This document shows positions 1 to 64,000 of a DNA stretch of 64,000 nucleotides, in pieces (the stretch's first letter is position 1; the number at the start of each line of letters is the position of its first letter). The DNA is taken from assembly GCF_947305955.1 (NCBI RefSeq), contig NZ_CAMZFB010000001.1, positions 62,001-126,000 of the forward strand, read 5' to 3'. Both the position numbers and the translations under genes were made by a program. The notes under the pieces were generated by a model. The model was not told the origin of the DNA, searched no databases, and worked only from the letters and a program-made list of their open reading frames with translations. The stretch comes from an uncultured Brevundimonas sp. (GTDB lineage Bacteria; Pseudomonadota; Alphaproteobacteria; Caulobacterales; Caulobacteraceae).

Positions 1-59
1 TCCAGGACTTCCCCATGATCTGGCCCCCCGCTGCAATCTGGGGGAGCGATCTTTGTCAT
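1..59 (-). CDS. Possible 5' end of a gene running off the window edge
   Basis: A minus-strand ATG at 59 opens a frame that stays open to base 1 (about 19 codons, beginning MTKIAPPDCSGG). It lies downstream of the infB terminator in the same direction. No convincing ribosome binding site precedes it and the peptide is too short to recognise. In many proteobacteria rbfA follows infB, but nothing here identifies it. It may equally be non-coding. Confidence 0.2.
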   Translation of the reverse strand, partial: MTKIAPPDCSGGPDHGEVL

Positions 60-65
60 GCAACC

Positions 66-101
66 CAAAGAAAAAGGCGCGGTACCTTTCGATACCGCGC
101 C
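66..101 (-). terminator. Rho-independent terminator of the rimP-nusA-ylxR-infB operon
   Basis: Read on the minus strand, GGCGCGGTA (101-93) pairs with TACCGCGCC (84-76) across an 8-nt loop and is followed by a T-run (75-71). It lies about 35 bases past the infB stop. Confidence 0.9.
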
Positions 102-134
102 CTTTGATCCTGTTCACTGTGGAACAACCGCACC

Positions 135-3107
135 CTAGTCGAGGGTGCGCTTGATCTCTTCCACGGTGAAGCATTCGATGAAGTCGCCTTCCTTGATGTC
201 CTGGAAGCCGGCGAACTGCATGCCGCATTCCTGACCCGACGGGACTTCGTTGACTTCGTCCTTGAAGCGCTTGAGCGTGTTGAGCACGCCCAGTTCCAGC
301 ACCACCACGTCGTCGCGGATGATACGGACGCGAGCGCCCTTGCGGACCACGCCTTCGGTGACACGGCAGCCGGCGATGCGGCCGACCTTGGTGATGTCGA
401 AGGCTTGCAGCACCTTGGCGTTACCCAGGAAGGTTTCGCGTTGGATCGGTGCCAGCATGCCCGACAGCACGCCCTTAATGTCATCCAGCAGGTCGTAGAT
501 GATCGAGTAGTAGCGGATCTCGACGCCTTCACGCTCGGCCAGATCGCGGGCCTGCTTGGAGGCACGGACGTTGAAGCCGAGGATCGGAGCGCCAGCCGAC
601 TTGGCCAGGTTGACGTCGCTTTCGGTGATACCACCGGCAGCGTGGGCCACGATGCGCGCACGAACTTCGTCGTTGCCCATCTTCTCCAGCGAAGCGGCGA
701 TGGCTTCGGCGGTACCCTGCACGTCCGACTTGATGAGGACCGGCAGTTCGCTGATCTTCTTCGAGCCGAGCTTGGCCATCATATCGGCCAGCGACAGAGC
801 GCCACCCGACACTTGCGACTTCTCGCGCTTCTTGCGCTGACGGTATTCCACCAGCTCGCGGGCGCGGGCTTCGGATTCCACCACGGCGAACGCATCACCC
901 GGCGTCGGAGCTTCCGACAGGCCGAGGATTTCGACCGGCAGCGACGGACCGGCTTCGGTCAGTTGCTCGTTGCGTTCGTTCAGCAGGGCACGGACCTTAC
1001 CCCATGCCGAGCCGGCCACGACGATCTCGCCGCGCTTCAGCGTACCGCGCTTGACCAGAACGGTCGCCACGGCACCACGGCCCTTGTCGAGCTGGGCTTC
1101 GATGACGACGCCTTCGGCCGAACGGTCCGGATTGGCGCGCAGTTCGAGAACTTCGGCTTGCAGCAGGATGGCGTCGGTCAGACCCTTGAGGTTGGTCTTT
1201 TCCTTGGCCGACAGTTCCACCACCATGGTGTCACCGCCGTAGGCTTCGGCCACGATCTCGTGTTGCAGCAGCTCGTTGATGACCTTCTGCGGATCAGCGC
1301 CCGGCTTGTCGATCTTGTTGACAGCCACGATGATCGGCGAGTTGGCGGCCTTGGCGTGCTGGATGGCTTCGACGGTCTGCGGCATGACGCCGTCGTCGGC
1401 AGCCACCACCAGAACCACGATGTCCGTGACGTTCGCACCGCGAGCACGCATGGCCGAGAAGGCGGCGTGGCCCGGGGTGTCGAGGAAGGTGATGCGCTGA
1501 CCATCTTCCAGACGAACCTGATAGGCACCGATGTGCTGGGTGATGCCACCGGCTTCGCCAGCGGCGACGTCGGTCGTACGCAGGGCGTCCAGCAGCGAGG
1601 TCTTGCCGTGGTCGACGTGACCCATGATGGCGACGACCGGAGCACGGGCTTCGGTAGCATCGCTGTCATCGGCTTGCGACAGGAAGCCCTCTTCAACGTC
1701 GGAGTCAGACACGCGCTTGACGGTCATGCCGTATTCCGAGGCCACCAGTTCGGCGGTATCGGAATCGATGACGTCGTTGATCTTCATCATCAGGCCCTGA
1801 CGCATCAGGAATTTGATGATGTCGACACCACGGACAGCCATACGGTTCGACAGTTCACCCACGGTGATGACGTCAGGAATGACGACTTCGCGCGGACGGT
1901 TCGGTGCGTCGGTCGACGAACCTTTACGCTTTTCTTTTTCACGTTCGCGGGCACGGCGGACCGAGGCCAGCGAGCGCATGCGTTCGGCACCGGCATCATC
2001 ACCAGCGACTGAGTGAATGGTCAGACGGCCTTCGCGACGCTTGGGCTCGCCACGGGTACGGCTGACAGCCTTGCCCGGAGCGTTTTCACCGAAGCGCTTC
2101 TCGCGGTCGTCCCCACGGTCCGGACGGCTGAAGCCACCGCCAGCGGAACGGGCCGGACGGGCGACTTCCGGCTGTGCCGGCGGTTGGTTCGGAGCCGGAC
2201 GGGCACCCGGACCGGTACGCGGGCCCTTGGCCGCACCCGGAGCCGGACGCGGGTTCAGAGCCGAATAACGAACGGTTTGAGCCGGACGGGCCGGACGATC
2301 ACCACCCTCGGTACGGCCCTGACCTTGCGGACGGCCACCTTGCGGGCGGTTGCCTTGCGGGCGATCGCCTTGCGGACGGTCATTGCCGCCCAGAGCCTGT
2401 TCACGAGCCGAGCGGCCACCCAGACCGCCCTGTGCCGGAGCACGGCCGGACGGAGCCTTCGGTGCGCGCTGGCCAAAGTTGACTTGCGGGCGCAGCTTCG
2501 GCGCGGGCTTGGGAGCCTCGGCAGCCTTGGGCGCTTCAGCCGGCTTGGCAGCCTCGACCGGAGCACCCTTGGGGGCTTCGACCGGCTTGGGCGCTTCAAC
2601 GGGCTTGGGAGCCTCTACCTTGGGAGCGGCAGCAGCCTTGGCAGCTTCGGCCTTGGCGGCCTCGGCAGCGGCGGCGGCAGCAGCAGCGCGTTCAGCCGCA
2701 GCCTTTTCAGCCGCAGCCTTTTCGGCAGCCTGCTTGCGCTCGCGTTCAGCCGCAGCGGCGGTCGCGGCAGCGATAGCGCGGCGACGGGCTTCCATCTCCT
2801 CAGCGGACAGGCCGCCTTGCGAAGACTGGCCACGCGGAGCCGACGAGCGCGGAGCGCCGCCGTCTTGGCGCGGACGGGCTACATCAAAGCCCTGCGGGCG
2901 TTGATGGCCGCCGCCAGCGCCTGGACGGCGCTTGGTTTCGACAACAACCGTCTTCGATCGGCCATGGCTGAAGCTTTGCTTCACCGTTCCGGTCGAGACC
3001 GAGCCTGCAGCCCGCGGCTTCAAAGTCAGCGGGGCGCGTGCGCCACCTTGCGAAGGCGCATTGCCAGGGGTCTTGCCGTCGTTGGTTTTGTCGTTTTCGT
3101 CGCTCAT
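135..3107 (-). CDS. infB: Translation initiation factor IF-2
   Basis: This is the GTPase that places initiator fMet-tRNA on the 30S subunit and promotes subunit joining. The 990-aa protein has a long low-complexity N-terminal half rich in Lys, Ala and Pro. That half includes short repeats such as VEAPKP and a run of R/N/G-PQG pentads (around 2330-2400), as is usual in alphaproteobacterial IF-2. The G domain follows with GHVDHGKT near residue 495, DTPGH near 545 and NKID near 597. The C-terminal half matches the IF2 domains that bind fMet-tRNA. It is the last gene of the rimP-nusA-ylxR-infB operon and ends just before a strong terminator. Length is in the upper normal range. Confidence 0.98.
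2300..2420 (-). repeat. Pentapeptide-coding repeat inside infB (xRPQG)
   Basis: Within the linker of IF-2, near-identical 15-bp units encode successive [15 protein letters not shown] and GRPQG pentads. The repeat keeps frame and sits in the disordered N-terminal half. It looks like ordinary slippage-prone low complexity rather than an independent element. Confidence 0.7.
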
Positions 3108-3213
3108 CCGGTCGCTTTACTTGTGGCGGAGAATTCCGCCTTCGTCTTTCATACCCATACACGAATGCGGCCCCGCCTTCTTGCAGAAGACCGGCCCGCA
3201 CCCACCAAACCCT

Positions 3214-3888
3214 TTAGGGCTCTCCTTCAGAACCAAGATTCTGAAAATCCTCGTGGCAGTCGCCCGGTTCCACCTGGCGCCAATCCTGAGGCTGGAGAGT
3301 CCGAAAACCTGCCAAACGTTCGACCTCTCGGGTCCAACTCTCGGCACGTCCGCCTTTCAGCAGGACGGCGTGTATCGCATTTTCCAGCCCAAGGGCCAAA
3401 CTCAATTCATCCGCAGAGAACGCGCCGCATAATTTCGGCGCCGGAGACACATGTCTCGCAAGGGCTATCAGCTTGTTGCGGCCATCGGCCGAGCCATCGG
3501 ACGCTTCCAGCATCCAGGCTACCTTGCCACTGCGGATAGCCGCTGCGGATTTTTCAAAGCCAGAGATAAGTACGCCTTCGCGTCGGGCAAGGCCCAATAG
3601 GTCCAAACAGCGCTTTTTCAGCAGGTTTTCGACCATATCCGACAGATCGGCTGCCGGTTTCAGCGGGGCCTTGGCGGCCCGCGCGAACATATTCTTCTTT
3701 ACTGCCGCATCGATGGAGGCGCGATCGGCCGCGACCCAAAGGCCGCGACCGGGCAGTTTGCGCGCCAAGTCGGGATAAACCGCGCTGTCCGGACCAGCAA
3801 CGAAGCGGATCAGACGAGACTCATCGAGAACCTGGCGGGACACCAGATCCTGACGCTCTCTATCGATCAGCACCTCGGAAACAGTCAT
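3214..3888 (-). CDS. ylxR: YlxR (DUF448) / L7Ae-type fusion, probable RNA-binding protein
   Basis: The 224-aa protein joins an N-terminal YlxR domain (about residues 5-80) to a C-terminal L7Ae/L30e-like region. The YlxR part contains LIRFVAGPDS and the PGRGLWV element typical of the family. The second half contains the LLGLARREG and GKVAWMLEASD elements seen in ribosomal L7Ae-like proteins. YlxR is known in Firmicutes as an RNase P modulator (RnpM). The fused form is common in Alphaproteobacteria and its role there is less clear. It lies between nusA (18-nt gap) and infB (105-nt gap) in the same operon, which supports an RNA-related role. Confidence 0.9.
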   Translation of the reverse strand: MTVSEVLIDRERQDLVSRQVLDESRLIRFVAGPDSAVYPDLARKLPGRGLWVAADRASIDAAVKKNMFARAAKAPLKPAADLSDMVENLLKKRCLDLLGLARREGVLISGFEKSAAAIRSGKVAWMLEASDGSADGRNKLIALARHVSPAPKLCGAFSADELSLALGLENAIHAVLLKGGRAESWTREVERLAGFRTLQPQDWRQVEPGDCHEDFQNLGSEGEP

Positions 3889-3906
3889 GAACAGCAGCGG
3901 TCCTCA

Positions 3907-5628
3907 TCACGCGTCTTGGGGTTCGTCGGTGTCGCCTTGCGGCTCACCGGCTTCAACTTCGCCTTCGGCGAGGTCGTATTCACCGTCAAAGGCTTCTTCG
4001 CCTTCGATCTCTTCTTCGTATTCCGGCTCGACCTGCGGCAGTTCCGAAGCGTCGATCCAGCCAGCAGCCACACGGGCTTGCAGGATCAGCAGTTCGGCAG
4101 CTTCCTGCGACAGGTTGAAGCTTTCCAGAACACCGGCAACCTTCACACGCTCGCCGCCGCGGATTTCAACACCGCCACGGATTTCGTCGGTGGCCAGATC
4201 AGCCAGGTCTTCCACGGTCTTCACGCCACCTTCGCCGAGGGCAACAGCCATCTGCGGGGTGATGCCCGGAACTTCCAGGACGCCGTCCTCGACACCCAGC
4301 GCCTTGCGCTTGTTGTCCAGTTCGGTGGCCTGACGCTCCAGATACTCGCGGGCGCGGGTTTGCAGCTCGTCTGCGGTTTCCTCGTCGAAGCCTTCGATCT
4401 CGGCCACTTCGTAAGCCTCGACATAGGCGAGGTCTTCCACGGTGGCGAAGCCTTCGGTCACCAGCAGCTGGGCGATGGTTTCGTCAACGTCCAGAGCTTC
4501 CTGGAACAGGGCGGTGCGCTCAGCGAATTCCTTCTGGCGACGTTCCGAGTCCTGGGTCTCGGTGATGATGTCGATCTGCCAGCCGGTCAGTTGCGAGGCC
4601 AGACGCACGTTCTGGCCGCGACGGCCGATGGCCAGCGACAGTTGATCGTCCGGAACCACGACTTCAACGCGGTCGGCGTCTTCATCCAGAACCACCTTGG
4701 ACACTTCAGCCGGAGCCAGAGCGTTCACGATGAAGGTCGGCTCGTCATCAACCCACGGGATGATGTCGATCTTCTCGCCTTGCAGTTCAGCCACAACGGC
4801 CTGAACGCGCGAACCGCGCATACCCACGCAGGCACCGACCGGATCGATCGAGCTGTCGTTCGACAGCACGGCCATCTTGGCGCGCGAGCCGGCGTCGCGG
4901 GCGGCGGCGCGGATTTCGATCACGCCGTCATAGACTTCCGGCACTTCCTGCGAAAACAGCTTGGCCATGAAGCCCGGATGGGCGCGCGACAGCATGACCT
5001 GAGGGCCCTTGGCCTCGGGACGGACGTCGTAGATGTAGGTGCGGATGCGGTCGCCGATGTTGAACACTTCGCGCGGGATCGACTGGTCGCGGCGCATGAT
5101 GCCTTCGCCACGGCCTAGATCCACGATGGTGTTGCCGTATTCGACACGCTTGACCGTGCCGTTGACGATTTCGCCGACGCGGTCCTTGAACTCTTCGTAC
5201 TGGTTGGCGCGCTCGGCTTCGCGGACCTTGCCGGTCACGACCTGACGGGCCATCTGGGTCTGAACACGGCCGAACTCGAACGGCGGCAGGACCTCGATGT
5301 ATTCCTTGCCGACAAAGGCTTCCGGATCGCGCTTGGAGGCGTCACGCAGGCGCACCATGGCGCTGTCGTTGAACTCTTCCAGCTCGTCTTCCGGCTGCCA
5401 GTCGTCGGCCACGATGGTGGTGTGACGGGTCAGCGAAAGCTCACCGGTCTTGTGGTCGATCTTGGCGCGGATGTCGTGGTGCGCGCCATAGCGCGACTTG
5501 GCGCCTTTCTGGATCGCTTCCTCGATCGCGTCGATCACGATCTCGCGGTCGATGTTCTTTTCACGCGCGACAGCGTCGGCGATCGAGAGCAGTTCCAGAC
5601 GGTTTGCGGAAATTCCGGTCACGGCCAT
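3907..5628 (-). CDS. nusA: Transcription termination/antitermination factor NusA
   Basis: NusA binds RNA polymerase and nascent RNA and modulates pausing, termination and antitermination. The 573-aa product has the N-terminal polymerase-binding domain and an S1 domain (about 135-200, with [12 protein letters not shown]). Two KH domains follow, with the GxxG-type loop in [11 protein letters not shown] near residue 340. Two C-terminal helix-hairpin-helix acidic repeats and a strongly acidic tail close the protein. Its start overlaps the rimP stop by one base, so the two are translationally coupled. Confidence 0.98.
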
Positions 5629-6218
5629 CAGGCTTCGTCCTTGGACAGGTCAGGGTTTTCGGTATCCGGCGCGCCTTCCGGCAGGCCGTCATCTTCTGGC
5701 TCGCCACGGGCGGCACGCAGGGATGCGCCACGCTTGAGCAATTCGTCGGTCAGCACCAGCTTGGCATCGGCCAGCCAGGCGAACGGGATAAGGGCGGTGT
5801 CTTCCTCGCCGTCGAGGTCGATGGCGATGTCCTCGCCTTCGGTACCGGCCAGAATACCTTTGAAGCGCTTGCGGCCCTCGACCATACGGTCGGTTTCAAG
5901 GCGGGCCTCATAGCCTTCGAACAGGTCGAAGTCCGACAGACGGGTCAGCGGACGGTCGATACCCGGCGAGGAAACTTCCAGCAGGTATTCGCCGGCGATC
6001 GGATCGGCGGCGTCAAAAACTTCGGAAACGGCACGCGACAGACGGGCGCATTCCTCGACCGAGATGTCGTGGTCTGCCTTGCGTTCGGCCATGATCTGCA
6101 GACGACGACGCAGAGTGCCGCCCATCAGGCGCACGCGTACCACCGCCAGCCCCTGGCTGTCGGCGATAGGGTCGATCATCTCGAGAAGAGCACGGTCTTC
6201 TGCGGTTTTGGCCCGCAC
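5628..6218 (-). CDS. rimP: Ribosome maturation factor RimP
   Basis: RimP is needed for 30S subunit maturation. The 196-aa form starts at a GTG at 6218 and is preceded by a clear GGAGG at about 6224-6228. An upstream in-frame ATG at 6320 would add 34 residues without a better binding site, so I prefer the GTG. Family features are the [14 protein letters not shown] motif and an acidic C-terminus. It heads the rimP-nusA-ylxR-infB operon and overlaps nusA by one base. Confidence 0.93.
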
Positions 6219-6384
6219 GCGGAACCTCCGGAAAAACAAAAGCGACGGACCGTCCGGACCGCCGCTGGAAACGACGTCGTTGGACGTCGGCCTAACGATG
6301 TGGAGGCTCATATAGGGCAAACCCGCCCTCTTGTCAGCCCTTAAACACTTGCAGCCTCACGTAACGTCGTGCTTCAGCGCTGTA

Positions 6385-6918
6385 ATGAAGCAATTTCTGA
6401 CACGCCTGTTGGCCATTATCGGTTTTGCCCTGCTGACCACCGCAGGGGCCCAGATCGATGTGCCGATGCACCCCGTCCCCATGACCATGCAGTCCTTTGC
6501 CATTTTGTTGGCGGGGCTGGTTCTGGGGTCCCGCGACGGCTTGTTGGCAGTTGTGCTCTACCTGCTGGCGGCGATGGTGGGCCTGCCCGTTCTGGCCGAG
6601 GGCGCTTCGGGACTGGGTCCGTTCACCGGACCGACGGCCGGATATATCTATGCCTTTCCGTTCGCCGCCTTTATGGCCGGACTGTTGTCAGAACACGCCG
6701 AAAAACGCGCTTCCGGCATTCATCCCGCCCTGATGGTCGGTGCCCTGTTCGGGCTTCATCTTTTGCTGCTGGGCGTCGGCACCGCGTGGCTGACGACCAA
6801 GATACCGGTTGGCGATGCCGTCAGCGGCGGCTTCACGCCCTTCCTGATCGGTGGGGGCGTGAAATCGCTGCTGTGCTGGCTGGTCTGGTCCGCGTGGCGG
6901 CGGTTCAGACGCGCTTGA
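6385..6918 (+). CDS. bioY: BioY-family biotin transporter (ECF S component)
   Basis: This is a multi-pass membrane protein predicted to bind and import biotin. The 177-aa protein has about six hydrophobic segments. It also has the BioY signatures IDVPMHPVPMTMQSFA near the start and GPFTGPTAGYIYAFP in the middle. I start at the ATG at 6385; an upstream in-frame TTG at 6331 would add 18 weak residues. No ECF ATPase or bioMN genes lie nearby, so it may work alone or with distant partners. The 3' end overlaps the convergent trmB by 14 bases. Confidence 0.9.
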   Translation: MKQFLTRLLAIIGFALLTTAGAQIDVPMHPVPMTMQSFAILLAGLVLGSRDGLLAVVLYLLAAMVGLPVLAEGASGLGPFTGPTAGYIYAFPFAAFMAGLLSEHAEKRASGIHPALMVGALFGLHLLLLGVGTAWLTTKIPVGDAVSGGFTPFLIGGGVKSLLCWLVWSAWRRFRRA

Positions 6919-7636
6919 ACTGGATGAAGATCGGGTCGGTGTCGCCCAGCTTCTTTTCCTCGTAGCGGGTCACGAAGTGATCCGACGGCGGCACGAACCA
7001 GTCCTGCCCTTCCGTCTCGATACGCTCCAGCCCCTCGGTGCGAAGCAGGCGCTCCAGCGTCCATTCGGCATAGTCGAACCAGTCGGTGACGAAACGCACC
7101 ATGCCGCCCGGCTTCAGCAGGCGGGTGATCTCCTGAGCCGTTTCGTCCTGCAGGAAGCGGCGCTTATTGTGGCGGGCCTTGTGCCACGGATCGGGGAAAA
7201 GGATCATCACGCGATCCAGCGAGGCTTCCGGCAGGGCCGACATGACTGCGCGGGCGTCATCGGCGTGCAGGCGGACGTTCTTCAGATCGCCCTCCTCCAC
7301 GTGACGCAGGGCCGAGGCCACGCCGTTCAGGAAGGGCTCGCAGCCGATCATCAGGGTGTCGGGGTTTTGCGCCGCCTGATGGGCCAGATGCTCGCCGCCA
7401 CCGAAACCGATTTCCAGCCAGACAGCCTTGGCATCCGGCATCATCGCCTTGGGATCGATCGGGCCCAGCTTGGGATCCGGCACGGCGATCTGCGGCATCA
7501 GAGTGTCAAACAGTGCGGCCTGACGGTTCTTGATCGGGCGCGACTTGATGCGTCCGAACGAGCGCAGCGGACCGTTGGGCTTGGCCCAGTCGGGACGGTC
7601 GTTGTTGTTTTCGGGGGTGTCGGGCGTATCAGTCAT
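6905..7636 (-). CDS. trmB: tRNA (guanine-N7-)-methyltransferase
   Basis: TrmB makes m7G46 in the tRNA variable loop using S-adenosylmethionine. The 243-aa protein has the SAM-binding motif WLEIGFGGGEHL. It also has the TrmB hallmark LFPDPWHKARHNKRR and a C-terminal FVTRYEEKKL-type segment. Length is normal. It is transcribed convergently with bioY. Confidence 0.96.
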   Translation of the reverse strand: MTDTPDTPENNNDRPDWAKPNGPLRSFGRIKSRPIKNRQAALFDTLMPQIAVPDPKLGPIDPKAMMPDAKAVWLEIGFGGGEHLAHQAAQNPDTLMIGCEPFLNGVASALRHVEEGDLKNVRLHADDARAVMSALPEASLDRVMILFPDPWHKARHNKRRFLQDETAQEITRLLKPGGMVRFVTDWFDYAEWTLERLLRTEGLERIETEGQDWFVPPSDHFVTRYEEKKLGDTDPIFIQFKRV

Positions 7637-7692
7637 GTGCGCGCCCCTAGCCGATTAAGCGCGCACACGCAAAGTGTAGGAAGGCCTAAGCC

Positions 7693-8670
7693 TCAGCCCC
7701 ACGGCCCGCGAGGCGCGTCCTGTGGTGTCGTAGGCACGCTGGTGGACGGGGCCGACGGCGTGGTCGGAACGCTGGTCGAGGCAAAGCCCTGCGGGGCATT
7801 GCGCGGGGAGCGGCCCATCTTCATCGCCAGTTCCATCAGGGCGCGCACGCGGTTGTGGGTCGCCGGATGGGTCGAGAACAGGTTGTCCGCGCCCTTCCCG
7901 TTCAGCGGGTTGATGATGAACATGTGGGCCGTAGCCGGATTGCGCTCGGCCTGCGGGTTCATATTGCCACGCGCATAGGCTTCGATTTTCTGAAGCGCGC
8001 TGGCGAGGGCATCCGGATCGCCCGCGATCTCGGCACCGACGCGGTCAGCCTCGTATTCACGCGAGCGGCTGATGGCCATCTGCACCAGACCCGCTGCCAT
8101 GGGGGCAAGGATCATCAGGGCGATGGTGCCGATCATGCCGCCCGGACGCTCGCGGTCGTCGCTGCCGCCAAAAAACATGGCGAAGTTGGCCAGCATCGAG
8201 ATCGCGCCCGCGACCGTGGCCGTGATGGTCATGGTCAGGGTGTCGCGGTTTTTCACGTGGGCCAGCTCATGCGCCATCACGCCGCGGATTTCGGCGCGGG
8301 TCAGCATGTCGAGCAGGCCGGTCGTCGCAGCCACCGCTGCATTCTGGGGATTGCGGCCCGTGGCAAAGGCGTTCGGCTGGTTGTTAGGGATGATGGTGAT
8401 CTTGGGCAGGGGCATGCCCGCATCCAGCGCCATCTGCTTGGTATCGGCCACATAGGCGCGCACCACGGCATTGGGGTGGCTCTCGTCTACCACCTCGGCC
8501 TTGTACATCTTCAGGACGATCTTGTCGGCGTTCCAATAGGAAAACAGGTTCATCCCCGCCGCCACCACAAAGGCGATGGCCATGCCGCTGGTACCACCAA
8601 CCATGAAGCCGATCCCCATGAACAGGGCGGTCATCACAGCCAGTAGTGCGAAGGTCTTGAGATGATTCAT
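7693..8670 (-). CDS. htpX: Membrane zinc metalloprotease HtpX
   Basis: HtpX degrades damaged inner-membrane proteins. The 325-aa protein has two N-terminal membrane segments and the zinc motif HELAH near residue 135. Further hydrophobic segments follow, and the third ligand is probably Glu in [10 protein letters not shown]. The C-terminus is Pro/Ser/Thr-rich and variable, with a repeated [14 protein letters not shown] stretch. It is divergent from the small SDHAF4-like gene. Confidence 0.95.
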
Positions 8671-8756
8671 TGGGCTTTAGTCGTCAAAGTGGGTGGCACA
8701 AGCGTCCTTATCCCCTATTTGAGCATCTAACTCTCCGCTCTCAAGACGGTGCCCCT

Positions 8757-9044
8757 GTGACCGAACATCCCACCCCATCGTGCGGCTGCCATTCGGATGG
8801 CTGCTCGACCCACGTTCACGACGACGCACAAGCCGATGCGCCGCGCTTCAACGAAGACGTGCCGCACGCCACGCCCGAGCGCCCGCTGAGCGATGCCGCC
8901 CGCCGCGCCTTGCTGGAAGCGGCGGAACGCCGCGCTATCGATCTGGCCTCGCAGGATCGCCCGACCGAGGTCGGCGGCCGCAAGGGGCCGGAACCGACCC
9001 GTTTCGGCGACTGGGAAAAGAAGGGCATCGCGATCGATTTCTGA
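8757..9044 (+). CDS. DUF1674 / SDHAF4-like succinate dehydrogenase assembly factor
   Basis: This 95-aa protein ends with the family signature GPEPTRFGDWEKKGIAIDF. SDHAF4 proteins help insert flavinylated SdhA during complex II assembly. I choose the GTG at 8757 because the conserved part lies downstream and the earlier ATG at 8670 falls on the htpX start. The N-terminus is rich in Cys and His (CGCHSDGCSTHVH), which could bind metal, although this part is not conserved in the family as I know it. A bidirectional terminator follows. Confidence 0.85.
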   Translation: MTEHPTPSCGCHSDGCSTHVHDDAQADAPRFNEDVPHATPERPLSDAARRALLEAAERRAIDLASQDRPTEVGGRKGPEPTRFGDWEKKGIAIDF

Positions 9045-9092
9045 GATCGCGCCTGCGCCTCGCGACCTTGTGCCGCAGGCGGGCTTCCTATC

Positions 9093-9127
9093 AAAAAACG
9101 GCGGCTCCGGTTGGGGCCGCCGTTTTT
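9093..9127. terminator. Bidirectional terminator between the SDHAF4-like gene and pyrF
   Basis: ACGGCGGC (9098-9105) pairs with GCCGCCGT (9116-9123), with A-run and T-run flanks on both sides. It serves the convergent genes either side. Confidence 0.88.
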
Positions 9128-9136
9128 GTATGTCTA

Positions 9137-9871
9137 TCAGACCCGAGCGATCTCTTGGGTGATGGCCTGCGCCGCCTCGCGTGGATTGGCCGAAGCCGTG
9201 ATCGGGCGACCGATAACCAGATGGGTCGCGCCCGCCTTCAACGCCGTCGATGGCGTCGCGGCGCGGGCCTGATCATCCAGCGATGCCCCTGCCGGACGCA
9301 CACCCGGTGTCACGATCAGGAAATCGTCGCGGCCTGCCTCGGCCGCGATCTCGCGGACGCGAGCGGCTTCGTGCGGGCTGGAGACCACGCCGTGGATGCC
9401 CGCCTCGATGGCCTGACGCACGCGCAGTTCGACCAGATCTGCCGCCGAAAGGCTGTGATCATCGGCCATCAGGTCCTCATCCGTCAGGCTGGTCAGAACG
9501 GTGACGCCCAGAATCTTCAAGTCGGAGCCAGCCGCACCACGCGCCGCCGCCGCCATCACCTGCGGGCGGGCATGGACAGTCAGCAGGTCACAACCCGAAC
9601 CAGCCAGCACCGCCGTCGCCTTTTCGACCGTCGCGCCAATGTCGTGCAGTTTCCAGTCGAGAAAGATTTGCGCGCCCGAAGCCTTCAGCTCGCGGGCCAG
9701 CGCCATCCCGTCCGAGGCGAACAGTTGCAGCCCAACCTTATAGAAGCCCACGGCATCACCGATGCGCTCGACCAAGGCGCGCGCCTCGTCCGCCGTCGGC
9801 ACGTCCAGCGCGCAGATCACGCGGGGATCAAACGGACGGTTGGCCAGCTCCGGCGAGGCGAGGTTTGACAT
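9137..9871 (-). CDS. pyrF: Orotidine 5'-phosphate decarboxylase
   Basis: PyrF carries out the last step of UMP synthesis. The 244-aa protein has ICALDVP at the first strand. It also has the catalytic DWKLHDIG (the DxKxxDI charged network) near residue 70 and VTPGVRPAG and GRPITAS for phosphate binding. Length matches the group I bacterial enzyme. It is a single gene here. Confidence 0.97.
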   Translation of the reverse strand: MSNLASPELANRPFDPRVICALDVPTADEARALVERIGDAVGFYKVGLQLFASDGMALARELKASGAQIFLDWKLHDIGATVEKATAVLAGSGCDLLTVHARPQVMAAAARGAAGSDLKILGVTVLTSLTDEDLMADDHSLSAADLVELRVRQAIEAGIHGVVSSPHEAARVREIAAEAGRDDFLIVTPGVRPAGASLDDQARAATPSTALKAGATHLVIGRPITASANPREAAQAITQEIARV

Positions 9872-9971
9872 TTTGCTGCTCTATGCGGGTTGCAGCCGCG
9901 CGCATATGCCTTGATAGGATGACATCAAGGGCTGCGACCGGCGCGGCTGATTTTTATGGTGAGATGAGGCG

Positions 9972-10667
9972 ATGAACGCCAGCGAACTGGGTGTCAACCT
10001 CTTCGTGACGCTCTTTGCGTTGCTCGATCCTATCGGCAACCTGCCGATTTTTGCGGCCGCGACCATCGGTGCGACCCTGCGCCAGCGCGTCTCGGTCTCC
10101 TTCCTGATCTGTCTGTTTGCGGCGGCCTTCCTGGCCTTCTTCCTGTTCACGGGTCTGGGCCTGCTGCAGTTCTTCGGCATTTCGCTGGCTGCCTTCCGCA
10201 TCGCGGGCGGTATCCTGCTGCTGTTCCTGGGTCTGGACATGGCGCGCGAGGACTTCCTCGCCACCTTCACCGACAAGGACCACATGCACGACAAGGGTGA
10301 TGTGCGCGGCTATGCCCGCCGCCGCTTCCAGCGTCTGGTGGTGCCGTTCGCCATCCCGCTGATGATCGGCCCGGGGGCCATCTCGGCGGTCATCATCAAT
10401 GCGGGTGAAGCCGCCAAGCTGGGGGCCATGGGCATGACGTGGTCGATGGTCGCCATCGCCGCCGCCTGTGCCGTCTCCTTCGTCTGCTTCTCGATGACGG
10501 GCTGGCTGAGCCGCATTCTCGGTGAAGTCGGCATGGCCATCATTGTGCGCGTGCTGGGTCTGATCCTGTGTGCGCTGGCGATCCAGTTCATTCTCATGGG
10601 TCTGGGCGAGGCCCTGCCCGGCATGATCAGTTCGGGCGTGACGACGCCCTACCCTTCCGGCAACTGA
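9972..10667 (+). CDS. MarC-family integral membrane protein
   Basis: The 231-aa protein has six hydrophobic segments. It shows the family signatures FALLDPIGNLPIF near the start and PFAIPLMIGPGAIS after the central loop. The central cytosolic stretch is rich in His and charged residues. The biological role of MarC proteins is unsettled despite the multiple-antibiotic-resistance name. It stands alone and is followed by a terminator. Confidence 0.92.
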   Translation: MNASELGVNLFVTLFALLDPIGNLPIFAAATIGATLRQRVSVSFLICLFAAAFLAFFLFTGLGLLQFFGISLAAFRIAGGILLLFLGLDMAREDFLATFTDKDHMHDKGDVRGYARRRFQRLVVPFAIPLMIGPGAISAVIINAGEAAKLGAMGMTWSMVAIAAACAVSFVCFSMTGWLSRILGEVGMAIIVRVLGLILCALAIQFILMGLGEALPGMISSGVTTPYPSGN

Positions 10668-10674
10668 TCCAAAC

Positions 10675-10707
10675 AAAAACGGCGGCTTCGAAGGAAGCCG
10701 CCGTTTT
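10675..10707. terminator. Bidirectional terminator after the MarC-family gene
   Basis: AAAACGGCGGCTTC and GAAGCCGCCGTTTT form a near-perfect long hairpin with a 4-nt loop. It serves the marC-like gene (+) and the SDR gene (-). Confidence 0.9.
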
Positions 10708-10712
10708 CAATT

Positions 10713-11516
10713 TCAGATCCGTTCCAGCGCCTTGGCGTGTTTGGCGGCGGTGTTCAGCCCGATCCGGTCCGGCATCAGCTTGCTGATCGTCGCCAGCACC
10801 CGATAGCGCTTGCCCGGAATGATACGCGGTTTGTCGGCCTCGACCGCGTCCCAGCCCTCCTGCGCCACGCGCTCGGCGCTCAACCACATCCATTTCGGAT
10901 AGGCCTTGGACACCTGATCGCGTGAGCCGTTCACATCGTGGAACTCGGTATAGGTATAGCCGGGGCAAAGCGCGGTGACGTGCACGCCCTTGCCGCGGTT
11001 CTCGATCCAGAGGCCTTGGGAGAAGCGGATCATGAAGCTCTTGATCGGGCCGTAAAGCGTGTCACCGCCGGTGGCCTGAAGGAAACCCGCCATCGAGGCC
11101 ACATTCAGGATGCGGCCCCAGCCGCGCTCTTGCATCCCCGGCATCCATGCACGGGACAGTTCGACCGGCACGGTCAGCATCACACGCAGCATGGCGGCCT
11201 GCGCCTCGGGCGGGGTGGTGACAAATCCCTTGGTGTTGCTGAAGCCCGCATTGTTGATCAGGCCATCAACCGTCAGGCCCTTTGCGGCGACGGCAGCGAC
11301 CAGTTTTTGCGAGGCATCCGGTTCGGCAAGGTCCGCCGTGATCACATGGGCCTTGATGCCGTGCGCCCCCTCGACCTCGGCAGCCAAAGCGTTCAGCGGG
11401 GCCTCGCGGCGAGCGATCAGGATCAGGTCATAGCCCTTGGCCGCGCACACGCGTGCCAGTGCCGCACCAATCCCTGCCGATGCGCCTGTAATGGCAATCG
11501 TGCGTCGTGCCGTCAT
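10713..11516 (-). CDS. Short-chain dehydrogenase/reductase
   Basis: This is a classical SDR oxidoreductase of unknown substrate. In its 267 residues, TGASAGIG at the N-terminus binds NAD(P). NNAG is present at about residue 90. The Ser of NVASMAGF and the YGPIK (YxxxK) make the catalytic set. It lies next to an Rrf2-type regulator on the same strand (36-nt gap), which could control it. Confidence 0.9.
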   Translation of the reverse strand: MTARRTIAITGASAGIGAALARVCAAKGYDLILIARREAPLNALAAEVEGAHGIKAHVITADLAEPDASQKLVAAVAAKGLTVDGLINNAGFSNTKGFVTTPPEAQAAMLRVMLTVPVELSRAWMPGMQERGWGRILNVASMAGFLQATGGDTLYGPIKSFMIRFSQGLWIENRGKGVHVTALCPGYTYTEFHDVNGSRDQVSKAYPKWMWLSAERVAQEGWDAVEADKPRIIPGKRYRVLATISKLMPDRIGLNTAAKHAKALERI

Positions 11517-11552
11517 CCGTCCCTCCCCTAAGCGGATGCTATGTCGGTGATC

Positions 11553-12023
11553 TTAGGCCGCCTGCGGACAGGAGGCGTGCGGAGCCAAGCCGCGCAGACA
11601 TTCCGGATCCTCAGCCAGAAGGTCGGCGATCGTGATCTTGGCCAGAGCCTCGGCAGCGGCGGTGTCGGCAGCCGTCAGGGCCTTAGCCACCTGACGCGGG
11701 ATATGCTGGCCCACCGGACAGCCCTTGGCACCTTCGGGCGTGGAGCCCAGATGGGCGCAGCCGTTCACCGCCCGCAGGACCTCGTCCAGATGGATGGTCT
11801 CGGGACGGCGCAGCAGCCACGAGCCACCGCTGGCCCCCGGACGGGTGGCGATCAGGCCCGCCTTGGCCAGCAGGGCCGTGACCCGGCGGATCACCACCGG
11901 ATTGGTCGGAACCGATGCGGCCAGCACGGCACTGGGCGCGGCATCCTTGGCCTCATACGCATTCTTGTGCGCCAGATAGGCCAGAGCGTGGGCGGCGACC
12001 GGGAATTTTTGGCTGTCAGACAT
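11553..12023 (-). CDS. Rrf2-family transcriptional regulator with conserved cysteines
   Basis: The 156-aa protein has the Rrf2 winged helix in its first 80 residues (NPVVIRRVTALLAKAGLI, RPGASGGSWLLR). It has Cys in NGCAHLG and KGCPVGQH, with further Cys near the C-terminus. Rrf2 proteins with three central Cys often bind an iron-sulfur cluster. Here two are close together and the extra ones are C-terminal, so cluster binding is possible but unproven. A perfect palindrome 16 bases upstream suggests self-regulation. The SDR gene downstream may be its target. Confidence 0.9.
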   Translation of the reverse strand: MSDSQKFPVAAHALAYLAHKNAYEAKDAAPSAVLAASVPTNPVVIRRVTALLAKAGLIATRPGASGGSWLLRRPETIHLDEVLRAVNGCAHLGSTPEGAKGCPVGQHIPRQVAKALTAADTAAAEALAKITIADLLAEDPECLRGLAPHASCPQAA

Positions 12024-12038
12024 GGGTCATATCTCTCC

Positions 12039-12056
12039 GACCCTTAAAGTAGGGTC
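12039..12056. promoter_or_regulatory. Palindromic candidate operator of the Rrf2 regulator
   Basis: GACCCTTAAAGTAGGGTC has perfect 6-bp arms around a 6-nt AT-rich centre. It lies 16-33 bases upstream of the Rrf2 start, overlapping the likely promoter. The fit to autoregulation is positional only. Confidence 0.5.
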
Positions 12057-12116
12057 TGCCGATCAGTTTCACAAACCAATCTGCACCAGATTCTGTTTCT
12101 TTTGTGTGATGGTTTA

Positions 12117-13190
12117 CTAAGCACCTGCCTTTACAGCAAAATTCCATGCCGCGTCCGACAAAGGTCCAACCTGTGCGGCCATGGATCTGGCGTGGTCGCT
12201 GGCCGCGGTGCCATCCCTGACCCGCCCGGCAATGCCCTGACAGATGGCGGCCAGACGGAACAGATTATAGGCCAGTAGCCAGTCCAGATTGTCCGGCTTG
12301 CCAAGGCCTGATGCCTGACCGTAACGCTCGGCCAACTCGTCGATTGACGGGATGCCCAAGGCCTCTAGGTCCGCACCCAGAAGGCCGTTTCGCAAGGTTT
12401 GCGGAATGGCATAGGCAATCAGCAGATAGGAGAAATCGGCCATGGCATCGCCCAGCGTCGACAGCTCCCAGTCCAGCACCGCCTGTACGCGCGGCTCGGT
12501 CGGATGCAGGATCATATTGTCGAGCCGCCAGTCGCCGTGGACGATGCGACTTGGCCCCTCGGCGGGCAAGGTCTGCGGCAGGAAGTCGATCAGGCGGTCC
12601 ATGGCCACGATCGGTTCGCCCTCGGAGGCGCGATACTGTTTGGTCCAGCGGCCTACCTGACGGGCGAAATAGTTTCCGGGCTTTCCATAGTCGGCCAGAC
12701 CGATCTCGACCGGATCAAGACGGTGCAGTTCGGCCAGCGTATCGACCTGTGCGAACCAGATATCGCGTCTCTGTTCGGGGGTAAGGCCGGGCAGTTTCAG
12801 GTCCCAGTAGATGCGGCCCTCGACCTTTTCCATCACATAGAACATCGAGCCGATGATGCCGTCGTCGGTACACAGCCCATAGGGTCGCGCCACCGGAAAA
12901 CCCTGACGGTAAAGGGCGCTGATCACGGCAAACTCGCGGTCCACCGCGTGGGCGCTGGCCAGAAGGGTGCCGGGCGGCTTGCGACGCAGGACATAGGCGC
13001 GCGAGGGCGTCCTCAGCTCATAGGTCGGGTTGGACTGGCCACCCTTGAACTGGCGTACCTCCAGAGGCCCTTCAAACCCTTCGACATTGGCCGTCAGCCA
13101 CGCCTGTAGCGATACCTCGTCCAGCCGATAGCGCGCATCCACCTCGCGCGTGCCGGAAAAAGCCTGTTGGGCGTCCAGTGCCTCGGTCAT
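12117..13190 (-). CDS. Phosphotransferase-family protein (ACAD10/11-like APH kinase fold)
   Basis: The 357-aa protein has the aminoglycoside-phosphotransferase/choline-kinase fold. Visible elements are YVLRRKPPG (ATP-binding Lys), the catalytic loop VHGDWRLDNM, and the metal-binding VLDWELSTLGD. This subgroup often sits beside acyl-CoA dehydrogenases and is thought to phosphorylate hydroxyacyl-CoA in lipid breakdown. No such neighbour is present here. It lies 25 bases before the glpK stop on the same strand, so the two may be cotranscribed. Antibiotic resistance is not implied. Confidence 0.88.
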   Translation of the reverse strand: MTEALDAQQAFSGTREVDARYRLDEVSLQAWLTANVEGFEGPLEVRQFKGGQSNPTYELRTPSRAYVLRRKPPGTLLASAHAVDREFAVISALYRQGFPVARPYGLCTDDGIIGSMFYVMEKVEGRIYWDLKLPGLTPEQRRDIWFAQVDTLAELHRLDPVEIGLADYGKPGNYFARQVGRWTKQYRASEGEPIVAMDRLIDFLPQTLPAEGPSRIVHGDWRLDNMILHPTEPRVQAVLDWELSTLGDAMADFSYLLIAYAIPQTLRNGLLGADLEALGIPSIDELAERYGQASGLGKPDNLDWLLAYNLFRLAAICQGIAGRVRDGTAASDHARSMAAQVGPLSDAAWNFAVKAGA

Positions 13191-13215
13191 GTCATCCCTC
13201 CCCTGAGACTCTTGC

Positions 13216-14721
13216 CTATTCTTCGTCGGTGGCCGCCACGATGGCCGCTCTGACCGCCCGCCGCCATCCCTTGATCAATCGGGCCCGCTGGTCACTGTCC
13301 ATGTCAGGCTTCCAGATGGCCGGAGCGGTTTGAGGCGGTGACCACAGGGTCTCGGTCATTCCGCACCCGAAGGCCGCCAGCCGCGCGGCACCCAGCGCCG
13401 TCATTTCCTGAAACGCCGGACGCTCGACCTCGATGTCGCAAATGTCGGCGATGAACTGCATGACGAAGGCATTGGCCGTCACCCCGCCATCCACCTTCAG
13501 CCGTTTCATCGGCGGTGCCCCGTCCTTGCGCAGCGCTTCGAGCAAGTCATAGGTCTGGTAAGCAAGGCTCTCCAGCGCGGCTCGCACCAGATGGGCCGGA
13601 CCGCTGTCGCGGCTGAGACCGATCACCGTGCCACGGGCGTCCGGCTCCCACCACGGCGCGCCAAGACCGGTAAAGCCGGGCACCAGATAGACGCCGCCAT
13701 TGTCCTTCAGCGTCTGGGCCACAGCCTCGGACTGGCGGGAATCCGTGATCGCCTTCAGCCCGTCGCGCAGCCACTGCACCGCCGAGCCCGCCGAGAAGAT
13801 CGAGCCTTCCAGCGCATAGTGGACCCTGCCCCCCGCAGCCCAGCCCATGGTGCCCAGAAGGCGGGCGTCTGAGCGGACGATGGCCTCGCCCGTATTGGCC
13901 ACTAGAAAGGCCCCCGTGCCATAGGTGATCTTGGCATCCCCCGCCTCCAGCGCGCCGTGCCCGACAAGGGCCGACTGCTGGTCACCCGCCACGCCATGGA
14001 TCGGCAGGGCCTTACCCAGAAGGGCCGGAGCGCAATCCCCGAAATGGCTGTCGCTGGGCCTGATTTCGGGTAGGGCCTCTATCGGCACGTCGAACAGTTC
14101 GCACAATGACGGCGACCATTCGCGCGTTTCCAGCGCCATCAGATTGGTACGGGCGGCATTGGTCACATCGGTGACGTGGGACGCGCCATCCGTCAGCTTC
14201 CACATCAACCAGCTGTCGATGGTGCCGAGCTTGATCTCGCCCGCCCTCGCCCGCGCGCGACCGTTCTCAACCTGATCCAGCAGCCAAGCGTATTTGGAAG
14301 CCGAGAAATAGGGATCGAGGATCAGCCCCGTCTGGCGGCGCACCTCAACCTCATGGCCCGCCGCGATCAGCTCGTCCATCCGCTCGGCGGTGCGGCGGTC
14401 CTGCCAGACGATGGCACGGTGCAGGGGCTGGCCCGTGGCCGCGTCCCAAATCACCGAGGTTTCGCGCTGGTTGGTGATGCCGACAGCGGCGAAACGCTCG
14501 ACGCTGCCTGCCTTTCTGATCACCTCGCGACAGGTCTGAAGCGTGGCGCGCCAGATCTCATCCGCATCATGTTCGACCCATCCCGAGTGCGGGAAATGCT
14601 GGGCCAGTTCGATCTGGCTGAGCGCCAGAACCGAGAACACCCCTTCGGGCGAAACCTCGAAGGCAATGGCGCGTGTCGAGGTGGTGCCCTGATCGATCGA
14701 CAGGATGAGATCACGTTTCAT
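13216..14721 (-). CDS. glpK: Glycerol kinase
   Basis: GlpK phosphorylates glycerol to glycerol 3-phosphate. The 501-aa FGGY-family protein starts at the ATG at 14721, where MKRDLILSIDQGTTSTRA matches the family N-terminus; an earlier frame start would add 18 unrelated residues. It contains NQRETSVIWD, AGDQQSALVGHG, ITYGTGAFLVANTG and the C-terminal KVDGGVTAN. No glpF or glpD is adjacent. It is divergent from the threonine-dehydratase-like gene, with a 46-base shared upstream region. Confidence 0.96.
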   Translation of the reverse strand: MKRDLILSIDQGTTSTRAIAFEVSPEGVFSVLALSQIELAQHFPHSGWVEHDADEIWRATLQTCREVIRKAGSVERFAAVGITNQRETSVIWDAATGQPLHRAIVWQDRRTAERMDELIAAGHEVEVRRQTGLILDPYFSASKYAWLLDQVENGRARARAGEIKLGTIDSWLMWKLTDGASHVTDVTNAARTNLMALETREWSPSLCELFDVPIEALPEIRPSDSHFGDCAPALLGKALPIHGVAGDQQSALVGHGALEAGDAKITYGTGAFLVANTGEAIVRSDARLLGTMGWAAGGRVHYALEGSIFSAGSAVQWLRDGLKAITDSRQSEAVAQTLKDNGGVYLVPGFTGLGAPWWEPDARGTVIGLSRDSGPAHLVRAALESLAYQTYDLLEALRKDGAPPMKRLKVDGGVTANAFVMQFIADICDIEVERPAFQEMTALGAARLAAFGCGMTETLWSPPQTAPAIWKPDMDSDQRARLIKGWRRAVRAAIVAATDEE

Positions 14722-14767
14722 GGTGCCAACTATGCAGATGTCACAGTTACCCGTTAAGGGGGAAAGT

Positions 14768-15745
14768 ATGCGCACCCCGAGCTATACCGGCGTTGTTGAC
14801 GCCGCCCGCCAGATCGCCCCCGCTATTGTCCGCACCCCCCTTATCGAGCACCCTGCCCTGAACGACGCCATTGGCGGACGGGTGCTGATGAAGGCCGAGA
14901 CGTTTCAGGTCGCCGGCGCCTTCAAATTCCGCGGGGCCTATAACCGCATCAGCCGACTGACCGAGGACGAGCGCCAGCGCGGCGTGGTCGCCTTCTCGTC
15001 AGGTAACCACGCGCAGGGCGTCGCCGCCGCCGCCAAGATGGCGGGCACCCACGCCATCATCGTCATGCCGTCCGACAGCCCCAAGGTGAAGGTCGAGGGC
15101 GTGCGCAGCTTCGGCGGCGAGGTACGCTTCTATGACCGCTGGACCGAGAGCCGCGAGGCCATCGGTGCCGCCATCGCCGAGGAACGCGGCAGCATCCTCG
15201 TGCCACCGTTTGACGACCCCTACATTATCGAGGGTCAGGGCACCTGCGCGCTGGAACTTCTGGACGATGCCGATACCCCCATCGACCAGTTGCTGTGCGG
15301 AGCCTCGGGCGGCGGGCTGATGGCCGGCATCAATCTGGTCATGGCCGAACGCAGCCCCCAGACCGCCGTCTATGTCGTCGAACCGGAAGCCTTTGACGAC
15401 ACCCGCCGCTCGCTGGAAGCGGGCGAGCGCACCGCCCACCCGCAAGGCAAGCCGTCCATCTGCGACGCGCTGATGGCCCCCATTCCGGGCGAGCTGACCT
15501 TTCCGATCAACCGTCGTCTGGCCGGTGCCCTGGCCGTGTCGGATGCCGAGGTGGCCGAGGCCATGCGCTTTGCCTTTCGACACCTGAAGCTGGTGATCGA
15601 ACCGGGTGGCGCGGTGTCCCTCGCGGCCCTGCTCTCCGGCAAGATCGACGCCAAGGACAAGACCACCGCCATCATCCTGTCAGGTGGCAATGTGGACCCC
15701 GAGCAGTTCGCCGAGATCATCAACGGCCGCTTCCAATCGGCATAA
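14768..15745 (+). CDS. Threonine/serine dehydratase-like PLP enzyme
   Basis: The 325-aa fold-type II PLP enzyme has the PLP Lys in FKFRGAYN and the Asn-containing SSGNHAQGVA. It also has the glycine loop GASGGGLMAG and the C-terminal LSGGNVDP. It lacks a C-terminal ACT/regulatory domain, so it is a catabolic threonine ammonia-lyase or serine racemase type rather than IlvA. I start at 14768 after GGGGGAAAGT. Confidence 0.9.
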   Translation: MRTPSYTGVVDAARQIAPAIVRTPLIEHPALNDAIGGRVLMKAETFQVAGAFKFRGAYNRISRLTEDERQRGVVAFSSGNHAQGVAAAAKMAGTHAIIVMPSDSPKVKVEGVRSFGGEVRFYDRWTESREAIGAAIAEERGSILVPPFDDPYIIEGQGTCALELLDDADTPIDQLLCGASGGGLMAGINLVMAERSPQTAVYVVEPEAFDDTRRSLEAGERTAHPQGKPSICDALMAPIPGELTFPINRRLAGALAVSDAEVAEAMRFAFRHLKLVIEPGGAVSLAALLSGKIDAKDKTTAIILSGGNVDPEQFAEIINGRFQSA

Positions 15746-15813
15746 CGCCGAATTTGCGTTTTGGTCGGTAAGACGCAAACCTTCCCCAAAATCATAAGGG
15801 GAGGTTTCGCGTC

Positions 15814-16287
15814 ATGCCGTCTGCACAGGATTTGCCTCAGCTTGTCGGGACCGAGGTCGGCGTCAGCCGCTGGTTCCAGATCGATCAGGATCGCATCGAC
15901 GCCTTTGCCAAGCTGACGGAGGACGAGCAGTTCATCCACGTCGATCCCGACATGGCCAAACACACCCCCTTTGGCGGCACCATCGCCCACGGCTTCCTGA
16001 CGCTCAGCCTCGGCTCCGCCATGAGCTATGACGCCGTGAAAGCGCTCGATGGCGTGGTGATGGGTGTGAACTATGGCTTTGACCGTTTGCGGTTTCTCGC
16101 GCCCGTCAGGGCCGGAAAGCGGGTTCGCGGTCGCTTTGTTCTGAAGAATGCCGAAAACAAGGGCTCAGACGGCGGTGTCACCCGCTGGCTTCTGACCCAC
16201 GAGATCACGGTGGAGATCGAGGGCGAGAACAAGCCCGCCCTGATCGCCGACTGGCTGTCCATGCAGATGGTCCGCGACCAGATTTAG
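15814..16287 (+). CDS. MaoC-family dehydratase (hot-dog fold)
   Basis: The 157-aa single-domain protein has the hydratase-2 type motif in FAKLTEDEQFIHVDPDMAKHTPFGGTIAHG split across its centre (Asp and His of the DxxxxH-like pair). This suggests (R)-specific enoyl-CoA hydration or a related acyl-CoA step. AGGGGAGG-like sequence precedes the start. Confidence 0.9.
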   Translation: MPSAQDLPQLVGTEVGVSRWFQIDQDRIDAFAKLTEDEQFIHVDPDMAKHTPFGGTIAHGFLTLSLGSAMSYDAVKALDGVVMGVNYGFDRLRFLAPVRAGKRVRGRFVLKNAENKGSDGGVTRWLLTHEITVEIEGENKPALIADWLSMQMVRDQI

Positions 16288-16387
16288 AAAATCTGATCAC
16301 GAGTGCAGAAATAATCTCCCTGCGGTTGCATTGCCTGACCCGTTGCTCGCGCCGACATAGGGCTCTGCTTGTTTGGAGAGATGACCC

Positions 16388-17287
16388 ATGGTCGACACCG
16401 TTCCGTACGTGGTGAGTGGAGAGTGGCTGGAGGCCCGCCTTGGCGATCCGGCGATCCGCATCGTGGATGCGACCACCCGCCTGAAGCTGCCGAATGACGA
16501 CGGTCCGCCCACCTTGGAATCCGGCCGCGATGGGTTTGCGCGCGGCCATATACCCGGTGCCGTCTTTGCCGATGTCATGGATGACTTTGCGGACCCGGAT
16601 GCCCCCTTCCCCATCACGGCCGCGCCGTCTCAGCGTTTTGCCCAAGCCGCCTCTGCGCTCGGCATCGGTCCGGACACCCATGTAGTCGTCTATGACCAGA
16701 TGGATGCCGCACTGGGTCAGGAATATTACCAGTTCTGGGCCTCGCGGTTCTGGTGGCAGTTGCGTCTGGAAGGCCATGCCAAGGTGTCGGTGCTGGATGG
16801 AGGTCTGGGCCGCTGGAAACGCGAAGGTCGCCCCGTCACGCAGGATATCGCCGCCTATCCGCCCGCGCCCTTCGTCGCACATCGCCAGCCCGAACTGCTT
16901 GCGACGGTGGATCAGGTCACCGCGGCCATCGGCGATCCCGACACCGTGCTGATCAATGTGCTGGACCGCGACACCTTTACCGGAAAGCGCCAGCCCTATG
17001 CCCGACGCGGCCACATCCCCTCCAGCCAGAACCTCTTCTTTGGCACGCTGGTTGATCCGGTGACCGGCGGCTATCGCAAGCCCGAGGACATCCGTCCCCT
17101 GTTCGAGGCCGTTGGCGCACTCGATCCGTCAAAGAAACCCGTCTTCTATTGCGGCGGCGGCATTGCCGCCACGGTCGCCGCCCTGCAACTGGCCCAACTG
17201 GGCCGTTCCGATGCAGCGGTCTATGACGGCTCCATGGTCGAATGGACCAGCGACGACAGCCGCCCGATGGCGACGCTGGAGGAATAA
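16388..17287 (+). CDS. Two-domain sulfurtransferase (rhodanese / 3-mercaptopyruvate type)
   Basis: The 299-aa protein has two rhodanese domains. The first contains HIPGAVFADVMDDF and the second contains the active Cys in FYCGGGIAATVAAL. SseA enzymes usually have CGSGxTA at this place, so CGGGIAA is a mild variant that may alter donor preference. The linker signature RGHIPSSQNL is present. It moves sulfane sulfur to cyanide or thiols. It stands alone on the plus strand. Confidence 0.9.
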   Translation: MVDTVPYVVSGEWLEARLGDPAIRIVDATTRLKLPNDDGPPTLESGRDGFARGHIPGAVFADVMDDFADPDAPFPITAAPSQRFAQAASALGIGPDTHVVVYDQMDAALGQEYYQFWASRFWWQLRLEGHAKVSVLDGGLGRWKREGRPVTQDIAAYPPAPFVAHRQPELLATVDQVTAAIGDPDTVLINVLDRDTFTGKRQPYARRGHIPSSQNLFFGTLVDPVTGGYRKPEDIRPLFEAVGALDPSKKPVFYCGGGIAATVAALQLAQLGRSDAAVYDGSMVEWTSDDSRPMATLEE

Positions 17288-17428
17288 GGTACGCCCGTAG
17301 GCACCCTTGCCGCCTGCTCACCTATTGGATGAAGTAGGCCGGACTTAATGTTCCACGTGAAACCAAGGCACTGACTATTCGAAAGAATGTCGGTCGCTTG
17401 ATCGGAATGCATACGATCCCGCGCATAT

Positions 17429-17461
17429 AAAAAGGGCGGCTCTGTTTGAGCCGCCCTTTTC
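17429..17461. terminator. Terminator between the sulfurtransferase and the sugar-modification pair
   Basis: AAAAGGGCGGCTC and GAGCCGCCCTTTT form a hairpin with a short loop. It is symmetric and can serve both strands. The preceding 140 bases after the sulfurtransferase show nothing I recognise. Confidence 0.88.
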
Positions 17462-17484
17462 GTTATCGAATGCCGATTGGTCGC

Positions 17485-18405
17485 TTATTCCGCGAGGCAG
17501 CGCAGGGCCACTTCGAGGTTGCGCAGGCCGTCCTCGCCGGTGACGGCGGGGGTTTCGCCCGTGGCGATCGCCGTGGCGAAGGCTTCCAGCTCCTTCTTCA
17601 GCGGCTCGTTCGGCCAGCTGTTCAGCATGCGGGTCGAATAGGAACCGTCCGGCTGCTGGCCGAAATATTCGGTGACCTGGCGGGTGATCAGATCGGCCAC
17701 GACGAAGCGCGACTTGGTGGCGACCTGCAGGGTGCGGGTCTTGTACGGCGTCACCCAGTTGGTGGTGATGTGAGCGATGGTGCCGCTTTCCATACGGAAC
17801 TGCAGCAGGGCCGAGTCCTCGCGCAGGGCATGGGTGTGGCCCAGCAGCGATTGGACATCCTTCATCTCCGAACCGGTCAGGTGGCGGATGATATCGATGT
17901 CGTGCACGGCCAGATCGATAACCACGCCGACGTCACCCATACGCGGCGGGAACGGGCCCACGCGGGTGATCTGGATGGAGATGATCTCGTCATCGGCAAT
18001 GGCGCGTTTGACGGTTTCGACCGCCGGATTGAAACGTTCGACATGGCCGACCATCAGCACGCGGTTGTTGGCGCGGGCGGCATCGATGATGCGCTGGGAC
18101 TCGTCAACCGTCGGCGCGATCGGCTTTTCGACCAGAACGTGGATGCCGCGCTCCAGCAGGGCCACCGCCGTTTCGGCGTGGAAACGGTTCGGCGTCGCGA
18201 CCACAGCCGCGTCGATACCCGAGGCGGCAAAGGCGTCCAGATCGGTGAAGGCCGAGGCCTCATAGGCAGCGGCCACACCCTCGGCGGTCACGCCATCGGG
18301 ATCGAACACAGCCGACAGATCGAACTCGCGCATGTCATTGGCGACGCGGGCGTGGTTGCGGCCCATGACGCCGACACCGGCGACACCCAGTTTCAGAGCG
18401 GTCAT
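17485..18405 (-). CDS. Gfo/Idh/MocA-family oxidoreductase, probably on a nucleotide sugar
   Basis: The 306-aa NAD(P)-dependent enzyme has GVAGVGVMGRNHARV (Rossmann) and the VEKPIAPT motif. It has D and H in VVIDLAVHDIDIIRHL, which match the catalytic region of WbpB/WlbA-like sugar 3-dehydrogenases. It starts six bases after the stop of the DegT-family aminotransferase. The pair would oxidise C3 of a UDP-sugar and then aminate it, as in surface polysaccharide synthesis. The exact sugar is inferred, not shown. Confidence 0.9.
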   Translation of the reverse strand: MTALKLGVAGVGVMGRNHARVANDMREFDLSAVFDPDGVTAEGVAAAYEASAFTDLDAFAASGIDAAVVATPNRFHAETAVALLERGIHVLVEKPIAPTVDESQRIIDAARANNRVLMVGHVERFNPAVETVKRAIADDEIISIQITRVGPFPPRMGDVGVVIDLAVHDIDIIRHLTGSEMKDVQSLLGHTHALREDSALLQFRMESGTIAHITTNWVTPYKTRTLQVATKSRFVVADLITRQVTEYFGQQPDGSYSTRMLNSWPNEPLKKELEAFATAIATGETPAVTGEDGLRNLEVALRCLAE

Positions 18406-18411
18406 TGAAGT

Positions 18412-19569
18412 TTAGCCTTTGAACGAAGCAACAGCGGCGATGATCTTGTCCTGAGTGGCCTCGTCCAGGTCCGAGTGCATCGGCAGGCTGATGACCACAT
18501 CCTTCAGACGCTCGGTTTCCGGCAGACCGCCGGCACCGCGCGGGAAGGCTTCATACGCCGGCTGCATGTGCAGCGGGATCGGGTAATAGACGGCAGTCGG
18601 GATGCCCTGTTCCTTCAGGTGGGCGGCCAGAGCGTCGCGGTTCGGATGCTCGATGGTGTACTGCGCCCAGTTGGAGATGTTGCCGGCCGGAACGTCCGGC
18701 ACCTTGGCGACGTGGGCGCGCAGGCCCTCGTTGTAGCGGGCGGCGATACGGTTGCGCCACTCGATCTCCTGACCGAAGACCTTCAGCTTTTCGATCAGGA
18801 CGGCGGCCTGAATGGTGTCCAGACGGCTGTTCCGGCCGATACGCATGTTCAGGTATTTCGGATCGTGGTCGAACGTCTTACCTTCGAGATCCACACCCAC
18901 GGCCTTGCCGTGAACGCGCACCGAATCCAGCAGCTGGGCCAGTTCATCGTCATTGGTCAGAACCGCACCGCCGTCGCCGTAGCAGCCCAGCGGCTTGGCC
19001 GGGAAGAAGCTGGTGGTGGTGACATCGGCCCAGTTCAGCGGATGCTTGCCATCCACGGTGCAGCCAAAGCCCTGCGCCGAGTCCGAAATGAATTTCAGAC
19101 CGTGCTGGTCAACGATCTTCTTGATGGCCGGATAGTCAGCCGGTTGACCGAACAGGTCCACGGCGATGACCACGCGCGGGGTCAGACGAGCCTCGGCCTT
19201 GATGGCGTCGATGGCGGCGGCCAGCTTGGCCGGGTCCATGTTGTAGGTCACCGGATCGACGTCCACAAACACCGGCTCGGCACCGAACCACGGCACGACC
19301 TCGGCGGTAGCGGCAAAGGTGAAGCTGGGCACGAAGACGGCATCGCCCGCGCCAATGCCCCATGCCATCAGCGGCAGGGCCAGTGCATCGGTACCATTGG
19401 CACAGCCCAGCGCGTGCTTGGCCTGACCAAAGGCAGCCAGATCGGCTTCAAACTGGCGGACCTGCGGGCCCATGACCCATGCACCACCGACAACGGCCTC
19501 GGCCACAGCAGCTTCGATCTTGCCGTCCAGACGGACACGTTGGGCTTGAAGGTCAATAAACGGGATCAT
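18412..19569 (-). CDS. DegT/DnrJ/EryC1 sugar aminotransferase
   Basis: The 385-aa PLP aminotransferase of nucleotide sugars has MIPFIDLQAQ at its start. It also has CANGTDALALPL, DSAQGFGC and the PLP Lys in FFPAKPLGCYGDGGA. I use the ATG at 19569, preceded by GAGAG, since 16 extra upstream residues are not family-like. It is cotranscribed with the dehydrogenase that follows. Its resemblance to WbpE-type 3-aminotransferases is a reading of the motif pattern. Confidence 0.92.
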   Translation of the reverse strand: MIPFIDLQAQRVRLDGKIEAAVAEAVVGGAWVMGPQVRQFEADLAAFGQAKHALGCANGTDALALPLMAWGIGAGDAVFVPSFTFAATAEVVPWFGAEPVFVDVDPVTYNMDPAKLAAAIDAIKAEARLTPRVVIAVDLFGQPADYPAIKKIVDQHGLKFISDSAQGFGCTVDGKHPLNWADVTTTSFFPAKPLGCYGDGGAVLTNDDELAQLLDSVRVHGKAVGVDLEGKTFDHDPKYLNMRIGRNSRLDTIQAAVLIEKLKVFGQEIEWRNRIAARYNEGLRAHVAKVPDVPAGNISNWAQYTIEHPNRDALAAHLKEQGIPTAVYYPIPLHMQPAYEAFPRGAGGLPETERLKDVVISLPMHSDLDEATQDKIIAAVASFKG

Positions 19570-19780
19570 GATTTCGCTCTCCACACGATCGGGGGCGGCA
19601 CCCGAGGGGCGCGTCAAAACTTTTGCGACGGTCTAGCAAATGCTGCCATCCGTTCAAAACGCGGCGGGGTCACTTCACGTTGCCGGATGCTACGAAACCC
19701 GTAACAATTCGCCCGCGACAACAGCGCGCCGTGATGTAATGAAGCGGTGACTGCCCAATTTTCGCATGGTGACCCCCATT

Positions 19781-20290
19781 ATGAGCCGCCCAGCCGCCTT
19801 TCTCGACCGCGACGGTGTTCTGATCCACGATGTGGGCTACCCGCACCGCCCCGATCAGCTGCAGATGATGGATGGCGCGGCAGCCGCCGTTAAGCGTTTG
19901 AATGACATGGGCTTTGTGACGGTGATCGTCACCAACCAGTCGGGTATCGCCCGCGGCTATTTCGATGAAGACACCATGCACGCCTTCCACGAACTGCTGC
20001 TGGCAGAACTGGCCAAGGGCGGGGCAAGGATCGATGCGATCTATTTCTGCCCCTATCACTCGGTCGCTGCCGATCCGAAATACCTGCACCCCGACCATCC
20101 GGACCGCAAACCGAACCCCGGTATGCTGCTTCGCGCCGCCAGCGACCTAGGTCTCAGCCTCGACGAAAGTTCCATCATGATCGGAGACAATACCTCCGAT
20201 ATCGAGGCCGCCCAAAATGCTGGAGTTAAAGGGTTTTTGTTCAAAGGCGGCAATCTAGACACCTTCGTATCGACCATAGTCGGCGACTGA
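19781..20290 (+). CDS. HAD phosphatase related to heptose-bisphosphate phosphatase GmhB
   Basis: The 169-aa HisB-N/GmhB-type HAD phosphatase has FLDRDGVL (nucleophile and acid Asp), VTNQSGIARG and the RKPNPGML Lys. A final MIGDNTSDIEAAQNAG binds metal. GmhB normally binds zinc through CxH and CxC. Here CPYH is kept but the CxC is HPD (positions around 20090-20105), so the zinc loop is altered. It may act on a different phosphorylated sugar. The start is uncertain because ATGs lie at 19766-19781. Confidence 0.85.
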   Translation: MSRPAAFLDRDGVLIHDVGYPHRPDQLQMMDGAAAAVKRLNDMGFVTVIVTNQSGIARGYFDEDTMHAFHELLLAELAKGGARIDAIYFCPYHSVAADPKYLHPDHPDRKPNPGMLLRAASDLGLSLDESSIMIGDNTSDIEAAQNAGVKGFLFKGGNLDTFVSTIVGD

Positions 20291-20354
20291 TCGACTTTTC
20301 CCTATCGGGTGAATAACCTGTCCCTCTACCACTCACGAGGGGCCGAGTTTTTAT

Positions 20355-21230
20355 ATGTCGAATGCCGAATTTTCCGAGTTTTTCTGGACCAGTCGAGACG
20401 GTCTGAAACTCTATGGGCGTGATTACGTCCCGGCGACCGACACCGACAAGCTGCCCGTCATCGCCATTCACGGCCTGACCCGTAACAGCGCCGATTTCGA
20501 AGGCATCGCGTCCATTCTCAAGGCCAATGGCCGTCGTGTTATCGCCGTGGATGTCCGGGGGCGGGGGCGCTCGGACAAGGCCACCGACCCGATGACCTAT
20601 GTGCCGACGACCTATGCAGGGGATATGGTCGATCTGCTGGCGCAAAAAGGCATCGAGCGCGCCGTGTTCATGGGAACGTCCATGGGCGGACTGATCACCA
20701 TGTGTCTGGCCGCGCTCAAGCCCGATGCCATCGCCGCCGCCATCCTGAACGACGTCGGACCCGAAGTGGCACCAGAGGGTCTGGCCCGTATTGCCGCCTA
20801 TACCGGCAAGCCTGTTGTGATCAAAAACTGGGTCGACGCGACCGAATACGCCCGCCAGATCAACGAGGTCGCCTTCCCCCACTACGACCAGAGCGACTGG
20901 GAAGCCTTCGCCCGCCGCATCTTCAAGGAAGATGAGAACGGCGTGCCGGTACTGGCCTATGATCCCGACATCTCCGCGCCGATCCGCGCGGCGGGTTCTG
21001 GCGCACTGGTGCCGGACCTGTGGCCGCTGTTCCGCGTTCTGGCCGAGCGCCCGACCCTGATCGTGCGCGGCGGCACATCGGACCTGCTGTCGACGGCCAT
21101 TGCGGGCCGCATGATCATGGAAGGCAAGAACACCCGCCTGATCGAGGTGCCCGATATCGGCCACGCGCCGATGCTGGACGAGCACGAGGCGAGCGAGGCC
21201 ATCCTCGACTTCCTCGGCAAGGTCGACTGA
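20355..21230 (+). CDS. Alpha/beta hydrolase
   Basis: The 291-aa alpha/beta hydrolase fold protein has the oxyanion HGLTRNS and the nucleophile elbow GTSMGGL (Ser near residue 115). The Asp is probably in a later strand, and the catalytic His lies in DIGHAPML near the end. The substrate is not evident from sequence. It lies 64 bases after the HAD gene and is followed by a terminator. Confidence 0.9.
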   Translation: MSNAEFSEFFWTSRDGLKLYGRDYVPATDTDKLPVIAIHGLTRNSADFEGIASILKANGRRVIAVDVRGRGRSDKATDPMTYVPTTYAGDMVDLLAQKGIERAVFMGTSMGGLITMCLAALKPDAIAAAILNDVGPEVAPEGLARIAAYTGKPVVIKNWVDATEYARQINEVAFPHYDQSDWEAFARRIFKEDENGVPVLAYDPDISAPIRAAGSGALVPDLWPLFRVLAERPTLIVRGGTSDLLSTAIAGRMIMEGKNTRLIEVPDIGHAPMLDEHEASEAILDFLGKVD

Positions 21231-21247
21231 CCGAGTAAACAGGCAAA

Positions 21248-21281
21248 GCAAAAGGGGCGCTGGTGACAGCGCCCCTTTTCA
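21248..21281. terminator. Bidirectional terminator
   Basis: AAAAGGGGCGCTG and CAGCGCCCCTTTT pair across a short loop between convergent genes. Confidence 0.9.
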
Positions 21282-21286
21282 TTGGG

Positions 21287-21511
21287 TCAGGCCTTTTTGA
21301 CGAACTCGGTCCGCAGGACGAGGCCGCGTACCTTTTCGACATTGGCCTCGATCTCTTCAGGATCGCCGGTCAGGCGGATCTTCTGGACCTTGGTGCCGCG
21401 CTTCAGCGTGACGCCGCCGGAGCCCTTGACCTTGAGGTCTTTGATGAGGGTGACGCTGTCGCCGTCTTTCAGCTCTGCGCCGTTGCTATCGCGTGTGATT
21501 TCGTCGGTCAT
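21287..21511 (-). CDS. PhnA/YjdM-like small protein (C-terminal domain only)
   Basis: The 74-aa protein matches the C-terminal half of PhnA/YjdM: DSNGAELKDGDSVTLIKDL, KGSGG-TLKRGTKV and a closing LRTEFVKK. The N-terminal zinc ribbon of full-length PhnA is absent, a common short form. Despite older naming it is not a proven phosphonate gene, and its role is unknown. It is single and convergent with the hydrolase. Confidence 0.9.
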   Translation of the reverse strand: MTDEITRDSNGAELKDGDSVTLIKDLKVKGSGGVTLKRGTKVQKIRLTGDPEEIEANVEKVRGLVLRTEFVKKA

Positions 21512-21573
21512 TTGCGCCCTCTAGCGAACCGCCCCGCTCCAAGTCCAGAAAAACCTTGTTAAGGACAGGGTTT

Positions 21574-23640
21574 TTATTTCACAGCCGACAGGGTGACCGG
21601 CGGCAGGTTGGCATCCAGCTCGTCCAGCCACACCCGCGCCGAGGAATCCGATGGTGCCCGCCAGTCGCCGCGCGGTGACAGCGAGCCTCCCGTGACCACC
21701 TTGGGACCATTCGGCACGGCGGAGCGTTTGAACTGACTGGTCTGGAAGAAGCGGATCAGGAATTTGCGCAGCCAGAAACGGATCGTCTCCAGATCGTACT
21801 GGACCTTCTCTTCCTCGGGCGTGCCGACGGGCCATAGCCCCCTCTCCCGCTCGCTCCACGCCTGATGGGCCAGATAGGCGACCTTGGACGGGGCCATGCC
21901 GAAACGGCTGATGTGGAAGAGGAAGAAGTCGTTCAGCGCATAGGGGCCGACCGTGCCCTCGGTGGACTGGATCTTGCCGTCGGCTCCGGCTGGCACCAGT
22001 TCAGGCGAGATCTCGGTCGCGAGGATGGAATAGAGCGTCGGGCTGGCCTCTTCGCCTACCAGCTTCTTGTCCGCCACCCAGCGGATCAAGTGCCGGATCA
22101 GGGTTTTGGCCACGCCGCCATTAACGTTGTAGTGGCTCATGTGGTCGCCAACGCCATAGGTGCACCACCCAAGCGCCAGTTCCGACAGATCGCCCGTACC
22201 CAGCACAAAGCCGTTGTTGTGGTTGGCCAGACGGAACAGATAGTCGGTGCGAAGGCCCGCCTGAACGTTCTCGAAGGTCACGTCATAGACCGGCTCGCCC
22301 TTCGCGAAGGGGTGGCCGATACCTTCCAGCATGGCGCTGGCGGCGGGGCGGATATCGATCTCGTGGCCGGATACGCCCAGCGCCTTCATCAGCGCCCAGG
22401 CGTTCGACTTGGTGCCGTCGGAGGTCGCAAACCCCGGCATGGTATAGGCGAGAATACCCGTGCGCGGCAGGTTCAGACGGTCAAACGCCCGGCACGCCAC
22501 CAAGAGGGCCTGCGTGGAATCCAGCCCTCCCGACACACCGATCACCAGAGTTTTCGAGCCCGTCGCCGTCATGCGGCGCATCAGGCCCTGAACCTGAATG
22601 TTGAACGCCTCGAAACAGTCCTGATCCAGCTTGGCACCGTCATCAGGCACGAAGGGGAAGCGGTCCATCGCGCGGATCAACCCGCCCGACGGGCCTTCGG
22701 CGGCGATGAAGGGAACCACCGTCGCCACCTCGCCCTCATGGCGGGCGCAATCGGCGAAGGTGCCGTTGCGCAGGCGGTCCAGACCGATCCGGTCCACATC
22801 CACATCGGCGATGGTCAGGTGGCTTTCCAGCGCGAAGCGTTCGCCCTCGGCCAGTTTGGCACCCAGTTCATAGACGGTCGCCTGACCGTCCCATGCCAGA
22901 TCGGTCGTGCTCTCCCCCCAACCGGAGGCGGCAAACACATAGGCCGACAGAGTGCGGGCCGACTGGCTGGCGCACATCAGGGCACGGTCCTCGGACTTGC
23001 CGATGACGATGTTGGAGGCCGACAGGTTGCAGAGGATGCGCGCCCCCGCCAGTGCGGCACGCGTGGACGGCGGCTGCGGGGCCCAGAAGTCCTCGCAGAT
23101 CTCGACGGCAAAGGTGAAGCCCGGACGGTTGGCCGCCTCGAAAACCAGACCCGGCTGGAAGTCCACTTCCTCGCCGTTCAGTACCACCACATCCTCGGTG
23201 CGCGAGGCGGCGGGCGCGAACCAGCGCTTTTCATAATATTCGCGGTAGTTCGGCAGATAGGACTTCGGCACCACGGCCAGAACCTCGCCGCCCGACAGCA
23301 CCACCGCACAGTTGAACAGGGCATCGCCCTGACGGATCGGCGCGCCGACCACGGCCACCAGTCCGGCCTCTTCCACCACTTCGGAAATGCGGGCGATCTG
23401 GCGTTCGACCTCGTTCAGCAGCGGGGCCTGATGGTGCAGGTCGTCGATGGCATAGGCGCTGATCGACAGTTCGGGAAAGACGATCAGATCGACTTCGGAC
23501 TCCGCCGCCTGCTCGATCAGCCGGATATGCTCGTCGGCATTGGCGACGGGATCGGCGATGTGAACCACAGGCGTTGCCGCCGCCACACGGACGAAGCCAT
23601 GGGTGCGGGCGTGGTAGAAGTCGTGGGTGGTGCGGGCCAT
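21574..23640 (-). CDS. nadE: Glutamine-dependent NAD+ synthetase
   Basis: NadE carries out the last step of NAD synthesis using glutamine-derived ammonia. The 688-aa protein has an N-terminal nitrilase domain with the Glu-Lys-Cys triad: Glu in FPELSISAY, Lys in VPKSYLPNY, Cys in VEICEDFW. The C-terminal ATP-pyrophosphatase domain has GVSGGLDSTQALL. I start at the ATG at 23640 (MARTTHDFYH); an upstream start adds four residues. It stands alone and ends in a short AT-rich gap. Confidence 0.96.
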   Translation of the reverse strand: MARTTHDFYHARTHGFVRVAAATPVVHIADPVANADEHIRLIEQAAESEVDLIVFPELSISAYAIDDLHHQAPLLNEVERQIARISEVVEEAGLVAVVGAPIRQGDALFNCAVVLSGGEVLAVVPKSYLPNYREYYEKRWFAPAASRTEDVVVLNGEEVDFQPGLVFEAANRPGFTFAVEICEDFWAPQPPSTRAALAGARILCNLSASNIVIGKSEDRALMCASQSARTLSAYVFAASGWGESTTDLAWDGQATVYELGAKLAEGERFALESHLTIADVDVDRIGLDRLRNGTFADCARHEGEVATVVPFIAAEGPSGGLIRAMDRFPFVPDDGAKLDQDCFEAFNIQVQGLMRRMTATGSKTLVIGVSGGLDSTQALLVACRAFDRLNLPRTGILAYTMPGFATSDGTKSNAWALMKALGVSGHEIDIRPAASAMLEGIGHPFAKGEPVYDVTFENVQAGLRTDYLFRLANHNNGFVLGTGDLSELALGWCTYGVGDHMSHYNVNGGVAKTLIRHLIRWVADKKLVGEEASPTLYSILATEISPELVPAGADGKIQSTEGTVGPYALNDFFLFHISRFGMAPSKVAYLAHQAWSERERGLWPVGTPEEEKVQYDLETIRFWLRKFLIRFFQTSQFKRSAVPNGPKVVTGGSLSPRGDWRAPSDSSARVWLDELDANLPPVTLSAVK

Positions 23641-23725
23641 CAAGCTTTCCAATGCGCGAAACCAACTTCATATCCATATAGGTTCGCGCGTGACCTGAGA
23701 ACCGCACTCCGCTAGAGCAGTGATT

Positions 23726-24661
23726 ATGAGCGATACGCCGAAAAAAGGCTGGTTCCAGCGCCTGAGCGAGGGGCTGTCCCGGTCCTCCAAACAGATGACC
23801 GAACAGGTCGTCTCCGCCTTCGTCAAAGAACCTCTTTCCGAAGAGGCGCTTGAACGACTGGAAGAGCACCTGATCGAAAGCGATCTTGGCCCTGCGGCCT
23901 CCGCCCGCATCGTGGAGCGTTTCCGCGCCCTGCGCTTCGGCAAGGAGTCCAACGAGCGCGAGATCAAGGAAGCTTTGGCCGAGGCCGTGGCGCAGGAACT
24001 GCTGCCGCGTCAGGCCAAGTTTGACCCGCTGTCGGGCGAAAAGCCCTATGTGGTGCTGTTCGTCGGTGTGAACGGTTCGGGCAAGACCACGACCCTGGGC
24101 AAGATCGCATCGGACCTGACCGCCAAGGGGGCCAAGGTCATGATCGTGGCCGGCGATACCTTCCGTGCCGCCGCCCGCGAACAGCTCAAGGTCTGGGCCG
24201 ACCGCGCAGGCGCTCATTTCGAGAGCCGCCGCGACGGTGCCGATGCCGCGGGCCTTGCCTTCGATGCCTATACAAAGGCCAAGGCCGAGGGCTTTGACGT
24301 GGTGTTGATCGACACGGCGGGCCGCCTGCAGAACAAGTCCACCCTGATGGACGAACTGCTGAAGATCGTGCGCGTGCTGAAAAAGGTCGATGCCGACGCC
24401 CCGCACGAGACCCTGCTGGTGCTGGATGCCACCGTGGGCCGCAACGCGCTGGAGCAGGAAAAGATTTTCGGCCGCACCGCCTATGTGTCCGGCGTGGTTA
24501 TGACCAAGCTGGACGGAACGGCGCGCGGCGGCGTGCTGGTGCCCGTGGCACAGGCGTCCGACGCCCCCATCAAACTGATCGGCGTGGGCGAAGGTGTCGA
24601 GGACCTTCAGGACTTCGACGCCGTCGCCTTCTCGCGCTCCCTCGTCGGTCTGGAGGACTGA
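23726..24661 (+). CDS. ftsY: Signal recognition particle receptor FtsY
   Basis: FtsY docks SRP-ribosome complexes at the inner membrane. The 311-aa form has a short acidic/amphipathic N-terminus instead of the long acidic A domain of E. coli. The NG domain follows with GVNGSGKTTTLGK, DTFRAAAREQL, DTAGRLQNK and TKLDGTARGG. It starts a two-gene unit with yciB, six bases apart. Confidence 0.96.
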   Translation: MSDTPKKGWFQRLSEGLSRSSKQMTEQVVSAFVKEPLSEEALERLEEHLIESDLGPAASARIVERFRALRFGKESNEREIKEALAEAVAQELLPRQAKFDPLSGEKPYVVLFVGVNGSGKTTTLGKIASDLTAKGAKVMIVAGDTFRAAAREQLKVWADRAGAHFESRRDGADAAGLAFDAYTKAKAEGFDVVLIDTAGRLQNKSTLMDELLKIVRVLKKVDADAPHETLLVLDATVGRNALEQEKIFGRTAYVSGVVMTKLDGTARGGVLVPVAQASDAPIKLIGVGEGVEDLQDFDAVAFSRSLVGLED

Positions 24662-24667
24662 TCTTTC

Positions 24668-25270
24668 GTGTCTGAGAACAAAAAAGCCTCCAACCTGCGC
24701 CAAGCCGTCGATTTCGGTGCCCTTGTCGCCTTCATGGGCTCCTATGCCTTCCTGCGCTTTTTCAAGGGACAGGAAAGCAGCGAGGCCCTGATCTCGGCGA
24801 CGTGGGTACTGGTGGGCGCGTCTCTCATTGCCCTGATCGCCGGATGGCTTTTGGAGAAACGCCTTGCGCCCCTGCCGCTGTTCAGCGGCCTGTTCGCGCT
24901 GGTGTTCGGCACCCTGACCATCTTCTTCCACGATCCGAACCTGCTGAAGATCAAGATCACGGTTCAGAATCTGGCCCTCTCCGCCATTCTTCTGGGATCG
25001 CTGGCGTTCAACAAGGCGGCGTTCAAATACCTGCTGGGTAGCGCCTTCAACCTGACCGATGCGGGCTGGAAGGGTCTGACCCTGCGCTACGGCCTGTTCT
25101 TCCTGACGGTCGCCATCGTCAATGAAGTGATCTGGCGCACCCAGACGGACGACTTCTGGGTCGCCTTCCGTGGCGGTCTCTGGATGGCCTCCGCCGCCTT
25201 CGGCATCTGGCAGGTCTTCTTCATCATGAAGCATCTGGTGAAGGACGAGGACGAGGCCAAAGACGCCTGA
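24668..25270 (+). CDS. yciB: YciB/septation protein A family membrane protein
   Basis: The 200-aa protein has five to six hydrophobic segments with the family pattern DFGALVAFMGSYAF, a central FHDPNLLKIK and RYGLFF...NE. YciB proteins are linked to envelope integrity and septation in gammaproteobacteria. It starts at a GTG six bases after ftsY, so the pair is one operon. A terminator follows. Confidence 0.93.
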   Translation: MSENKKASNLRQAVDFGALVAFMGSYAFLRFFKGQESSEALISATWVLVGASLIALIAGWLLEKRLAPLPLFSGLFALVFGTLTIFFHDPNLLKIKITVQNLALSAILLGSLAFNKAAFKYLLGSAFNLTDAGWKGLTLRYGLFFLTVAIVNEVIWRTQTDDFWVAFRGGLWMASAAFGIWQVFFIMKHLVKDEDEAKDA

Positions 25271-25285
25271 TCCGCTCACGAACAA

Positions 25286-25317
25286 TAAGAGGCCCGTTCG
25301 AAAGGACGGGTCTTTTG
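25286..25317 (+). terminator. Terminator of ftsY-yciB
   Basis: An imperfect hairpin of AAGAGGCCCGTTC and GGACGGGTCTTTT, followed by a T-rich end, lies 15 bases past the yciB stop. Confidence 0.75.
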
Positions 25318-25399
25318 CATTGCGCGTCACAGTTGCGTCGTCAAAACGTCAATCCCAGTTGTTAGTCCGACAGGACAGCCCCAACCGCCGGAGAGCCAC

Positions 25400-25972
25400 G
25401 TGACTAAAATCGCTGCCCATAGCGGTCCGGTACCGGAACTTGCGCGCTCGCCCAGCCACCTGCTGCATCGGGCCTTGCAACTGTGCGTCGATGTCTATGG
25501 CAACGAAAGCGGCGAGGCTGGCGTCACCCAGCGCCAGTACGCCGTGCTGGAGGCGGTGTCCCAACATCCCGGCCTGACCCAGACCGATCTGGTCAAGGCC
25601 ACCGGCATTGACCGCTCGACCCTAGCCGATCTCGTCAGCCGCATGACCACCAAGGGCCTGCTGGAGCGCGAACAGTCCGCCATCGACGCCCGCGCCAAGG
25701 CCGTCAGACTGTCTTCGGCGGGTGCGGAAGCGCTGGAAAAGGCCCGCCCCTGCGCCCTGTCGGCAGACAAACGCATCCTTGCCCTTCTGCCCAAGGGACG
25801 CCGCGAAGCCTTTATCGATACGCTAGCCCTGTTGGCCGAGGTCGCGGACGCGGCCCCCGAAGAGGCCAAGCGCGCCAAGAAGGCTGCAAAGAAGGCCGAT
25901 AAAGAGGCGCGAAAGGCCGCGAAGCTGGCCAAGAAGGCCAAGGCCGAGAAAGCCCAGTCGCGCAGCCGCTAG
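25400..25972 (+). CDS. MarR-family regulator with a long Lys/Ala C-terminal tail
   Basis: The 190-aa protein has the MarR winged helix at about residues 40-110: TQRQYAVLEAV, TQTDLVKATGIDRSTLADLVSRM and the wing DARAKAVRLSSAG. Unusually, the last 35 residues are almost all Lys, Ala, Glu and Arg (AKKAAKKADKEARKAAKLAK). This resembles histone-H1-like tails and could increase nonspecific DNA binding. No target operon is obvious; the next genes are on the other strand. Confidence 0.88.
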   Translation: MTKIAAHSGPVPELARSPSHLLHRALQLCVDVYGNESGEAGVTQRQYAVLEAVSQHPGLTQTDLVKATGIDRSTLADLVSRMTTKGLLEREQSAIDARAKAVRLSSAGAEALEKARPCALSADKRILALLPKGRREAFIDTLALLAEVADAAPEEAKRAKKAAKKADKEARKAAKLAKKAKAEKAQSRSR

Positions 25973-26211
25973 ACGCGGATATCCAGCAGGCTACCCGGGC
26001 GACGCATGGCGTTGGGTGCAGGCTCAGGTGCGGTTACGGGCTCGGAATCTCGCAACTCAAGCACCGCCTCGGCCTGAACACTCTGGGTGACCGGACGGAA
26101 GAAGGCCGTCTGCGCCTCGCGCAGGGCCTTGGCCGCATTCACCACAGCCGAACCGCCCTGCCCTTTCAGGCTGGGTGGAAATGGTGGGCGTTCTGACAGG
26201 ATAGCGGCCAT
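25969..26211 (-). CDS. Hypothetical small protein
   Basis: The 80-aa frame overlaps the MarR end by four bases in convergent direction. It has SLKGQGGSAVVNAAKALREAQTAFF and Pro-rich ends, with no recognised domain or membrane segment. Codon use is like its neighbours. It may be a real lineage-specific gene. Confidence 0.55.
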   Translation of the reverse strand: MAAILSERPPFPPSLKGQGGSAVVNAAKALREAQTAFFRPVTQSVQAEAVLELRDSEPVTAPEPAPNAMRRPGSLLDIRV

Positions 26212-26269
26212 GGTCCGTAGTATTACGGATGAGCCCTAATCTACGGTTAACGCAATGTTGACCATATCC

Positions 26270-26830
26270 TTAACGCGCAGGCGTGGCGCGATAGGCATCC
26301 AGAAGTTGTACGCGGTCGGCATCGGTGATCACCGGCCCCGTGGTCTTGTGCTTCACGATCCCGTAGGCGTCGATGACGAAGGTCTCCGGCACGCCCGAGA
26401 TTCCAAGGTCCAGACCCGCCCGTCCCTCGGCATCCACCAGCACGATGTCATAGGGATCGCCCAGTTCCTCGAGGAAGGCGGCGGTCTTGGCCGGATCGTC
26501 CTTATAGGCGATGCCGATGATCTTCACGCCCTCGGCCTTGAGCGCCATCAGCTGCGCGTGTTCCAGACGGCACGGCGCACACCAGCTGGCAAACAGGTTG
26601 ATGACCGCAGGCTTGCCGACCGACGCGGTCCGCGCATCCAGCATACGGCCCGACACCTCGGCCCCTTCCAGCATGGGCAGGGTGGTTTCCGGCACGGGCT
26701 TACCCACCAGCGCCGACGGCTGATAGCGCGCCCCCTTGCCGCTTTCGGCCATGCGGTTCATCTGGAAGGCCAGAAAGCCCCCCAGCAGGACCAGAGCCAC
26801 AATCGGCAGTACGGCCATCCAACGGGGCAT
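26270..26830 (-). CDS. ccmG: Cytochrome c biogenesis thiol:disulfide oxidoreductase CcmG/DsbE
   Basis: CcmG reduces apocytochrome c in the periplasm before haem attachment. The 186-aa protein has an N-terminal membrane anchor (about residues 5-23) and a thioredoxin fold with the active site WCAPC. The GVPETFVID cis-Pro loop is present. Its start overlaps the ccmD stop by one base in ccmC-ccmD-ccmG. Confidence 0.95.
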   Translation of the reverse strand: MPRWMAVLPIVALVLLGGFLAFQMNRMAESGKGARYQPSALVGKPVPETTLPMLEGAEVSGRMLDARTASVGKPAVINLFASWCAPCRLEHAQLMALKAEGVKIIGIAYKDDPAKTAAFLEELGDPYDIVLVDAEGRAGLDLGISGVPETFVIDAYGIVKHKTTGPVITDADRVQLLDAYRATPAR

Positions 26831-26985
26831 CAGCGGACCTTTCTGCTTTCCAGTCGAACCAGCTCGGCCTTCCAGCGGCGCGCCTCGATCAGGGCGCGGG
26901 CGGCCAGAGCCACAAAGACCACCGCCGTGATGGCAAAGGCGGGCCAGACGAAAGCGGCATATTTGCCCATGTCGAAGTCGAGCAT
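26830..26985 (-). CDS. ccmD: Haem exporter protein CcmD
   Basis: This short gene encodes 51 aa starting MLDFDMGKYAAFVWPAFAI and continues as one membrane helix, followed by a basic tail (EARRWKAEL...SRKVR). Size, topology and position between ccmC and ccmG fit CcmD, which helps release holo-CcmE. It is easy to miss because of its length. It ends on the ccmG start codon and begins 14 bases after ccmC. Confidence 0.88.
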   Translation of the reverse strand: MLDFDMGKYAAFVWPAFAITAVVFVALAARALIEARRWKAELVRLESRKVR

Positions 26986-26999
26986 TCAGGCGTCTCCGG

Positions 27000-27719
27000 T
27001 CAGGCGTTAAAGGCAGCGCGGGCGCGCAGGGACAGGACGCGGCGGCGGCGGACCTCGGTCCGGATCGCAGTCACCCAGATCGCGCCAAAGAACAGGCCAT
27101 AGCCGAGGATCATGGCGATCAGACCCGGCAGATAGGCCGCATCGACAGAGGTGCCGCCCGAGCGGATCAGCGAGGCGGGCTGATGCAGGGTATTCCACCA
27201 GTCTACCGAGAATTTCACGATGGGCAGGTTGATCAGCCCTACGAGGCCCAAGACGGCGGCGGCACGCGACGCCCTTTGCTCGTCATCGATCGACGACCGC
27301 AGGGCCATATAGCCGATATAGAAAAGGAACAGCACCAGCACCGAGGTCAGGCGGGCATCCCAAACCCACCACGTACCCCACATCGGCTTGCCCCACAGCG
27401 ATCCGGTAATCAGCGCCAGCGCGGTCAGCGCTGCCCCCGGAAGGGCTGCGGCCTTGGCTGCGGCATCGGCCAGCGGATGGCGGAACACCAGCGCAAACAG
27501 GCTGGAAACCCCCAGCGCCGCATAGGCGCCCAGACCGACAATGGCGGCGGGCACATGGATGAACATGATGCGGACGGTATCGCCCTGCTGGTAGTCTTCG
27601 GGGACGGCAAAGGCCTGAAACGTGCCGAAGGCCAGCAATCCGACAGCCAGCAACCACAGCACCGACACCAGCGGTGTTGTGAAACGCATGAATTTGTCGG
27701 GATTTGCGAGACCAAACAT
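27000..27719 (-). CDS. ccmC: Haem transporter subunit CcmC
   Basis: CcmC presents haem to CcmE. The 239-aa protein has six hydrophobic segments and the tryptophan-rich WGTWWVWDARLTS. It also has His in MFIHVPAA and in NTLHQPAS, which flank the haem site. I start at 27719 (MFGLANPDKFMRF); the longer frame adds 52 unlikely residues. ccmA and ccmB are not adjacent, and a kinase gene lies upstream instead. Confidence 0.94.
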   Translation of the reverse strand: MFGLANPDKFMRFTTPLVSVLWLLAVGLLAFGTFQAFAVPEDYQQGDTVRIMFIHVPAAIVGLGAYAALGVSSLFALVFRHPLADAAAKAAALPGAALTALALITGSLWGKPMWGTWWVWDARLTSVLVLFLFYIGYMALRSSIDDEQRASRAAAVLGLVGLINLPIVKFSVDWWNTLHQPASLIRSGGTSVDAAYLPGLIAMILGYGLFFGAIWVTAIRTEVRRRRVLSLRARAAFNA

Positions 27720-27793
27720 ATCGGAGCGATTACTTGGCCTGAGCGTCCACGGCAAGCGGGCGCGTGAAGCACCCGCCGCCGCAAACGGTCGCC

Positions 27794-28813
27794 TTAGAGG
27801 GCGAGGGACTTTTCCTTGGCCAGTTCGGCCAGCGACACCTGCGGGCGCGGGCCCCAGTGCGCGATCACTTCGCAAGCGGCCAGCGAGCCGAGCTTGCCGG
27901 CGTCTTCCAGCGATAGACCGCGGGCAACGCCCAGCAGGAAGCCGGCGGCGTACTGGTCACCGGCACCGGTGGTGTCCAGAACCTTGTCGACCGGGAAGGC
28001 CGCAACGGCGTGACACTCGGTGCCCGAGATAACCACCGAACCCTTTTCGCCACGGGTCACCGCCGCGATATCGACCATGGAAGCCAGCTGGTCGGCAGCG
28101 GCATCGAAATCTTCGGTTTCGAAAAGGGCGGCCAGTTCGCCTTCATTGGCCAGCACGATGTCGGCCGAGGCCTTGATGAAGTCGAGCAGCTCGGCGCGCC
28201 AGCGATGGACGACGAAGCTGTCCGACAGAGTGATGGCAACCTTGCGGCCTGCCTTGTGGGCTTCGGCAGCGGCGGCCTCGAAGGCTGCACGGGCCGGAGC
28301 CGGATCGAACAGATAGCCTTCCAGATAGACGATGGCGCTGTCGGCGATAAGGCCCGCGTCGATATCGGCCACGGTCAGCTGGTTCGCGGCACCCAGGAAG
28401 GTGCACATGGTGCGCTGGCCGTCATCGGTCACATTGATCAGGCAGCGGCCGGTACCGGCACCGCCTTCAAGAACCGGCGTGTCGAAGTGGACACCGCCCG
28501 CACGGATGTCATGAGTGAAGACGCCGCCGAGCTGGTCATTGGCGACCTTGCCGATATAGGCGGCGCGACCGCCGTAGGAGGCCACACCGGCCACCGTATT
28601 GCCTGCCGAACCACCCGAGGCTTCGACGCCCGGAGCCATGGTTTCATACAGTGCGGCGCTCTGGGCTTCATCGACCAGTTGCATCGAGCCAGCCACCAGA
28701 CCTTGCTCGGTCAGATAGGCGTGCTCGCACGGAGCCAGAACGTCCACGATGGCATTACCCACCGCGCACACATCGAAACGGGCGCCATTGGCGAAGGAAG
28801 GGGTTTGGGTCAT
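27794..28813 (-). CDS. PfkB-family carbohydrate/adenosine kinase
   Basis: The 339-aa ribokinase-fold protein has GNAIVDVL at the start, GGSAGNTVAGVASYGG, and the catalytic DTTGAGDQYAAGFLLG near the end. The overall pattern is that of bacterial adenosine-kinase-like PfkB proteins. The true substrate (adenosine, inosine or a sugar) cannot be set from sequence alone. It lies upstream of ccmC by about 75 bases. Confidence 0.9.
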   Translation of the reverse strand: MTQTPSFANGARFDVCAVGNAIVDVLAPCEHAYLTEQGLVAGSMQLVDEAQSAALYETMAPGVEASGGSAGNTVAGVASYGGRAAYIGKVANDQLGGVFTHDIRAGGVHFDTPVLEGGAGTGRCLINVTDDGQRTMCTFLGAANQLTVADIDAGLIADSAIVYLEGYLFDPAPARAAFEAAAAEAHKAGRKVAITLSDSFVVHRWRAELLDFIKASADIVLANEGELAALFETEDFDAAADQLASMVDIAAVTRGEKGSVVISGTECHAVAAFPVDKVLDTTGAGDQYAAGFLLGVARGLSLEDAGKLGSLAACEVIAHWGPRPQVSLAELAKEKSLAL

Positions 28814-28901
28814 TCAAAACCCCTTAGCCTCCCTGAGAGGGCTTCGCCACATTGCAGATTTGAAATTACAAATTCCCGCGCCATCGTTGCATAAGGCGCC
28901 C

Positions 28902-29786
28902 ATGGCAAAGATCGTCGTTCTTACCCCCTCCCCGTCTGATCCCTCCTATTCGAGCCAGTGGCCGCAGGTGCTGGAGCGCCTGAAAGAGGCCCTGTCACCC
29001 GAAGGGTTCGAGGTTTCCACCTCGCCATGGACGGACCATGTCCAATCGGCAGAGGGTCTGCGGGACTATGACCTGATCCTGCCCCTGCTGACGTGGGGCT
29101 ACTACACCGACTATGCCGACTGGTGCCGCGCCTGCGACCTGTGGGAGGCCGAGGGCCTGCCCGTGGCCAATCCGGCCCGTACCCTGCGCTGGAACTCCGA
29201 CAAGGCCTATCTGAAAGGCCTGCGCGATGCCGGTATCCCCATGGCCGCGACACTGTTTGTCGATCAGGCGACCGAACAGAATGTCGCCGAGGCTTTTGAC
29301 GCGCTCGGCACCGATGTCCTGATCGTCAAACCCACCATCTCGGCGGGCGCATGGCGCACCTTGCGTATCCAGCGCGGGGACGATCTGGCAGCGGCCATGC
29401 GCGACGCGCCGCAAGGGGCGGCGATGATCCAGGCCTATCTGCCCTCTATCGAGACGGCGGGCGAAACCTCGCTGCTCTTCTTCGGCGGTGCCCTCAGCCA
29501 CGTCGTGAACAAACGCCCCGGCACCGAAGGCGAGTTCCGCATTCAGGTCCAGTACGGTGGCCGCTATCAGGCCCTGCCCCAGCCGCCGCAAGGCGCGCTG
29601 GAACTGGCCCAGCAGGTGCTGGCACAGTTCGATGACGATCTGCTCTATGCCCGCATCGACATGACCCAGACCGATGACGGCCAATGGGTGCTGATGGAGG
29701 CCGAACTGGTCGAGCCGGACTTCTATCTGGCGTCGGATCCCAAGGCCGGTGCCCGCTTCGCCGCCGCCGTCAAAGCGCGGATTTAA
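28902..29786 (+). CDS. ATP-grasp protein, glutathione-synthetase-like
   Basis: The 294-aa protein of ATP-grasp type contains NSDKAYLKGL, VLIVKPTISAGAW, ETSLLFFGG and a C-terminal LLYARIDM...MEAELVEPDFYL that binds Mg-ATP. Such proteins ligate a carboxylate to an amine or thiol. It is not a normal GshB, and its substrate is unknown. It starts at 28902, divergent from the PfkB gene, and overlaps nth by four bases at the 3' end. Confidence 0.86.
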   Translation: MAKIVVLTPSPSDPSYSSQWPQVLERLKEALSPEGFEVSTSPWTDHVQSAEGLRDYDLILPLLTWGYYTDYADWCRACDLWEAEGLPVANPARTLRWNSDKAYLKGLRDAGIPMAATLFVDQATEQNVAEAFDALGTDVLIVKPTISAGAWRTLRIQRGDDLAAAMRDAPQGAAMIQAYLPSIETAGETSLLFFGGALSHVVNKRPGTEGEFRIQVQYGGRYQALPQPPQGALELAQQVLAQFDDDLLYARIDMTQTDDGQWVLMEAELVEPDFYLASDPKAGARFAAAVKARI

Positions 29787-30532
29787 TCGGCAAAGCTCGC
29801 CCGCGAGGGGCAGATGTCCGCAAGGATACAGCCCCCGCATTTGGGCCGCTGTGCCAGACAGGTGTAGCGGCCATGCAGGATCAGCCAGTGGTGCGCCTTG
29901 GCCAGCCACTTCTTGGGTACCACCTGATGCAGCTGGTCCTCGACCTTGTCCGGCGTTGAGCCGTTGGCCAGCCCGAGGCGGTGCGAGACACGGAAGACGT
30001 GGGTGTCGACGGCAATCGCGGGTTCGATACCCAGTTCGTTCAGCACCACGCTAGCGGTCTTGCGCCCTACACCCGGTAGGGCCTGCAGGTCTTTGCGATT
30101 AAGCGGCACCTCGCCGCCGTGCTGGTTCACCAGTATGCGGGCCGCCGCGATCACATTCTTGGCCTTGGTGCGGTAAAGCCCGATCGAGGAGATCAGCGGG
30201 ATCAGCCCCTCTTCGCCCAGCGCCAGCATCTTTTGCGGCGTATCGGCGACGGCGAATAAAGCCTTGGTCGCCTTGTTCACGCCGACGTCGGTCGCCTGTG
30301 CAGACAGGGCCACCGCCACCACCAGCGTATAGGGATTGACGAAATCCAGCTCCGTCTTGGGATCGGGCATGATGCCGGACAGGCGCTCGAACACCGTCTC
30401 GACCTTGGCCTTGGTTGGGGGCCAGCGGACGATGACACCGACGGGGGCCTTCTTGGGCTGTCGTGACCGTTTGGCCGGACCGGTGGGCGTCAGTGCGGTT
30501 CGAACGGCGCGGCTGGGCTTTCGCTCTGTCAT
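29783..30532 (-). CDS. nth: Endonuclease III
   Basis: Nth is a base-excision repair glycosylase/AP lyase for oxidised pyrimidines. The 249-aa protein has the HhH motif LPGVGRKTASVVLNE with catalytic Lys and the catalytic Asp in AVDTHVFRV. The C-x6-C-x2-C-x5-C [4Fe-4S] ligands sit near the end (CLAQRPKCGGCILADIC). The N-terminus carries a basic extension of about 30 residues. Confidence 0.97.
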   Translation of the reverse strand: MTERKPSRAVRTALTPTGPAKRSRQPKKAPVGVIVRWPPTKAKVETVFERLSGIMPDPKTELDFVNPYTLVVAVALSAQATDVGVNKATKALFAVADTPQKMLALGEEGLIPLISSIGLYRTKAKNVIAAARILVNQHGGEVPLNRKDLQALPGVGRKTASVVLNELGIEPAIAVDTHVFRVSHRLGLANGSTPDKVEDQLHQVVPKKWLAKAHHWLILHGRYTCLAQRPKCGGCILADICPSRASFAD

Positions 30533-30689
30533 GGCCCACCCATGCCCGCGCCCCTTTGCGATTTCAAGTTCGCCGCAGAGATCGACACATCCGCGACATT
30601 CTGGCGCACTTTGTTCTCGACAAAACCACCAAGTTGATTTCTAGACGTGCTCGTCCATTTTTCAGCGTCGTCAGAAACGGCATCCCTCG

Positions 30690-31742
30690 ATGAGTGCTCC
30701 CAAGCGTAAGCGTCTCCCCCTCATTCTCGCTATTGTCACCGCCATCGCCCTCGTTTGCGGCGGCACCTGGTGGTGGATCAACAAGCAGCGGTGGGAAAAG
30801 ACCGATAACGCCTTTGTTCAGGCCGATATGGTCAGTGTCTCGCCGCGTATCGGCGGCTCTGTCGTCGAGGTGCTGGTGAAGGATAACCAGTATGTCGAGG
30901 CGGGCACCGTGCTGGTTCGGCTCGATGATGCCGATGCCCGCGCCGCCCTCGCCGAGGCCGAGGCCAATCTGGCGGCTGTGCTGGCGTCGGTGGGCAATGT
31001 CGATGCCCAGACCGCCCAGCAGCAGGCCGCCATCGCGGCCCGCTCTGCCGCCGTCGATCGCGCCCGCAGTCAGGCCGAACTGGCTCAGAAGGAACTGAAC
31101 CGCTACGGCCAGCTGGCCTCGCAGGGCTGGGTGTCGGGCCAGCGTCTGGATACCGAACGCGCCGCTGCCCAGAACGCCCGCGCCGGTGTCGAGGAAGCCC
31201 GCGCGGCCCTGACCGCCGAGCAGCGCACTTTGGCTGTCCTGAACTCTGCCCGCGCCCAGTCCTCGGCCACGGTCGACCAAGCCCGCGCCGCGGTTGAAAA
31301 AGCCCGTCTGGCGCTGGAGCGCACCGAGATCCGCGCCCCTGTGGCCGGGGTGGTCGGCGCGCGCGGTGTGCGCGTGGGTCAGGTGGTCGCCGCTGGCACC
31401 CAGCTGATGTCCGTGGTGCCGCTGAGAGACGTCTATGTGGTCGCCAATTTCAAGGAAACCCAGCTGGAGCGCATGCGTCTGGGGCAGACCGTCAGCATCC
31501 AGGCCGACGCCTATCCTTCGGTGAAATTCACCGGCCGCATCGAAAGCTTTGCGCCGGCAACCGGTGCCGAGTTCGCCCTGATCCCGGTCGAGAACGCCAG
31601 CGGCAATTTCACCAAGATCACCCAGCGTGTTCCGGTTCGCATCGCGCTTGACCGCGTGGAAGGTATCGAACTGCGCCCCGGCCTGTCGGTCCACGCCAAG
31701 GTCGATCTGAAGAGCGAAGGCCGCACGGCACCTCGCCAATGA
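30690..31742 (+). CDS. emrA: HlyD-family periplasmic adaptor (EmrA-like)
   Basis: This is the membrane fusion protein of a tripartite drug efflux pump. The 350-aa protein has an N-terminal membrane helix (residues about 10-27) and the biotinyl-lipoyl part VSVSPRIGGSVVEVLV. A coiled-coil region is rich in Ala, Glu and Arg, and IRAPVAGVVGARGVRVGQ lies in the second lipoyl half. It overlaps emrB by four bases. Confidence 0.93.
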   Translation: MSAPKRKRLPLILAIVTAIALVCGGTWWWINKQRWEKTDNAFVQADMVSVSPRIGGSVVEVLVKDNQYVEAGTVLVRLDDADARAALAEAEANLAAVLASVGNVDAQTAQQQAAIAARSAAVDRARSQAELAQKELNRYGQLASQGWVSGQRLDTERAAAQNARAGVEEARAALTAEQRTLAVLNSARAQSSATVDQARAAVEKARLALERTEIRAPVAGVVGARGVRVGQVVAAGTQLMSVVPLRDVYVVANFKETQLERMRLGQTVSIQADAYPSVKFTGRIESFAPATGAEFALIPVENASGNFTKITQRVPVRIALDRVEGIELRPGLSVHAKVDLKSEGRTAPRQ

Positions 31743-33310
31743 CCGCAATCAATACCGTCGAGGAAGAAAAGCCCGTCAACTGGACGGTCCTCATGCTCGG
31801 CTTTGCGGGCATGGTGATCGGCCAGTTCATGGCCATTCTCGACATCCAGATCGTGGCCGCGTCCCTGACCCAGATTCAGGCCGGCATCGGGGCCTCTGCC
31901 GACGAGATCAGCTGGATCCAGACGGCCTATCTGATCCCCGAGGTGGTGATGATCCCGCTGTCGGGCTTCCTGTCGCGCCTGTGGGGCACGCAGAAGGTCT
32001 TTCTGGCTTCATGCGTCGGCTTTCTGCTGACCAGTGTGGCGGTCGGTCTGTCCTCATCGATCGAGATGATGATCTTCTTCCGCGCCGTTCAGGGCTTTGT
32101 CGGCGGAGCCATGATCCCGACCGTGTTCGCCGTGGCCTTTACCGCCTTCCCGCCGGAGCGACGCGTGACGGCCAGTGTCATCATGGGTCTGATCGTGACA
32201 CTGGCCCCGACCATTGGTCCGACGCTGGGCGGTCACCTGACCGAATGGCTGAGCTGGCGCTGGCTGTTCTTCATCAACGTCTTTCCAGGCCTGTTGGTCC
32301 TGTTCCTCGTCGGGCGCTATGCCAATTTCGACAAGGGCGATCCCAAGCTGGCCAAGGGCTTCGACTGGTTCGGCCTGTTCCTGATGGCCACCTTCCTGAT
32401 GAGCCTGCAGTTCGTGCTGGAAGAAGGGGCCAAGAATGACTGGTTCGCCGACGACCACATCCTGCTGCTGACAGTTGTCGCAGCCATCACCGGCCCTGTC
32501 TTTGTCTGGCGTTCGCTGACCAGTGCCAATCCGCTGGTGGAGCTGCGCGCATTCGGCAATCGCAACTTCATGGTCGGGGTCATCATGACCTTTGTGGTGG
32601 GGGCCGCCCTGTTCGGCGGGTCCTTCCTGATCCCGCTGTTCCTGTCGCGGGTGCGCGACTATTCGGCAGCGGAGGTCGGCACCACCATGATCGTGTCCGG
32701 CCTCAGCATGTTTGCGGTCGGCCCCTTCGTCGGGCGTCTGGTGCGCAAGGTCGATGCCCGTATCCTGATGTTCATCGGCTTCATGATGGCCGCATGGGGC
32801 ATGTGGGATGCGCGTCTGGTCACCGAAGACTGGGCCTTCTGGGAGTTTGCCGGGGTTCAGGCCATGCGCGGTGCTGGCGTGATGATCGCCATGATCGCCT
32901 CGCAACAGGTGACCATGACCACCCTGCCCCCGCACATGGTCAAAAATGCCTCGGGCCTAGTGAACCTGTCGCGCAATGTCGGCGGGGCGTTCGGTCTGGC
33001 GCTTCTCAATACCAGCCTGACCGAGAACACGGCGCGACATATGGGCGAATTGACCAGTGCTCTGGACCGCACCAATGTGAGGGCCACGATGATGATCGAG
33101 GCCCTGACCCAGCGGTTCCAGAACTCGGTCGATCCCCATGCTTCGGCTTTGAAGGCGGTGTACGGCATTCTGCAGAAACAGGCGACAACCATGGCTTTCG
33201 GCGATGCCTTCGCCATGCTGGCCATCGGCTGCGCCTTGACGGCCTTCATCACCCTGATGTCCAAGCCGGTGAAGCCGGGCAGCGCCCCGCCGCCCTCGGA
33301 CGTGCACTGA
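31739..33310 (+). CDS. emrB: DHA2-family MFS multidrug transporter (EmrB-like)
   Basis: The 523-aa protein has about 14 hydrophobic segments. It shows the DHA2 signatures LDIQIVAASLTQIQ near the first helix and GAMIPTVFAVAFTAFP. It also has the motif C-like GLIVTLAPTIGPTLGGHLTE. It works with EmrA and probably a distant TolC. It is the middle gene of emrA-emrB-tetR. Confidence 0.94.
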   Translation: MTAINTVEEEKPVNWTVLMLGFAGMVIGQFMAILDIQIVAASLTQIQAGIGASADEISWIQTAYLIPEVVMIPLSGFLSRLWGTQKVFLASCVGFLLTSVAVGLSSSIEMMIFFRAVQGFVGGAMIPTVFAVAFTAFPPERRVTASVIMGLIVTLAPTIGPTLGGHLTEWLSWRWLFFINVFPGLLVLFLVGRYANFDKGDPKLAKGFDWFGLFLMATFLMSLQFVLEEGAKNDWFADDHILLLTVVAAITGPVFVWRSLTSANPLVELRAFGNRNFMVGVIMTFVVGAALFGGSFLIPLFLSRVRDYSAAEVGTTMIVSGLSMFAVGPFVGRLVRKVDARILMFIGFMMAAWGMWDARLVTEDWAFWEFAGVQAMRGAGVMIAMIASQQVTMTTLPPHMVKNASGLVNLSRNVGGAFGLALLNTSLTENTARHMGELTSALDRTNVRATMMIEALTQRFQNSVDPHASALKAVYGILQKQATTMAFGDAFAMLAIGCALTAFITLMSKPVKPGSAPPPSDVH

Positions 33311-33903
33311 TGCCTCGCGCGCGCGGACAGATCGACGAGCACAAGAGCGACGCCATTCTGGCGGCGGCTGTAGAGCTGTTCTCCACCAAGGGGCCGGCCA
33401 CCACCATGGCCGATATAGCGCGCGCCGCAGGCGTGTCGAAACAGACGCTCTACAACCGCTATCCCAACAAAAGCGAGCTGGCCCGCACGCTCCTGTCACA
33501 ACGCTCGCTGGCGATTACCTCGCCTCTGGGCAATGACGGTCCGCTGGAAGAAGCGCTGGAAGGGGTGGCAAAGGGACTGATCGAGCGGGTGCTTGATCCG
33601 CACAGTTCGGACCACTTGCGGGCGATGGCAATGTCGTCCCATGACGATCCCGAACTGGCCCGCGCCGTGTTCGAGGCCGGTCCCAAACAAAGCCTGTCGC
33701 GCATCGCCGAATGGCTTTCGCGCCAGCACGAGGCAGGGCGTCTATCGGTCCCCAATCCGGCAGAGGCGGCCGAAATCTTCGTCGGCATGGTTCTGGGCCA
33801 CTGCAAGTTCCGGCTTCTGATGGGCATTCCCCCTTTCGAGCACGAGCCCATGGCCCATGCGCGCGAGGCCGCCCGCCGCTTTATCAAGGCTTATGCGCCC
33901 TGA
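33310..33903 (+). CDS. TetR-family regulator of the efflux operon
   Basis: The 197-aa protein has the TetR HTH near residues 20-60: ILAAAVELFSTKG, TTMADIARAAGVSKQTLYNRYPNKSEL. Its ATG overlaps the emrB stop, so it is translated with the pump. A repressor as the last gene of its own operon is less common than a divergent one. It likely represses the operon and responds to pump substrates. The promoter region 30533-30689 shows no clear palindrome to me. Confidence 0.93.
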   Translation: MPRARGQIDEHKSDAILAAAVELFSTKGPATTMADIARAAGVSKQTLYNRYPNKSELARTLLSQRSLAITSPLGNDGPLEEALEGVAKGLIERVLDPHSSDHLRAMAMSSHDDPELARAVFEAGPKQSLSRIAEWLSRQHEAGRLSVPNPAEAAEIFVGMVLGHCKFRLLMGIPPFEHEPMAHAREAARRFIKAYAP

Positions 33904-33992
33904 ACGCGAACGATTTGGCCTTTACGCGCGGATCAGCCTAAACCCCTATGCAAAGAAGCTGGCGACGGCCGCCAGCCCTGCGGAGCCTATTC

Positions 33993-34772
33993 ATGCTGAT
34001 CCATCTTTCGTCCTGGCCTGAAATCGATGCGCGTCTGAAGTCGGGCGGTGTCCTGTCCAAGACGGTTGTCGTTCCGATCGGTTCGAACGAGCAGCATGGC
34101 CCGACCGGCCTTCTGGGCACCGACTGGCTGTGCCCGGAAATCATCGCCCACGCCGCCGAAAAGACCAATGACGATATCGTCGTCACCCCGACCTTCAACA
34201 TCGGCATGGCCCAGCACCATCTGGCCTTCCCGGGCACCATCACCCTGCGCCCCTCGACCTTCATGGCCGCCATCGCCGACTGGGTGTCGTCGCTGACCCG
34301 CCACGGTTTCGAGCGCATCTATTTCCTGAACGGCCACGGCGGCAATGTCGCCACCATCGAAGCCGCCTTTGCCGAAATCTATGCCGAATGGTCGTTCACG
34401 CCCGAGCCGTGGGCCGAGCGTCCGCCCTTCATCCTGAAGCTGCGTAACTGGTGGGACCTGCCGGGCGTGCAGAAATTCTGCGAGGACATGTTCCCCGTCG
34501 GTCACGGCTCCCACGCCACCCCGTCGGAAATCGCCGTCACCTACGCTGCCTATCCGGACCGCGTGAAGACCGCGACCTATGAGCCGAAGATCGCCCCGAA
34601 CGGCCCGATCCGCGACGCCAACGATTACCGCGCCCGCTTCCCCGATGGCCGCATCGGTTCGGATCCGGCACAGGCTTCGCCCGAAAAGGGCCAGCAGATC
34701 ATCGACAAGGCCCTGCCGGCCCTGATCGAGGACCTGACCGCCTTCGCCACCGAAGTCCTGCCGGTCGCCTGA
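33993..34772 (+). CDS. Creatininase-family amidohydrolase
   Basis: The 259-aa metal-dependent protein has the family ligands: Glu in PIGSNEQHGP, Asp in GTDWL, His in FLNGHGGN and Glu in ATPSEIAV. Family members include creatininase and mycofactocin peptidase MftE, and the substrate is open here. I start at 33993 with GCGGAG upstream. It is coupled to the next gene (TGATG overlap). Confidence 0.88.
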   Translation: MLIHLSSWPEIDARLKSGGVLSKTVVVPIGSNEQHGPTGLLGTDWLCPEIIAHAAEKTNDDIVVTPTFNIGMAQHHLAFPGTITLRPSTFMAAIADWVSSLTRHGFERIYFLNGHGGNVATIEAAFAEIYAEWSFTPEPWAERPPFILKLRNWWDLPGVQKFCEDMFPVGHGSHATPSEIAVTYAAYPDRVKTATYEPKIAPNGPIRDANDYRARFPDGRIGSDPAQASPEKGQQIIDKALPALIEDLTAFATEVLPVA

Positions 34773-35212
34773 TGAAACATCCGGCCCGTTCCGTCCTCAA
34801 ATCGCTGGATACCCTCAACCGTCTCGGCATCGAGACGGCTGAGGCCTCGGTCTATGTGGTCAACCATCGCCTTGGCATGACGGGACAGGCCGGACTTTCC
34901 GAAATGGGCGTCATGGGCCCCGAAAAGGTCGAGGCGGCTGCCGCCTCGGCCGTCGCAGGGGTCCTCAGCGCCATCGATGTGGCCACCACCGCCGCGGACA
35001 TGACCAAGCGCCAGCTCGACAATGCCGTCAACAAGCTGGGCAAGGCGCGTGACATTCACGATGCGGGCGCTTGGCTGGGCGAAGCGGTCGGCCAGTCGCT
35101 AACCGACGGCCTGACACTCTGGAACCGGATGCTGACCGGACAGGTGGAGATGCTGCGCCCGATCCATTCGCGGGCCACCGACAATGCCCGCCGTCTGGCG
35201 GCGCGCGACTAG
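34772..35212 (+). CDS. Hypothetical protein, phasin-like composition
   Basis: The 146-aa protein is mostly Ala-rich helix without membrane segments or known motifs (GVLSAIDVATTAADMTKRQLDNAVNKLG). Such composition is seen in phasins, but I have no signature to confirm it. It overlaps the creatininase-like gene by one base and converges on the Rieske gene with a 4-base overlap. Confidence 0.6.
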   Translation: MKHPARSVLKSLDTLNRLGIETAEASVYVVNHRLGMTGQAGLSEMGVMGPEKVEAAAASAVAGVLSAIDVATTAADMTKRQLDNAVNKLGKARDIHDAGAWLGEAVGQSLTDGLTLWNRMLTGQVEMLRPIHSRATDNARRLAARD

Positions 35213-35592
35213 GCGGTTTTCACCACCCCGTCCACGACCTGAACCGGCCACGGGGTCAGCTTGCCGCCCGCGCACGGACCACCGACGCATTTGCCACTGA
35301 TCGGCTCGAACACCGCCCCGTGCCAGCCGCACAGGATCAGCTCGCCGTCACGGCTCAGATAGCGGTCCAGCTCCACCGCGATGGGAAAGCCTGCGTGCGG
35401 ACAGCGGTCCACCCAACCGGCCACCTCTCCGTCCTTCTTCACCACAAAGCCGTGGAAGAAGGCATCGCCGATCTGCAGCACAAAGCCGCGCGATCCGGGA
35501 TCGGCCAGATCGCTTTCAAGACAAAGGGTCACATTGGCGGGTGTCTTCCAGACCCGCTTGCGCTCCATCTGCTCGGCAGCGTGCTCGCTCAT
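35209..35592 (-). CDS. Rieske [2Fe-2S] domain protein
   Basis: The 127-aa single Rieske domain has the cluster ligands C-x-H in DRCPHAGFP and C-x-x-H in [12 protein letters not shown] third Cys pair, CVGGPCAGG, sits near the end. It is likely an electron carrier or ferredoxin-like subunit. Its start overlaps the gpsA stop (ATGA), so it is coupled to gpsA and probably tsaD. Confidence 0.9.
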
Positions 35593-36587
35593 TCGCGCTC
35601 GGGCTTCAGCGGACGCGACAGCAGGCTCTCGATGGCCGCATCGACCGTAGTCTCGCCGGCCAAAACCGCCGCGACGGCTTCAATAATCGGCGTCTCGACG
35701 CCCAGTTTGCGCGACAGCTCGCGAACGGCCGGAGCGCTTTCATAACCTTCGGCCACCGAGCGTTTGCCCGCCAGCGCCTGTTCGACCGTCTGGCCCTGAC
35801 CCAGAGCCAGGCCGAGGCTCATATTGCGCGACTGCGGGCTGGAGCAGGTCAGCACCAGATCGCCCAGACCGCACAGGCCCGTAACCGTTTCGGCACGCCC
35901 CCCCAGAGCCTCGGTCACACGCACGATCTCGGCAAAGCCGCGGGTGATGACGGCGGCATGAGCGCTTCGGCCCATTTCGCGGCCCTCGACGATACCGCAG
36001 GCGATGGCCAGCACGTTCTTCAGCGCCCCGCCCGTCTCGGCACCGATGATATCGTCGGCATAGTAGGGACGGAATACCGGACCCGACAGCGCACCGGCCA
36101 GCTTTTCGGCCATGTCGATATCGGCGCAGGCCAGCGTCACGGCGCTGGGCAGGCCACGGGCCACCTCACCGGCGAAGCTGGGGCCCGACAGGACCGCCGT
36201 GGTCGCGTGCGGAATGGTTTCCGCCAGCACTTCGGCCATCAGTTTCAGAGAGCCGCGCTCGATCCCCTTGGAGCACAGCACCACCGGCAGCCCCTCGCGG
36301 GCATGCGGCGCAAAGGCCGACAGGGTAGCGCGCATGTGCTGGGCGGGCGGTACGGCCAGAATCAGGTCGCAACCGGCCAGATCGGCCAGATCGGGCGTGA
36401 CCTCGATACCCGCATCCAGTTCCACACCCGGCAGGAAGGCTTCGTTGGCGCGCCGCGCCCGAATGCTCTCGACCACCTCGGGCTCGCGCGCCTGAAGCGT
36501 GACCTTGAGGCCCGCCGCCGCTGCGCTTTGCGCCAGAGCAGTGCCCCACGCACCGGCCCCGATCACACCTGCCGTTTTGAATTCCAT
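35589..36587 (-). CDS. gpsA: Glycerol-3-phosphate dehydrogenase [NAD(P)+]
   Basis: GpsA makes sn-glycerol 3-phosphate for phospholipids. The 332-aa protein has [34 protein letters not shown] and the catalytic Lys in [14 protein letters not shown] choose the ATG at 36587, with GGAG six bases upstream, over the GTG at 36593. Confidence 0.96.
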
Positions 36588-36625
36588 AGTCACTCCACTG
36601 GCCCCGCCCCCGCGAGGGCCGTGCC

Positions 36626-37828
36626 TTAAGCCTTGGCGCCTTTACGGCCCTGTTTCTTGTGCACAGGATCAACTGTCGCACGCGCCTCGTCCAGAGGCCA
36701 TCTGGGACGCGCCACCGCATCCATATCCGACACCCAGCCTTTTTCCAGCCTTTCGGCACCGGCCAGCGCAATCATTGCGGCGTTATCGGTACAGAAGGCC
36801 ATCGGCGGGGCGAAAAAGCCGAAGCCGTATTTCTCCGCCAGATCGGTCAGGGTCTGGCGCACCGTCTTGTTCGCAGCGACGCCGCCCGCAACCACAAACA
36901 AACGCTGTCCACTCTTGGCAGCACCGGCTTCCACATCAAACGGCTGCAAGTCGGCGTGGCGCTCCAAATAATCCTTCATCGCCCGCTCGGTGCGCTCTTT
37001 CAGTTGGCGCGCGATGGCTTTTTGCACGGCATCGGCCAGATCGGCCTTGTCCTGTTCGGTTTCGCAGGTCTGGGCCAGACGCGAGGCTGCGGTCTTCAGG
37101 CCCGAGAAGGAGAAGTCGCAGTCCTTGCGCCCCAACAGCGCACGCGGCAGCTCAAAGCGCGAACCGTCCCCCTTGGCGGCAAGCTTCTCCAGCGCAGGGC
37201 CTCCCGGATAGGGCAGGCCCATGGCCTTGGCGATCTTGTCAAAGGCTTCGCCCGCCGCATCGTCGATGGTGGTGCCAAGGCGGCTCATATCGCCGATGCC
37301 GCGCACCTCCAGTAGCTGGCAGTGACCGCCCGACACCAGCAGCAGCAGGAAGGGATAGGCCGTCTCTGCCCCCAGACGCGCCGATACCGCATGGCCTTCA
37401 AGGTGGTTGATAGCAATAAGCGGCAGGTCGCGCGCCAGCGCCACGGCCTTGCCGTAGGACAGACCCACCATCACGCCGCCGACCAGACCCGGCCCCGCCG
37501 TCGCGGCCACGCCATCCAGCGCATCCCAATCCAGACCCGACTGGGCCATGGCCTGACGGGTCACGGTGTCGATCATCTCGACGTGGCTGCGCGCCGCGAT
37601 TTCCGGCACCACACCACCATACGCCGCGTGCTCGTCGATCTGGCTATGGATGACGCTGGACAGCACCTCCGCACCATCAGGCCCAAGGCGCACGACCGAG
37701 GCCGCCGTCTCGTCACAGCTGGTCTCCAGACCCAGAACGGTGAGAACTTTGGTCGATTTTTCGACCTTCGGACCGTCTGTCCGATTTGCTCCGCTTGTCG
37801 GGCTGATATAGTTCGCGGCGGTATTCAT
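36626..37828 (-). CDS. tsaD: tRNA N6-adenosine threonylcarbamoyltransferase TsaD
   Basis: TsaD transfers the threonylcarbamoyl group to A37 of ANN-decoding tRNAs. The protein has [15 protein letters not shown], the metal-binding HxxxH region [18 protein letters not shown] and a late [10 protein letters not shown] start at 37828 (400 aa); family proteins are often shorter, so an internal start nearer LTVLGLETS is possible. It is divergent from hemC, and gpsA and the Rieske gene follow. Confidence 0.93.
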
Positions 37829-37879
37829 TGGGTCGAGGTAGCGACCCACCCCACCTTTCGCAATGTCTGGCGCGTTTTC

Positions 37880-38821
37880 ATGACCCCGCTTCTTCGCATC
37901 GGCACCCGCCGTTCCAAGCTCGCCCTCGCCCAATCGGGCATGATGCAGCGGGCCATCGGCCGTGCCCTCGGCGTGCCGGAGAACGAGGTCGAGACCCTGA
38001 TTCCGCTGGTCGAGATCGTGACCACGGGGGACAAGATCCAGGACCGTCGCCTGCTAGAGGTGGGCGGCAAGTCCCTATTTACAAAGGAAATCGAGGAAGC
38101 GCTTCTGGATGGTCGCGTCGATCTGGCCGTCCACTCTATGAAGGACGTGCCGGCCGAGCAGCCCGCCGGACTGGCCATCGCCGCCATCCCCGAACGCGAA
38201 GACCCGCGCGACGCCTTCATTAGCCATAAGTCCAAGACCTTTGCCGACCTTCCGCAGGGCGCGAAGGTGGGCACGGCCTCGCTGCGCCGTCAGGCACAAC
38301 TTCTGTCCGCACGTCCCGATCTTCAGATCGAAATGCTGCGCGGCAATGTCGATACCCGCCTGCGCCGTCTGAACGAGGGCGATTTCGACGCCATCCTGCT
38401 GGCTTGTTCGGGCTTGAACCGCCTGGGTTTTGATAACGTCATCACCGAGCGTCTGGATCTTGAGGCCTTCCTGCCCGCGCCGGGTCAGGGTGCGCTCGCG
38501 CTCCAGACCCGCGCCGAAGATGTGGACAGCGCATGGGCTATCGCCCTCGACCACGCCCCGACCGCTCTGGCCGTCGCCGCCGAGCGCGGTGCCATGCTGG
38601 CACTGGAAGGGTCGTGCCGCACCGCCATCGGCGCCTTTGCCCGTATCGACGGTGACGATCTGTTGGTCACCACCGAAATGCTGTCGCCCGATGGTGGCCA
38701 ACGCTGGACCCGCTCGGGCCGGATCAAGGCCACCGCCAACCGCGATGAAGCGCGCGCGCTCGGCCTGTCGCTGGGCGAAGCGGTCAAGGCCGCGGCAGGC
38801 GACCAGAAGATCGCCATCTGA
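37880..38821 (+). CDS. hemC: Porphobilinogen deaminase (hydroxymethylbilane synthase)
   Basis: HemC polymerises four porphobilinogens. The 313-aa protein has IGTRRSKLALAQS at the start, HSMKDVPAEQP, and the dipyrromethane cofactor Cys in LEGSCRTAIGAF. It heads hemC-hemD (one-base gap), divergent from tsaD over a 51-base promoter region. Confidence 0.96.
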   Translation: MTPLLRIGTRRSKLALAQSGMMQRAIGRALGVPENEVETLIPLVEIVTTGDKIQDRRLLEVGGKSLFTKEIEEALLDGRVDLAVHSMKDVPAEQPAGLAIAAIPEREDPRDAFISHKSKTFADLPQGAKVGTASLRRQAQLLSARPDLQIEMLRGNVDTRLRRLNEGDFDAILLACSGLNRLGFDNVITERLDLEAFLPAPGQGALALQTRAEDVDSAWAIALDHAPTALAVAAERGAMLALEGSCRTAIGAFARIDGDDLLVTTEMLSPDGGQRWTRSGRIKATANRDEARALGLSLGEAVKAAAGDQKIAI

Positions 38822-38822
38822 C

Positions 38823-39518
38823 ATGGCAAACGGGCCGCGCGTCTGGGTGACACGGACCCTGCCGGGCGCGCAGGCCACCGCTGACCGCCTGCGGGCCATG
38901 GGTTTCGATCCCGTCGTGCGTCCCTTACTGGAAGTGCGCGCTTTGCCCGACGCAATGGCGCAGGCTCCCGATCCGGCCACCCTCGCCTGTATCGCCCTGA
39001 CTAGCCCGAATACGCTGGACGCCATGGGTAAGGCCGCCCGCCCCTATCTGGACCTTCCCGCCTTCGCCGTCGGCGACGCCACCGCCCGCGCGGCACAGGC
39101 TGCAGGCTTCAAGGATGTGCGCTCCGCCTCCGGCGACATCCACGACCTCGCCCGATTGATTTCAGCATGCGCGCCCTCGGGCACCGTATTCGCACCGGGT
39201 GCGGCCATACCCGCAGGCGACCTGCCCGTCCTGCTGCCGGACCGCACCGTCATCCGACTGCCGCTCTACGCCACGCAGGAAACTGACGCCGCGATTCCCG
39301 AAGGCATCAGGTTCGCCCTCATCCACTCGCCTCGCGCTGGGGCCATCCTCGCTGCCAAACTGGCCCAAACACCCGCCGCAGCCCTCAACATCATCGCCAT
39401 ATCGCCCGCCGCAGCACGCCCGCTGGAAGGCCTTCCCGACGTCCGGATCTGCATCGCCGAACACCCCGATGAAGAAGCCATGCTAAACGCCCTTGGCAAT
39501 TCAGCAGAGGCCGTATAA
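38823..39518 (+). CDS. hemD: Uroporphyrinogen-III synthase
   Basis: The 231-aa protein immediately follows hemC. HemD proteins have weak sequence conservation. VWVTRTLPGAQATADRL, IALTSPNTL and FAVGDATARAAQAAGF fit the family, and the position supports it. Confidence 0.88.
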   Translation: MANGPRVWVTRTLPGAQATADRLRAMGFDPVVRPLLEVRALPDAMAQAPDPATLACIALTSPNTLDAMGKAARPYLDLPAFAVGDATARAAQAAGFKDVRSASGDIHDLARLISACAPSGTVFAPGAAIPAGDLPVLLPDRTVIRLPLYATQETDAAIPEGIRFALIHSPRAGAILAAKLAQTPAAALNIIAISPAAARPLEGLPDVRICIAEHPDEEAMLNALGNSAEAV

Positions 39519-39564
39519 GAAACCCGCCTCTCCGCCCCGTCAGGCCAAGCCGACGCGGAACAGG

Positions 39565-39640
39565 GCCGCTTTAGCTCAGCTGGTAGAGCACCGCATTCGT
39601 AATGCGGGGGTCACGTGTTCGAGTCACGTAAGCGGCACCA
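39565..39640 (+). tRNA. tRNA-Thr (CGU anticodon)
   Basis: This is a complete cloverleaf: acceptor GCCGCTT pairs with AAGCGGC, the D arm contains AGCTCAGCTGGTAGAGC, and the anticodon stem CCGCA/TGCGG has loop TTCGTAA. The T arm contains GTTCGAGTC, and an encoded CCA closes at 39640. The anticodon CGT reads ACG codons for threonine. Its 3' half is the left attachment site of the island. Confidence 0.98.
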
Positions 39641-39642
39641 CC
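39596..39642 (+). repeat. attL: 47-bp direct repeat in the tRNA-Thr 3' half
   Basis: The sequence from the anticodon loop (TTCGTAATGCGG) to two bases past CCA is repeated perfectly at 58564-58610. The upstream bases differ. This is the classic crossover site of tyrosine integrases that target tRNA genes. Confidence 0.95.
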
Positions 39643-39669
39643 CTTCCAGACAGTATATGAACTTCGCCT

Positions 39670-39730
39670 AAGGCTAACGTGCCTTTGGGAAGGATCCGTC
39701 GTGGGTTCCTAGTGGGTGCACGTTAGCCTT
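39670..39730. repeat. 13-bp inverted repeat beside attL
   Basis: AAGGCTAACGTGC (39670-39682) and GCACGTTAGCCTT (39718-39730) are perfect inverted arms with a 35-nt spacer. They lie 28 bases inside attL and outside any gene. They could be integrase or excisionase arm sites, or an operator for the DUF4365-like pair. Confidence 0.7.
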
Positions 39731-39797
39731 GGAATGTACGCCGAAAGGTAACGCAACTCGTATTGCGTCAAGCCTCCCTATATGACAACGGTATCTA

Positions 39798-40304
39798 ATG
39801 CTTGGGGATGATGCACTACTTGCTCCGACGGATGTCGAAGAAGCCTATTCGATTGCGTATGTTCACGCGATTTCCGCAGGACTTGGCTATGTTGTTTCGC
39901 AGAAAAATTTTGACCGCGACGGCATAGACCTGACTATCGAAGCTGGGGACGGCTTTAGACCTAAACTCGACATCCAGTTAAAAGCTACCATCAACCTGAA
40001 AGAAAATGACGCCGGTATTTTTCGCTACCCGTGCAAGAAGCGTAACTACGACCTCCTGAGAGAGCCTACACAGACCCCACGTTTACTAGTTGTGCTGCAC
40101 CTACCTTCCAATGCTAATGATTGGTTAACGGTTACGCCTTCAGAGCTAGTTCTGCGAAACTGTGCGTATTGGGCAAATCTCTTAGGGGCACCTGAGGTGG
40201 AAAACGAGACCTCTGTGACTATCGATCTTCCGAAGAATAATCGGTTTGATATCGATGGCCTTAAGGCTCTCATGGATCAATCTCGTACGGGCAAAATCCT
40301 ATGA
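39798..40304 (+). CDS. DUF4365-like PD-(D/E)xK-fold protein
   Basis: The 168-aa protein has the nuclease-like core: Asp in RDGIDLTIE, then the LDIQLKAT strand in place of the (D/E)xK motif (QLK). This pattern is typical of DUF4365 proteins found near defence genes. The second acidic residue is Gln, as in other DUF4365 members. It overlaps the next gene by four bases (ATGA), so the two are translated together. GC is clearly lower than the core chromosome, which suggests recent transfer. A role in phage defence is inference. Confidence 0.75.
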   Translation: MLGDDALLAPTDVEEAYSIAYVHAISAGLGYVVSQKNFDRDGIDLTIEAGDGFRPKLDIQLKATINLKENDAGIFRYPCKKRNYDLLREPTQTPRLLVVLHLPSNANDWLTVTPSELVLRNCAYWANLLGAPEVENETSVTIDLPKNNRFDIDGLKALMDQSRTGKIL

Positions 40305-41452
40305 AAGCCCATATCATTGACGTCGATGCCCTACGCGCCATAAGCCCAATGGCACTAGCGTCGTATGCGAGAGCTGAAGGCTGGCAGCGCTTAGAAAGTT
40401 ATGGAGATCATAGCGAGGTATATCACCGCCCCCAAATGGGCGAAGTGATCATTCCCGGCACTGAAGCTTTATCTGATTATCACTCGGTAGTTAGTGATTT
40501 GATCGCGTCGTTCGCCCGCGCAGAGGCTAGAGATGAACTAGCTGTCTATAGAGATTTAGTAGGGGCTGATCGCGACGTAATACGCGTTCGCTCTCCCGAA
40601 GCTGATGGTGACGGCTCTGTACGCATAGAAGCAGGCGTTGATTTAGTTTTACACGCCAGAGACCTTCTCCTATCCGCAGCATGCGCCGCCAAAGAACCAA
40701 GGGCCTCCTATCGAGCGGGCAAAGTAAAAGACGCCACAGATTACATGGATCGCGTCCGCTTAGGTCAAACAGAGCATGGAAGCTTTGTTGTAACATTGCT
40801 CGCCCCTGTGCCTCCTGCGCTAGACACATACGGCACTCAAGCCGAGCTTTGGCCTTCTGAGACAAGCGAACCTTTTGATAGGCTAGTTACAAGAAGACTG
40901 GCCGATGGATTACAAGCTGCTCGTTCAGCGGCTGAGCACGTTATGAGAACAGGCGGTGGCCTCACACCCTTCCGGGATGCCGTTTCTAAGGGAGTAAGCG
41001 CGAACCTTTGCGAAGCTCTAGCTCAGCTTATTGAAAGAGGTGAAGGCCTTGAGGTCTCAGTAACGTGGGCAAAAACCCGCCTCACACCTGAACCTCGTCG
41101 CAAAATCTTTTTCTCTCGCTCTGAAGGCGAGGTTCTTAGAGAGGCGGCAAGAGTTTTTCGAACACTAGAGCCCCGCCCAGATGAAACCATTGAGGGCTTC
41201 GTGATCAGTTGCGATCGCAAAACCGACGAAACATCCGGAAGGGTAGCGATCAGAACGATAATTGACGGACAGCCATCGTCAGTTAAAGTAGAGCTAAGCC
41301 CCAGTCTATATTCAGAGGCCGTTCAAGCCCACGAGAAAAAGCAACTCGTTTCATTAAACGGGGACCTCAAACGCCACGGCCAAAGATGGCACCTAGTAAA
41401 CACAAGAGATATAACCGCTATCGAAATTAACGGCGACGAAGATGACCTTTAA
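40301..41452 (+). CDS. Unrecognised 383-aa partner of the DUF4365-like protein
   Basis: I do not recognise a domain. It begins with a hydrophilic region, has an Ala/Arg-rich central helical part (LADGLQAARSAAEHVM) and ends with a beta-rich segment. That segment reads EGFVISCDRKTDETSGRVAIRTIIDGQPSSVKVELS, with HLVNTRDITAIEIN close to the end. No membrane segments or ATPase motifs are present. Its tight coupling to the DUF4365-like gene suggests a two-component system in which this protein senses or inhibits. A terminator follows. Confidence 0.75.
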   Translation: MKAHIIDVDALRAISPMALASYARAEGWQRLESYGDHSEVYHRPQMGEVIIPGTEALSDYHSVVSDLIASFARAEARDELAVYRDLVGADRDVIRVRSPEADGDGSVRIEAGVDLVLHARDLLLSAACAAKEPRASYRAGKVKDATDYMDRVRLGQTEHGSFVVTLLAPVPPALDTYGTQAELWPSETSEPFDRLVTRRLADGLQAARSAAEHVMRTGGGLTPFRDAVSKGVSANLCEALAQLIERGEGLEVSVTWAKTRLTPEPRRKIFFSRSEGEVLREAARVFRTLEPRPDETIEGFVISCDRKTDETSGRVAIRTIIDGQPSSVKVELSPSLYSEAVQAHEKKQLVSLNGDLKRHGQRWHLVNTRDITAIEINGDEDDL

Positions 41453-41510
41453 TATGTAATATGAATATTATATATAGTCATACGGCGCGCGCTTTCGACC
41501 ATCTTATATG

Positions 41511-41541
41511 AAACCCTCATAGCCTTCCGCTTTGAGGGTTT
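41511..41541. terminator. Bidirectional terminator after the DUF4365-like pair
   Basis: AAACCCTCA (41511-41519) pairs with TGAGGGTTT (41533-41541), followed by TTCTTT. The 60 bases before it are AT-rich with TATATA-like runs and no gene. Confidence 0.85.
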
Positions 41542-41549
41542 TTCTTTAC

Positions 41550-41716
41550 CTAAATTGCGATCCGCTTCGATAGCCGTTTCAACACCTGCTCAAACAGGCT
41601 TGCTGGATCAGCTTTCATAGCCTTGGCGAGGGCCACAAACTCCAACACATCCACCCGGCGCTGACCGCGTTCGATGATGGAAATGTAGGTCTGATCTTTC
41701 CCTACCAGCTTGGCCA
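41550..41716 (-). pseudogene. 5'-truncated copy of the XRE regulator at 44892-45149
   Basis: This stretch matches the C-terminal two thirds of the complete XRE gene at 44892-45149 (residues about 31-85), with the same stop context. Homology ends abruptly at CTTGGCCA, so the first 30 residues with most of the HTH are gone. It marks copy A of a duplicated module. Confidence 0.88.
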
Positions 41717-41741
41717 ATGACGGCGCGCTAAACTTCCAGAT

Positions 41742-42041
41742 CTAAACGTCATCATCTCCGACAGGACCGCCCTCGTTCTCCATACGGCGTATGGATCGAA
41801 CTTCCAGTCTGGTGAACTTAAGCCGCACACCGATGCCGCCGTCAGCTTCGGTCAGGAACACTGCACCACCTTCTTCCAGCGTGGACTGGATGCGTTCACG
41901 GGCTTCCTCGCCGGGATCGACATTCTCACGCTCGAATGCCGCCAGTACTTCCAACTCTACAGCGGCTTTATGCGCCACATGTTCACGCGGCCACTGCACC
42001 AGCGCACGAGCAGCGCGGGCTTGATATCCGGTAAGTTTCAT
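41742..42041 (-). CDS. Diverged XRE-like regulatory protein
   Basis: The 99-aa protein starts at 42041 (MKLTGYQARAARALVQWP) after GAGGG. Its shape, an N-terminal QARAARALVQWPREHVAHKA, a central AFE, then IQSTLEEGGAVF and GIGVRLKF, matches small XRE regulators common in phages and islands. The HTH is eroded. A longer start at 42104 adds 21 doubtful residues. Confidence 0.65.
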   Translation of the reverse strand: MKLTGYQARAARALVQWPREHVAHKAAVELEVLAAFERENVDPGEEARERIQSTLEEGGAVFLTEADGGIGVRLKFTRLEVRSIRRMENEGGPVGDDDV

Positions 42042-42106
42042 TGGGTGTCCCTCATAGCTAAACAGTATGCCGCTATTCAGACATACGGTGCCTTGGGAAG
42101 CCACTG

Positions 42107-42343
42107 CTATAAATCAATAAAGCCCTGAAGCAGCTTTGATGGATCACGTCCCAATGCCTCTGCGATCTGGCAGAACTCGATCACGTCTATCCGGCGCTCG
42201 CCCCTCTCCACCTTTGAAACGTAGCTTTGCGGCTTACCCAGCCGCGTCGCCAGCTCAACTTGCGTAAGGCCAGCCTCTTTTCGAGTGGCGGCAAGGAAGC
42301 TGATGAACGCCTGATGCCGGTCCGTGAATATCGATGACGGCAA
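42107..42343 (-). CDS. XRE-family HTH regulator
   Basis: The 78-aa single-domain regulator contains LAATRKEAGLTQVELATRLGKPQSYVSKVERGERRIDV, a clean XRE HTH. It is a paralogue of the regulator at 44892-45149, with a similar IDVIEFCQIAEAL versus VDVLEFVALAKAM. It would act on the divergent promoter at 42344-42556 of module copy A, whose downstream gene is now broken. Confidence 0.88.
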   Translation of the reverse strand: MPSSIFTDRHQAFISFLAATRKEAGLTQVELATRLGKPQSYVSKVERGERRIDVIEFCQIAEALGRDPSKLLQGFIDL

Positions 42344-42556
42344 AGAGCGCCCCTCCGAGGTGAGGCTCTTTCGCTAAATCCTAAATCGGTATATCCCAGA
42401 TTGGGTTATTCGTGGTTGGGGGGAGGCAGCTGTCGCTCGGCGTATGAACGCACCAATCAAGATCACAGCCTGAGTAAAGCCGAGCGCAAAACTCGGCATC
42501 TTATATGATGTGCAAATCCTGGCGCATCTCACTCAATATCAATGAGAAAACACCTG

Positions 42557-42634
42557 ATGAATACCAACACCAAACGCATGGTGCTTGCCGCCATTGCAGC
42601 CTTCTACGTCGTGGTCGGTGACGTGACCCCCTGA
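42557..42634 (+). pseudogene. Truncated copy of the small membrane protein at 45329
   Basis: The first 21 codons (MNTNTKRMVLAAIAAFYVVVG) are nearly identical to the intact gene at 45329. Homology stops at about 42619, where the IS3-type sequence begins, and a stop follows at 42634. Confidence 0.9.
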
Positions 42635-42904
42635 AACTCCTCCAGGAATAGCTAGAGTCCGCCCCTCGAAAGGACGGACAGAATGAAGCGATCACGGTTT
42701 ACGGAAGAGCAGATCATCGGGATCCTGCGCGAGCAGGAGGCCGGTGTTCCGGTGACGGGTCTGTGCAGGAAGCACGGACTGAGCTCGCCGACCTTCTACA
42801 AGTGGAAGGCCAAGTTCGGCGGCATGGATGTGTCTGAGGCCCGGCGGCTGAAGGCGCTGGAAGACGAGAACGCCAAGGCAAACCGACAAGGCGCTCACAT
42901 CTGA
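42619..42904 (+). mobile_element. Remnant of an IS3-family element
   Basis: The left edge is TGACGTGACCCCCTGAAA at the break in the membrane-protein copy, and the orfA start lies at 42683. No complete orfB or right inverted repeat follows, so only the left part remains. Confidence 0.75.
42683..42904 (+). pseudogene. IS3-family transposase OrfA, truncated
   Basis: The 73-aa frame has the OrfA HTH (FTEEQIIGILREQEAGVPVTGLCRKHGLSSPTFYKWK) and KALEDENAK, after which the normal leucine-zipper part is lost. Homology ends near 42880. The 320 bases to the cupin gene hold no gene I can support; they contain the tandem repeat noted separately. Confidence 0.88.
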
Positions 42905-43160
42905 CGCGATGATCTGATCACGGCCCGTCCCTCGTGCTACCAGCATCGCGCGGCAGATCGCTTACGACCTCATGGTTCGTCCGTGTCGTCTGATCTCTTT
43001 GGCTGAAAGGCCAGCCAAATCAGCCCGCTCAAGCCCAAGATCTTCAGAGCCGTGCCCGTGTGCATGTCCCTCCCGACGGGAGGGCAGGGCAGAGACAGGA
43101 GCCAAGCTCTATAGAGGGTGGTTCACATTGACGCGGATCAATGGTCGCCGACCGTCTGGA

Positions 43161-43214
43161 ATGGTAGCGTTGCCGTGACGCATTATAATGGTAGCGTTGC
43201 CGTGACGCATTATA
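43161..43214 (+). repeat. Two perfect 27-bp tandem copies upstream of the cupin gene
   Basis: Two adjacent identical copies start ATGGTAGCGTTGCC and end GACGCATTATA. They occupy 43161-43187 and 43188-43214, and the second ends 10 bases before the cupin start. GACGCATTATA resembles part of a promoter, so the duplication may double a promoter or operator. Confidence 0.9.
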
Positions 43215-43224
43215 GGAGAGCGCG

Positions 43225-43620
43225 ATGAAGGGCTTCGTCGATGACATCGACCGGCTGACGGTCGAGAACAAGGACTTCCGCCGGGTGCTATACACCGGCA
43301 AGCACCTTCAGTTGGTGCTGATGGCACTGCGGCCCGGCGAGGAAATCGGCGAGGAAGTCCACGACGACCACGACCAGTTTTTCCGCATCGAGAAGGGCGA
43401 GGGCGAAGTCTGCATCGATGGTCAGCGGACGAAGATCAAAGCCGATGACGCGATCATCGTCCCAGCGGGCGCCCGCCACAACGTCATCAACACGGGCGAC
43501 AAGAAGCTGAAGCTCTACACCGTCTACGGTCCGCCGGATCACAAGGACGGGATCGTGCGCGCCACGAAGGCTGAAGCCGAGGCAACCGAAGAGCATTTCG
43601 ACGGGACGACGACGGAATAG
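43225..43620 (+). CDS. Cupin-domain protein
   Basis: The 131-aa single cupin has motif 1 GEEIGEEVHDDHDQFFRIEKGEGEV (His, His, Glu metal ligands) and motif 2 IIVPAGARHNVINTG. Such small cupins are often cargo on insertion-element-rich DNA. The GC is high, unlike the surrounding island, and GGAGAG is the binding site. It lies between the IS3 remnant and an IS6-type element and probably arrived with one of them. Its substrate is unknown. Confidence 0.9.
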   Translation: MKGFVDDIDRLTVENKDFRRVLYTGKHLQLVLMALRPGEEIGEEVHDDHDQFFRIEKGEGEVCIDGQRTKIKADDAIIVPAGARHNVINTGDKKLKLYTVYGPPDHKDGIVRATKAEAEATEEHFDGTTTE

Positions 43621-43630
43621 GCGGCGGCGG

Positions 43631-44457
43631 GGCTCTGTCAGCCCAAACTTGATTGCCGATCGCGAGCCTCGCGCCTAGCCTCGCGGCATGGCCAAATCGA
43701 CCAATCCGTTCCGCTGGTTTGACAGCTCGCCCGAGGTGATCCGCCTCGTGGTGCTGATGTACGTGAAATACCCGCTGTCTCTGCGGAACGTCGAGGACCT
43801 TCTGGCCGAGCGCGGCATCGACATCTGCCATGAGACGGTGCGGCTTTGGTGGAACCGATTCGGCCCGATGTTCGCCGCCGAGATCCGCAGGAAGCGGGTC
43901 GATCACATGCGCGCCTACACTCACTGGCGCTGGCATCTGGACGAGGTCTACGCGAAGATCAACGGCGAAATGCATTACCTCTGGCGCGCCGTCGATCATG
44001 AGGGCGAGGTGCTGGAATCCTTTGTCACCAAGACCCGGGACAAGGCCGCAGCACTGAATTTCATCAAGAAAGCCATGAAGCGCCACGGCCGCCCCAAGGC
44101 CATCGTCACCGACGGCCTCCGCTCGTATCGCGCCGCGATGAACGACCTCGGCAATGGGGAGAAGCAGCATATCGGCCGTTGGGCCAACAACCGGTGTGAG
44201 AACTCACATCTGCCGTTCCGACGGCGAGAACGCGCCATGCTCCGCTTCCGCCAGATGAAGACCTTGCAGAAGTTCAGCTCCGTCCACGCCGCCTTCCACA
44301 ACCACTTCAACCAGGACCGCCACCTCATCAGCCGAGACGACTTCAAAGCCCGGCGATCGGCTGCCTTTGCCGAGTGGAAGACACTTGCCGGATAGCCTAC
44401 ACGCCCCTGCCCCAAATGCGTCAACTGGAGACAAGTTGGCGTTGGACTGACAGCACC
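43631..44457 (+). mobile_element. IS6-family insertion sequence
   Basis: This 827-bp element has imperfect terminal inverted repeats: GGCTCTGTCAGCCCAA at the left and the complement of GGTGCTGTCAGTCCAA at the right. It holds one transposase gene. The eight bases on either side do not match, so no target duplication is left. Right of the element, homology to the intact lipoprotein gene resumes at once. Confidence 0.88.
43688..44395 (+). CDS. IS6-family transposase
   Basis: The 235-aa intact transposase has an N-terminal HTH (YPLSLRNVEDLLAERGIDICHETVRLWWNRFG). Its DDE triad is Asp in WHLDEVYAKI, Asp in IVTDGLRSYRAAM and Glu in RCENSHLPFRRRERAM. Length is normal and no frameshift is seen, so it may be active. 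Confidence 0.95.
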   Translation: MAKSTNPFRWFDSSPEVIRLVVLMYVKYPLSLRNVEDLLAERGIDICHETVRLWWNRFGPMFAAEIRRKRVDHMRAYTHWRWHLDEVYAKINGEMHYLWRAVDHEGEVLESFVTKTRDKAAALNFIKKAMKRHGRPKAIVTDGLRSYRAAMNDLGNGEKQHIGRWANNRCENSHLPFRRRERAMLRFRQMKTLQKFSSVHAAFHNHFNQDRHLISRDDFKARRSAAFAEWKTLAG

Positions 44458-44458
44458 C

Positions 44459-44578
44459 TTCAACGTCACCCACAGCGGCACCATGCCTCTATCGGGTATG
44501 TCTCGTTCAAAGCGTTTGACGGAACGACTTTCAGAGGCGGCTACAGCCATCTCTCCGAGCGTTCCGTCAGCACAGTAA
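44459..44578 (+). pseudogene. 3' remnant of the lipoprotein gene (module copy A)
   Basis: The last 39 codons (from FNVTHSGTMPLSGMSRSK to the stop) match the intact lipoprotein gene at 45673-46110 with a few changes. Homology starts at the IS6 right end. The region between this and the membrane-protein remnant, about 600 bp in the intact copy, is lost. Confidence 0.9.
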
Positions 44579-44593
44579 CCACCATATAAGAAA

Positions 44594-44651
44594 TGCCCGA
44601 CAGGAAAGTCACGGGGTCGTCTTGGGGGGCGCTTCGTGACGCCCTGTCGGG
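44594..44651 (+). terminator. Hairpin after the lipoprotein remnant
   Basis: GCCCGACAGG (44594-44603) and CCTGTCGGGC (44642-44651) form perfect arms around an inner hairpin. No strong T-run follows, so it may be structural rather than a terminator. Confidence 0.4.
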
Positions 44652-44656
44652 CTACA

Positions 44657-44678
44657 TTAGGTCAGTACGTTGACCTAA
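44657..44678. promoter_or_regulatory. Palindrome, possible operator
   Basis: TTAGGTCA and TGACCTAA are perfect 8-bp arms around GTACGT. The 22-bp site is between genes, and no gene starts within 200 bases on either strand. Confidence 0.4.
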
Positions 44679-44762
44679 CGTCATCATAGAACCACGACTT
44701 AAGCTTTACGGCGAGTCATATATATCGACGATATACATAAGTCGCACACCACCTCACCCCCT

Positions 44763-44883
44763 CCCCCCCTTTTGCGGCGAGAGCTGCGTGACCCGGCTTC
44801 GGCTTAGGCACCGATCACTACCCCAAACCCAACTGACCCCCGTGGCCATCCGCTGCGGGGGTTTTTCTATGCCCGCAAAGGAG
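44763..44883 (+). repeat. ~120-bp terminator repeat, copy A
   Basis: This segment from the CCCCTTTTGCGGCGAGAG stretch to GCCCGCAAAGGA is repeated with few changes at 46143-46264. Each copy follows the lipoprotein gene or its remnant. It includes a terminator hairpin at 44836-44866 (ACCCCCG...CGGGGGT, TTTT). Confidence 0.9.
44836..44866 (+). terminator. Rho-independent terminator of module copy A
   Basis: ACCCCCG pairs with CGGGGGT and is followed by TTTTC. It is duplicated at 46218-46248. Confidence 0.85.
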
Positions 44884-44891
44884 AAACGTAC

Positions 44892-45149
44892 CTAAATAAC
44901 GATCCTTTTAGACAGCCGCTTCAGCACCTGCTCAAACAGCCTCGCTGGATCGGCTTTCATAGCTTTAGCGAGAGCCACAAATTCCAACACATCCACCCGG
45001 CGCTGACCGCGTTCGATAATGGAAATGTAGGTCTGATCTTTCCCTACCAGCTTGGCCAGTTCCGTCTGCGTCAAGCCTGAAGCCTTACGCGCTTCGGTGA
45101 GCACCTGAACGAGGTGTTTATGATCACCACCAAAGATCGTTTTTGACAT
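44892..45149 (-). CDS. XRE-family HTH regulator (module copy B)
   Basis: The 85-aa protein has the XRE HTH LTEARKASGLTQTELAKLVGKDQTYISIIERGQRRVDVLEF. It is divergent from the membrane-protein/lipoprotein pair, with perfect palindromes between them, so it probably represses both directions. A truncated copy lies at 41550-41716. Confidence 0.92.
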   Translation of the reverse strand: MSKTIFGGDHKHLVQVLTEARKASGLTQTELAKLVGKDQTYISIIERGQRRVDVLEFVALAKAMKADPARLFEQVLKRLSKRIVI

Positions 45150-45189
45150 CTGTGGGACCGCCGAGTGTGAACCGGCTACCCAACTATAT

Positions 45190-45242
45190 GGAAAAATCGT
45201 TTAGGCAATTTTTCCCTATTTCATTATGGAATATTTCCATAA
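45190..45242. promoter_or_regulatory. Divergent promoter region with two palindromes
   Basis: TTATGGAATATTTCCATAA (45224-45242) has perfect 8-bp arms around TAT. A second inverted pair, GGAAAAA and TTTTTCC, with a 12-nt spacer lies at about 45190-45215. The AT-rich site between the XRE gene and its divergent partner is the expected place for its operator. Confidence 0.65.
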
Positions 45243-45328
45243 TAACGATGCTCAGGACTTGGGGAGGTCCAGCATCATTTCACTCAAAACCCAGCCACGC
45301 CCCTAGGGCATAAACACAAGGAAAATCG

Positions 45329-45676
45329 ATGAATACCAACACCAAACGCATGGTGCTTGCCGCCATTGCAGCCTTCTACGTCGTGGTTGGTGGCCTATGG
45401 GCGTCCAACTTCATTCCGCTAAAGCACTTCGATGCTCAGATGGCACGTAAAGAAAAGCTCATAGACAAGATGGGTTTCTCAGCAGCCTATGACTCCGAGG
45501 AATACCAGAAAACAGAAGCCTATCTGCTCAACAACGTCCTGAGCTATGAGGGCAAGGTGCTGAAGGCCCGTCGCTTTGGCTCCATCATCCTGTGGGGCAC
45601 GATCGCCTTGGCTGCCGGTGGCGGTGTCCTGTTCATGACCCGTGGCCGCAAAACCGCCCAAGCAGGTGCCCAATGA
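45329..45676 (+). CDS. Small membrane protein (module copy B)
   Basis: The 115-aa protein has a hydrophobic N-terminal helix (about residues 8-28, LAAIAAFYVVVGGLWASNF) and a second near the C-terminus (IILWGTIALAAGGGVLFMT). A charged 55-residue loop lies between, likely in the periplasm. No family is recognised. It overlaps the lipoprotein gene by four bases. Confidence 0.8.
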   Translation: MNTNTKRMVLAAIAAFYVVVGGLWASNFIPLKHFDAQMARKEKLIDKMGFSAAYDSEEYQKTEAYLLNNVLSYEGKVLKARRFGSIILWGTIALAAGGGVLFMTRGRKTAQAGAQ

Positions 45677-46110
45677 GAGCCGTTATCGCTACGGCCCTTT
45701 GCGTGGGCGTCATGGCACTTAGCGCTTGTGCCTCTGCTCCGGCACGCACACCCGGCACCTATGTCAGTCAGAGCGAGCCTGTCTATCTGATCACCGAAGC
45801 TCAAGCCGATCAGATCCTGGTGGACGCAATGAACGTAGAGTTCGGAACCGCGCCAATTGTACGCGTTGAGGCCCCTAACAAGGGCTATCAGGCCACCATC
45901 AAGTTCCTCGTGGACAGCCATCAGATTGTTGCCACCATGGTTCCCTCAAGGGGCCGGACCGCCGATGGTTCTATACAGAGTGGCTACTACTTCAACGTCA
46001 CTCACAGCGGGACCATGCCTCTATCGGGTATGTCTCGTTCAAAGCGTTTGAGGGAACGGCTTTCAGAGGCGGCTACAGCCATCTCTCCGAGCGTTCAGTC
46101 AGCAAACTAA
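45673..46110 (+). CDS. Putative lipoprotein (module copy B)
   Basis: The 145-aa protein has a signal peptide ending in the lipobox LSAC (Cys near residue 19). The mature part has a mixed fold (VYLITEAQADQILVDAMNVEFG, YQATIKFLVDSHQIVATMVPSRG). I use the ATG at 45673, coupled to the membrane protein. The pair with a divergent XRE repressor could be an envelope-acting island function such as superinfection exclusion, but that is a guess. Confidence 0.78.
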   Translation: MRAVIATALCVGVMALSACASAPARTPGTYVSQSEPVYLITEAQADQILVDAMNVEFGTAPIVRVEAPNKGYQATIKFLVDSHQIVATMVPSRGRTADGSIQSGYYFNVTHSGTMPLSGMSRSKRLRERLSEAATAISPSVQSAN

Positions 46111-46142
46111 ACGGCTAAAGCCAGTCGAAGCGGACACACCCC

Positions 46143-46264
46143 CTTTCCCCCTTTTGCGGCGAGAGTTGCGTGATCCCGCTTCAGCTTAGGTGCCAATCAC
46201 TACACCAATCTCAACTGACCCCCGTGGCCACCCGCTGCGGGGGTTTTTCTATGCCCGCAAAGGA
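46143..46264 (+). repeat. ~120-bp terminator repeat, copy B
   Basis: This is the second copy of the segment at 44763-44883, with its terminator at 46218-46248. It sits between the lipoprotein gene and the next small gene. Confidence 0.9.
46218..46248 (+). terminator. Rho-independent terminator of module copy B
   Basis: ACCCCCG pairs with CGGGGGT and is followed by TTTTC, just after the lipoprotein gene. Confidence 0.85.
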
Positions 46265-46272
46265 AACCGCCC

Positions 46273-46644
46273 ATGATCACCCTCACAGACATCTTCGAGG
46301 TGTCCGCCACCCTTGAGGACGGCAGCCTAGACGTATCCCTACGCGCCCTTCTCGGGTTTCGCGCTTGGCACATGGTTGTTGAGCATGAAGCTGAACTCGG
46401 CACCGATGCCCTTATCCATGTCGTCCAGGCTGGTGATAAGGCCGACACCATCAACGAAGCCCTTGGCTTTGCCATCACAGGTGACGATGCAGAGCCTCCC
46501 TCCTTCATATCCATCGAGGATCACGGCGGTCAGTGGTTCGAACTAGCCTATGCCCGTGACGATGCCTCTCATCAACGCATCTTCATCGAGGTTCATCCAG
46601 ACACTGATCAGGACCTTCTGACCATGTGCTTCGCCAACATGTGA
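46273..46644 (+). CDS. Hypothetical protein, 123 aa
   Basis: It is acidic and soluble, with no membrane helix or known motif. It starts shortly after AAAGGAAACC. The text VDVSLRALLGF...HEAELGTDALIHVV and a final FIEVHPDTDQDLLTM suggest a small mixed alpha-beta fold. Its function is unknown. Confidence 0.65.
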   Translation: MITLTDIFEVSATLEDGSLDVSLRALLGFRAWHMVVEHEAELGTDALIHVVQAGDKADTINEALGFAITGDDAEPPSFISIEDHGGQWFELAYARDDASHQRIFIEVHPDTDQDLLTMCFANM

Positions 46645-46748
46645 CGACACCAACAACTCCAAGCCCACCACACCCTCACGGTTATGCCGTCGAGGGATTT
46701 TTATGCCTGAAAGGTCCCCAATGCCTACCAACACCCCATCACCTAGCT

Positions 46749-47036
46749 ATGACCAGTAAGGTGATCACCCTGCTTATCGCGCTGCTGGTTCTGAGCCTTG
46801 CCAAAGTCCTGCTGATCATCCTAGCGCTAGCAGCCTTGGGGCTCACGCTGTGCTGTCTAGCGGTAAGGCCAAGAGCCACCCTTCTGGCCTTAGCCCTGAT
46901 ACCCATCACATGCTTGGCGAACGCCAAACCGGGCCTTTGCATCCTCATGATCGCAGTGATCACCATTGTGCTGATAGCCACCAAAACAAAGCCTAAACCT
47001 AGAGAGGTTCAAACCCTGTTGATTATGGACAACTAA
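46749..47036 (+). CDS. Hypothetical membrane protein, 95 aa
   Basis: The ATG at 46749 gives MTSKVITLLIALLVLSLAKVLLII followed by further hydrophobic segments and a charged tail (TKTKPKPREVQ). It probably has three membrane helices. No family is recognised, and the longer upstream frame (from 46626) is not supported. Confidence 0.6.
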   Translation: MTSKVITLLIALLVLSLAKVLLIILALAALGLTLCCLAVRPRATLLALALIPITCLANAKPGLCILMIAVITIVLIATKTKPKPREVQTLLIMDN

Positions 47037-47047
47037 CCAAGAGATCG

Positions 47048-47112
47048 CTTCTGGAAGCGTACAGGTACGGCAATCATCAAGTCGTTGTTATCCGCCTTCC
47101 AGAAGCCCCCAT
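47048..47112. other. Inverted repeat between small genes
   Basis: CTTCTGGAAG and CTTCCAGAAG are complementary arms roughly 45 bases apart in a gene-free stretch (47037-47186). The fold may be a weak terminator for the membrane-protein gene. Confidence 0.35.
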
Positions 47113-47186
47113 CAAAGCTTCTCTCTGCGAGAGCAGAAGAACCTTAAAATGAAAATATCCTTCCATTTTCAGGGAAGAAGGCAAGC

Positions 47187-47729
47187 TCAGTCCTTATCGG
47201 ACTTTGGGACGCTAGGCGGAACTCTCAAATGCGCTGTCGATGTTCCAACTTTACCTGGACGATCAGGCATTTTCAGACCCTCACCTGAAACAGGTCCATG
47301 ACTTAACGATGTTGGCGCAACGCCAGACATGCGCACTTCTGCCAGCGTCTGGATTATGAGCTGGGCTACCTCAAGGAGCTCCAAACCATCATCCGTGAGG
47401 GTTGCTGGCACGCTGTCATGATCCACCAGGATCGTTCTCATCCATCGCTCTAGACTTTGAATGTGCTTGGTCACTGCGCCTTGAGATAGACCCAGCTCCT
47501 TCCCTACGGCTGATCGATTACGAAGCCGAGCGACGCACACAAACGTCTCCAGCCAGGCCAGACGCAAGTCACCGAAGTCCAAGCTCGCGTAACGCTGATT
47601 CGAATCACTTTTCACGACTGATTCGCTCCAATTGACGTCAGTGCACCAATGGCAAATCGTATTCCAAAAAGGAATGAAGCGCGCCAAATTATCATTGGAT
47701 AGGACCTTTCCATTTTGGAATATGCTCAT
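47187..47729 (-). CDS. LysR-type HTH protein without an effector domain
   Basis: The 180-aa protein has the LysR HTH near residues 58-100 (AWLETFVCVARLRNRSAVGKELGLSQGAVTKHIQSLERWM). After about 140 residues it has no room for the usual 200-residue co-inducer domain. The tail is Ser/Pro-rich. It is divergent from the primase/helicase-like ATPase and may control it. Confidence 0.8.
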   Translation of the reverse strand: MSIFQNGKVLSNDNLARFIPFWNTICHWCTDVNWSESVVKSDSNQRYASLDFGDLRLAWLETFVCVARLRNRSAVGKELGLSQGAVTKHIQSLERWMRTILVDHDSVPATLTDDGLELLEVAQLIIQTLAEVRMSGVAPTSLSHGPVSGEGLKMPDRPGKVGTSTAHLRVPPSVPKSDKD

Positions 47730-47848
47730 TTAAAATACTGTTTTCAAACGTATTTTTTGATGCTCAACTTTGGTCATCGACCGAGGGAACAACGCCTCAA
47801 CAAGCACAAAACCCGAGGCCGATCCTATCAACCCTTGAGGATCAAAAC

Positions 47849-49516
47849 GTGATTAGTCGCTCTCATCCCACCCAACCGCCGAAGGGCCTACGGGTGCCTC
47901 CACCGCCCCCGCCACTGCCGACATCTAAAGAGGTAAAGGGGGAGCCCTCCGCCGACGCTCAACCCCCTTTCACCCCTTCTGCATCCGGGATGCAAAGCAG
48001 CGCCCTCGCCGTCATCGCTACCGACACAGAGGCGCTGATCCCACCGAAGCACATCAACAGGCTAGTGCAGGGACAAGACAATGTTGCTGTGTATGAGGCC
48101 GAAAGGATCCTTGCCCTTATCGGTGTGTACTATGTCATCAGCGGCCAACTCGTTCGCCTATTACCGCATGGCGCATCCTACCAATGCGAAGTGATCAACA
48201 ACCAGACACTCTATGTCCTGCTGTGCGAGCTGTTTGAATGGCAGATCAAAAATCACAAAGGCGATTGGGTAACCTGCAACCCGCCCCAACGCATCGTAAA
48301 CGCGCTGCTGCACAATCAGGATCGCAAGCACCTCAAGACGCTGAAGGGCATCGCCCACCATCCGTATCTCGATAATGATCGCAAACTGGTTACGACTTCG
48401 GGCTTCAATCCTGACACAGGAATATACGCCTCATTTGATACCGCTCGGTTCCAAAAGCTGCTGGAGGTCACGGTTGAGGACGCCAAGCGCTGTTTGATGC
48501 AGCTAAAGGCTGAACTGGCAGAGTTCGAATTTGAGAAACCAGAGGATTTATCAGCCGCACTAGCTGCCATTTTGACAGCGGTTCTGCGTCCAGGCCTGCC
48601 CTTAGCCCCTGCTTTCAACATCAATGCTACGGTATCAGGCAGCGGTAAGAGTTACCTCGCCAAGATTATCGCTCTATTTGCCACACCACTACCACCCTAT
48701 GTGACGAGCTATCCGACCAAGGCTGAAGAGGCCAATAAGGTCATCTTGGCTATGTTGCTGGAGAAGCCACCTGTCATCCTGTTCGATGACATGCAGACTG
48801 ACTGGAAGCCCTTTGGTGCCATTAACAAGGCTCTAACCAGCCCAACCACGACTGAGCGTGTTCTAGGCTCTAGCCGTACCGCTACGGCCTCCACCAACAG
48901 CCTGTTCCTTGGCACAGGGAACAACGTCGTACCGATCAAGGACATGCGTCGTCGCGTTGTAACTATACGACTGGCACCCAAGTCTGATGCCGCAAGCCTG
49001 CGCAGCTTCGAACACGATCCGTACAAACAAGTTGCCCGTTATCGTAACGCCTTCGTCGGCTTTGCCCTCACCATCGTCCAAGCGTTTCTGCGTCATGGAA
49101 AACGCGATCAAACCATCACGCCTATTGGTTCCTACGAGGAATGGTCTGAACTGTGCCGTGAACCCCTCATCTGGTTGGGTGAACCTGATCCTGCCTCGAG
49201 CCTGATTAGTCAGGTCAAGGACAACACCGATAACGAGGCCTTGGGCGTGTTCCTGCAGGAATGGCGCAAGTTCTACATTGAGGAATCCGTCACGGTTCGA
49301 GAGCTTATCTCGGTGCCGCACACCCATTCGAATGCCAAGACCCCGCTGCTGGAGATCATTCAGGAGTTGCCCGTCACCGAGCGCGGAACTGTGAACCCGC
49401 ACATGATGGGCCACTTTCTCAAACGCCATCGTGGTGTTCGTGTAAATGGCCTTCGCATCGAGGACGGGAAGTCCAGTGAGCGTAAGGCATGGCGTGTCCT
49501 GACTGACGACGAGTGA
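47849..49516 (+). CDS. P-loop ATPase, likely primase-associated helicase
   Basis: The 555-aa protein has a Pro-rich N-terminus and then an AAA+ or SF3-like helicase core. Walker A is ATVSGSGKSYLAK (near 270), Walker B is PPVILFDDMQTDW, and a sensor-like element is SLFLGTGNNVVPIKDMRRRVVTIRL. It resembles the C-terminal halves of primase-helicases in phage satellites and integrative plasmids. No N-terminal primase motif is visible. It may drive element replication. It is 291 bases before the integrase; that gap holds only a CTGAGCGCTCAG palindrome (49629-49640). Confidence 0.75.
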   Translation: MISRSHPTQPPKGLRVPPPPPPLPTSKEVKGEPSADAQPPFTPSASGMQSSALAVIATDTEALIPPKHINRLVQGQDNVAVYEAERILALIGVYYVISGQLVRLLPHGASYQCEVINNQTLYVLLCELFEWQIKNHKGDWVTCNPPQRIVNALLHNQDRKHLKTLKGIAHHPYLDNDRKLVTTSGFNPDTGIYASFDTARFQKLLEVTVEDAKRCLMQLKAELAEFEFEKPEDLSAALAAILTAVLRPGLPLAPAFNINATVSGSGKSYLAKIIALFATPLPPYVTSYPTKAEEANKVILAMLLEKPPVILFDDMQTDWKPFGAINKALTSPTTTERVLGSSRTATASTNSLFLGTGNNVVPIKDMRRRVVTIRLAPKSDAASLRSFEHDPYKQVARYRNAFVGFALTIVQAFLRHGKRDQTITPIGSYEEWSELCREPLIWLGEPDPASSLISQVKDNTDNEALGVFLQEWRKFYIEESVTVRELISVPHTHSNAKTPLLEIIQELPVTERGTVNPHMMGHFLKRHRGVRVNGLRIEDGKSSERKAWRVLTDDE

Positions 49517-49807
49517 CCCTCGCCGCCCCAGCCAAGGGCAGCCGCTAAAGGGGGAGAAGGGGGACGCCTCTTTCACCCCATTTGATCCCGGCCCTGCCGC
49601 CTTCAACCCGGCCCAGAAACCGGCCCCGCTGAGCGCTCAGTGGGGAACCGGATGGGACACCATCGCCGGGTCAAAGCCCCCCGCCTGAGCGGGCCACTCT
49701 GGGGCAACCGCGCCCCTCCCACACCCTAACCGCCACCACCCGCTGCGCCCCTCCGGCACCGCGTGATGGCGCACGCCTGAACCTAACTCATCACAAGGAT
49801 ATACCCT

Positions 49808-50959
49808 ATGCCTAAAGCCCATCTCAGCCATGACTTCATCCGCCGTGTGACTGCTGAACCCACGGGTCAGAAGACCGTCTACTACTGCGAAGAGATCACC
49901 GGCTTCATCGTCGAAGTCCGTCAGAACGGCAGCGCTACCTATGCCCTGCGATACCGTGATCCTCGCGGGAAGCTGCGTCAGATTAAGATCGGTGGCGTCA
50001 ATGACATCACTTTCGCCCAAGCCCGCAAGAAGGCTCAACAGCTTCGAGCCGAAACGGTCATGGGCGGTGACCCTCTAGCCAAGAAGGAAGAGGTCAAAGC
50101 AATCCCTCTGTGTGCCGCCCTTCTGGATATGTATCTGGAGGATTCTAAGGCCCGCCTGAAGTCGCATGACACCAATGAGATGTATGTGCGTGTCTATATC
50201 CGTCCCAAGTGGGGCAAGGTTCCGGTCAATGAGATCGAGCACCGTGCTGTCGCTTCATGGCTGCAGGAACTGGGCAAGACCCTTGCTCCGGCTACCGTTG
50301 AGAAGATCCGCGTCATCATGGGGCGGGCCTATCAGCTAGGCCAGAACTGGGGCGTTCCCGGCACCGATCGCAACCCGACACGTGGCATTGCCCGGAAGCC
50401 CCTGAACAATGCCCGTGATCGCTATCTGACGGCAGAGGAAGTCGAACGTCTGCGTGAAGCCTGCATCGTGTCCAACAACCCGATGCTTCAGCACATAGTT
50501 GGACTTCTGCTTCTGACGGGTGCCCGTAAGCGCGAACTCCTGGACGCCAAATGGGAGCACGTCGATCTGGCCCGTCGCTCGTGGTTCATACCCACGACCA
50601 AGACCGGCAAGCCTCGTCACGTGCCTCTGTCGCAAGCAGCTATCGACATCATCGACAGCCTGCCTCGCTACAAGGACTGCCCTTGGTTGGTACCGAACCC
50701 GGACACCCTCAAGCCCTTCGTTTCGATCAAAAACGCTTGGGCCTATGCGATCAAGACAGCCAACCTTCCGGGGCTTCGTATCCACGATCTACGCCACTCT
50801 GCTGCGTCCTTCATGGTCAACAGCGGTGTCGATCTGTTCGCGGTCGGCAAGGTGCTGGGTCACGCCAGTTACCAGTCCACTCAGCGCTACAGCCACCTTG
50901 CCAACGATACGCTGCTGAAGGCGGTCGAGGCTGGCGCGGCGAAGCACAAGGCTTGGTGA
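49808..50959 (+). CDS. int: Tyrosine recombinase / integrase
   Basis: This is the island integrase, 383 aa. The N-terminus is the arm-binding DUF4102-like type (YALRYRDPRGKLRQIKIGG). The catalytic residues are Arg in TGARKRELLDAKW, His-x-x-Arg in IHDLRHSAASF, His in LGHASYQSTQ and Tyr in QRYSHL. Such integrases insert into the 3' end of tRNA genes, as seen here. It lies mid-island instead of next to att. Confidence 0.95.
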   Translation: MPKAHLSHDFIRRVTAEPTGQKTVYYCEEITGFIVEVRQNGSATYALRYRDPRGKLRQIKIGGVNDITFAQARKKAQQLRAETVMGGDPLAKKEEVKAIPLCAALLDMYLEDSKARLKSHDTNEMYVRVYIRPKWGKVPVNEIEHRAVASWLQELGKTLAPATVEKIRVIMGRAYQLGQNWGVPGTDRNPTRGIARKPLNNARDRYLTAEEVERLREACIVSNNPMLQHIVGLLLLTGARKRELLDAKWEHVDLARRSWFIPTTKTGKPRHVPLSQAAIDIIDSLPRYKDCPWLVPNPDTLKPFVSIKNAWAYAIKTANLPGLRIHDLRHSAASFMVNSGVDLFAVGKVLGHASYQSTQRYSHLANDTLLKAVEAGAAKHKAW

Positions 50960-51033
50960 TCAACACCCTACCCTCTGGGCTGGCTACGGCTGGCTCAGGG
51001 GGGCGCTTCACCATCATTGATAAGGAAATCATC

Positions 51034-51471
51034 ATGACGACTAAAGATGCGCCTCTATACGGCGACATGACGCTGCCTGAATGGGATCGGAAGTGGGAGC
51101 CCGTGCCGAACTGGCAGAAGGACTATCAGGACGATCTGAAATATCGCGTGGGCCTGTACCGCTTCATCCAGAACGGACGGATCATATTGATTGGTGTTGG
51201 CACCGCTGAACATGGGGCCTTGGCAAAACGCTTGTCGGATTATCGTCGACCTAGCCCTAGCGGCAGGCGTTGTCGTTCGGGCCAATACATCTATGAAAAC
51301 CGTCACCGGCTAAAGGTCGAGGTGATAGTGGTCGGAGATATAAATGATGAGCAATTTGCGATCACTGCTCGCACGTTGAAGCCACTTATGATTGAGCGCC
51401 ACAAGCCAGCACTGAATGTGCCTGCTAATGTGGTCACGCATCGCATTCAGCACTTATCTATCGGCACCTGA
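51034..51471 (+). CDS. GIY-YIG-fold protein
   Basis: The 145-aa protein has the GIY strand in VGLYRFIQNGRIILIGVGT, the helical LAKRLSDYRRP and a Glu region near MIERHKPALN. This is the pattern of small GIY-YIG nucleases. I start at 51034 after AAGGAAATC. It comes straight after the integrase, and its role (repair, restriction or mobility) is open. Confidence 0.72.
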   Translation: MTTKDAPLYGDMTLPEWDRKWEPVPNWQKDYQDDLKYRVGLYRFIQNGRIILIGVGTAEHGALAKRLSDYRRPSPSGRRCRSGQYIYENRHRLKVEVIVVGDINDEQFAITARTLKPLMIERHKPALNVPANVVTHRIQHLSIGT

Positions 51472-51577
51472 TATCAGCATCAGTTATGAACCTGGGGCAG
51501 CCAGCGCGAAATATCGCTGGCTTAACCATTTTTAGCTATCAGGGATCATCGCTGAATCTGGATGACATGCTGACGCT

Positions 51578-54250
51578 ATGAACCCTACTGAGATTTATGA
51601 TGCGCTTTCCGAGATCGCAGCCAAGCCGTTCAATGCGTCAGAATTCCCGTTTGAGTTCGCTCTAGCCACCGATGCGGCACAGGCTGCAGTCGCCAAGCTA
51701 AGGGCTGGAACAACCAACAAGTCCGACCTTCCGAGCGGCGTGCTGTTCAACAAGAAGTTCCACTACGCCCCAGCACTTGGTGGCATGGTGGCCATCACCC
51801 TAGATCAGTTGAAGGCGTCAAAAAAGAACGCCAGCGCTAAGCCTGCCATTCTGCTGACCACTGATGGCGAAACCATAGCGGCACTGCACCCCGCCAGCGG
51901 CGAGAGCCTGCACTGCAAGTTCGCAGAGTTGGGCGACCACTTCGGCTTCTTCCTGCCCGCTGCGGGCAAGGAACGTTACAAGGCGGTCGAAGAGAACCCG
52001 GTCGATATCAAGGCCACCGGCAAGCTAGCCCGCCTCTATGACGCTCTTATCAAGGCCAACCCTGATTGGGCCACAGCTGAGCGCCGCCACGAGATGAACC
52101 AGCTGATGATGCGGATCATCTTCTGCCTGTTCTCCGAAGATGTCGGCATCTTTGCTGAAAACCAGTTCTCCAAGGCCATCTTCACCCATGCGGGCGATAA
52201 GGGCGAGGAAACGCGCGAGGTTCTGATCTCCGCCTTCCGCGCCATGAACCTGCCTCAAGGATCGCGCGGCGACCTTCCCGCTTGGACCCACGATCTGGAG
52301 TATGTGAATGGCGGCCTGTTTGCGGGCTCAATTGATGCCCCGCGCTTCGACACCATTGCCTTCCGCTACTTCAAGGAAGCCGCTAGCCTGAACTGGCGCG
52401 AGATCAACCCCGACATTTTCGGGTCGATGATCCAGTCGGTAGCTGATCCAGAAAAACGTTCTGAACTGGGCATGCACTACACATCGGTGCCCAACATCAT
52501 GAAGGTGATCGGCCCACTTTTCCTCGATGACATTGACGCCGATATCGAAAAAGCATGGGACAAGCCCAAGGCCCTGCAACAGGTCATCCAGCGGCTTGGT
52601 AATATCCGCGTCTTCGATCCGGCGTGTGGTTCGGGTAACTTCCTTGTGGTGGCCTATCGCCAACTGCGCGAGCGCGAGATGCGCGTTCTCAAACGCCTAA
52701 ATGAACTGGATGGCGGGCGTGACGTACAGATGTTCTCGGCCATCTCACTCAAAAACTTCTACGGCATCGAGATCACCGATTTCGGTGTCGAAACCGCCAA
52801 ACTGGCCCTGTTCATCGCCGAGTATCAGGCCAATGCCTTGTTCAAAACTGTGTTTGGCAAAACGATTGCTGCCCTCCCCCTGAAAGAGGCAGCCAATATC
52901 GTTCACGACAATGCCCTGAGAGCAGACTGGGATATCGTTTGCCCTCCACCAAAAGCGGGCGAAGAAATCTATATCGCGGGCAATCCACCGTTCTTGGGTA
53001 AGGCACAACAAGACGCTGACCAAAAAGCGGACATGGATTTCGTGTTCAGTGGGCGGGTTAAATCCTACCGCGCATTCGACCTTGTGGCCGCGTGGTTTTA
53101 CAAGTCAGCAAACTATATCCGAAGTCGTAATGCCAAGGCGGCGCTAGTCGCTACAAACTCAATTTGCCAAGGGGCGTCAGCATCAGCGCTCTGGCCTGAA
53201 ATCCTATATCAAGGCGTCGAAATCGGCTTTGCTTACCGCTCGTTCAAATGGCGCAACAATGCATCTGATGTTGCCGCAGTTGTTTGTGCAATCATTGGAA
53301 TTCGGAATCAGGATTCATCATCCAAGTTCATATTTGAGGATGATATCACCACCTCAGCGAGCAACATTAATTCGTATTTGTTGGACTATTCAAACGTCTA
53401 CATCGAACCGTCAAACAAAAGTCGATTTGGCCTATGGGAAATGAACTTTGGCTGCATGCCATATGATGCAGGAAACTTGCTTCTTCTCCCTTCAGACCGG
53501 GAAGAGCTGCTAAGTTCTGCGCCGCATGCCGCACGTTTCATTCGTAGCTTCATGGGCTCGCAAGAGGTCGTGAAGGGCGTTGAACGCTATTGTCTTTGGA
53601 TTTCTGATGATGAGCTCAGAGATGCTCAAGATATCCCAGAGATCGCTAACAAGATCGAGGCAACTCGTATTGCCCGACTAAACATGAAGGACAAAGGTGG
53701 GCGGGAACTTGCCAAACGCCCTCACCAGTTCCGCGAGCATGTCGCACCCAAGCAAAGTGCTATTCTCATCCCCCGCGTTACATCCGAACGCCGCCCCTAT
53801 CTGCCCGTTACCCTTGTCAGTTCGGATGTGATTTCGTCTGACCTGAACCAAGTGCTGTATGACGCCCCGGAATGGTGCATTGCCCTGATCGCCTCCAAGC
53901 TACATCTGGTTTGGATCGGGACGGTATGTGGCCGCTTGGAAAGCCGCTTCCGCTATTCCAACACCTTGGGCTGGAACACCTTCCCAGTGCCCAAGTTCAC
54001 TGAGGCTCAGCTGGAAGCCCTGACAGCCTCTGCCCGCAAGATCCTTAAGACGCGCTACCTGCATCATCCCAAGACCATTGCGGACCTCTATGATCCCGAC
54101 AAGATGCCAGACGATCTGCGCGAGGCACACCGCGAGAACGACGAACTGCTAGAGACCATGTATATCGGTCGCCCGTTCCGAAACGACAGTGAGCGGCTTG
54201 AACATCTCTTCAAGCTTTACGCCGCCAAGATGAAGTCATTGGGCAAATAA
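51578..54250 (+). CDS. MmeI-like class I DNA methyltransferase without the usual nuclease domain
   Basis: The 890-aa protein has the MmeI/type IIL layout in its central and C-terminal parts. Visible are a helical spacer (IIFCLFSEDVGIFAENQFS, SELGMHYTSVPNIM), SAM motif FDPACGSGNF near residue 346 and NPPF in IAGNPPFLGKAQQ near 469. A target-recognition region follows, then the MmeI-type C-terminus (DDLREAHRENDELLETMYIG). The first 150 residues do not show the PD-(D/E)xK nuclease of MmeI. With a helicase and nuclease next in the operon it is likely the modification subunit, probably making N6-methyladenine. The low-GC patch at 53150-53500 suggests a swapped target domain. Confidence 0.88.
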   Translation: MNPTEIYDALSEIAAKPFNASEFPFEFALATDAAQAAVAKLRAGTTNKSDLPSGVLFNKKFHYAPALGGMVAITLDQLKASKKNASAKPAILLTTDGETIAALHPASGESLHCKFAELGDHFGFFLPAAGKERYKAVEENPVDIKATGKLARLYDALIKANPDWATAERRHEMNQLMMRIIFCLFSEDVGIFAENQFSKAIFTHAGDKGEETREVLISAFRAMNLPQGSRGDLPAWTHDLEYVNGGLFAGSIDAPRFDTIAFRYFKEAASLNWREINPDIFGSMIQSVADPEKRSELGMHYTSVPNIMKVIGPLFLDDIDADIEKAWDKPKALQQVIQRLGNIRVFDPACGSGNFLVVAYRQLREREMRVLKRLNELDGGRDVQMFSAISLKNFYGIEITDFGVETAKLALFIAEYQANALFKTVFGKTIAALPLKEAANIVHDNALRADWDIVCPPPKAGEEIYIAGNPPFLGKAQQDADQKADMDFVFSGRVKSYRAFDLVAAWFYKSANYIRSRNAKAALVATNSICQGASASALWPEILYQGVEIGFAYRSFKWRNNASDVAAVVCAIIGIRNQDSSSKFIFEDDITTSASNINSYLLDYSNVYIEPSNKSRFGLWEMNFGCMPYDAGNLLLLPSDREELLSSAPHAARFIRSFMGSQEVVKGVERYCLWISDDELRDAQDIPEIANKIEATRIARLNMKDKGGRELAKRPHQFREHVAPKQSAILIPRVTSERRPYLPVTLVSSDVISSDLNQVLYDAPEWCIALIASKLHLVWIGTVCGRLESRFRYSNTLGWNTFPVPKFTEAQLEALTASARKILKTRYLHHPKTIADLYDPDKMPDDLREAHRENDELLETMYIGRPFRNDSERLEHLFKLYAAKMKSLGK

Positions 54251-54293
54251 CAGCGGGCAAACCGCCGACACTATGGGGATGGGAAAATAGGTT

Positions 54294-56375
54294 ATGGGTT
54301 CAGTCGTCAACGTCAGCTTTGGTAAGTCCAAGGCCAGCACCAACGTTCTGGGTCAGCGCGAAATGCAGGCCCGCGCCTATGCTGCACGTGCCGCTCAGTT
54401 CCTGCTGCTGAAAGCCCCACCTGCAGCAGGCAAGAGCCGCGCTTTGATGTTCATCGCACTCGATAAGATGCGCCATCAGGGACTGGCCAAGACAATTGTT
54501 TGCGTGCCTGAAACCTCTATTGGCGGGTCGTTCCGATCCACGGACCTGATGTCCTATGGCTTTGAGGCCAACTGGGAGGTTGATGACGCCTGGAACCTAT
54601 GTCTGACCGGTGATGATGCCAGCAATCAGAAGGTCAAAGCCTTTGAGGCATTTTTAGCCTCTGACGCCAAGGTTCTGATCTGCACCCACGCCACCTTCCG
54701 CTTTGGGTTTGAAGCGGTCGCCGAAAAGCTGGGTATCGAAGCGTTTGATAACTGCTTCATCGCTATCGACGAATTCCACCACGTCTCGGCTTCGGACCAC
54801 AACCGGCTTGGCGTGATCCTGCGTAGCCTGCTCAATCGCGGCGAATGCCATTTGATGGCAATGACGGGCAGCTATTTCCGGGGCGATGCAGACCCTGTGC
54901 TGCGCCCCGAAGACGAAGATCGTTTCACCATCGTCACCTATAGCTATTACGAGCAGCTAGAGGGCTATGAGCACCTCAAGGCGCTCGGCATCAACTATGC
55001 CTTCTATAAAGGTCGTTACATCAATGGCCTCGACGACGTTCTGAACCCAGACCAGAAGACCATCGTCCACATTCCGCACCGTGGGTCGTCTGAGGCCTTT
55101 GACGACAAATTCAACGAGGTCGGCAAGATCATCGACCTGATCGGCGTCCATGAGAGCCGCGATCCGGAAACCGGTTTCGACCTTATCCGCCGCCCCGATG
55201 GCCGCCTCATCAAGGTAGCCGATCTAGTCGATGACGGCCCAGGACGCGATATCGTCAAAGCCGCCCTGTCTCGCGAAATCAAAAGCCCTGACGGCAAGCG
55301 TGACGATGTAGCCGATCGCGCCAAGGTCGATATCATTATTGCGCTCGGCATGGCCAAGGAAGGCTTTGACTGGGTTTGGTGTGAGCACGCCCTGACCATC
55401 GGCTATCGCTCTTCGCTGACCGAAATCGTCCAGATCATCGGACGGGCAACCCGCGATGCTCCGGGTAAGCCCAAGGCCACCTTTACGAACCTCGTTGCAG
55501 AACCCGGCGTCGAAACTGGACTTGTGACCGATGCAGTCAATGACATGCTCAAGGCCATTTCCGGCTCGCTGCTGATGGAGCAGGTTCTGGCTCCGAACTT
55601 TAAGTTCTACCGCCGCGAAGATGGCGATATTCGCGCTCCAATTAGCACCGATGAAAACGGCAATGTCGTTATCGGCATCAAGGGCTTGATAGAGCCGCCT
55701 ACACAGCGAGCTCGCGAGATTTGTGAAAAGGATATGCACGACCTGATGGCCGCCGCCTGTCAGGAAATGGACAAACGCGCCATCTCGCCGGACACAGCCC
55801 CCGAAGTCATGACCCAGATGGTGTTCACCGACATCATCGAGCGCAAATACCCTACGCTTGGGGAGGAAGAGACTGAGGCTGTTCGTCAGCAGCTTTCCGC
55901 CCAAATGAACATCGTCACTCTCGCCCGCAAGGAATATGAGCGCGGCATGCAGGAAGCTGGCACTATCTTCGAGGGATCAGCGCCCACAGACAGTTCCTCC
56001 GCTGCGGAAGAAGATGAGGATCTGGGTTCAGCACCAAACACCCTGCTTCAGATGGTCAAGAAGTTCATCAATGTCCGCGATATTGATATCGAACTGATCG
56101 ACAGCGTGAACACCTTCCAAGAACGTTTCGAGGTGATGTCTAAATCCTTGGACGCCCCGCTGCTGTCCAACGTCCAGGCCGCAATCATCGCTCAGCGCAT
56201 CACCATGACTGAAGCTGAAGCCCGAACGCTGTGGCCACGCATCAAGGCGTTCAGAGCTTCCGAAGGCCGCGAACCGAACCCCCACTCTGCTGACCCGCTA
56301 GAAAAGCGGATGGCAGAAGCTCTGGCTTGGCTGAAACAGGAAAAAGCCAAACGCATGCGTGATGGTGCCCTCTGA
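54294..56375 (+). CDS. SF2 DEAD/DEAH-type helicase or translocase
   Basis: The 693-aa protein has Walker A KAPPAAGKSRAL near residue 43, Walker B AIDEFHHVS near 160 (DEFH) and a TGSYF-type motif III. Motif VI QIIGRATRDAP lies near 382. These are SF2 features of type I/III-like restriction motors. The last 150 residues are helical and acidic and have no known domain. It starts 43 bases after the methyltransferase and ends 2 bases before the GIY-YIG gene, so the three form one operon. Confidence 0.9.
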   Translation: MGSVVNVSFGKSKASTNVLGQREMQARAYAARAAQFLLLKAPPAAGKSRALMFIALDKMRHQGLAKTIVCVPETSIGGSFRSTDLMSYGFEANWEVDDAWNLCLTGDDASNQKVKAFEAFLASDAKVLICTHATFRFGFEAVAEKLGIEAFDNCFIAIDEFHHVSASDHNRLGVILRSLLNRGECHLMAMTGSYFRGDADPVLRPEDEDRFTIVTYSYYEQLEGYEHLKALGINYAFYKGRYINGLDDVLNPDQKTIVHIPHRGSSEAFDDKFNEVGKIIDLIGVHESRDPETGFDLIRRPDGRLIKVADLVDDGPGRDIVKAALSREIKSPDGKRDDVADRAKVDIIIALGMAKEGFDWVWCEHALTIGYRSSLTEIVQIIGRATRDAPGKPKATFTNLVAEPGVETGLVTDAVNDMLKAISGSLLMEQVLAPNFKFYRREDGDIRAPISTDENGNVVIGIKGLIEPPTQRAREICEKDMHDLMAAACQEMDKRAISPDTAPEVMTQMVFTDIIERKYPTLGEEETEAVRQQLSAQMNIVTLARKEYERGMQEAGTIFEGSAPTDSSSAAEEDEDLGSAPNTLLQMVKKFINVRDIDIELIDSVNTFQERFEVMSKSLDAPLLSNVQAAIIAQRITMTEAEARTLWPRIKAFRASEGREPNPHSADPLEKRMAEALAWLKQEKAKRMRDGAL

Positions 56376-56377
56376 TC

Positions 56378-57544
56378 ATGGCTCGCCCGACTCTTAATGA
56401 AATCTTTGCCGAACCGGATGACTTTGGCCTGTTGGATGTCAAAGCCGCCAACATACGATCTTCGAGCGCCGACAAAGACGCCGCTATCAGGCAGGAAGTC
56501 GAAGCCTTCTATGCCAAGCATGAACGCTGGCCCGATCCAGACGCTCCAAGCCATGACGAAATGCGCCTTGGTACTATCTGGTCCACAATATCGCCCGAGA
56601 GCTATCAACCTACCGAACAGGTCGCGCTACGGGATTGGCGAGAAGAACCAGATGAGAGCGATATTCCAGATAGCTTAGACGATATCTTCGGGGATGATGG
56701 CCTCGACGTGGATGCTACGCTGATCAAGCTCGAACATGTCACAGCCGCCGCTGAAAGACACACGCCGGATCACCGTGCTGATTTTGTGCCGTGCCGCGAC
56801 TTCCATCTATTTGAGCCTCGCTTCGAGGAAGTCCAAGCTGCACTAGAAAGTGGAGAGCGAAAGGCCCTACCGGTCAAGAAATGGGCAGTGATCGAACCGA
56901 TCGAAGGGGATGTATTCATCCGCAACGGTCTGCTCGCCTTGATCGCCGAAAAGTCTGAAATGATGATGCGGGGCGGTTCTCGTGACCATCGGCTTCGTGT
57001 GATCTTCTCAAACGGTACTGAAAGCGACCCACTGATGTCGTCTTTCCGTAAATCGCTCAATGACGATCCAACCGCCCGCACCGTAAATAAGGTGGGGCTA
57101 GGTCCCCTCGATCCCGAATGGGAAGCTGATCGCCTTAACTTGTCCGGGACGATCTACGTTCTGCGCTCACTGTCCGACGAGCCAGTGATCAAGGAAAAAC
57201 GCATGATCCTGCACAAGATTGGCGTTACCAGCCAAGACGTACGCAGACGCATTGCCGACGCCCGAAATGATCCGACTTTCCTACTGGCACCGGTCGAGAT
57301 CGTTGCAGAGTTTGGCCTGAAAAATCTGCCTCGCCAGACCGTCGAAACCTTGTTGCACCGCTTCTTTGATGAGGCTCGCCCGAACGGCCTATTCATCAAT
57401 GATCGCTACGGCAAAACCATCCACCCAAGAGAGTGGTTCTACGTTCTTCCGGAACACGTCAGCCAAGCCGCCAAGCTGATCCAGGAAAAGCAGTTGCACC
57501 TTTACCGGTACGATCTTCAATCGCAGAGAATTGTCCGGCGTTAA
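56378..57544 (+). CDS. GIY-YIG nuclease of the methyltransferase-helicase operon
   Basis: The 388-aa protein has an N-terminal acidic region (LNEIFAEPDDFGLLDVK) of about 240 residues without a known domain. A C-terminal GIY-YIG domain of the T5orf172/MUG113 type follows. TIYVLRS stands for GIY, LHKIGVTSQDVRRRIADA for YIG and its Arg, and TVETLLHRFF carries the catalytic Glu. It is the likely cutting subunit of a restriction-like system with the two genes before it. Confidence 0.88.
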   Translation: MARPTLNEIFAEPDDFGLLDVKAANIRSSSADKDAAIRQEVEAFYAKHERWPDPDAPSHDEMRLGTIWSTISPESYQPTEQVALRDWREEPDESDIPDSLDDIFGDDGLDVDATLIKLEHVTAAAERHTPDHRADFVPCRDFHLFEPRFEEVQAALESGERKALPVKKWAVIEPIEGDVFIRNGLLALIAEKSEMMMRGGSRDHRLRVIFSNGTESDPLMSSFRKSLNDDPTARTVNKVGLGPLDPEWEADRLNLSGTIYVLRSLSDEPVIKEKRMILHKIGVTSQDVRRRIADARNDPTFLLAPVEIVAEFGLKNLPRQTVETLLHRFFDEARPNGLFINDRYGKTIHPREWFYVLPEHVSQAAKLIQEKQLHLYRYDLQSQRIVRR

Positions 57545-57580
57545 GCGTTAGGGCATGAAAATGATCTATGTGACCCAGAA

Positions 57581-58279
57581 CTAAAGATGCGTAGACGGCC
57601 ATCCGAAACCGAACCTACCTACATAAAATCCTAGATAAAGATACCTTAGGTCACTTTCCCAATCTTCAATGGCCTGATCCAACCGGCTGTCGGAGCGGCG
57701 CTTAGCGTTTCGTGCAAATGCAGCGATACTTTCCGCAATCTTACGAAGACGGATTGCGCTTCCTGGTTCCCCCCACTGATCGAGGTATGCAGGAGGAAAA
57801 GCTGGAGGTATCACCCCTTCAAATACCTTTGTGAGGATGCTTTGACGCAGCGGCGTAGACAAATCTGCGGTCTTGCCGACACGATATTCCAAGAAGCCCA
57901 AGACTCCCTCCGCAACCCATCCATCAGAAGAAATTGAACCATTACCTCCAGGTGCATCAGTGGAGGGCCATTTAAAAAAGTCATCTTGAGAGGCCGGATT
58001 AAGACGACGTCTCAACCACTCGTTCTCGACACCATCCAGCACTTGCTGCGCCGCTGGCCAAAATGCCTTCTTCTGTTTTGAGCCGAGTATCTGAATGGCG
58101 TTGTGCCATACCCTCACAGTGTCAGCGAGCGACATCGACGGCAAACGCTCGATGGTTCTAGCTGCTGATGGCGAAATCTCTTTTCGTTTAGCTGGCTCCC
58201 ACTTTTTCGAAGGAGGCGAAGCTTGGTTGCGCTTAACTGCCTTACGCGCCGTCTTCTTCCCGCGCACGTTCGAACTCAC
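57581..58279 (-). CDS. Hypothetical protein, 232 aa
   Basis: It has a basic N-terminus (RGKKTARKAVKRNQ) followed by helical segments. No membrane segment or catalytic motif is seen. It faces the defence operon convergently and is the last gene inside the island. I cannot assign a role. Confidence 0.6.
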   Translation of the reverse strand: MSSNVRGKKTARKAVKRNQASPPSKKWEPAKRKEISPSAARTIERLPSMSLADTVRVWHNAIQILGSKQKKAFWPAAQQVLDGVENEWLRRRLNPASQDDFFKWPSTDAPGGNGSISSDGWVAEGVLGFLEYRVGKTADLSTPLRQSILTKVFEGVIPPAFPPAYLDQWGEPGSAIRLRKIAESIAAFARNAKRRSDSRLDQAIEDWESDLRYLYLGFYVGRFGFGWPSTHL

Positions 58280-58563
58280 GATATCTCCCCCCAGAGATTC
58301 CCATAACGCTTATTCCAAGCTTAATAGATCAATGTTCTCAACTATAGATTCAAACCTGATTGATTGAAGCCCTACCAGCCATCTTGCGGGTATAGCGCGG
58401 GTCGAATTCTAGGCCGCCTCCTAGTTATCGATCGTAACTTAGGGAGCGCCTAATTCAGCCCTATAGGCCAGCGTGGGTCGTTGATGGGTCGGGCCACAAA
58501 CCTTACCCATCGCCCCCATCAATCCATTGTAATATATAAACTTTATGTGCCGCTTCCCAAGAT

Positions 58564-58610
58564 TTCGTAATGCGGGGGTCACGTGTTCGAGTCACGTAAG
58601 CGGCACCACC
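58564..58610 (+). repeat. attR: second copy of the 47-bp tRNA-Thr repeat
   Basis: It is identical to 39596-39642. Fifteen bases upstream, GCCGCTT (58549-58555) mimics the 5' acceptor strand and could pair with AAGCGGC (58598-58604). D-arm and 5' anticodon-stem sequences are missing, so it is not a functional tRNA. The 58280-58563 gap before it holds no gene. Confidence 0.93.
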
Positions 58611-58709
58611 TTTTCCCTAATAAATATAGAGACTTACCGGTCACATTCTTGTCGGCTTCGCGACGCGCTGCGCAGCTTTTGCAGCAACTTTGTAGCAGAG
58701 CAGAAAAGT

Positions 58710-59294
58710 TCACTTATCCACCCTTTTCCCTGCCACATCGATCGCTCCATTAAGCAGCGACCTGACATCCGGTAGTCTGACGACCTTAGACGATCCAGCA
58801 CGTCGAGTTGGCCCCTTTTGATTCAACCGGGGAAACGCCCGACTCTTTTCGGACAGCCCCCACAGCAACTCGTCCTCCAGAGAACACGCATCCGGATATG
58901 GAATGGTTATAATGCGGACTAAGTCCGGCTCCAGTTCATTTCCAACGAGTTCCCGGGCAAGCCGGCCTGCATGATGCAATGTGCAGGATTGCCCTGTGAA
59001 CGCACCTGAAAACGACAAGACGCGGGCTGAAAGGCTAGCGTCGCTCTTTCCGACGTAGAGGACCCACATCTCCTCGTTGAGCACGGCTCGAACAATATCT
59101 CGATCAGGCAACAAGTCGTCGTTATGGACGACAATATATGCGCCCGAATTATAGCCCACTCGCTTTCGCAGCTTGCGAAGCCTTGCTTTCTGCTCGACCG
59201 CGTCAACCGGACACGTGACTGAATAACGCAGCTTTCTGGTTTTTGCGGCGCATACGGGGCACCGCTTGCGGTCGTGACACCAACAAGCGTTCAT
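58710..59294 (-). CDS. GIY-YIG-like protein with an N-terminal Cys cluster
   Basis: The product is about 194 aa. The N-terminus has CWCHDRKRCPVC, a possible zinc ribbon. The rest has SGAYIVV and VLYVGKSDASLSARVLSF in GIY-YIG order, then LEDELLWGL as a possible Glu region. It starts four bases inside the excisionase end, so the two are coupled. The role is unknown. Confidence 0.62.
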   Translation of the reverse strand: MNACWCHDRKRCPVCAAKTRKLRYSVTCPVDAVEQKARLRKLRKRVGYNSGAYIVVHNDDLLPDRDIVRAVLNEEMWVLYVGKSDASLSARVLSFSGAFTGQSCTLHHAGRLARELVGNELEPDLVRIITIPYPDACSLEDELLWGLSEKSRAFPRLNQKGPTRRAGSSKVVRLPDVRSLLNGAIDVAGKRVDK

Positions 59295-59548
59295 GCCGCC
59301 CATCCTTGAGCGTCACGCTGCTGCTGCCCTTCAATGAACAGATTAATGTCTTCGGGTCGGTAGCGGATATTCCTACCACCGACTCGGCAATAGCTCGGGC
59401 CTTCTCCAGTCCCGCGCCACTTCTCCAAAGTGCGATGCGATAGCTTTAGAAGCCGAGCGGCTTCCTTGGTGCAAAGCAATCCAAGCGACGGCCTGATCCC
59501 AACTACTGGGACGCTCTTGGGCGCAGCTCCGTTTTCGGTGACACGCAT
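59291..59548 (-). CDS. AlpA/excisionase-type HTH protein
   Basis: The 85-aa protein has the HTH_17/AlpA motif: LLCTKEAARLLKLSHRTLEKWRGTGEGPSY, GRNIRYRPEDINLFI. I use the ATG at 59548, with GGAG nine bases upstream, over a GTG at 59557. Such factors control excision or activate integrase genes. It lies near the right att repeat. Confidence 0.88.
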   Translation of the reverse strand: MRVTENGAAPKSVPVVGIRPSLGLLCTKEAARLLKLSHRTLEKWRGTGEGPSYCRVGGRNIRYRPEDINLFIEGQQQRDAQGWAA

Positions 59549-59712
59549 TACTGACACTCTCCTTCATCACCGAGGAGCGCCCGCTGCGGTCGCTCTCCGC
59601 CCGGCGTTGAGTGACAGACTATCTATATGGAAATTATCCCTCTTAGTGCGGCAAAAATCATTAAAATATTTGATAGTTTTCAGAGGCTTATTTTTGAAGT
59701 AGGCCGCACCTG

Positions 59713-60093
59713 ATGCAAAAGCCAAAACCTATTCAAGCCGAAAGCGCGACACTTTCGACGCTCGCCAATGCTCTTCACCGTCGCGGTTTTCGCTTTCGGA
59801 AAGCCGCTCGCGAGCTTCCTGGGCACCCCCACTTAGTCTTTCCCCGGTGGAAGACGGCCATTTTCGTCTGCGACTGCCAACACTACCTTCATGGGTGCCC
59901 CACATCTTTGAAGTGGTCTTTCCCTGACGCCCACACTCGATCAAAAGAATTGGCCATATTTACTTGTGTCCTGTCCCACCGCGGCTGGAAGGTTGACACA
60001 GTCTGGAGATGTGAAGTCAGCGATCAGGCCCCTATTTCATCTCGAATACTGAACATATTCGACCTGACAGTCGCCTCCTCGGCAGACGGTTAA
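59713..60093 (+). CDS. Vsr-like very-short-patch repair endonuclease homologue
   Basis: The 126-aa protein aligns with Vsr over LANALHRRGFRFRKAARELPGHP, LVFPRWKTAIFV and HRGWKVDTVWRCEV. Active-site positions differ. The Mg-binding Asp (PGxPD in Vsr) is His here, and the following THGCFWH region reads VCDCQHY. Catalysis by the usual mechanism is therefore doubtful. No Dcm-type cytosine methylase is adjacent, as would be usual. It may be a decaying or repurposed gene. Confidence 0.75.
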   Translation: MQKPKPIQAESATLSTLANALHRRGFRFRKAARELPGHPHLVFPRWKTAIFVCDCQHYLHGCPTSLKWSFPDAHTRSKELAIFTCVLSHRGWKVDTVWRCEVSDQAPISSRILNIFDLTVASSADG

Positions 60094-60146
60094 CTGAACC
60101 TTTCCAACTGGTGATGCAGCGTCCTCACACGTCCAGTGGGGTATCC

Positions 60147-61982
60147 ATGAACCAGCAAGCCTTGTCCGCCTTCCTTTGGTCCGTCGCCGATCTTCTGCGC
60201 GGTGATTACAGACAGTCGGACTATGGCAAGGTCATCCTGCCCCTGACTGTCCTGCGACGCATCGACTGTGTGCTCGCCAACAGCAAGGAAGCTGTGTTGG
60301 CTGAACTGGCCAACCGCACTCAGCAAGGGGTAGCCCCAGATCCATTCCTGCGCCGCAAGTCGGACGCGACCTTCTACAACACTTCGCCTTTTGACCTGAA
60401 AAAGCTGATGGGCGACCAAGATAATATCGCCATCAACCTTCGGGGTTACATTCAGGCCTTCTCCCCGGAAGTGCGCGACATCTTCGACAGTTTCGAATTC
60501 GACGCTCAGATCGACCGCCTGTCCAAGAGCGGACTGCTCTATCAGGTGGTTGAGAAGTTCACCCAGATCGACCTGCACCCAGAATCCGTCAGCAATTATC
60601 AGATGGGTCTGGTCTTCGAAGAGCTGATCCGTCGCTTCTCGGAACTGTCGAACGAGACAGCCGGTGAGCACTTCACGCCGCGTGAAGTTATTAAACTGAT
60701 GGTCAATCTGCTGTTCGTCGAAGACGATGACCTGCTCAGCAAGCCCGGAATCGTTCGCGCCATCTATGACCCGACAGCGGGCACCGGTGGCATGCTGTCT
60801 GTAGCCGAAGAATACCTGACAGACATGAACCCGTCGGCTTCGGTCTCTCTGTTTGGTCAGGAGTTGAACCCAGAATCCTATGCCATCTGCAAGGCTGACA
60901 TGCTGATCAAGGGTCAGGATGTCGGCAACATCATCTTCGGCAACACCCTGTCCGACGACGGCCATCCCGATCAAAAATTCGACTACATGCTGTCGAACCC
61001 GCCGTTTGGTGTTGAATGGAAAAAGGTCGAAAAGGCTGTCCGCGCAGAGCACGACCAGCAAGGCCACAATGGACGCTTTGGCCCGGGCCTACCGCGCGTC
61101 TCTGACGGGTCCATGCTCTTCCTGATGCACTTGTTGTCTAAGATGCGTCCGGCCGCGCAAGGCGGTGCCCGCTTTGGCATCGTTTTAAACGGCTCGCCCC
61201 TGTTTACCGGTGGTGCCGGTTCGGGTGAGAGCGAGATCCGTCGCCATGTGCTGGAAAGCGATCTGGTCGAAGCCATCATCGCCCTGCCAACCGACATGTT
61301 CTACAACACCGGCATTGCCACCTATGTCTGGATCCTGAGCAATCGCAAACCGGCGGAGCGCAAGGGCAAGGTCCAGCTCATCGACGGCTCCGGCTTTTGG
61401 CAGAAAATGCGCAAGTCGCTTGGGTCCAAGCGAAAGGAGCTGGGTGAAGCAGACATTGCCACCCTCACGCGCCTGTTTGGTGACTTTGCCGAGGCCAATC
61501 TTGCCCGCATTATCGATGCTGGTGGCAAAGAGGTTGGCACTGAGGTCGTTCTAAAGGGCGAGCAGGCACCACAAGCCCCAGAAGGCGGCAAAATCAAGCT
61601 GGCCCCGCTGTCCAAGATCATGCCGAACGAAAGCTTCGGCTATCGCACCATTACGGTCGAGCGCCCCTTGATGGATGAGAACGGCAATCCGGTCGTGGCC
61701 CTGAAGGGCAAGAAGAAGGGGCAGCCCCAGCCCGACACCTCGCGCCGCGACACCGAGAACGTGCCCCTGTCAGAGGACATCCAGACCTATTTCGAGCGCG
61801 AGGTGAAGCCCCACGCACCCGACGCCTGGATCGACCACGACAAGACCAAGACGGGCTATGAAATCCCGTTCAACCGCCACTTCTATGTCTTCGAGCCGCC
61901 GCGCGACCTGTCCGAGATCGACGCCGACCTGCTCGAGGTCACCGACCGCATCAAGGCCATGATAGAGGAGATGGCCGCGTGA
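60147..61982 (+). CDS. hsdM: Type I restriction-modification methyltransferase subunit
   Basis: HsdM methylates adenine in the bipartite site set by HsdS. The 611-aa protein has FLWSVADLLRGDYRQSDYGKVILPLTVLRRIDC at the start, SAM motif DPTAGTGGMLSVAEEYL and the catalytic NPPF in SNPPFGVEWKK near residue 285. I use the ATG at 60147; an earlier frame start adds 12 residues. The stop overlaps the hsdS start. Confidence 0.96.
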   Translation: MNQQALSAFLWSVADLLRGDYRQSDYGKVILPLTVLRRIDCVLANSKEAVLAELANRTQQGVAPDPFLRRKSDATFYNTSPFDLKKLMGDQDNIAINLRGYIQAFSPEVRDIFDSFEFDAQIDRLSKSGLLYQVVEKFTQIDLHPESVSNYQMGLVFEELIRRFSELSNETAGEHFTPREVIKLMVNLLFVEDDDLLSKPGIVRAIYDPTAGTGGMLSVAEEYLTDMNPSASVSLFGQELNPESYAICKADMLIKGQDVGNIIFGNTLSDDGHPDQKFDYMLSNPPFGVEWKKVEKAVRAEHDQQGHNGRFGPGLPRVSDGSMLFLMHLLSKMRPAAQGGARFGIVLNGSPLFTGGAGSGESEIRRHVLESDLVEAIIALPTDMFYNTGIATYVWILSNRKPAERKGKVQLIDGSGFWQKMRKSLGSKRKELGEADIATLTRLFGDFAEANLARIIDAGGKEVGTEVVLKGEQAPQAPEGGKIKLAPLSKIMPNESFGYRTITVERPLMDENGNPVVALKGKKKGQPQPDTSRRDTENVPLSEDIQTYFEREVKPHAPDAWIDHDKTKTGYEIPFNRHFYVFEPPRDLSEIDADLLEVTDRIKAMIEEMAA

Positions 61983-63259
61983 GCGCGCCTGCATACGAGA
62001 GCTATAAGGACAGCGGCGTAGCTACAATTGGCCACATGCCAACTAGCTGGATGATCGCTCAACTAAAGCGAATAGCAACGCTTGTATATGGCGATGCGTT
62101 AGCGTCAGAGCTACGAATACCAGGTGATGTTAAGGTATTCGGTTCAAACGGCCCCGTTGGCCAGCACAATGTAGCTAACACGTCAGAACCGGTTATTTTT
62201 GTAGGGCGTAAGGGTTCCTGTGGCGCGTTAACATGGAGCGATGACGCAGGGTTCGCCATCGACACAGTCTATTACATCGATGAGAACAGCAGCCAGGTAA
62301 ACCTTAGATGGCTATATTGGGTTCTGCATACATTAGGTCTTTCGCAGACCTCCCAAGACACCGGCGTTCCCGGCCTTAGCCGAGAAGTGGCGCATTCTTC
62401 TCCAGTCCCGCTTCCATCATCTGCCGAACAAACCGCCATCGCTGCGTTTCTGGATCGGGAGACCGGCAAGATCGACGCGCTGATCGAGGCGCAGACGCGG
62501 CTGATCGAACTGCTGAAGGAAAAGCGTCAGGCCGTCATCTCCCACGCCGTCACCAAGGGCCTCAACCTCGACGCCCCGATGAAGGACTCCGGCATCGAAT
62601 GGGTCGGCCACGTCCCCGCGCATTGGGATGTCGTGGCGGTGAAGCGCATGATTGACCTTGCTACATCAGGACCCAGAGGCTGGTCCGATATGCAGAGCGA
62701 AAGCGGCTCATTGTTCTTTCAGAGCCAGTGCATCGGAAGAGCGATGGAAGCAGTTTTTGATAATGCTACATTGATTACACCTCCTGACGATGCCGATGCA
62801 GAGAGAGCGCGGCTCCGCCATGACGATGTCGTGGTTTGCATTACAGGTGGGCGGACGGGCGCAGTGGCTCATATCCGTGAACTGCCGGAAGCCTCATACA
62901 TTAATCAGCACGTTTGCCTACTCAGACCGCGTGGGCTTGAGTTAAGCGGACGTTTTCTTGCCTACGCGATGTTTTCATACGCTGGCCAAGAGCAGTTGAG
63001 CCTTTCAATGTATGGCCTAAAGCAGGGCTTGGGTTTGGATCAGGTTCGGTCGCACAAATTTACTGTTCCGCCAAAGAAGGAGCAGGAAGCAATCGTCAGC
63101 TTCTTGGATCTGCGCTTTGCTGAGTTTGAGAGCCTGATCTGCCACTCAGAGGAGGCGATTACTTTGCTAACAGAACGCCGCGCCGCACTCATCTCAGCTG
63201 CCGTGACGGGCAAGATCGACGTGCGCGGACTGGTGAACATCGAAAGCGAAGCCGCTTAA
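61979..63259 (+). CDS. hsdS: Type I restriction-modification specificity subunit
   Basis: The 426-aa protein starts at a GTG overlapping the hsdM stop. It has two target-recognition halves joined by helical conserved regions with paired signatures DSGVATIGHMPTSW and DSGIEWVGHVPAHW. Each half ends in an EQxAI(xx)FLD-type helix (EQTAIAAFLDRE, EQEAIVSFLDLR). The two target domains are AT-richer than the conserved region (about 62440-62640), the usual sign of domain exchange. Confidence 0.95.
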   Translation: MSAPAYESYKDSGVATIGHMPTSWMIAQLKRIATLVYGDALASELRIPGDVKVFGSNGPVGQHNVANTSEPVIFVGRKGSCGALTWSDDAGFAIDTVYYIDENSSQVNLRWLYWVLHTLGLSQTSQDTGVPGLSREVAHSSPVPLPSSAEQTAIAAFLDRETGKIDALIEAQTRLIELLKEKRQAVISHAVTKGLNLDAPMKDSGIEWVGHVPAHWDVVAVKRMIDLATSGPRGWSDMQSESGSLFFQSQCIGRAMEAVFDNATLITPPDDADAERARLRHDDVVVCITGGRTGAVAHIRELPEASYINQHVCLLRPRGLELSGRFLAYAMFSYAGQEQLSLSMYGLKQGLGLDQVRSHKFTVPPKKEQEAIVSFLDLRFAEFESLICHSEEAITLLTERRAALISAAVTGKIDVRGLVNIESEAA

Positions 63260-63305
63260 TCGGTTATTGGCAGAGTTGCGGGACGATTTGGGCGGGGAGG
63301 CCTGA

Positions 63306-64000
63306 ATGCCGATTTATGAAGTGCGCCACGACAGTCTGGCACCGGTCAATGCGACCAGTTTCGAGATTGAGAAACTAAGCGAGCGCGGGGACATCCAGCG
63401 CCTTTTGAAAGACCGTATCGACTGTCTGGAAGAAGGCCTGATGGTCCTGGCTGAAGAGTTCAGCGATTGGCAGGACAGCAGCCGCCGCATCGACCTTCTG
63501 TGCCTCGACACCGATGCCAATCTGGTGGTGGTCGAGCTGAAGCGCACTAGCGACGGCGGCCACATGGAGCTTCAGGCCATCCGCTACGCGGCCATGGTCT
63601 CGGCCATGACCTTTGATCAGGCTGTCGAAACCTATGCCCGCTCGCGTCCCCGCAACGAGAGCGGCACGGTGGACTATGACGCCGCCCGCGCTGAAATCCT
63701 GTCCTTCCTCAATTGGGACGAGCCGGTCGAAGACGATTTCGCCAAAGACACCCGCATCATTCTGGCCTCTGCGGACTTCAGCAAGGAACTGACCACCTCG
63801 GTTATGTGGCTGCGCGAGCGCGACATCGACATTCGCTGTGTGCGCCTGAAGCCCTACAAGCTGGAAGACGGGCGCGTTCTGATGGACATACAGCAACTGA
63901 TCCCCCTCCCAGAAGCTGCCGAGTTCCAGACCCAGATCGGTGTGAAGCGACAGGCCGAACGCAAGGAACGCGTAGAGCGCCACGACCAACGCTATCGTTT
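63306..64000 (+). CDS. PD-(D/E)xK-type protein (NucS/DUF91-like), partial
   Basis: The gene runs off the right edge (about 231 residues seen). The start MPIYEVRHDSLAPV is followed by a nuclease core: RIDLLCLDTDANLVVVELKRTS (Asp, then ExK). Such proteins occur beside type I restriction genes and may be accessory nucleases. hsdR is expected further right but is not visible. Confidence 0.8.
   Translation, partial: MPIYEVRHDSLAPVNATSFEIEKLSERGDIQRLLKDRIDCLEEGLMVLAEEFSDWQDSSRRIDLLCLDTDANLVVVELKRTSDGGHMELQAIRYAAMVSAMTFDQAVETYARSRPRNESGTVDYDAARAEILSFLNWDEPVEDDFAKDTRIILASADFSKELTTSVMWLRERDIDIRCVRLKPYKLEDGRVLMDIQQLIPLPEAAEFQTQIGVKRQAERKERVERHDQRYR

Follow-up and report, generated by a model that had tools for sequence, protein, structure and literature searches.

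The operon at 51578–57544 of the window (the whole 64,000-nucleotide stretch of Brevundimonas DNA that was analyzed) is, by gene content and order, a further member of the published DnmA-YeeB-YeeC kind, and its three genes very probably cooperate to recognize and cut foreign DNA. We favor the reading, with a probability of ∼0.7, that they encode a three-subunit, ATP-dependent restriction-modification system of this kind, acting like the type I, III and ISP enzymes and built from MmeI parts.

The operon and its setting

The operon encodes a methyltransferase, an SF2 helicase and a GIY-YIG/T5orf172 protein. These genes and the features of the element that carries them are:

39565–39640, + strand, tRNA-Thr (CGT), integration site (ARAGORN)
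39596–39645, + strand, left attachment-site repeat, the 3′ part of the tRNA-Thr gene (50-nt direct repeat)
49808–50959, + strand, tyrosine integrase of the carrying element (Phage_integrase 1.2e-25, Arm-DNA-bind_3 2.8e-14)
51578–54250, + strand, MmeI-like N6-adenine-type DNA methyltransferase, DnmA/YeeA-like, 890 aa (Pfam, PDB MmeI 5hr4)
54294–56375, + strand, SF2 helicase/translocase, YeeB-like, 693 aa (Pfam, conserved motifs)
56378–57544, + strand, GIY-YIG/T5orf172 nuclease candidate, YeeC-like, 388 aa (Pfam, structure model, conserved residues)
58564–58613, + strand, right attachment-site repeat (50-nt direct repeat)

All three reading frames are intact and, as the first-pass annotation had described, lie head to tail with gaps of 43 and 2 bases. 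The annotation had also placed them in an island, in agreement with the drop in GC content from ∼59–70% to 51–61% to the right of the tRNA-Thr gene. The operon is cargo of a 19-kb element inserted in that gene, and the two attachment-site repeats share 98% identity. An hsdM-hsdS-hsdR set to the right of the operon is a separate system.

The methyltransferase matches MmeI_N (2.1e-24), MmeI_hel, MmeI_Mtase (1.2e-100), MmeI_TRD (3e-78) and MmeI_C in Pfam, and its residues 124–887 match PDB MmeI 5hr4 with an E-value of 2.5e-148. MmeI_N, at 1–159, is without nuclease residues; the NPPF motif is at 469–472, and the protein has its own target-recognition domain at 605–806. The helicase matches DEAD, Helicase_C and ResIII weakly, each below its cut-off, and no nuclease domain was found in it by Pfam. 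Its structure model is poor (pLDDT 64.4) and matches generic SF2 only. Walker A (G46-K47-S48), DEFH (159–162) and QIIGRATR (380–387, Q380xxG383R384xxR387) are nevertheless present, and these motor residues are kept in 81–82 of 82 sequences. The NPPF, DEFH and QIIGRATR motifs had already been read correctly in the first pass. The third protein matches MUG113 (2.3e-10) and T5orf172 (2e-8), both above cut-off, which we take to be GIY-YIG-type families. Its model (mean pLDDT 80.7) has a helical N-terminal part (∼30–76), a beta-barrel-like middle (∼133–238) and a GIY-YIG domain (∼257–370); Y260, K280, G282, R291, E323 and H327 are present in 82/82 sequences.

A survey of three-gene synteny, which the annotation had proposed, found the methyltransferase-helicase-GIY order on one strand in 79 of 83 loci, including three with a shortened methyltransferase (L025, L043 and L083). 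The methyltransferase and helicase genes are separated by no more than 107 nt in 61 of the 79, and the gap between helicase and GIY gene lies between −164 and +10 in 77. Gene order and strand are maintained by two search routes and across record titles of several phyla, presumably Pseudomonadota, Bacteroidota, Verrucomicrobiota and Lentisphaerae. In a plasmid collection, the helicase matched 263 records and the GIY protein 224, the latter partly via the GIY-YIG part alone.

Nuclease motif and partner genes

The search from the methyltransferase side gave 65 matches. Excluding the copy in the window and five matches that fell below the family cut-off left 59, which were fetched; two of these loci (L148 and L168) did not match the methyltransferase profile. 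Of the remaining 57 loci, 32 carry D-x9-E-x-K close to the N-terminus, whereas 22 are without the motif at the nuclease site. Two fragments without partners (L149 and L170) and one distant relative (L173) belong to neither class. The motif-less class includes two loci with a split gene (L135 and L161) as well as L140, in which the D-x9-E-x-K pattern stands well away from the nuclease site, at alignment column 278 rather than 101.

Helicase and GIY genes are both downstream in 22/22 motif-less loci, and in the DNA seen were found in none of the 32 motif-bearing ones (Fisher p ∼1e-15, with loci that are not independent). Most of the weight of this contrast falls on the 10 closest relatives with the motif (L115–L124, 604–782 bits; p ∼1.6e-8 against the 22 motif-less loci, calculated by hand), because the other 22 of the 32 are distant (70–237 bits). 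The downstream DNA fetched measured 0.1–1.0 kb for L115, L117 and L123 and 5.2–6.9 kb for the others, not enough to span inserts of 7 kb such as those in L133 and L138. A check of 29 whole genomes with a motif-bearing gene closed this gap: the helicase occurs in 5, always beside the same genome's other, motif-less copy. We show that the nuclease motif and the partner genes exclude each other.

Alignment also upheld the earlier remark that the first 150 residues of the window methyltransferase hold no PD-(D/E)xK. When aligned with motif-bearing relatives, its nuclease D-E-K columns read gap-A-A in one alignment and G-A-A in another. D-E-K stands at these columns in 0/23 sequences of the motif-less group, the window included, and in 31 of the 32 pattern-bearing relatives, the sole exception being a distant one (L172, 70 bits).

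Exchange of the recognition region and function of the operon

Within the close group (helicase identity of at least 70%; 45 loci, contributing 44 methyltransferases and 44 GIY proteins), 29 locus pairs, not independent of one another, have helicases at least 97% identical, and their recognition domains share <70% identity in 23 (median 59%, lowest 32%). The N domains of those 23 pairs are still at least 92% identical. Identity of the N domain correlates with that of the helicase (r 0.93), whereas the recognition domain correlates with neither the helicase (r 0.09) nor the GIY domain (r 0.02). In five chosen pairs, DNA identity of 32–68% is confined to the stretch between nt ∼1350 and ∼2230 of the methyltransferase gene. 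The comparison shows that the recognition region is swapped as a cassette while the remaining operon stays nearly constant. By itself, such exchange points to selection or recombination in the methyltransferase and does not prove that the partners cut.

The annotation had inferred a split system with a GIY-YIG cutter and a helicase motor. Motif/partner exclusion, conserved active sites and recognition-only exchange support this division of labor indirectly; motor action by the helicase and cutting by the GIY-YIG protein are themselves predicted. By homology to MmeI and DnmA, the methyltransferase would bind an asymmetric site and methylate host DNA at adenine, on a single strand. Its former nuclease domain would have lost cutting and been retained, probably as a docking surface. 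On unmodified foreign DNA, the methyltransferase may recruit or release the SF2 motor, which would travel along the DNA, and the GIY-YIG protein would cut when motors meet or stall. Specificity resides in the recognition region, exchanged as a cassette in the comparison above.

Three other readings were weighed. In the first, which we consider unlikely, the helicase-GIY-YIG pair is a separate post-entry defence arm that targets a DNA structure (a fork, or an intermediate of recombination or of a plasmid); methylation marks self only, and cutting is not coupled to the methyltransferase site by translocation. Consistent with this, 118 of the 263 helicase-matching plasmid records are classed as conjugative; the only recognition site known, GACGAG of Bacillus subtilis, is described in excerpts of PMC7261158 and PMC9973331 as not depleted in phage genomes; and the authors hold, in a passage of PMC9973331, that whatever mechanism operates has to be other than canonical restriction. 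The pair, however, accompanies a nuclease-less methyltransferase in 79/83 loci, and in 22/22 from the methyltransferase side, and the exchange within the methyltransferase is of a specificity type.

Marginally less probable is that restriction by the operon is defunct and only the methyltransferase still works, in the role of an orphan epigenetic enzyme, with the helicase and GIY-YIG genes as remnants. The portions of PMC7261158 and PMC9973331 consulted take the remnant view for B. subtilis: deletion of dnmA left plasmid transformation unchanged, deletion of yeeB or yeeC left sensitivity to three phages unchanged, and DnmA also regulates genes. Broken copies exist as well: the helicase is shortened in L056 and L057, methyltransferase and helicase are split in L043, the methyltransferase is split in L135 and L161, and in L083 it is cut beside an IS element. 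Against a relic stand the intact window frames, the nuclease and motor residues retained in 81–82 of 82 sequences, and a recognition region that swaps while its partners stay near-identical, which is unexpected for an orphan regulator.

A chance neighborhood of functionally unrelated genes, to which the separation of methyltransferase and helicase by 0.4–3.6 kb of other DNA in 18/79 loci, and by ∼7 kb in two more (L133 and L138), might point, is excluded for practical purposes, because the three-gene order recurs in 79/83 loci and is retained, with its strand, across record titles of four phyla and both search routes.

The literature, in the parts seen, leaves the status of DnmA-YeeB-YeeC unsettled between live defence and relic. 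Recognition domains swapped among relatives suggest a working defence; this exchange, taken with the finding that a built-in nuclease and the partner genes replace one another, speaks for a live system.

Comparison with known systems

DISARM class 1 and BREX share methyltransferase-helicase-nuclease themes with the operon, and the DrmMI and PglX models match part of the methyltransferase. Among the matches listed for ten window proteins from 47849–63256, there was no DrmA, DrmB or DrmC, which set DISARM class 1 aside, and no other DISARM class 1 or BREX subunit.

Type I and type III (EcoP15I) enzymes also have separate subunits, site-directed adenine methylation and an ATP-driven motor, as PMC3874165 describes in part, but the operon has neither HsdS nor a Mod/Res pair, and its nuclease candidate is a third protein with another fold. 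Type I was rejected since the recognition domain lies inside the methyltransferase and there is no separate HsdS subunit, and type III since the helicase carries no nuclease domain in Pfam and its companion methyltransferase is MmeI-like. Type ISP enzymes (LlaGI, LlaBIII) likewise combine a nuclease, an SF2 motor, a gamma-methyltransferase and a single recognition domain, and act at an asymmetric site with two head-to-head sites required, as described in part of PMC3874165. They are, in contrast, one polypeptide with an Mrr-like nuclease, and the three separate genes of the window, one for a GIY-YIG protein, rule this type out.

The spacer, methyltransferase, recognition and C-terminal domains of type IIL MmeI align with window residues 124–887. 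MmeI carries its nuclease (D70-E80-K82) in the same chain, according to a portion of PMC4833311; this PD-(D/E)xK nuclease is lost in the window methyltransferase, which excludes it from type IIL, and motor and nuclease genes follow. PADLOC models recognize the methyltransferase only and label it a type IIG nuclease-methyltransferase, so that a DnmA-YeeB-YeeC system is missed or mislabeled, its methyltransferase being without a nuclease.

The composition had been put forward as possibly undescribed, but gene set and order are identical to those of B. subtilis DnmA-YeeB-YeeC, already in print (PMC7261158, PMC9973331, in the sections seen). The same sections credit Morgan 2009 with nuclease-less MmeI homologues and the 'Type I-like' idea. 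According to PMC9973331, in excerpt, the cluster is conserved and located close to further defence genes, and C-terminal stretches are missing from the YeeB and YeeC proteins of B. subtilis. Protection by a homologous copy in Vibrio crassostreae is reported second-hand. The B. subtilis control genome gave a match from the MmeI_N family only.

We see an even chance that DnmA-YeeB-YeeC forms a functional class of ATP-dependent restriction enzymes that has yet to be classified. In this reading, an MmeI ancestor lost its nuclease and retained the dead domain, on which a motor and a GIY-YIG cutter would dock, and a new specificity would need the exchange of only one region in a single gene, with motor and nuclease untouched. 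Compared by description, the window operon differs from that of B. subtilis in host lineage and recognition domain; by composition and order it matches, with a nuclease-less MmeI-like methyltransferase, then a helicase, then a T5orf172/GIY-YIG protein on the same strand.

Composition and conservation of the operon

The genes lie head to tail with gaps of 43 bases (methyltransferase/helicase) and 2 bases (helicase/GIY-YIG), and the ORF coordinates agree with this arrangement as first described.

Genes of the operon (positions in the window)
51578-54250, +, MmeI-like methyltransferase; all five MmeI domains matched in Pfam, solved MmeI structure matched at E 2.5e-148
54294-56375, +, SF2 helicase; clear motifs, weak family matches
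56378-57544, +, GIY-YIG protein of MUG113/T5orf172 type; domain at the C-terminus

When the PADLOC models were searched, as the first-pass annotation had advised, the methyltransferase was strongly matched (as a type IIG nuclease-methyltransferase), but the other two proteins were not strongly recognised.

The composition is conserved. The survey for three-gene synteny covered 83 loci (80 from a helicase search and 3 added plasmid loci), and the methyltransferase-helicase-GIY-YIG order was kept on one strand in 79, although the methyltransferase is shortened in L025, L043 and L083, and the helicase also in L043. The remaining four lie on short contigs (L050, L063) or have a shortened helicase (L056, L057). 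Plasmid records yielded helicase matches in 263 and GIY-protein matches in 224.

The active sites are also conserved. The helicase Walker A, DEFH and QxxGRxxR motifs were kept in 81-82 of 82 sequences (one being a gap), and G257, Y260, K280, G282, R291, E323, H327 and E352-W353-F354 of the GIY protein in 82/82. The GIY-protein model (mean pLDDT 80.7) has a helical N-part, a beta-barrel-like middle weakly resembling SH3/Tudor/KOW folds, and the GIY-YIG domain; the helicase model was poor.

Other genes separate methyltransferase and helicase in 18 of the 79 loci. In the four scanned for content, toxin- or defence-like genes sit inside the operon: a weak Abi-like match (L002), DarT, GmrSD and a PD-(D/E)xK protein (L064), DarT, a macro-domain protein and Fic (L068), and KilA-N (L071). 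Genes inserted within type I systems are a familiar occurrence.

The carrying element and its surroundings

The operon is carried, as cargo, by an element that sits in a tRNA-Thr gene.

The element and its right flank (positions in the window)
39565-58613, 19-kb integrative element in tRNA-Thr(CGT), with 50-nt end repeats and tyrosine integrase
39596-39645 and 58564-58613, 50-nt repeat, a copy of the tRNA-Thr 3′ part (98% identical)
47849-49516, phage primase-like protein, 555 aa (PHROG 29234, 10537, 19930)
49808-50959, tyrosine integrase
59713-63259, continued in the fetched locus L178:1340-4456, Vsr-like endonuclease and type I set hsdM, hsdS, hsdR

An IS240-type transposase also lies within the element. 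As expected of mobile cargo, the helicase was found in 3 of 41 genomes of the genus sample, the window's included. At least 5 of the other genomes in this sample of 41 have one more partial tRNA-Thr copy, no more than ~35 kb away on the same contig, which suggests an integration hotspot at this site. The Vsr-like gene and hsdM/hsdS/hsdR lie directly right of the element and close to the contig end; hsdM, hsdS and hsdR form a type I system separate from the operon.

Two short proteins (51034-51471, +; 58710-59303, -) have a GIY-YIG look by eye ('GLYRF..ILIGVG', 'GAYIVV..LYVGKS'); neither has a match in Pfam (E ≤1) or PHROG (E ≤0.1). Four direct-repeat pairs (65-170 nt, 90-98% identity, 1.4-3.3 kb apart) occupy 41547-46264, and a 27-nt tandem duplication lies at 43160-43213.

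Nuclease loss and exchange of the recognition region

A search for the MmeI_N family across 397 genomes of the phylum gave matches in 54; 59 of the 65 matches were fetched, and 57 of these had a methyltransferase match. The motif D-x9-E-x-K, which has the spacing of the MmeI nuclease residues D70-E80-K82 in the portion of PMC4833311 that describes them, was carried by 32 of the 57, namely 10 close MmeI-type (604-782 bits) and 22 more distant enzymes (70-237 bits, most ~1000-1280 aa). Helicase and GIY genes accompanied 0/32 in the DNA seen around each. Conversely, 22 methyltransferases (two split) were motif-less at the nuclease site, and both partner genes lay downstream in 22/22 (20 within the fetched piece; L133 and L138 after extension, with ~7 kb inserted). 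Among the 29 whole genomes holding the 32 motif-bearing genes, 5 contained the helicase, each time adjoining the genome's other, motif-less methyltransferase copy. In a nuclease-region alignment, D-E-K was present in 31/32 motif carriers and in 0/23 partner-bearing sequences, the window included, which upholds the earlier reading that the methyltransferase N-terminus lacks PD-(D/E)xK. Built-in nuclease motif and partner genes exclude each other, the nuclease being lost where the partners are present. The window's own genome holds a second MmeI_N-type enzyme (L142, G000:C33:256-3789; ~1177 aa) that keeps D-x9-E-x-K and is without partner genes. Operon and contrasting enzyme are here found in one genome.

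In the close group (helicase identity ≥70%), the dead N domain is better kept than the methyltransferase core (mean identity to the window 73% vs. 61%), which suggests that it may have taken on another function, for instance docking. The C domain averaged 82% and helicase parts 72-83%, but the recognition domain 54% (33-74%). Over 946 pairs from 44 sequences, N-domain identity tracked helicase identity (r 0.93), whereas recognition-domain identity did not (r 0.09; r 0.02 vs. the GIY domain); these statistics are descriptive, because pairs share history. Recognition domains were <70% identical in 23 of 29 pairs with helicases ≥97% identical. In five pairs picked from among these (150-nt blocks), DNA identity dropped to 32-68% from ~nt 1350 of the methyltransferase gene and recovered at ~nt 2230-2450. 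Nearly all blocks elsewhere in the operon stood at 82-100%; L007/L008 deviate in their inserted gene and L003/L005 in the final block. Specificity is modular, with exchange of the recognition region, which implies that the predicted motor and nuclease would serve whatever site the methyltransferase reads. Restriction systems change their specificity by such exchange; type I systems, described in PMC3874165, offer a comparison.

Proposed mechanism and comparison with described systems

The simplest reading of the operon is a three-protein scheme in which the methyltransferase would read the site, the helicase would move along DNA and the GIY-YIG protein would cut. The three proteins are predicted to form a complex, to methylate, move along and cut DNA, and to protect against phages or plasmids; the operon is probably functional. 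According to passages of PMC3874165 and PMC4833311, the site of MmeI enzymes is asymmetric and only one of its strands becomes methylated, which leaves one daughter unmodified after replication; their efficient cutting needs two sites, and in type ISP enzymes cutting follows when motors meet between head-to-head sites. The operon would follow the same type ISP/MmeI logic, spread over three proteins.

The first-pass annotation took the composition to be undescribed, but the same set and order are in print as DnmA-YeeB-YeeC of B. subtilis. In the portions of the DnmA papers bearing on it (PMC7261158, PMC9973331), DnmA (formerly YeeA) is an MmeI-like m6A methyltransferase without nuclease motif, followed by YeeB (helicase) and YeeC (T5orf172/GIY-YIG), in conserved order with other defence genes nearby. 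These portions credit nuclease-less MmeI homologues and a 'Type I-like' proposal to Morgan 2009, and YeeB/YeeC homologues in defence islands to Makarova 2011. Restriction was not found in B. subtilis, where the authors regard the set as a relic; they also relate, second-hand, that deleting the dnmA and yeeB homologues of V. crassostreae raised sensitivity to some phages (same portions). Given these descriptions and conflicting reports, composition and split-system idea are already known and function is disputed. The operon is a real system of this described kind, sharing with DnmA-YeeB-YeeC a nuclease-less MmeI-like methyltransferase, a helicase and a T5orf172/GIY-YIG protein in the same order, and the useful addition made here is evidence against the relic view of DnmA-YeeB-YeeC.
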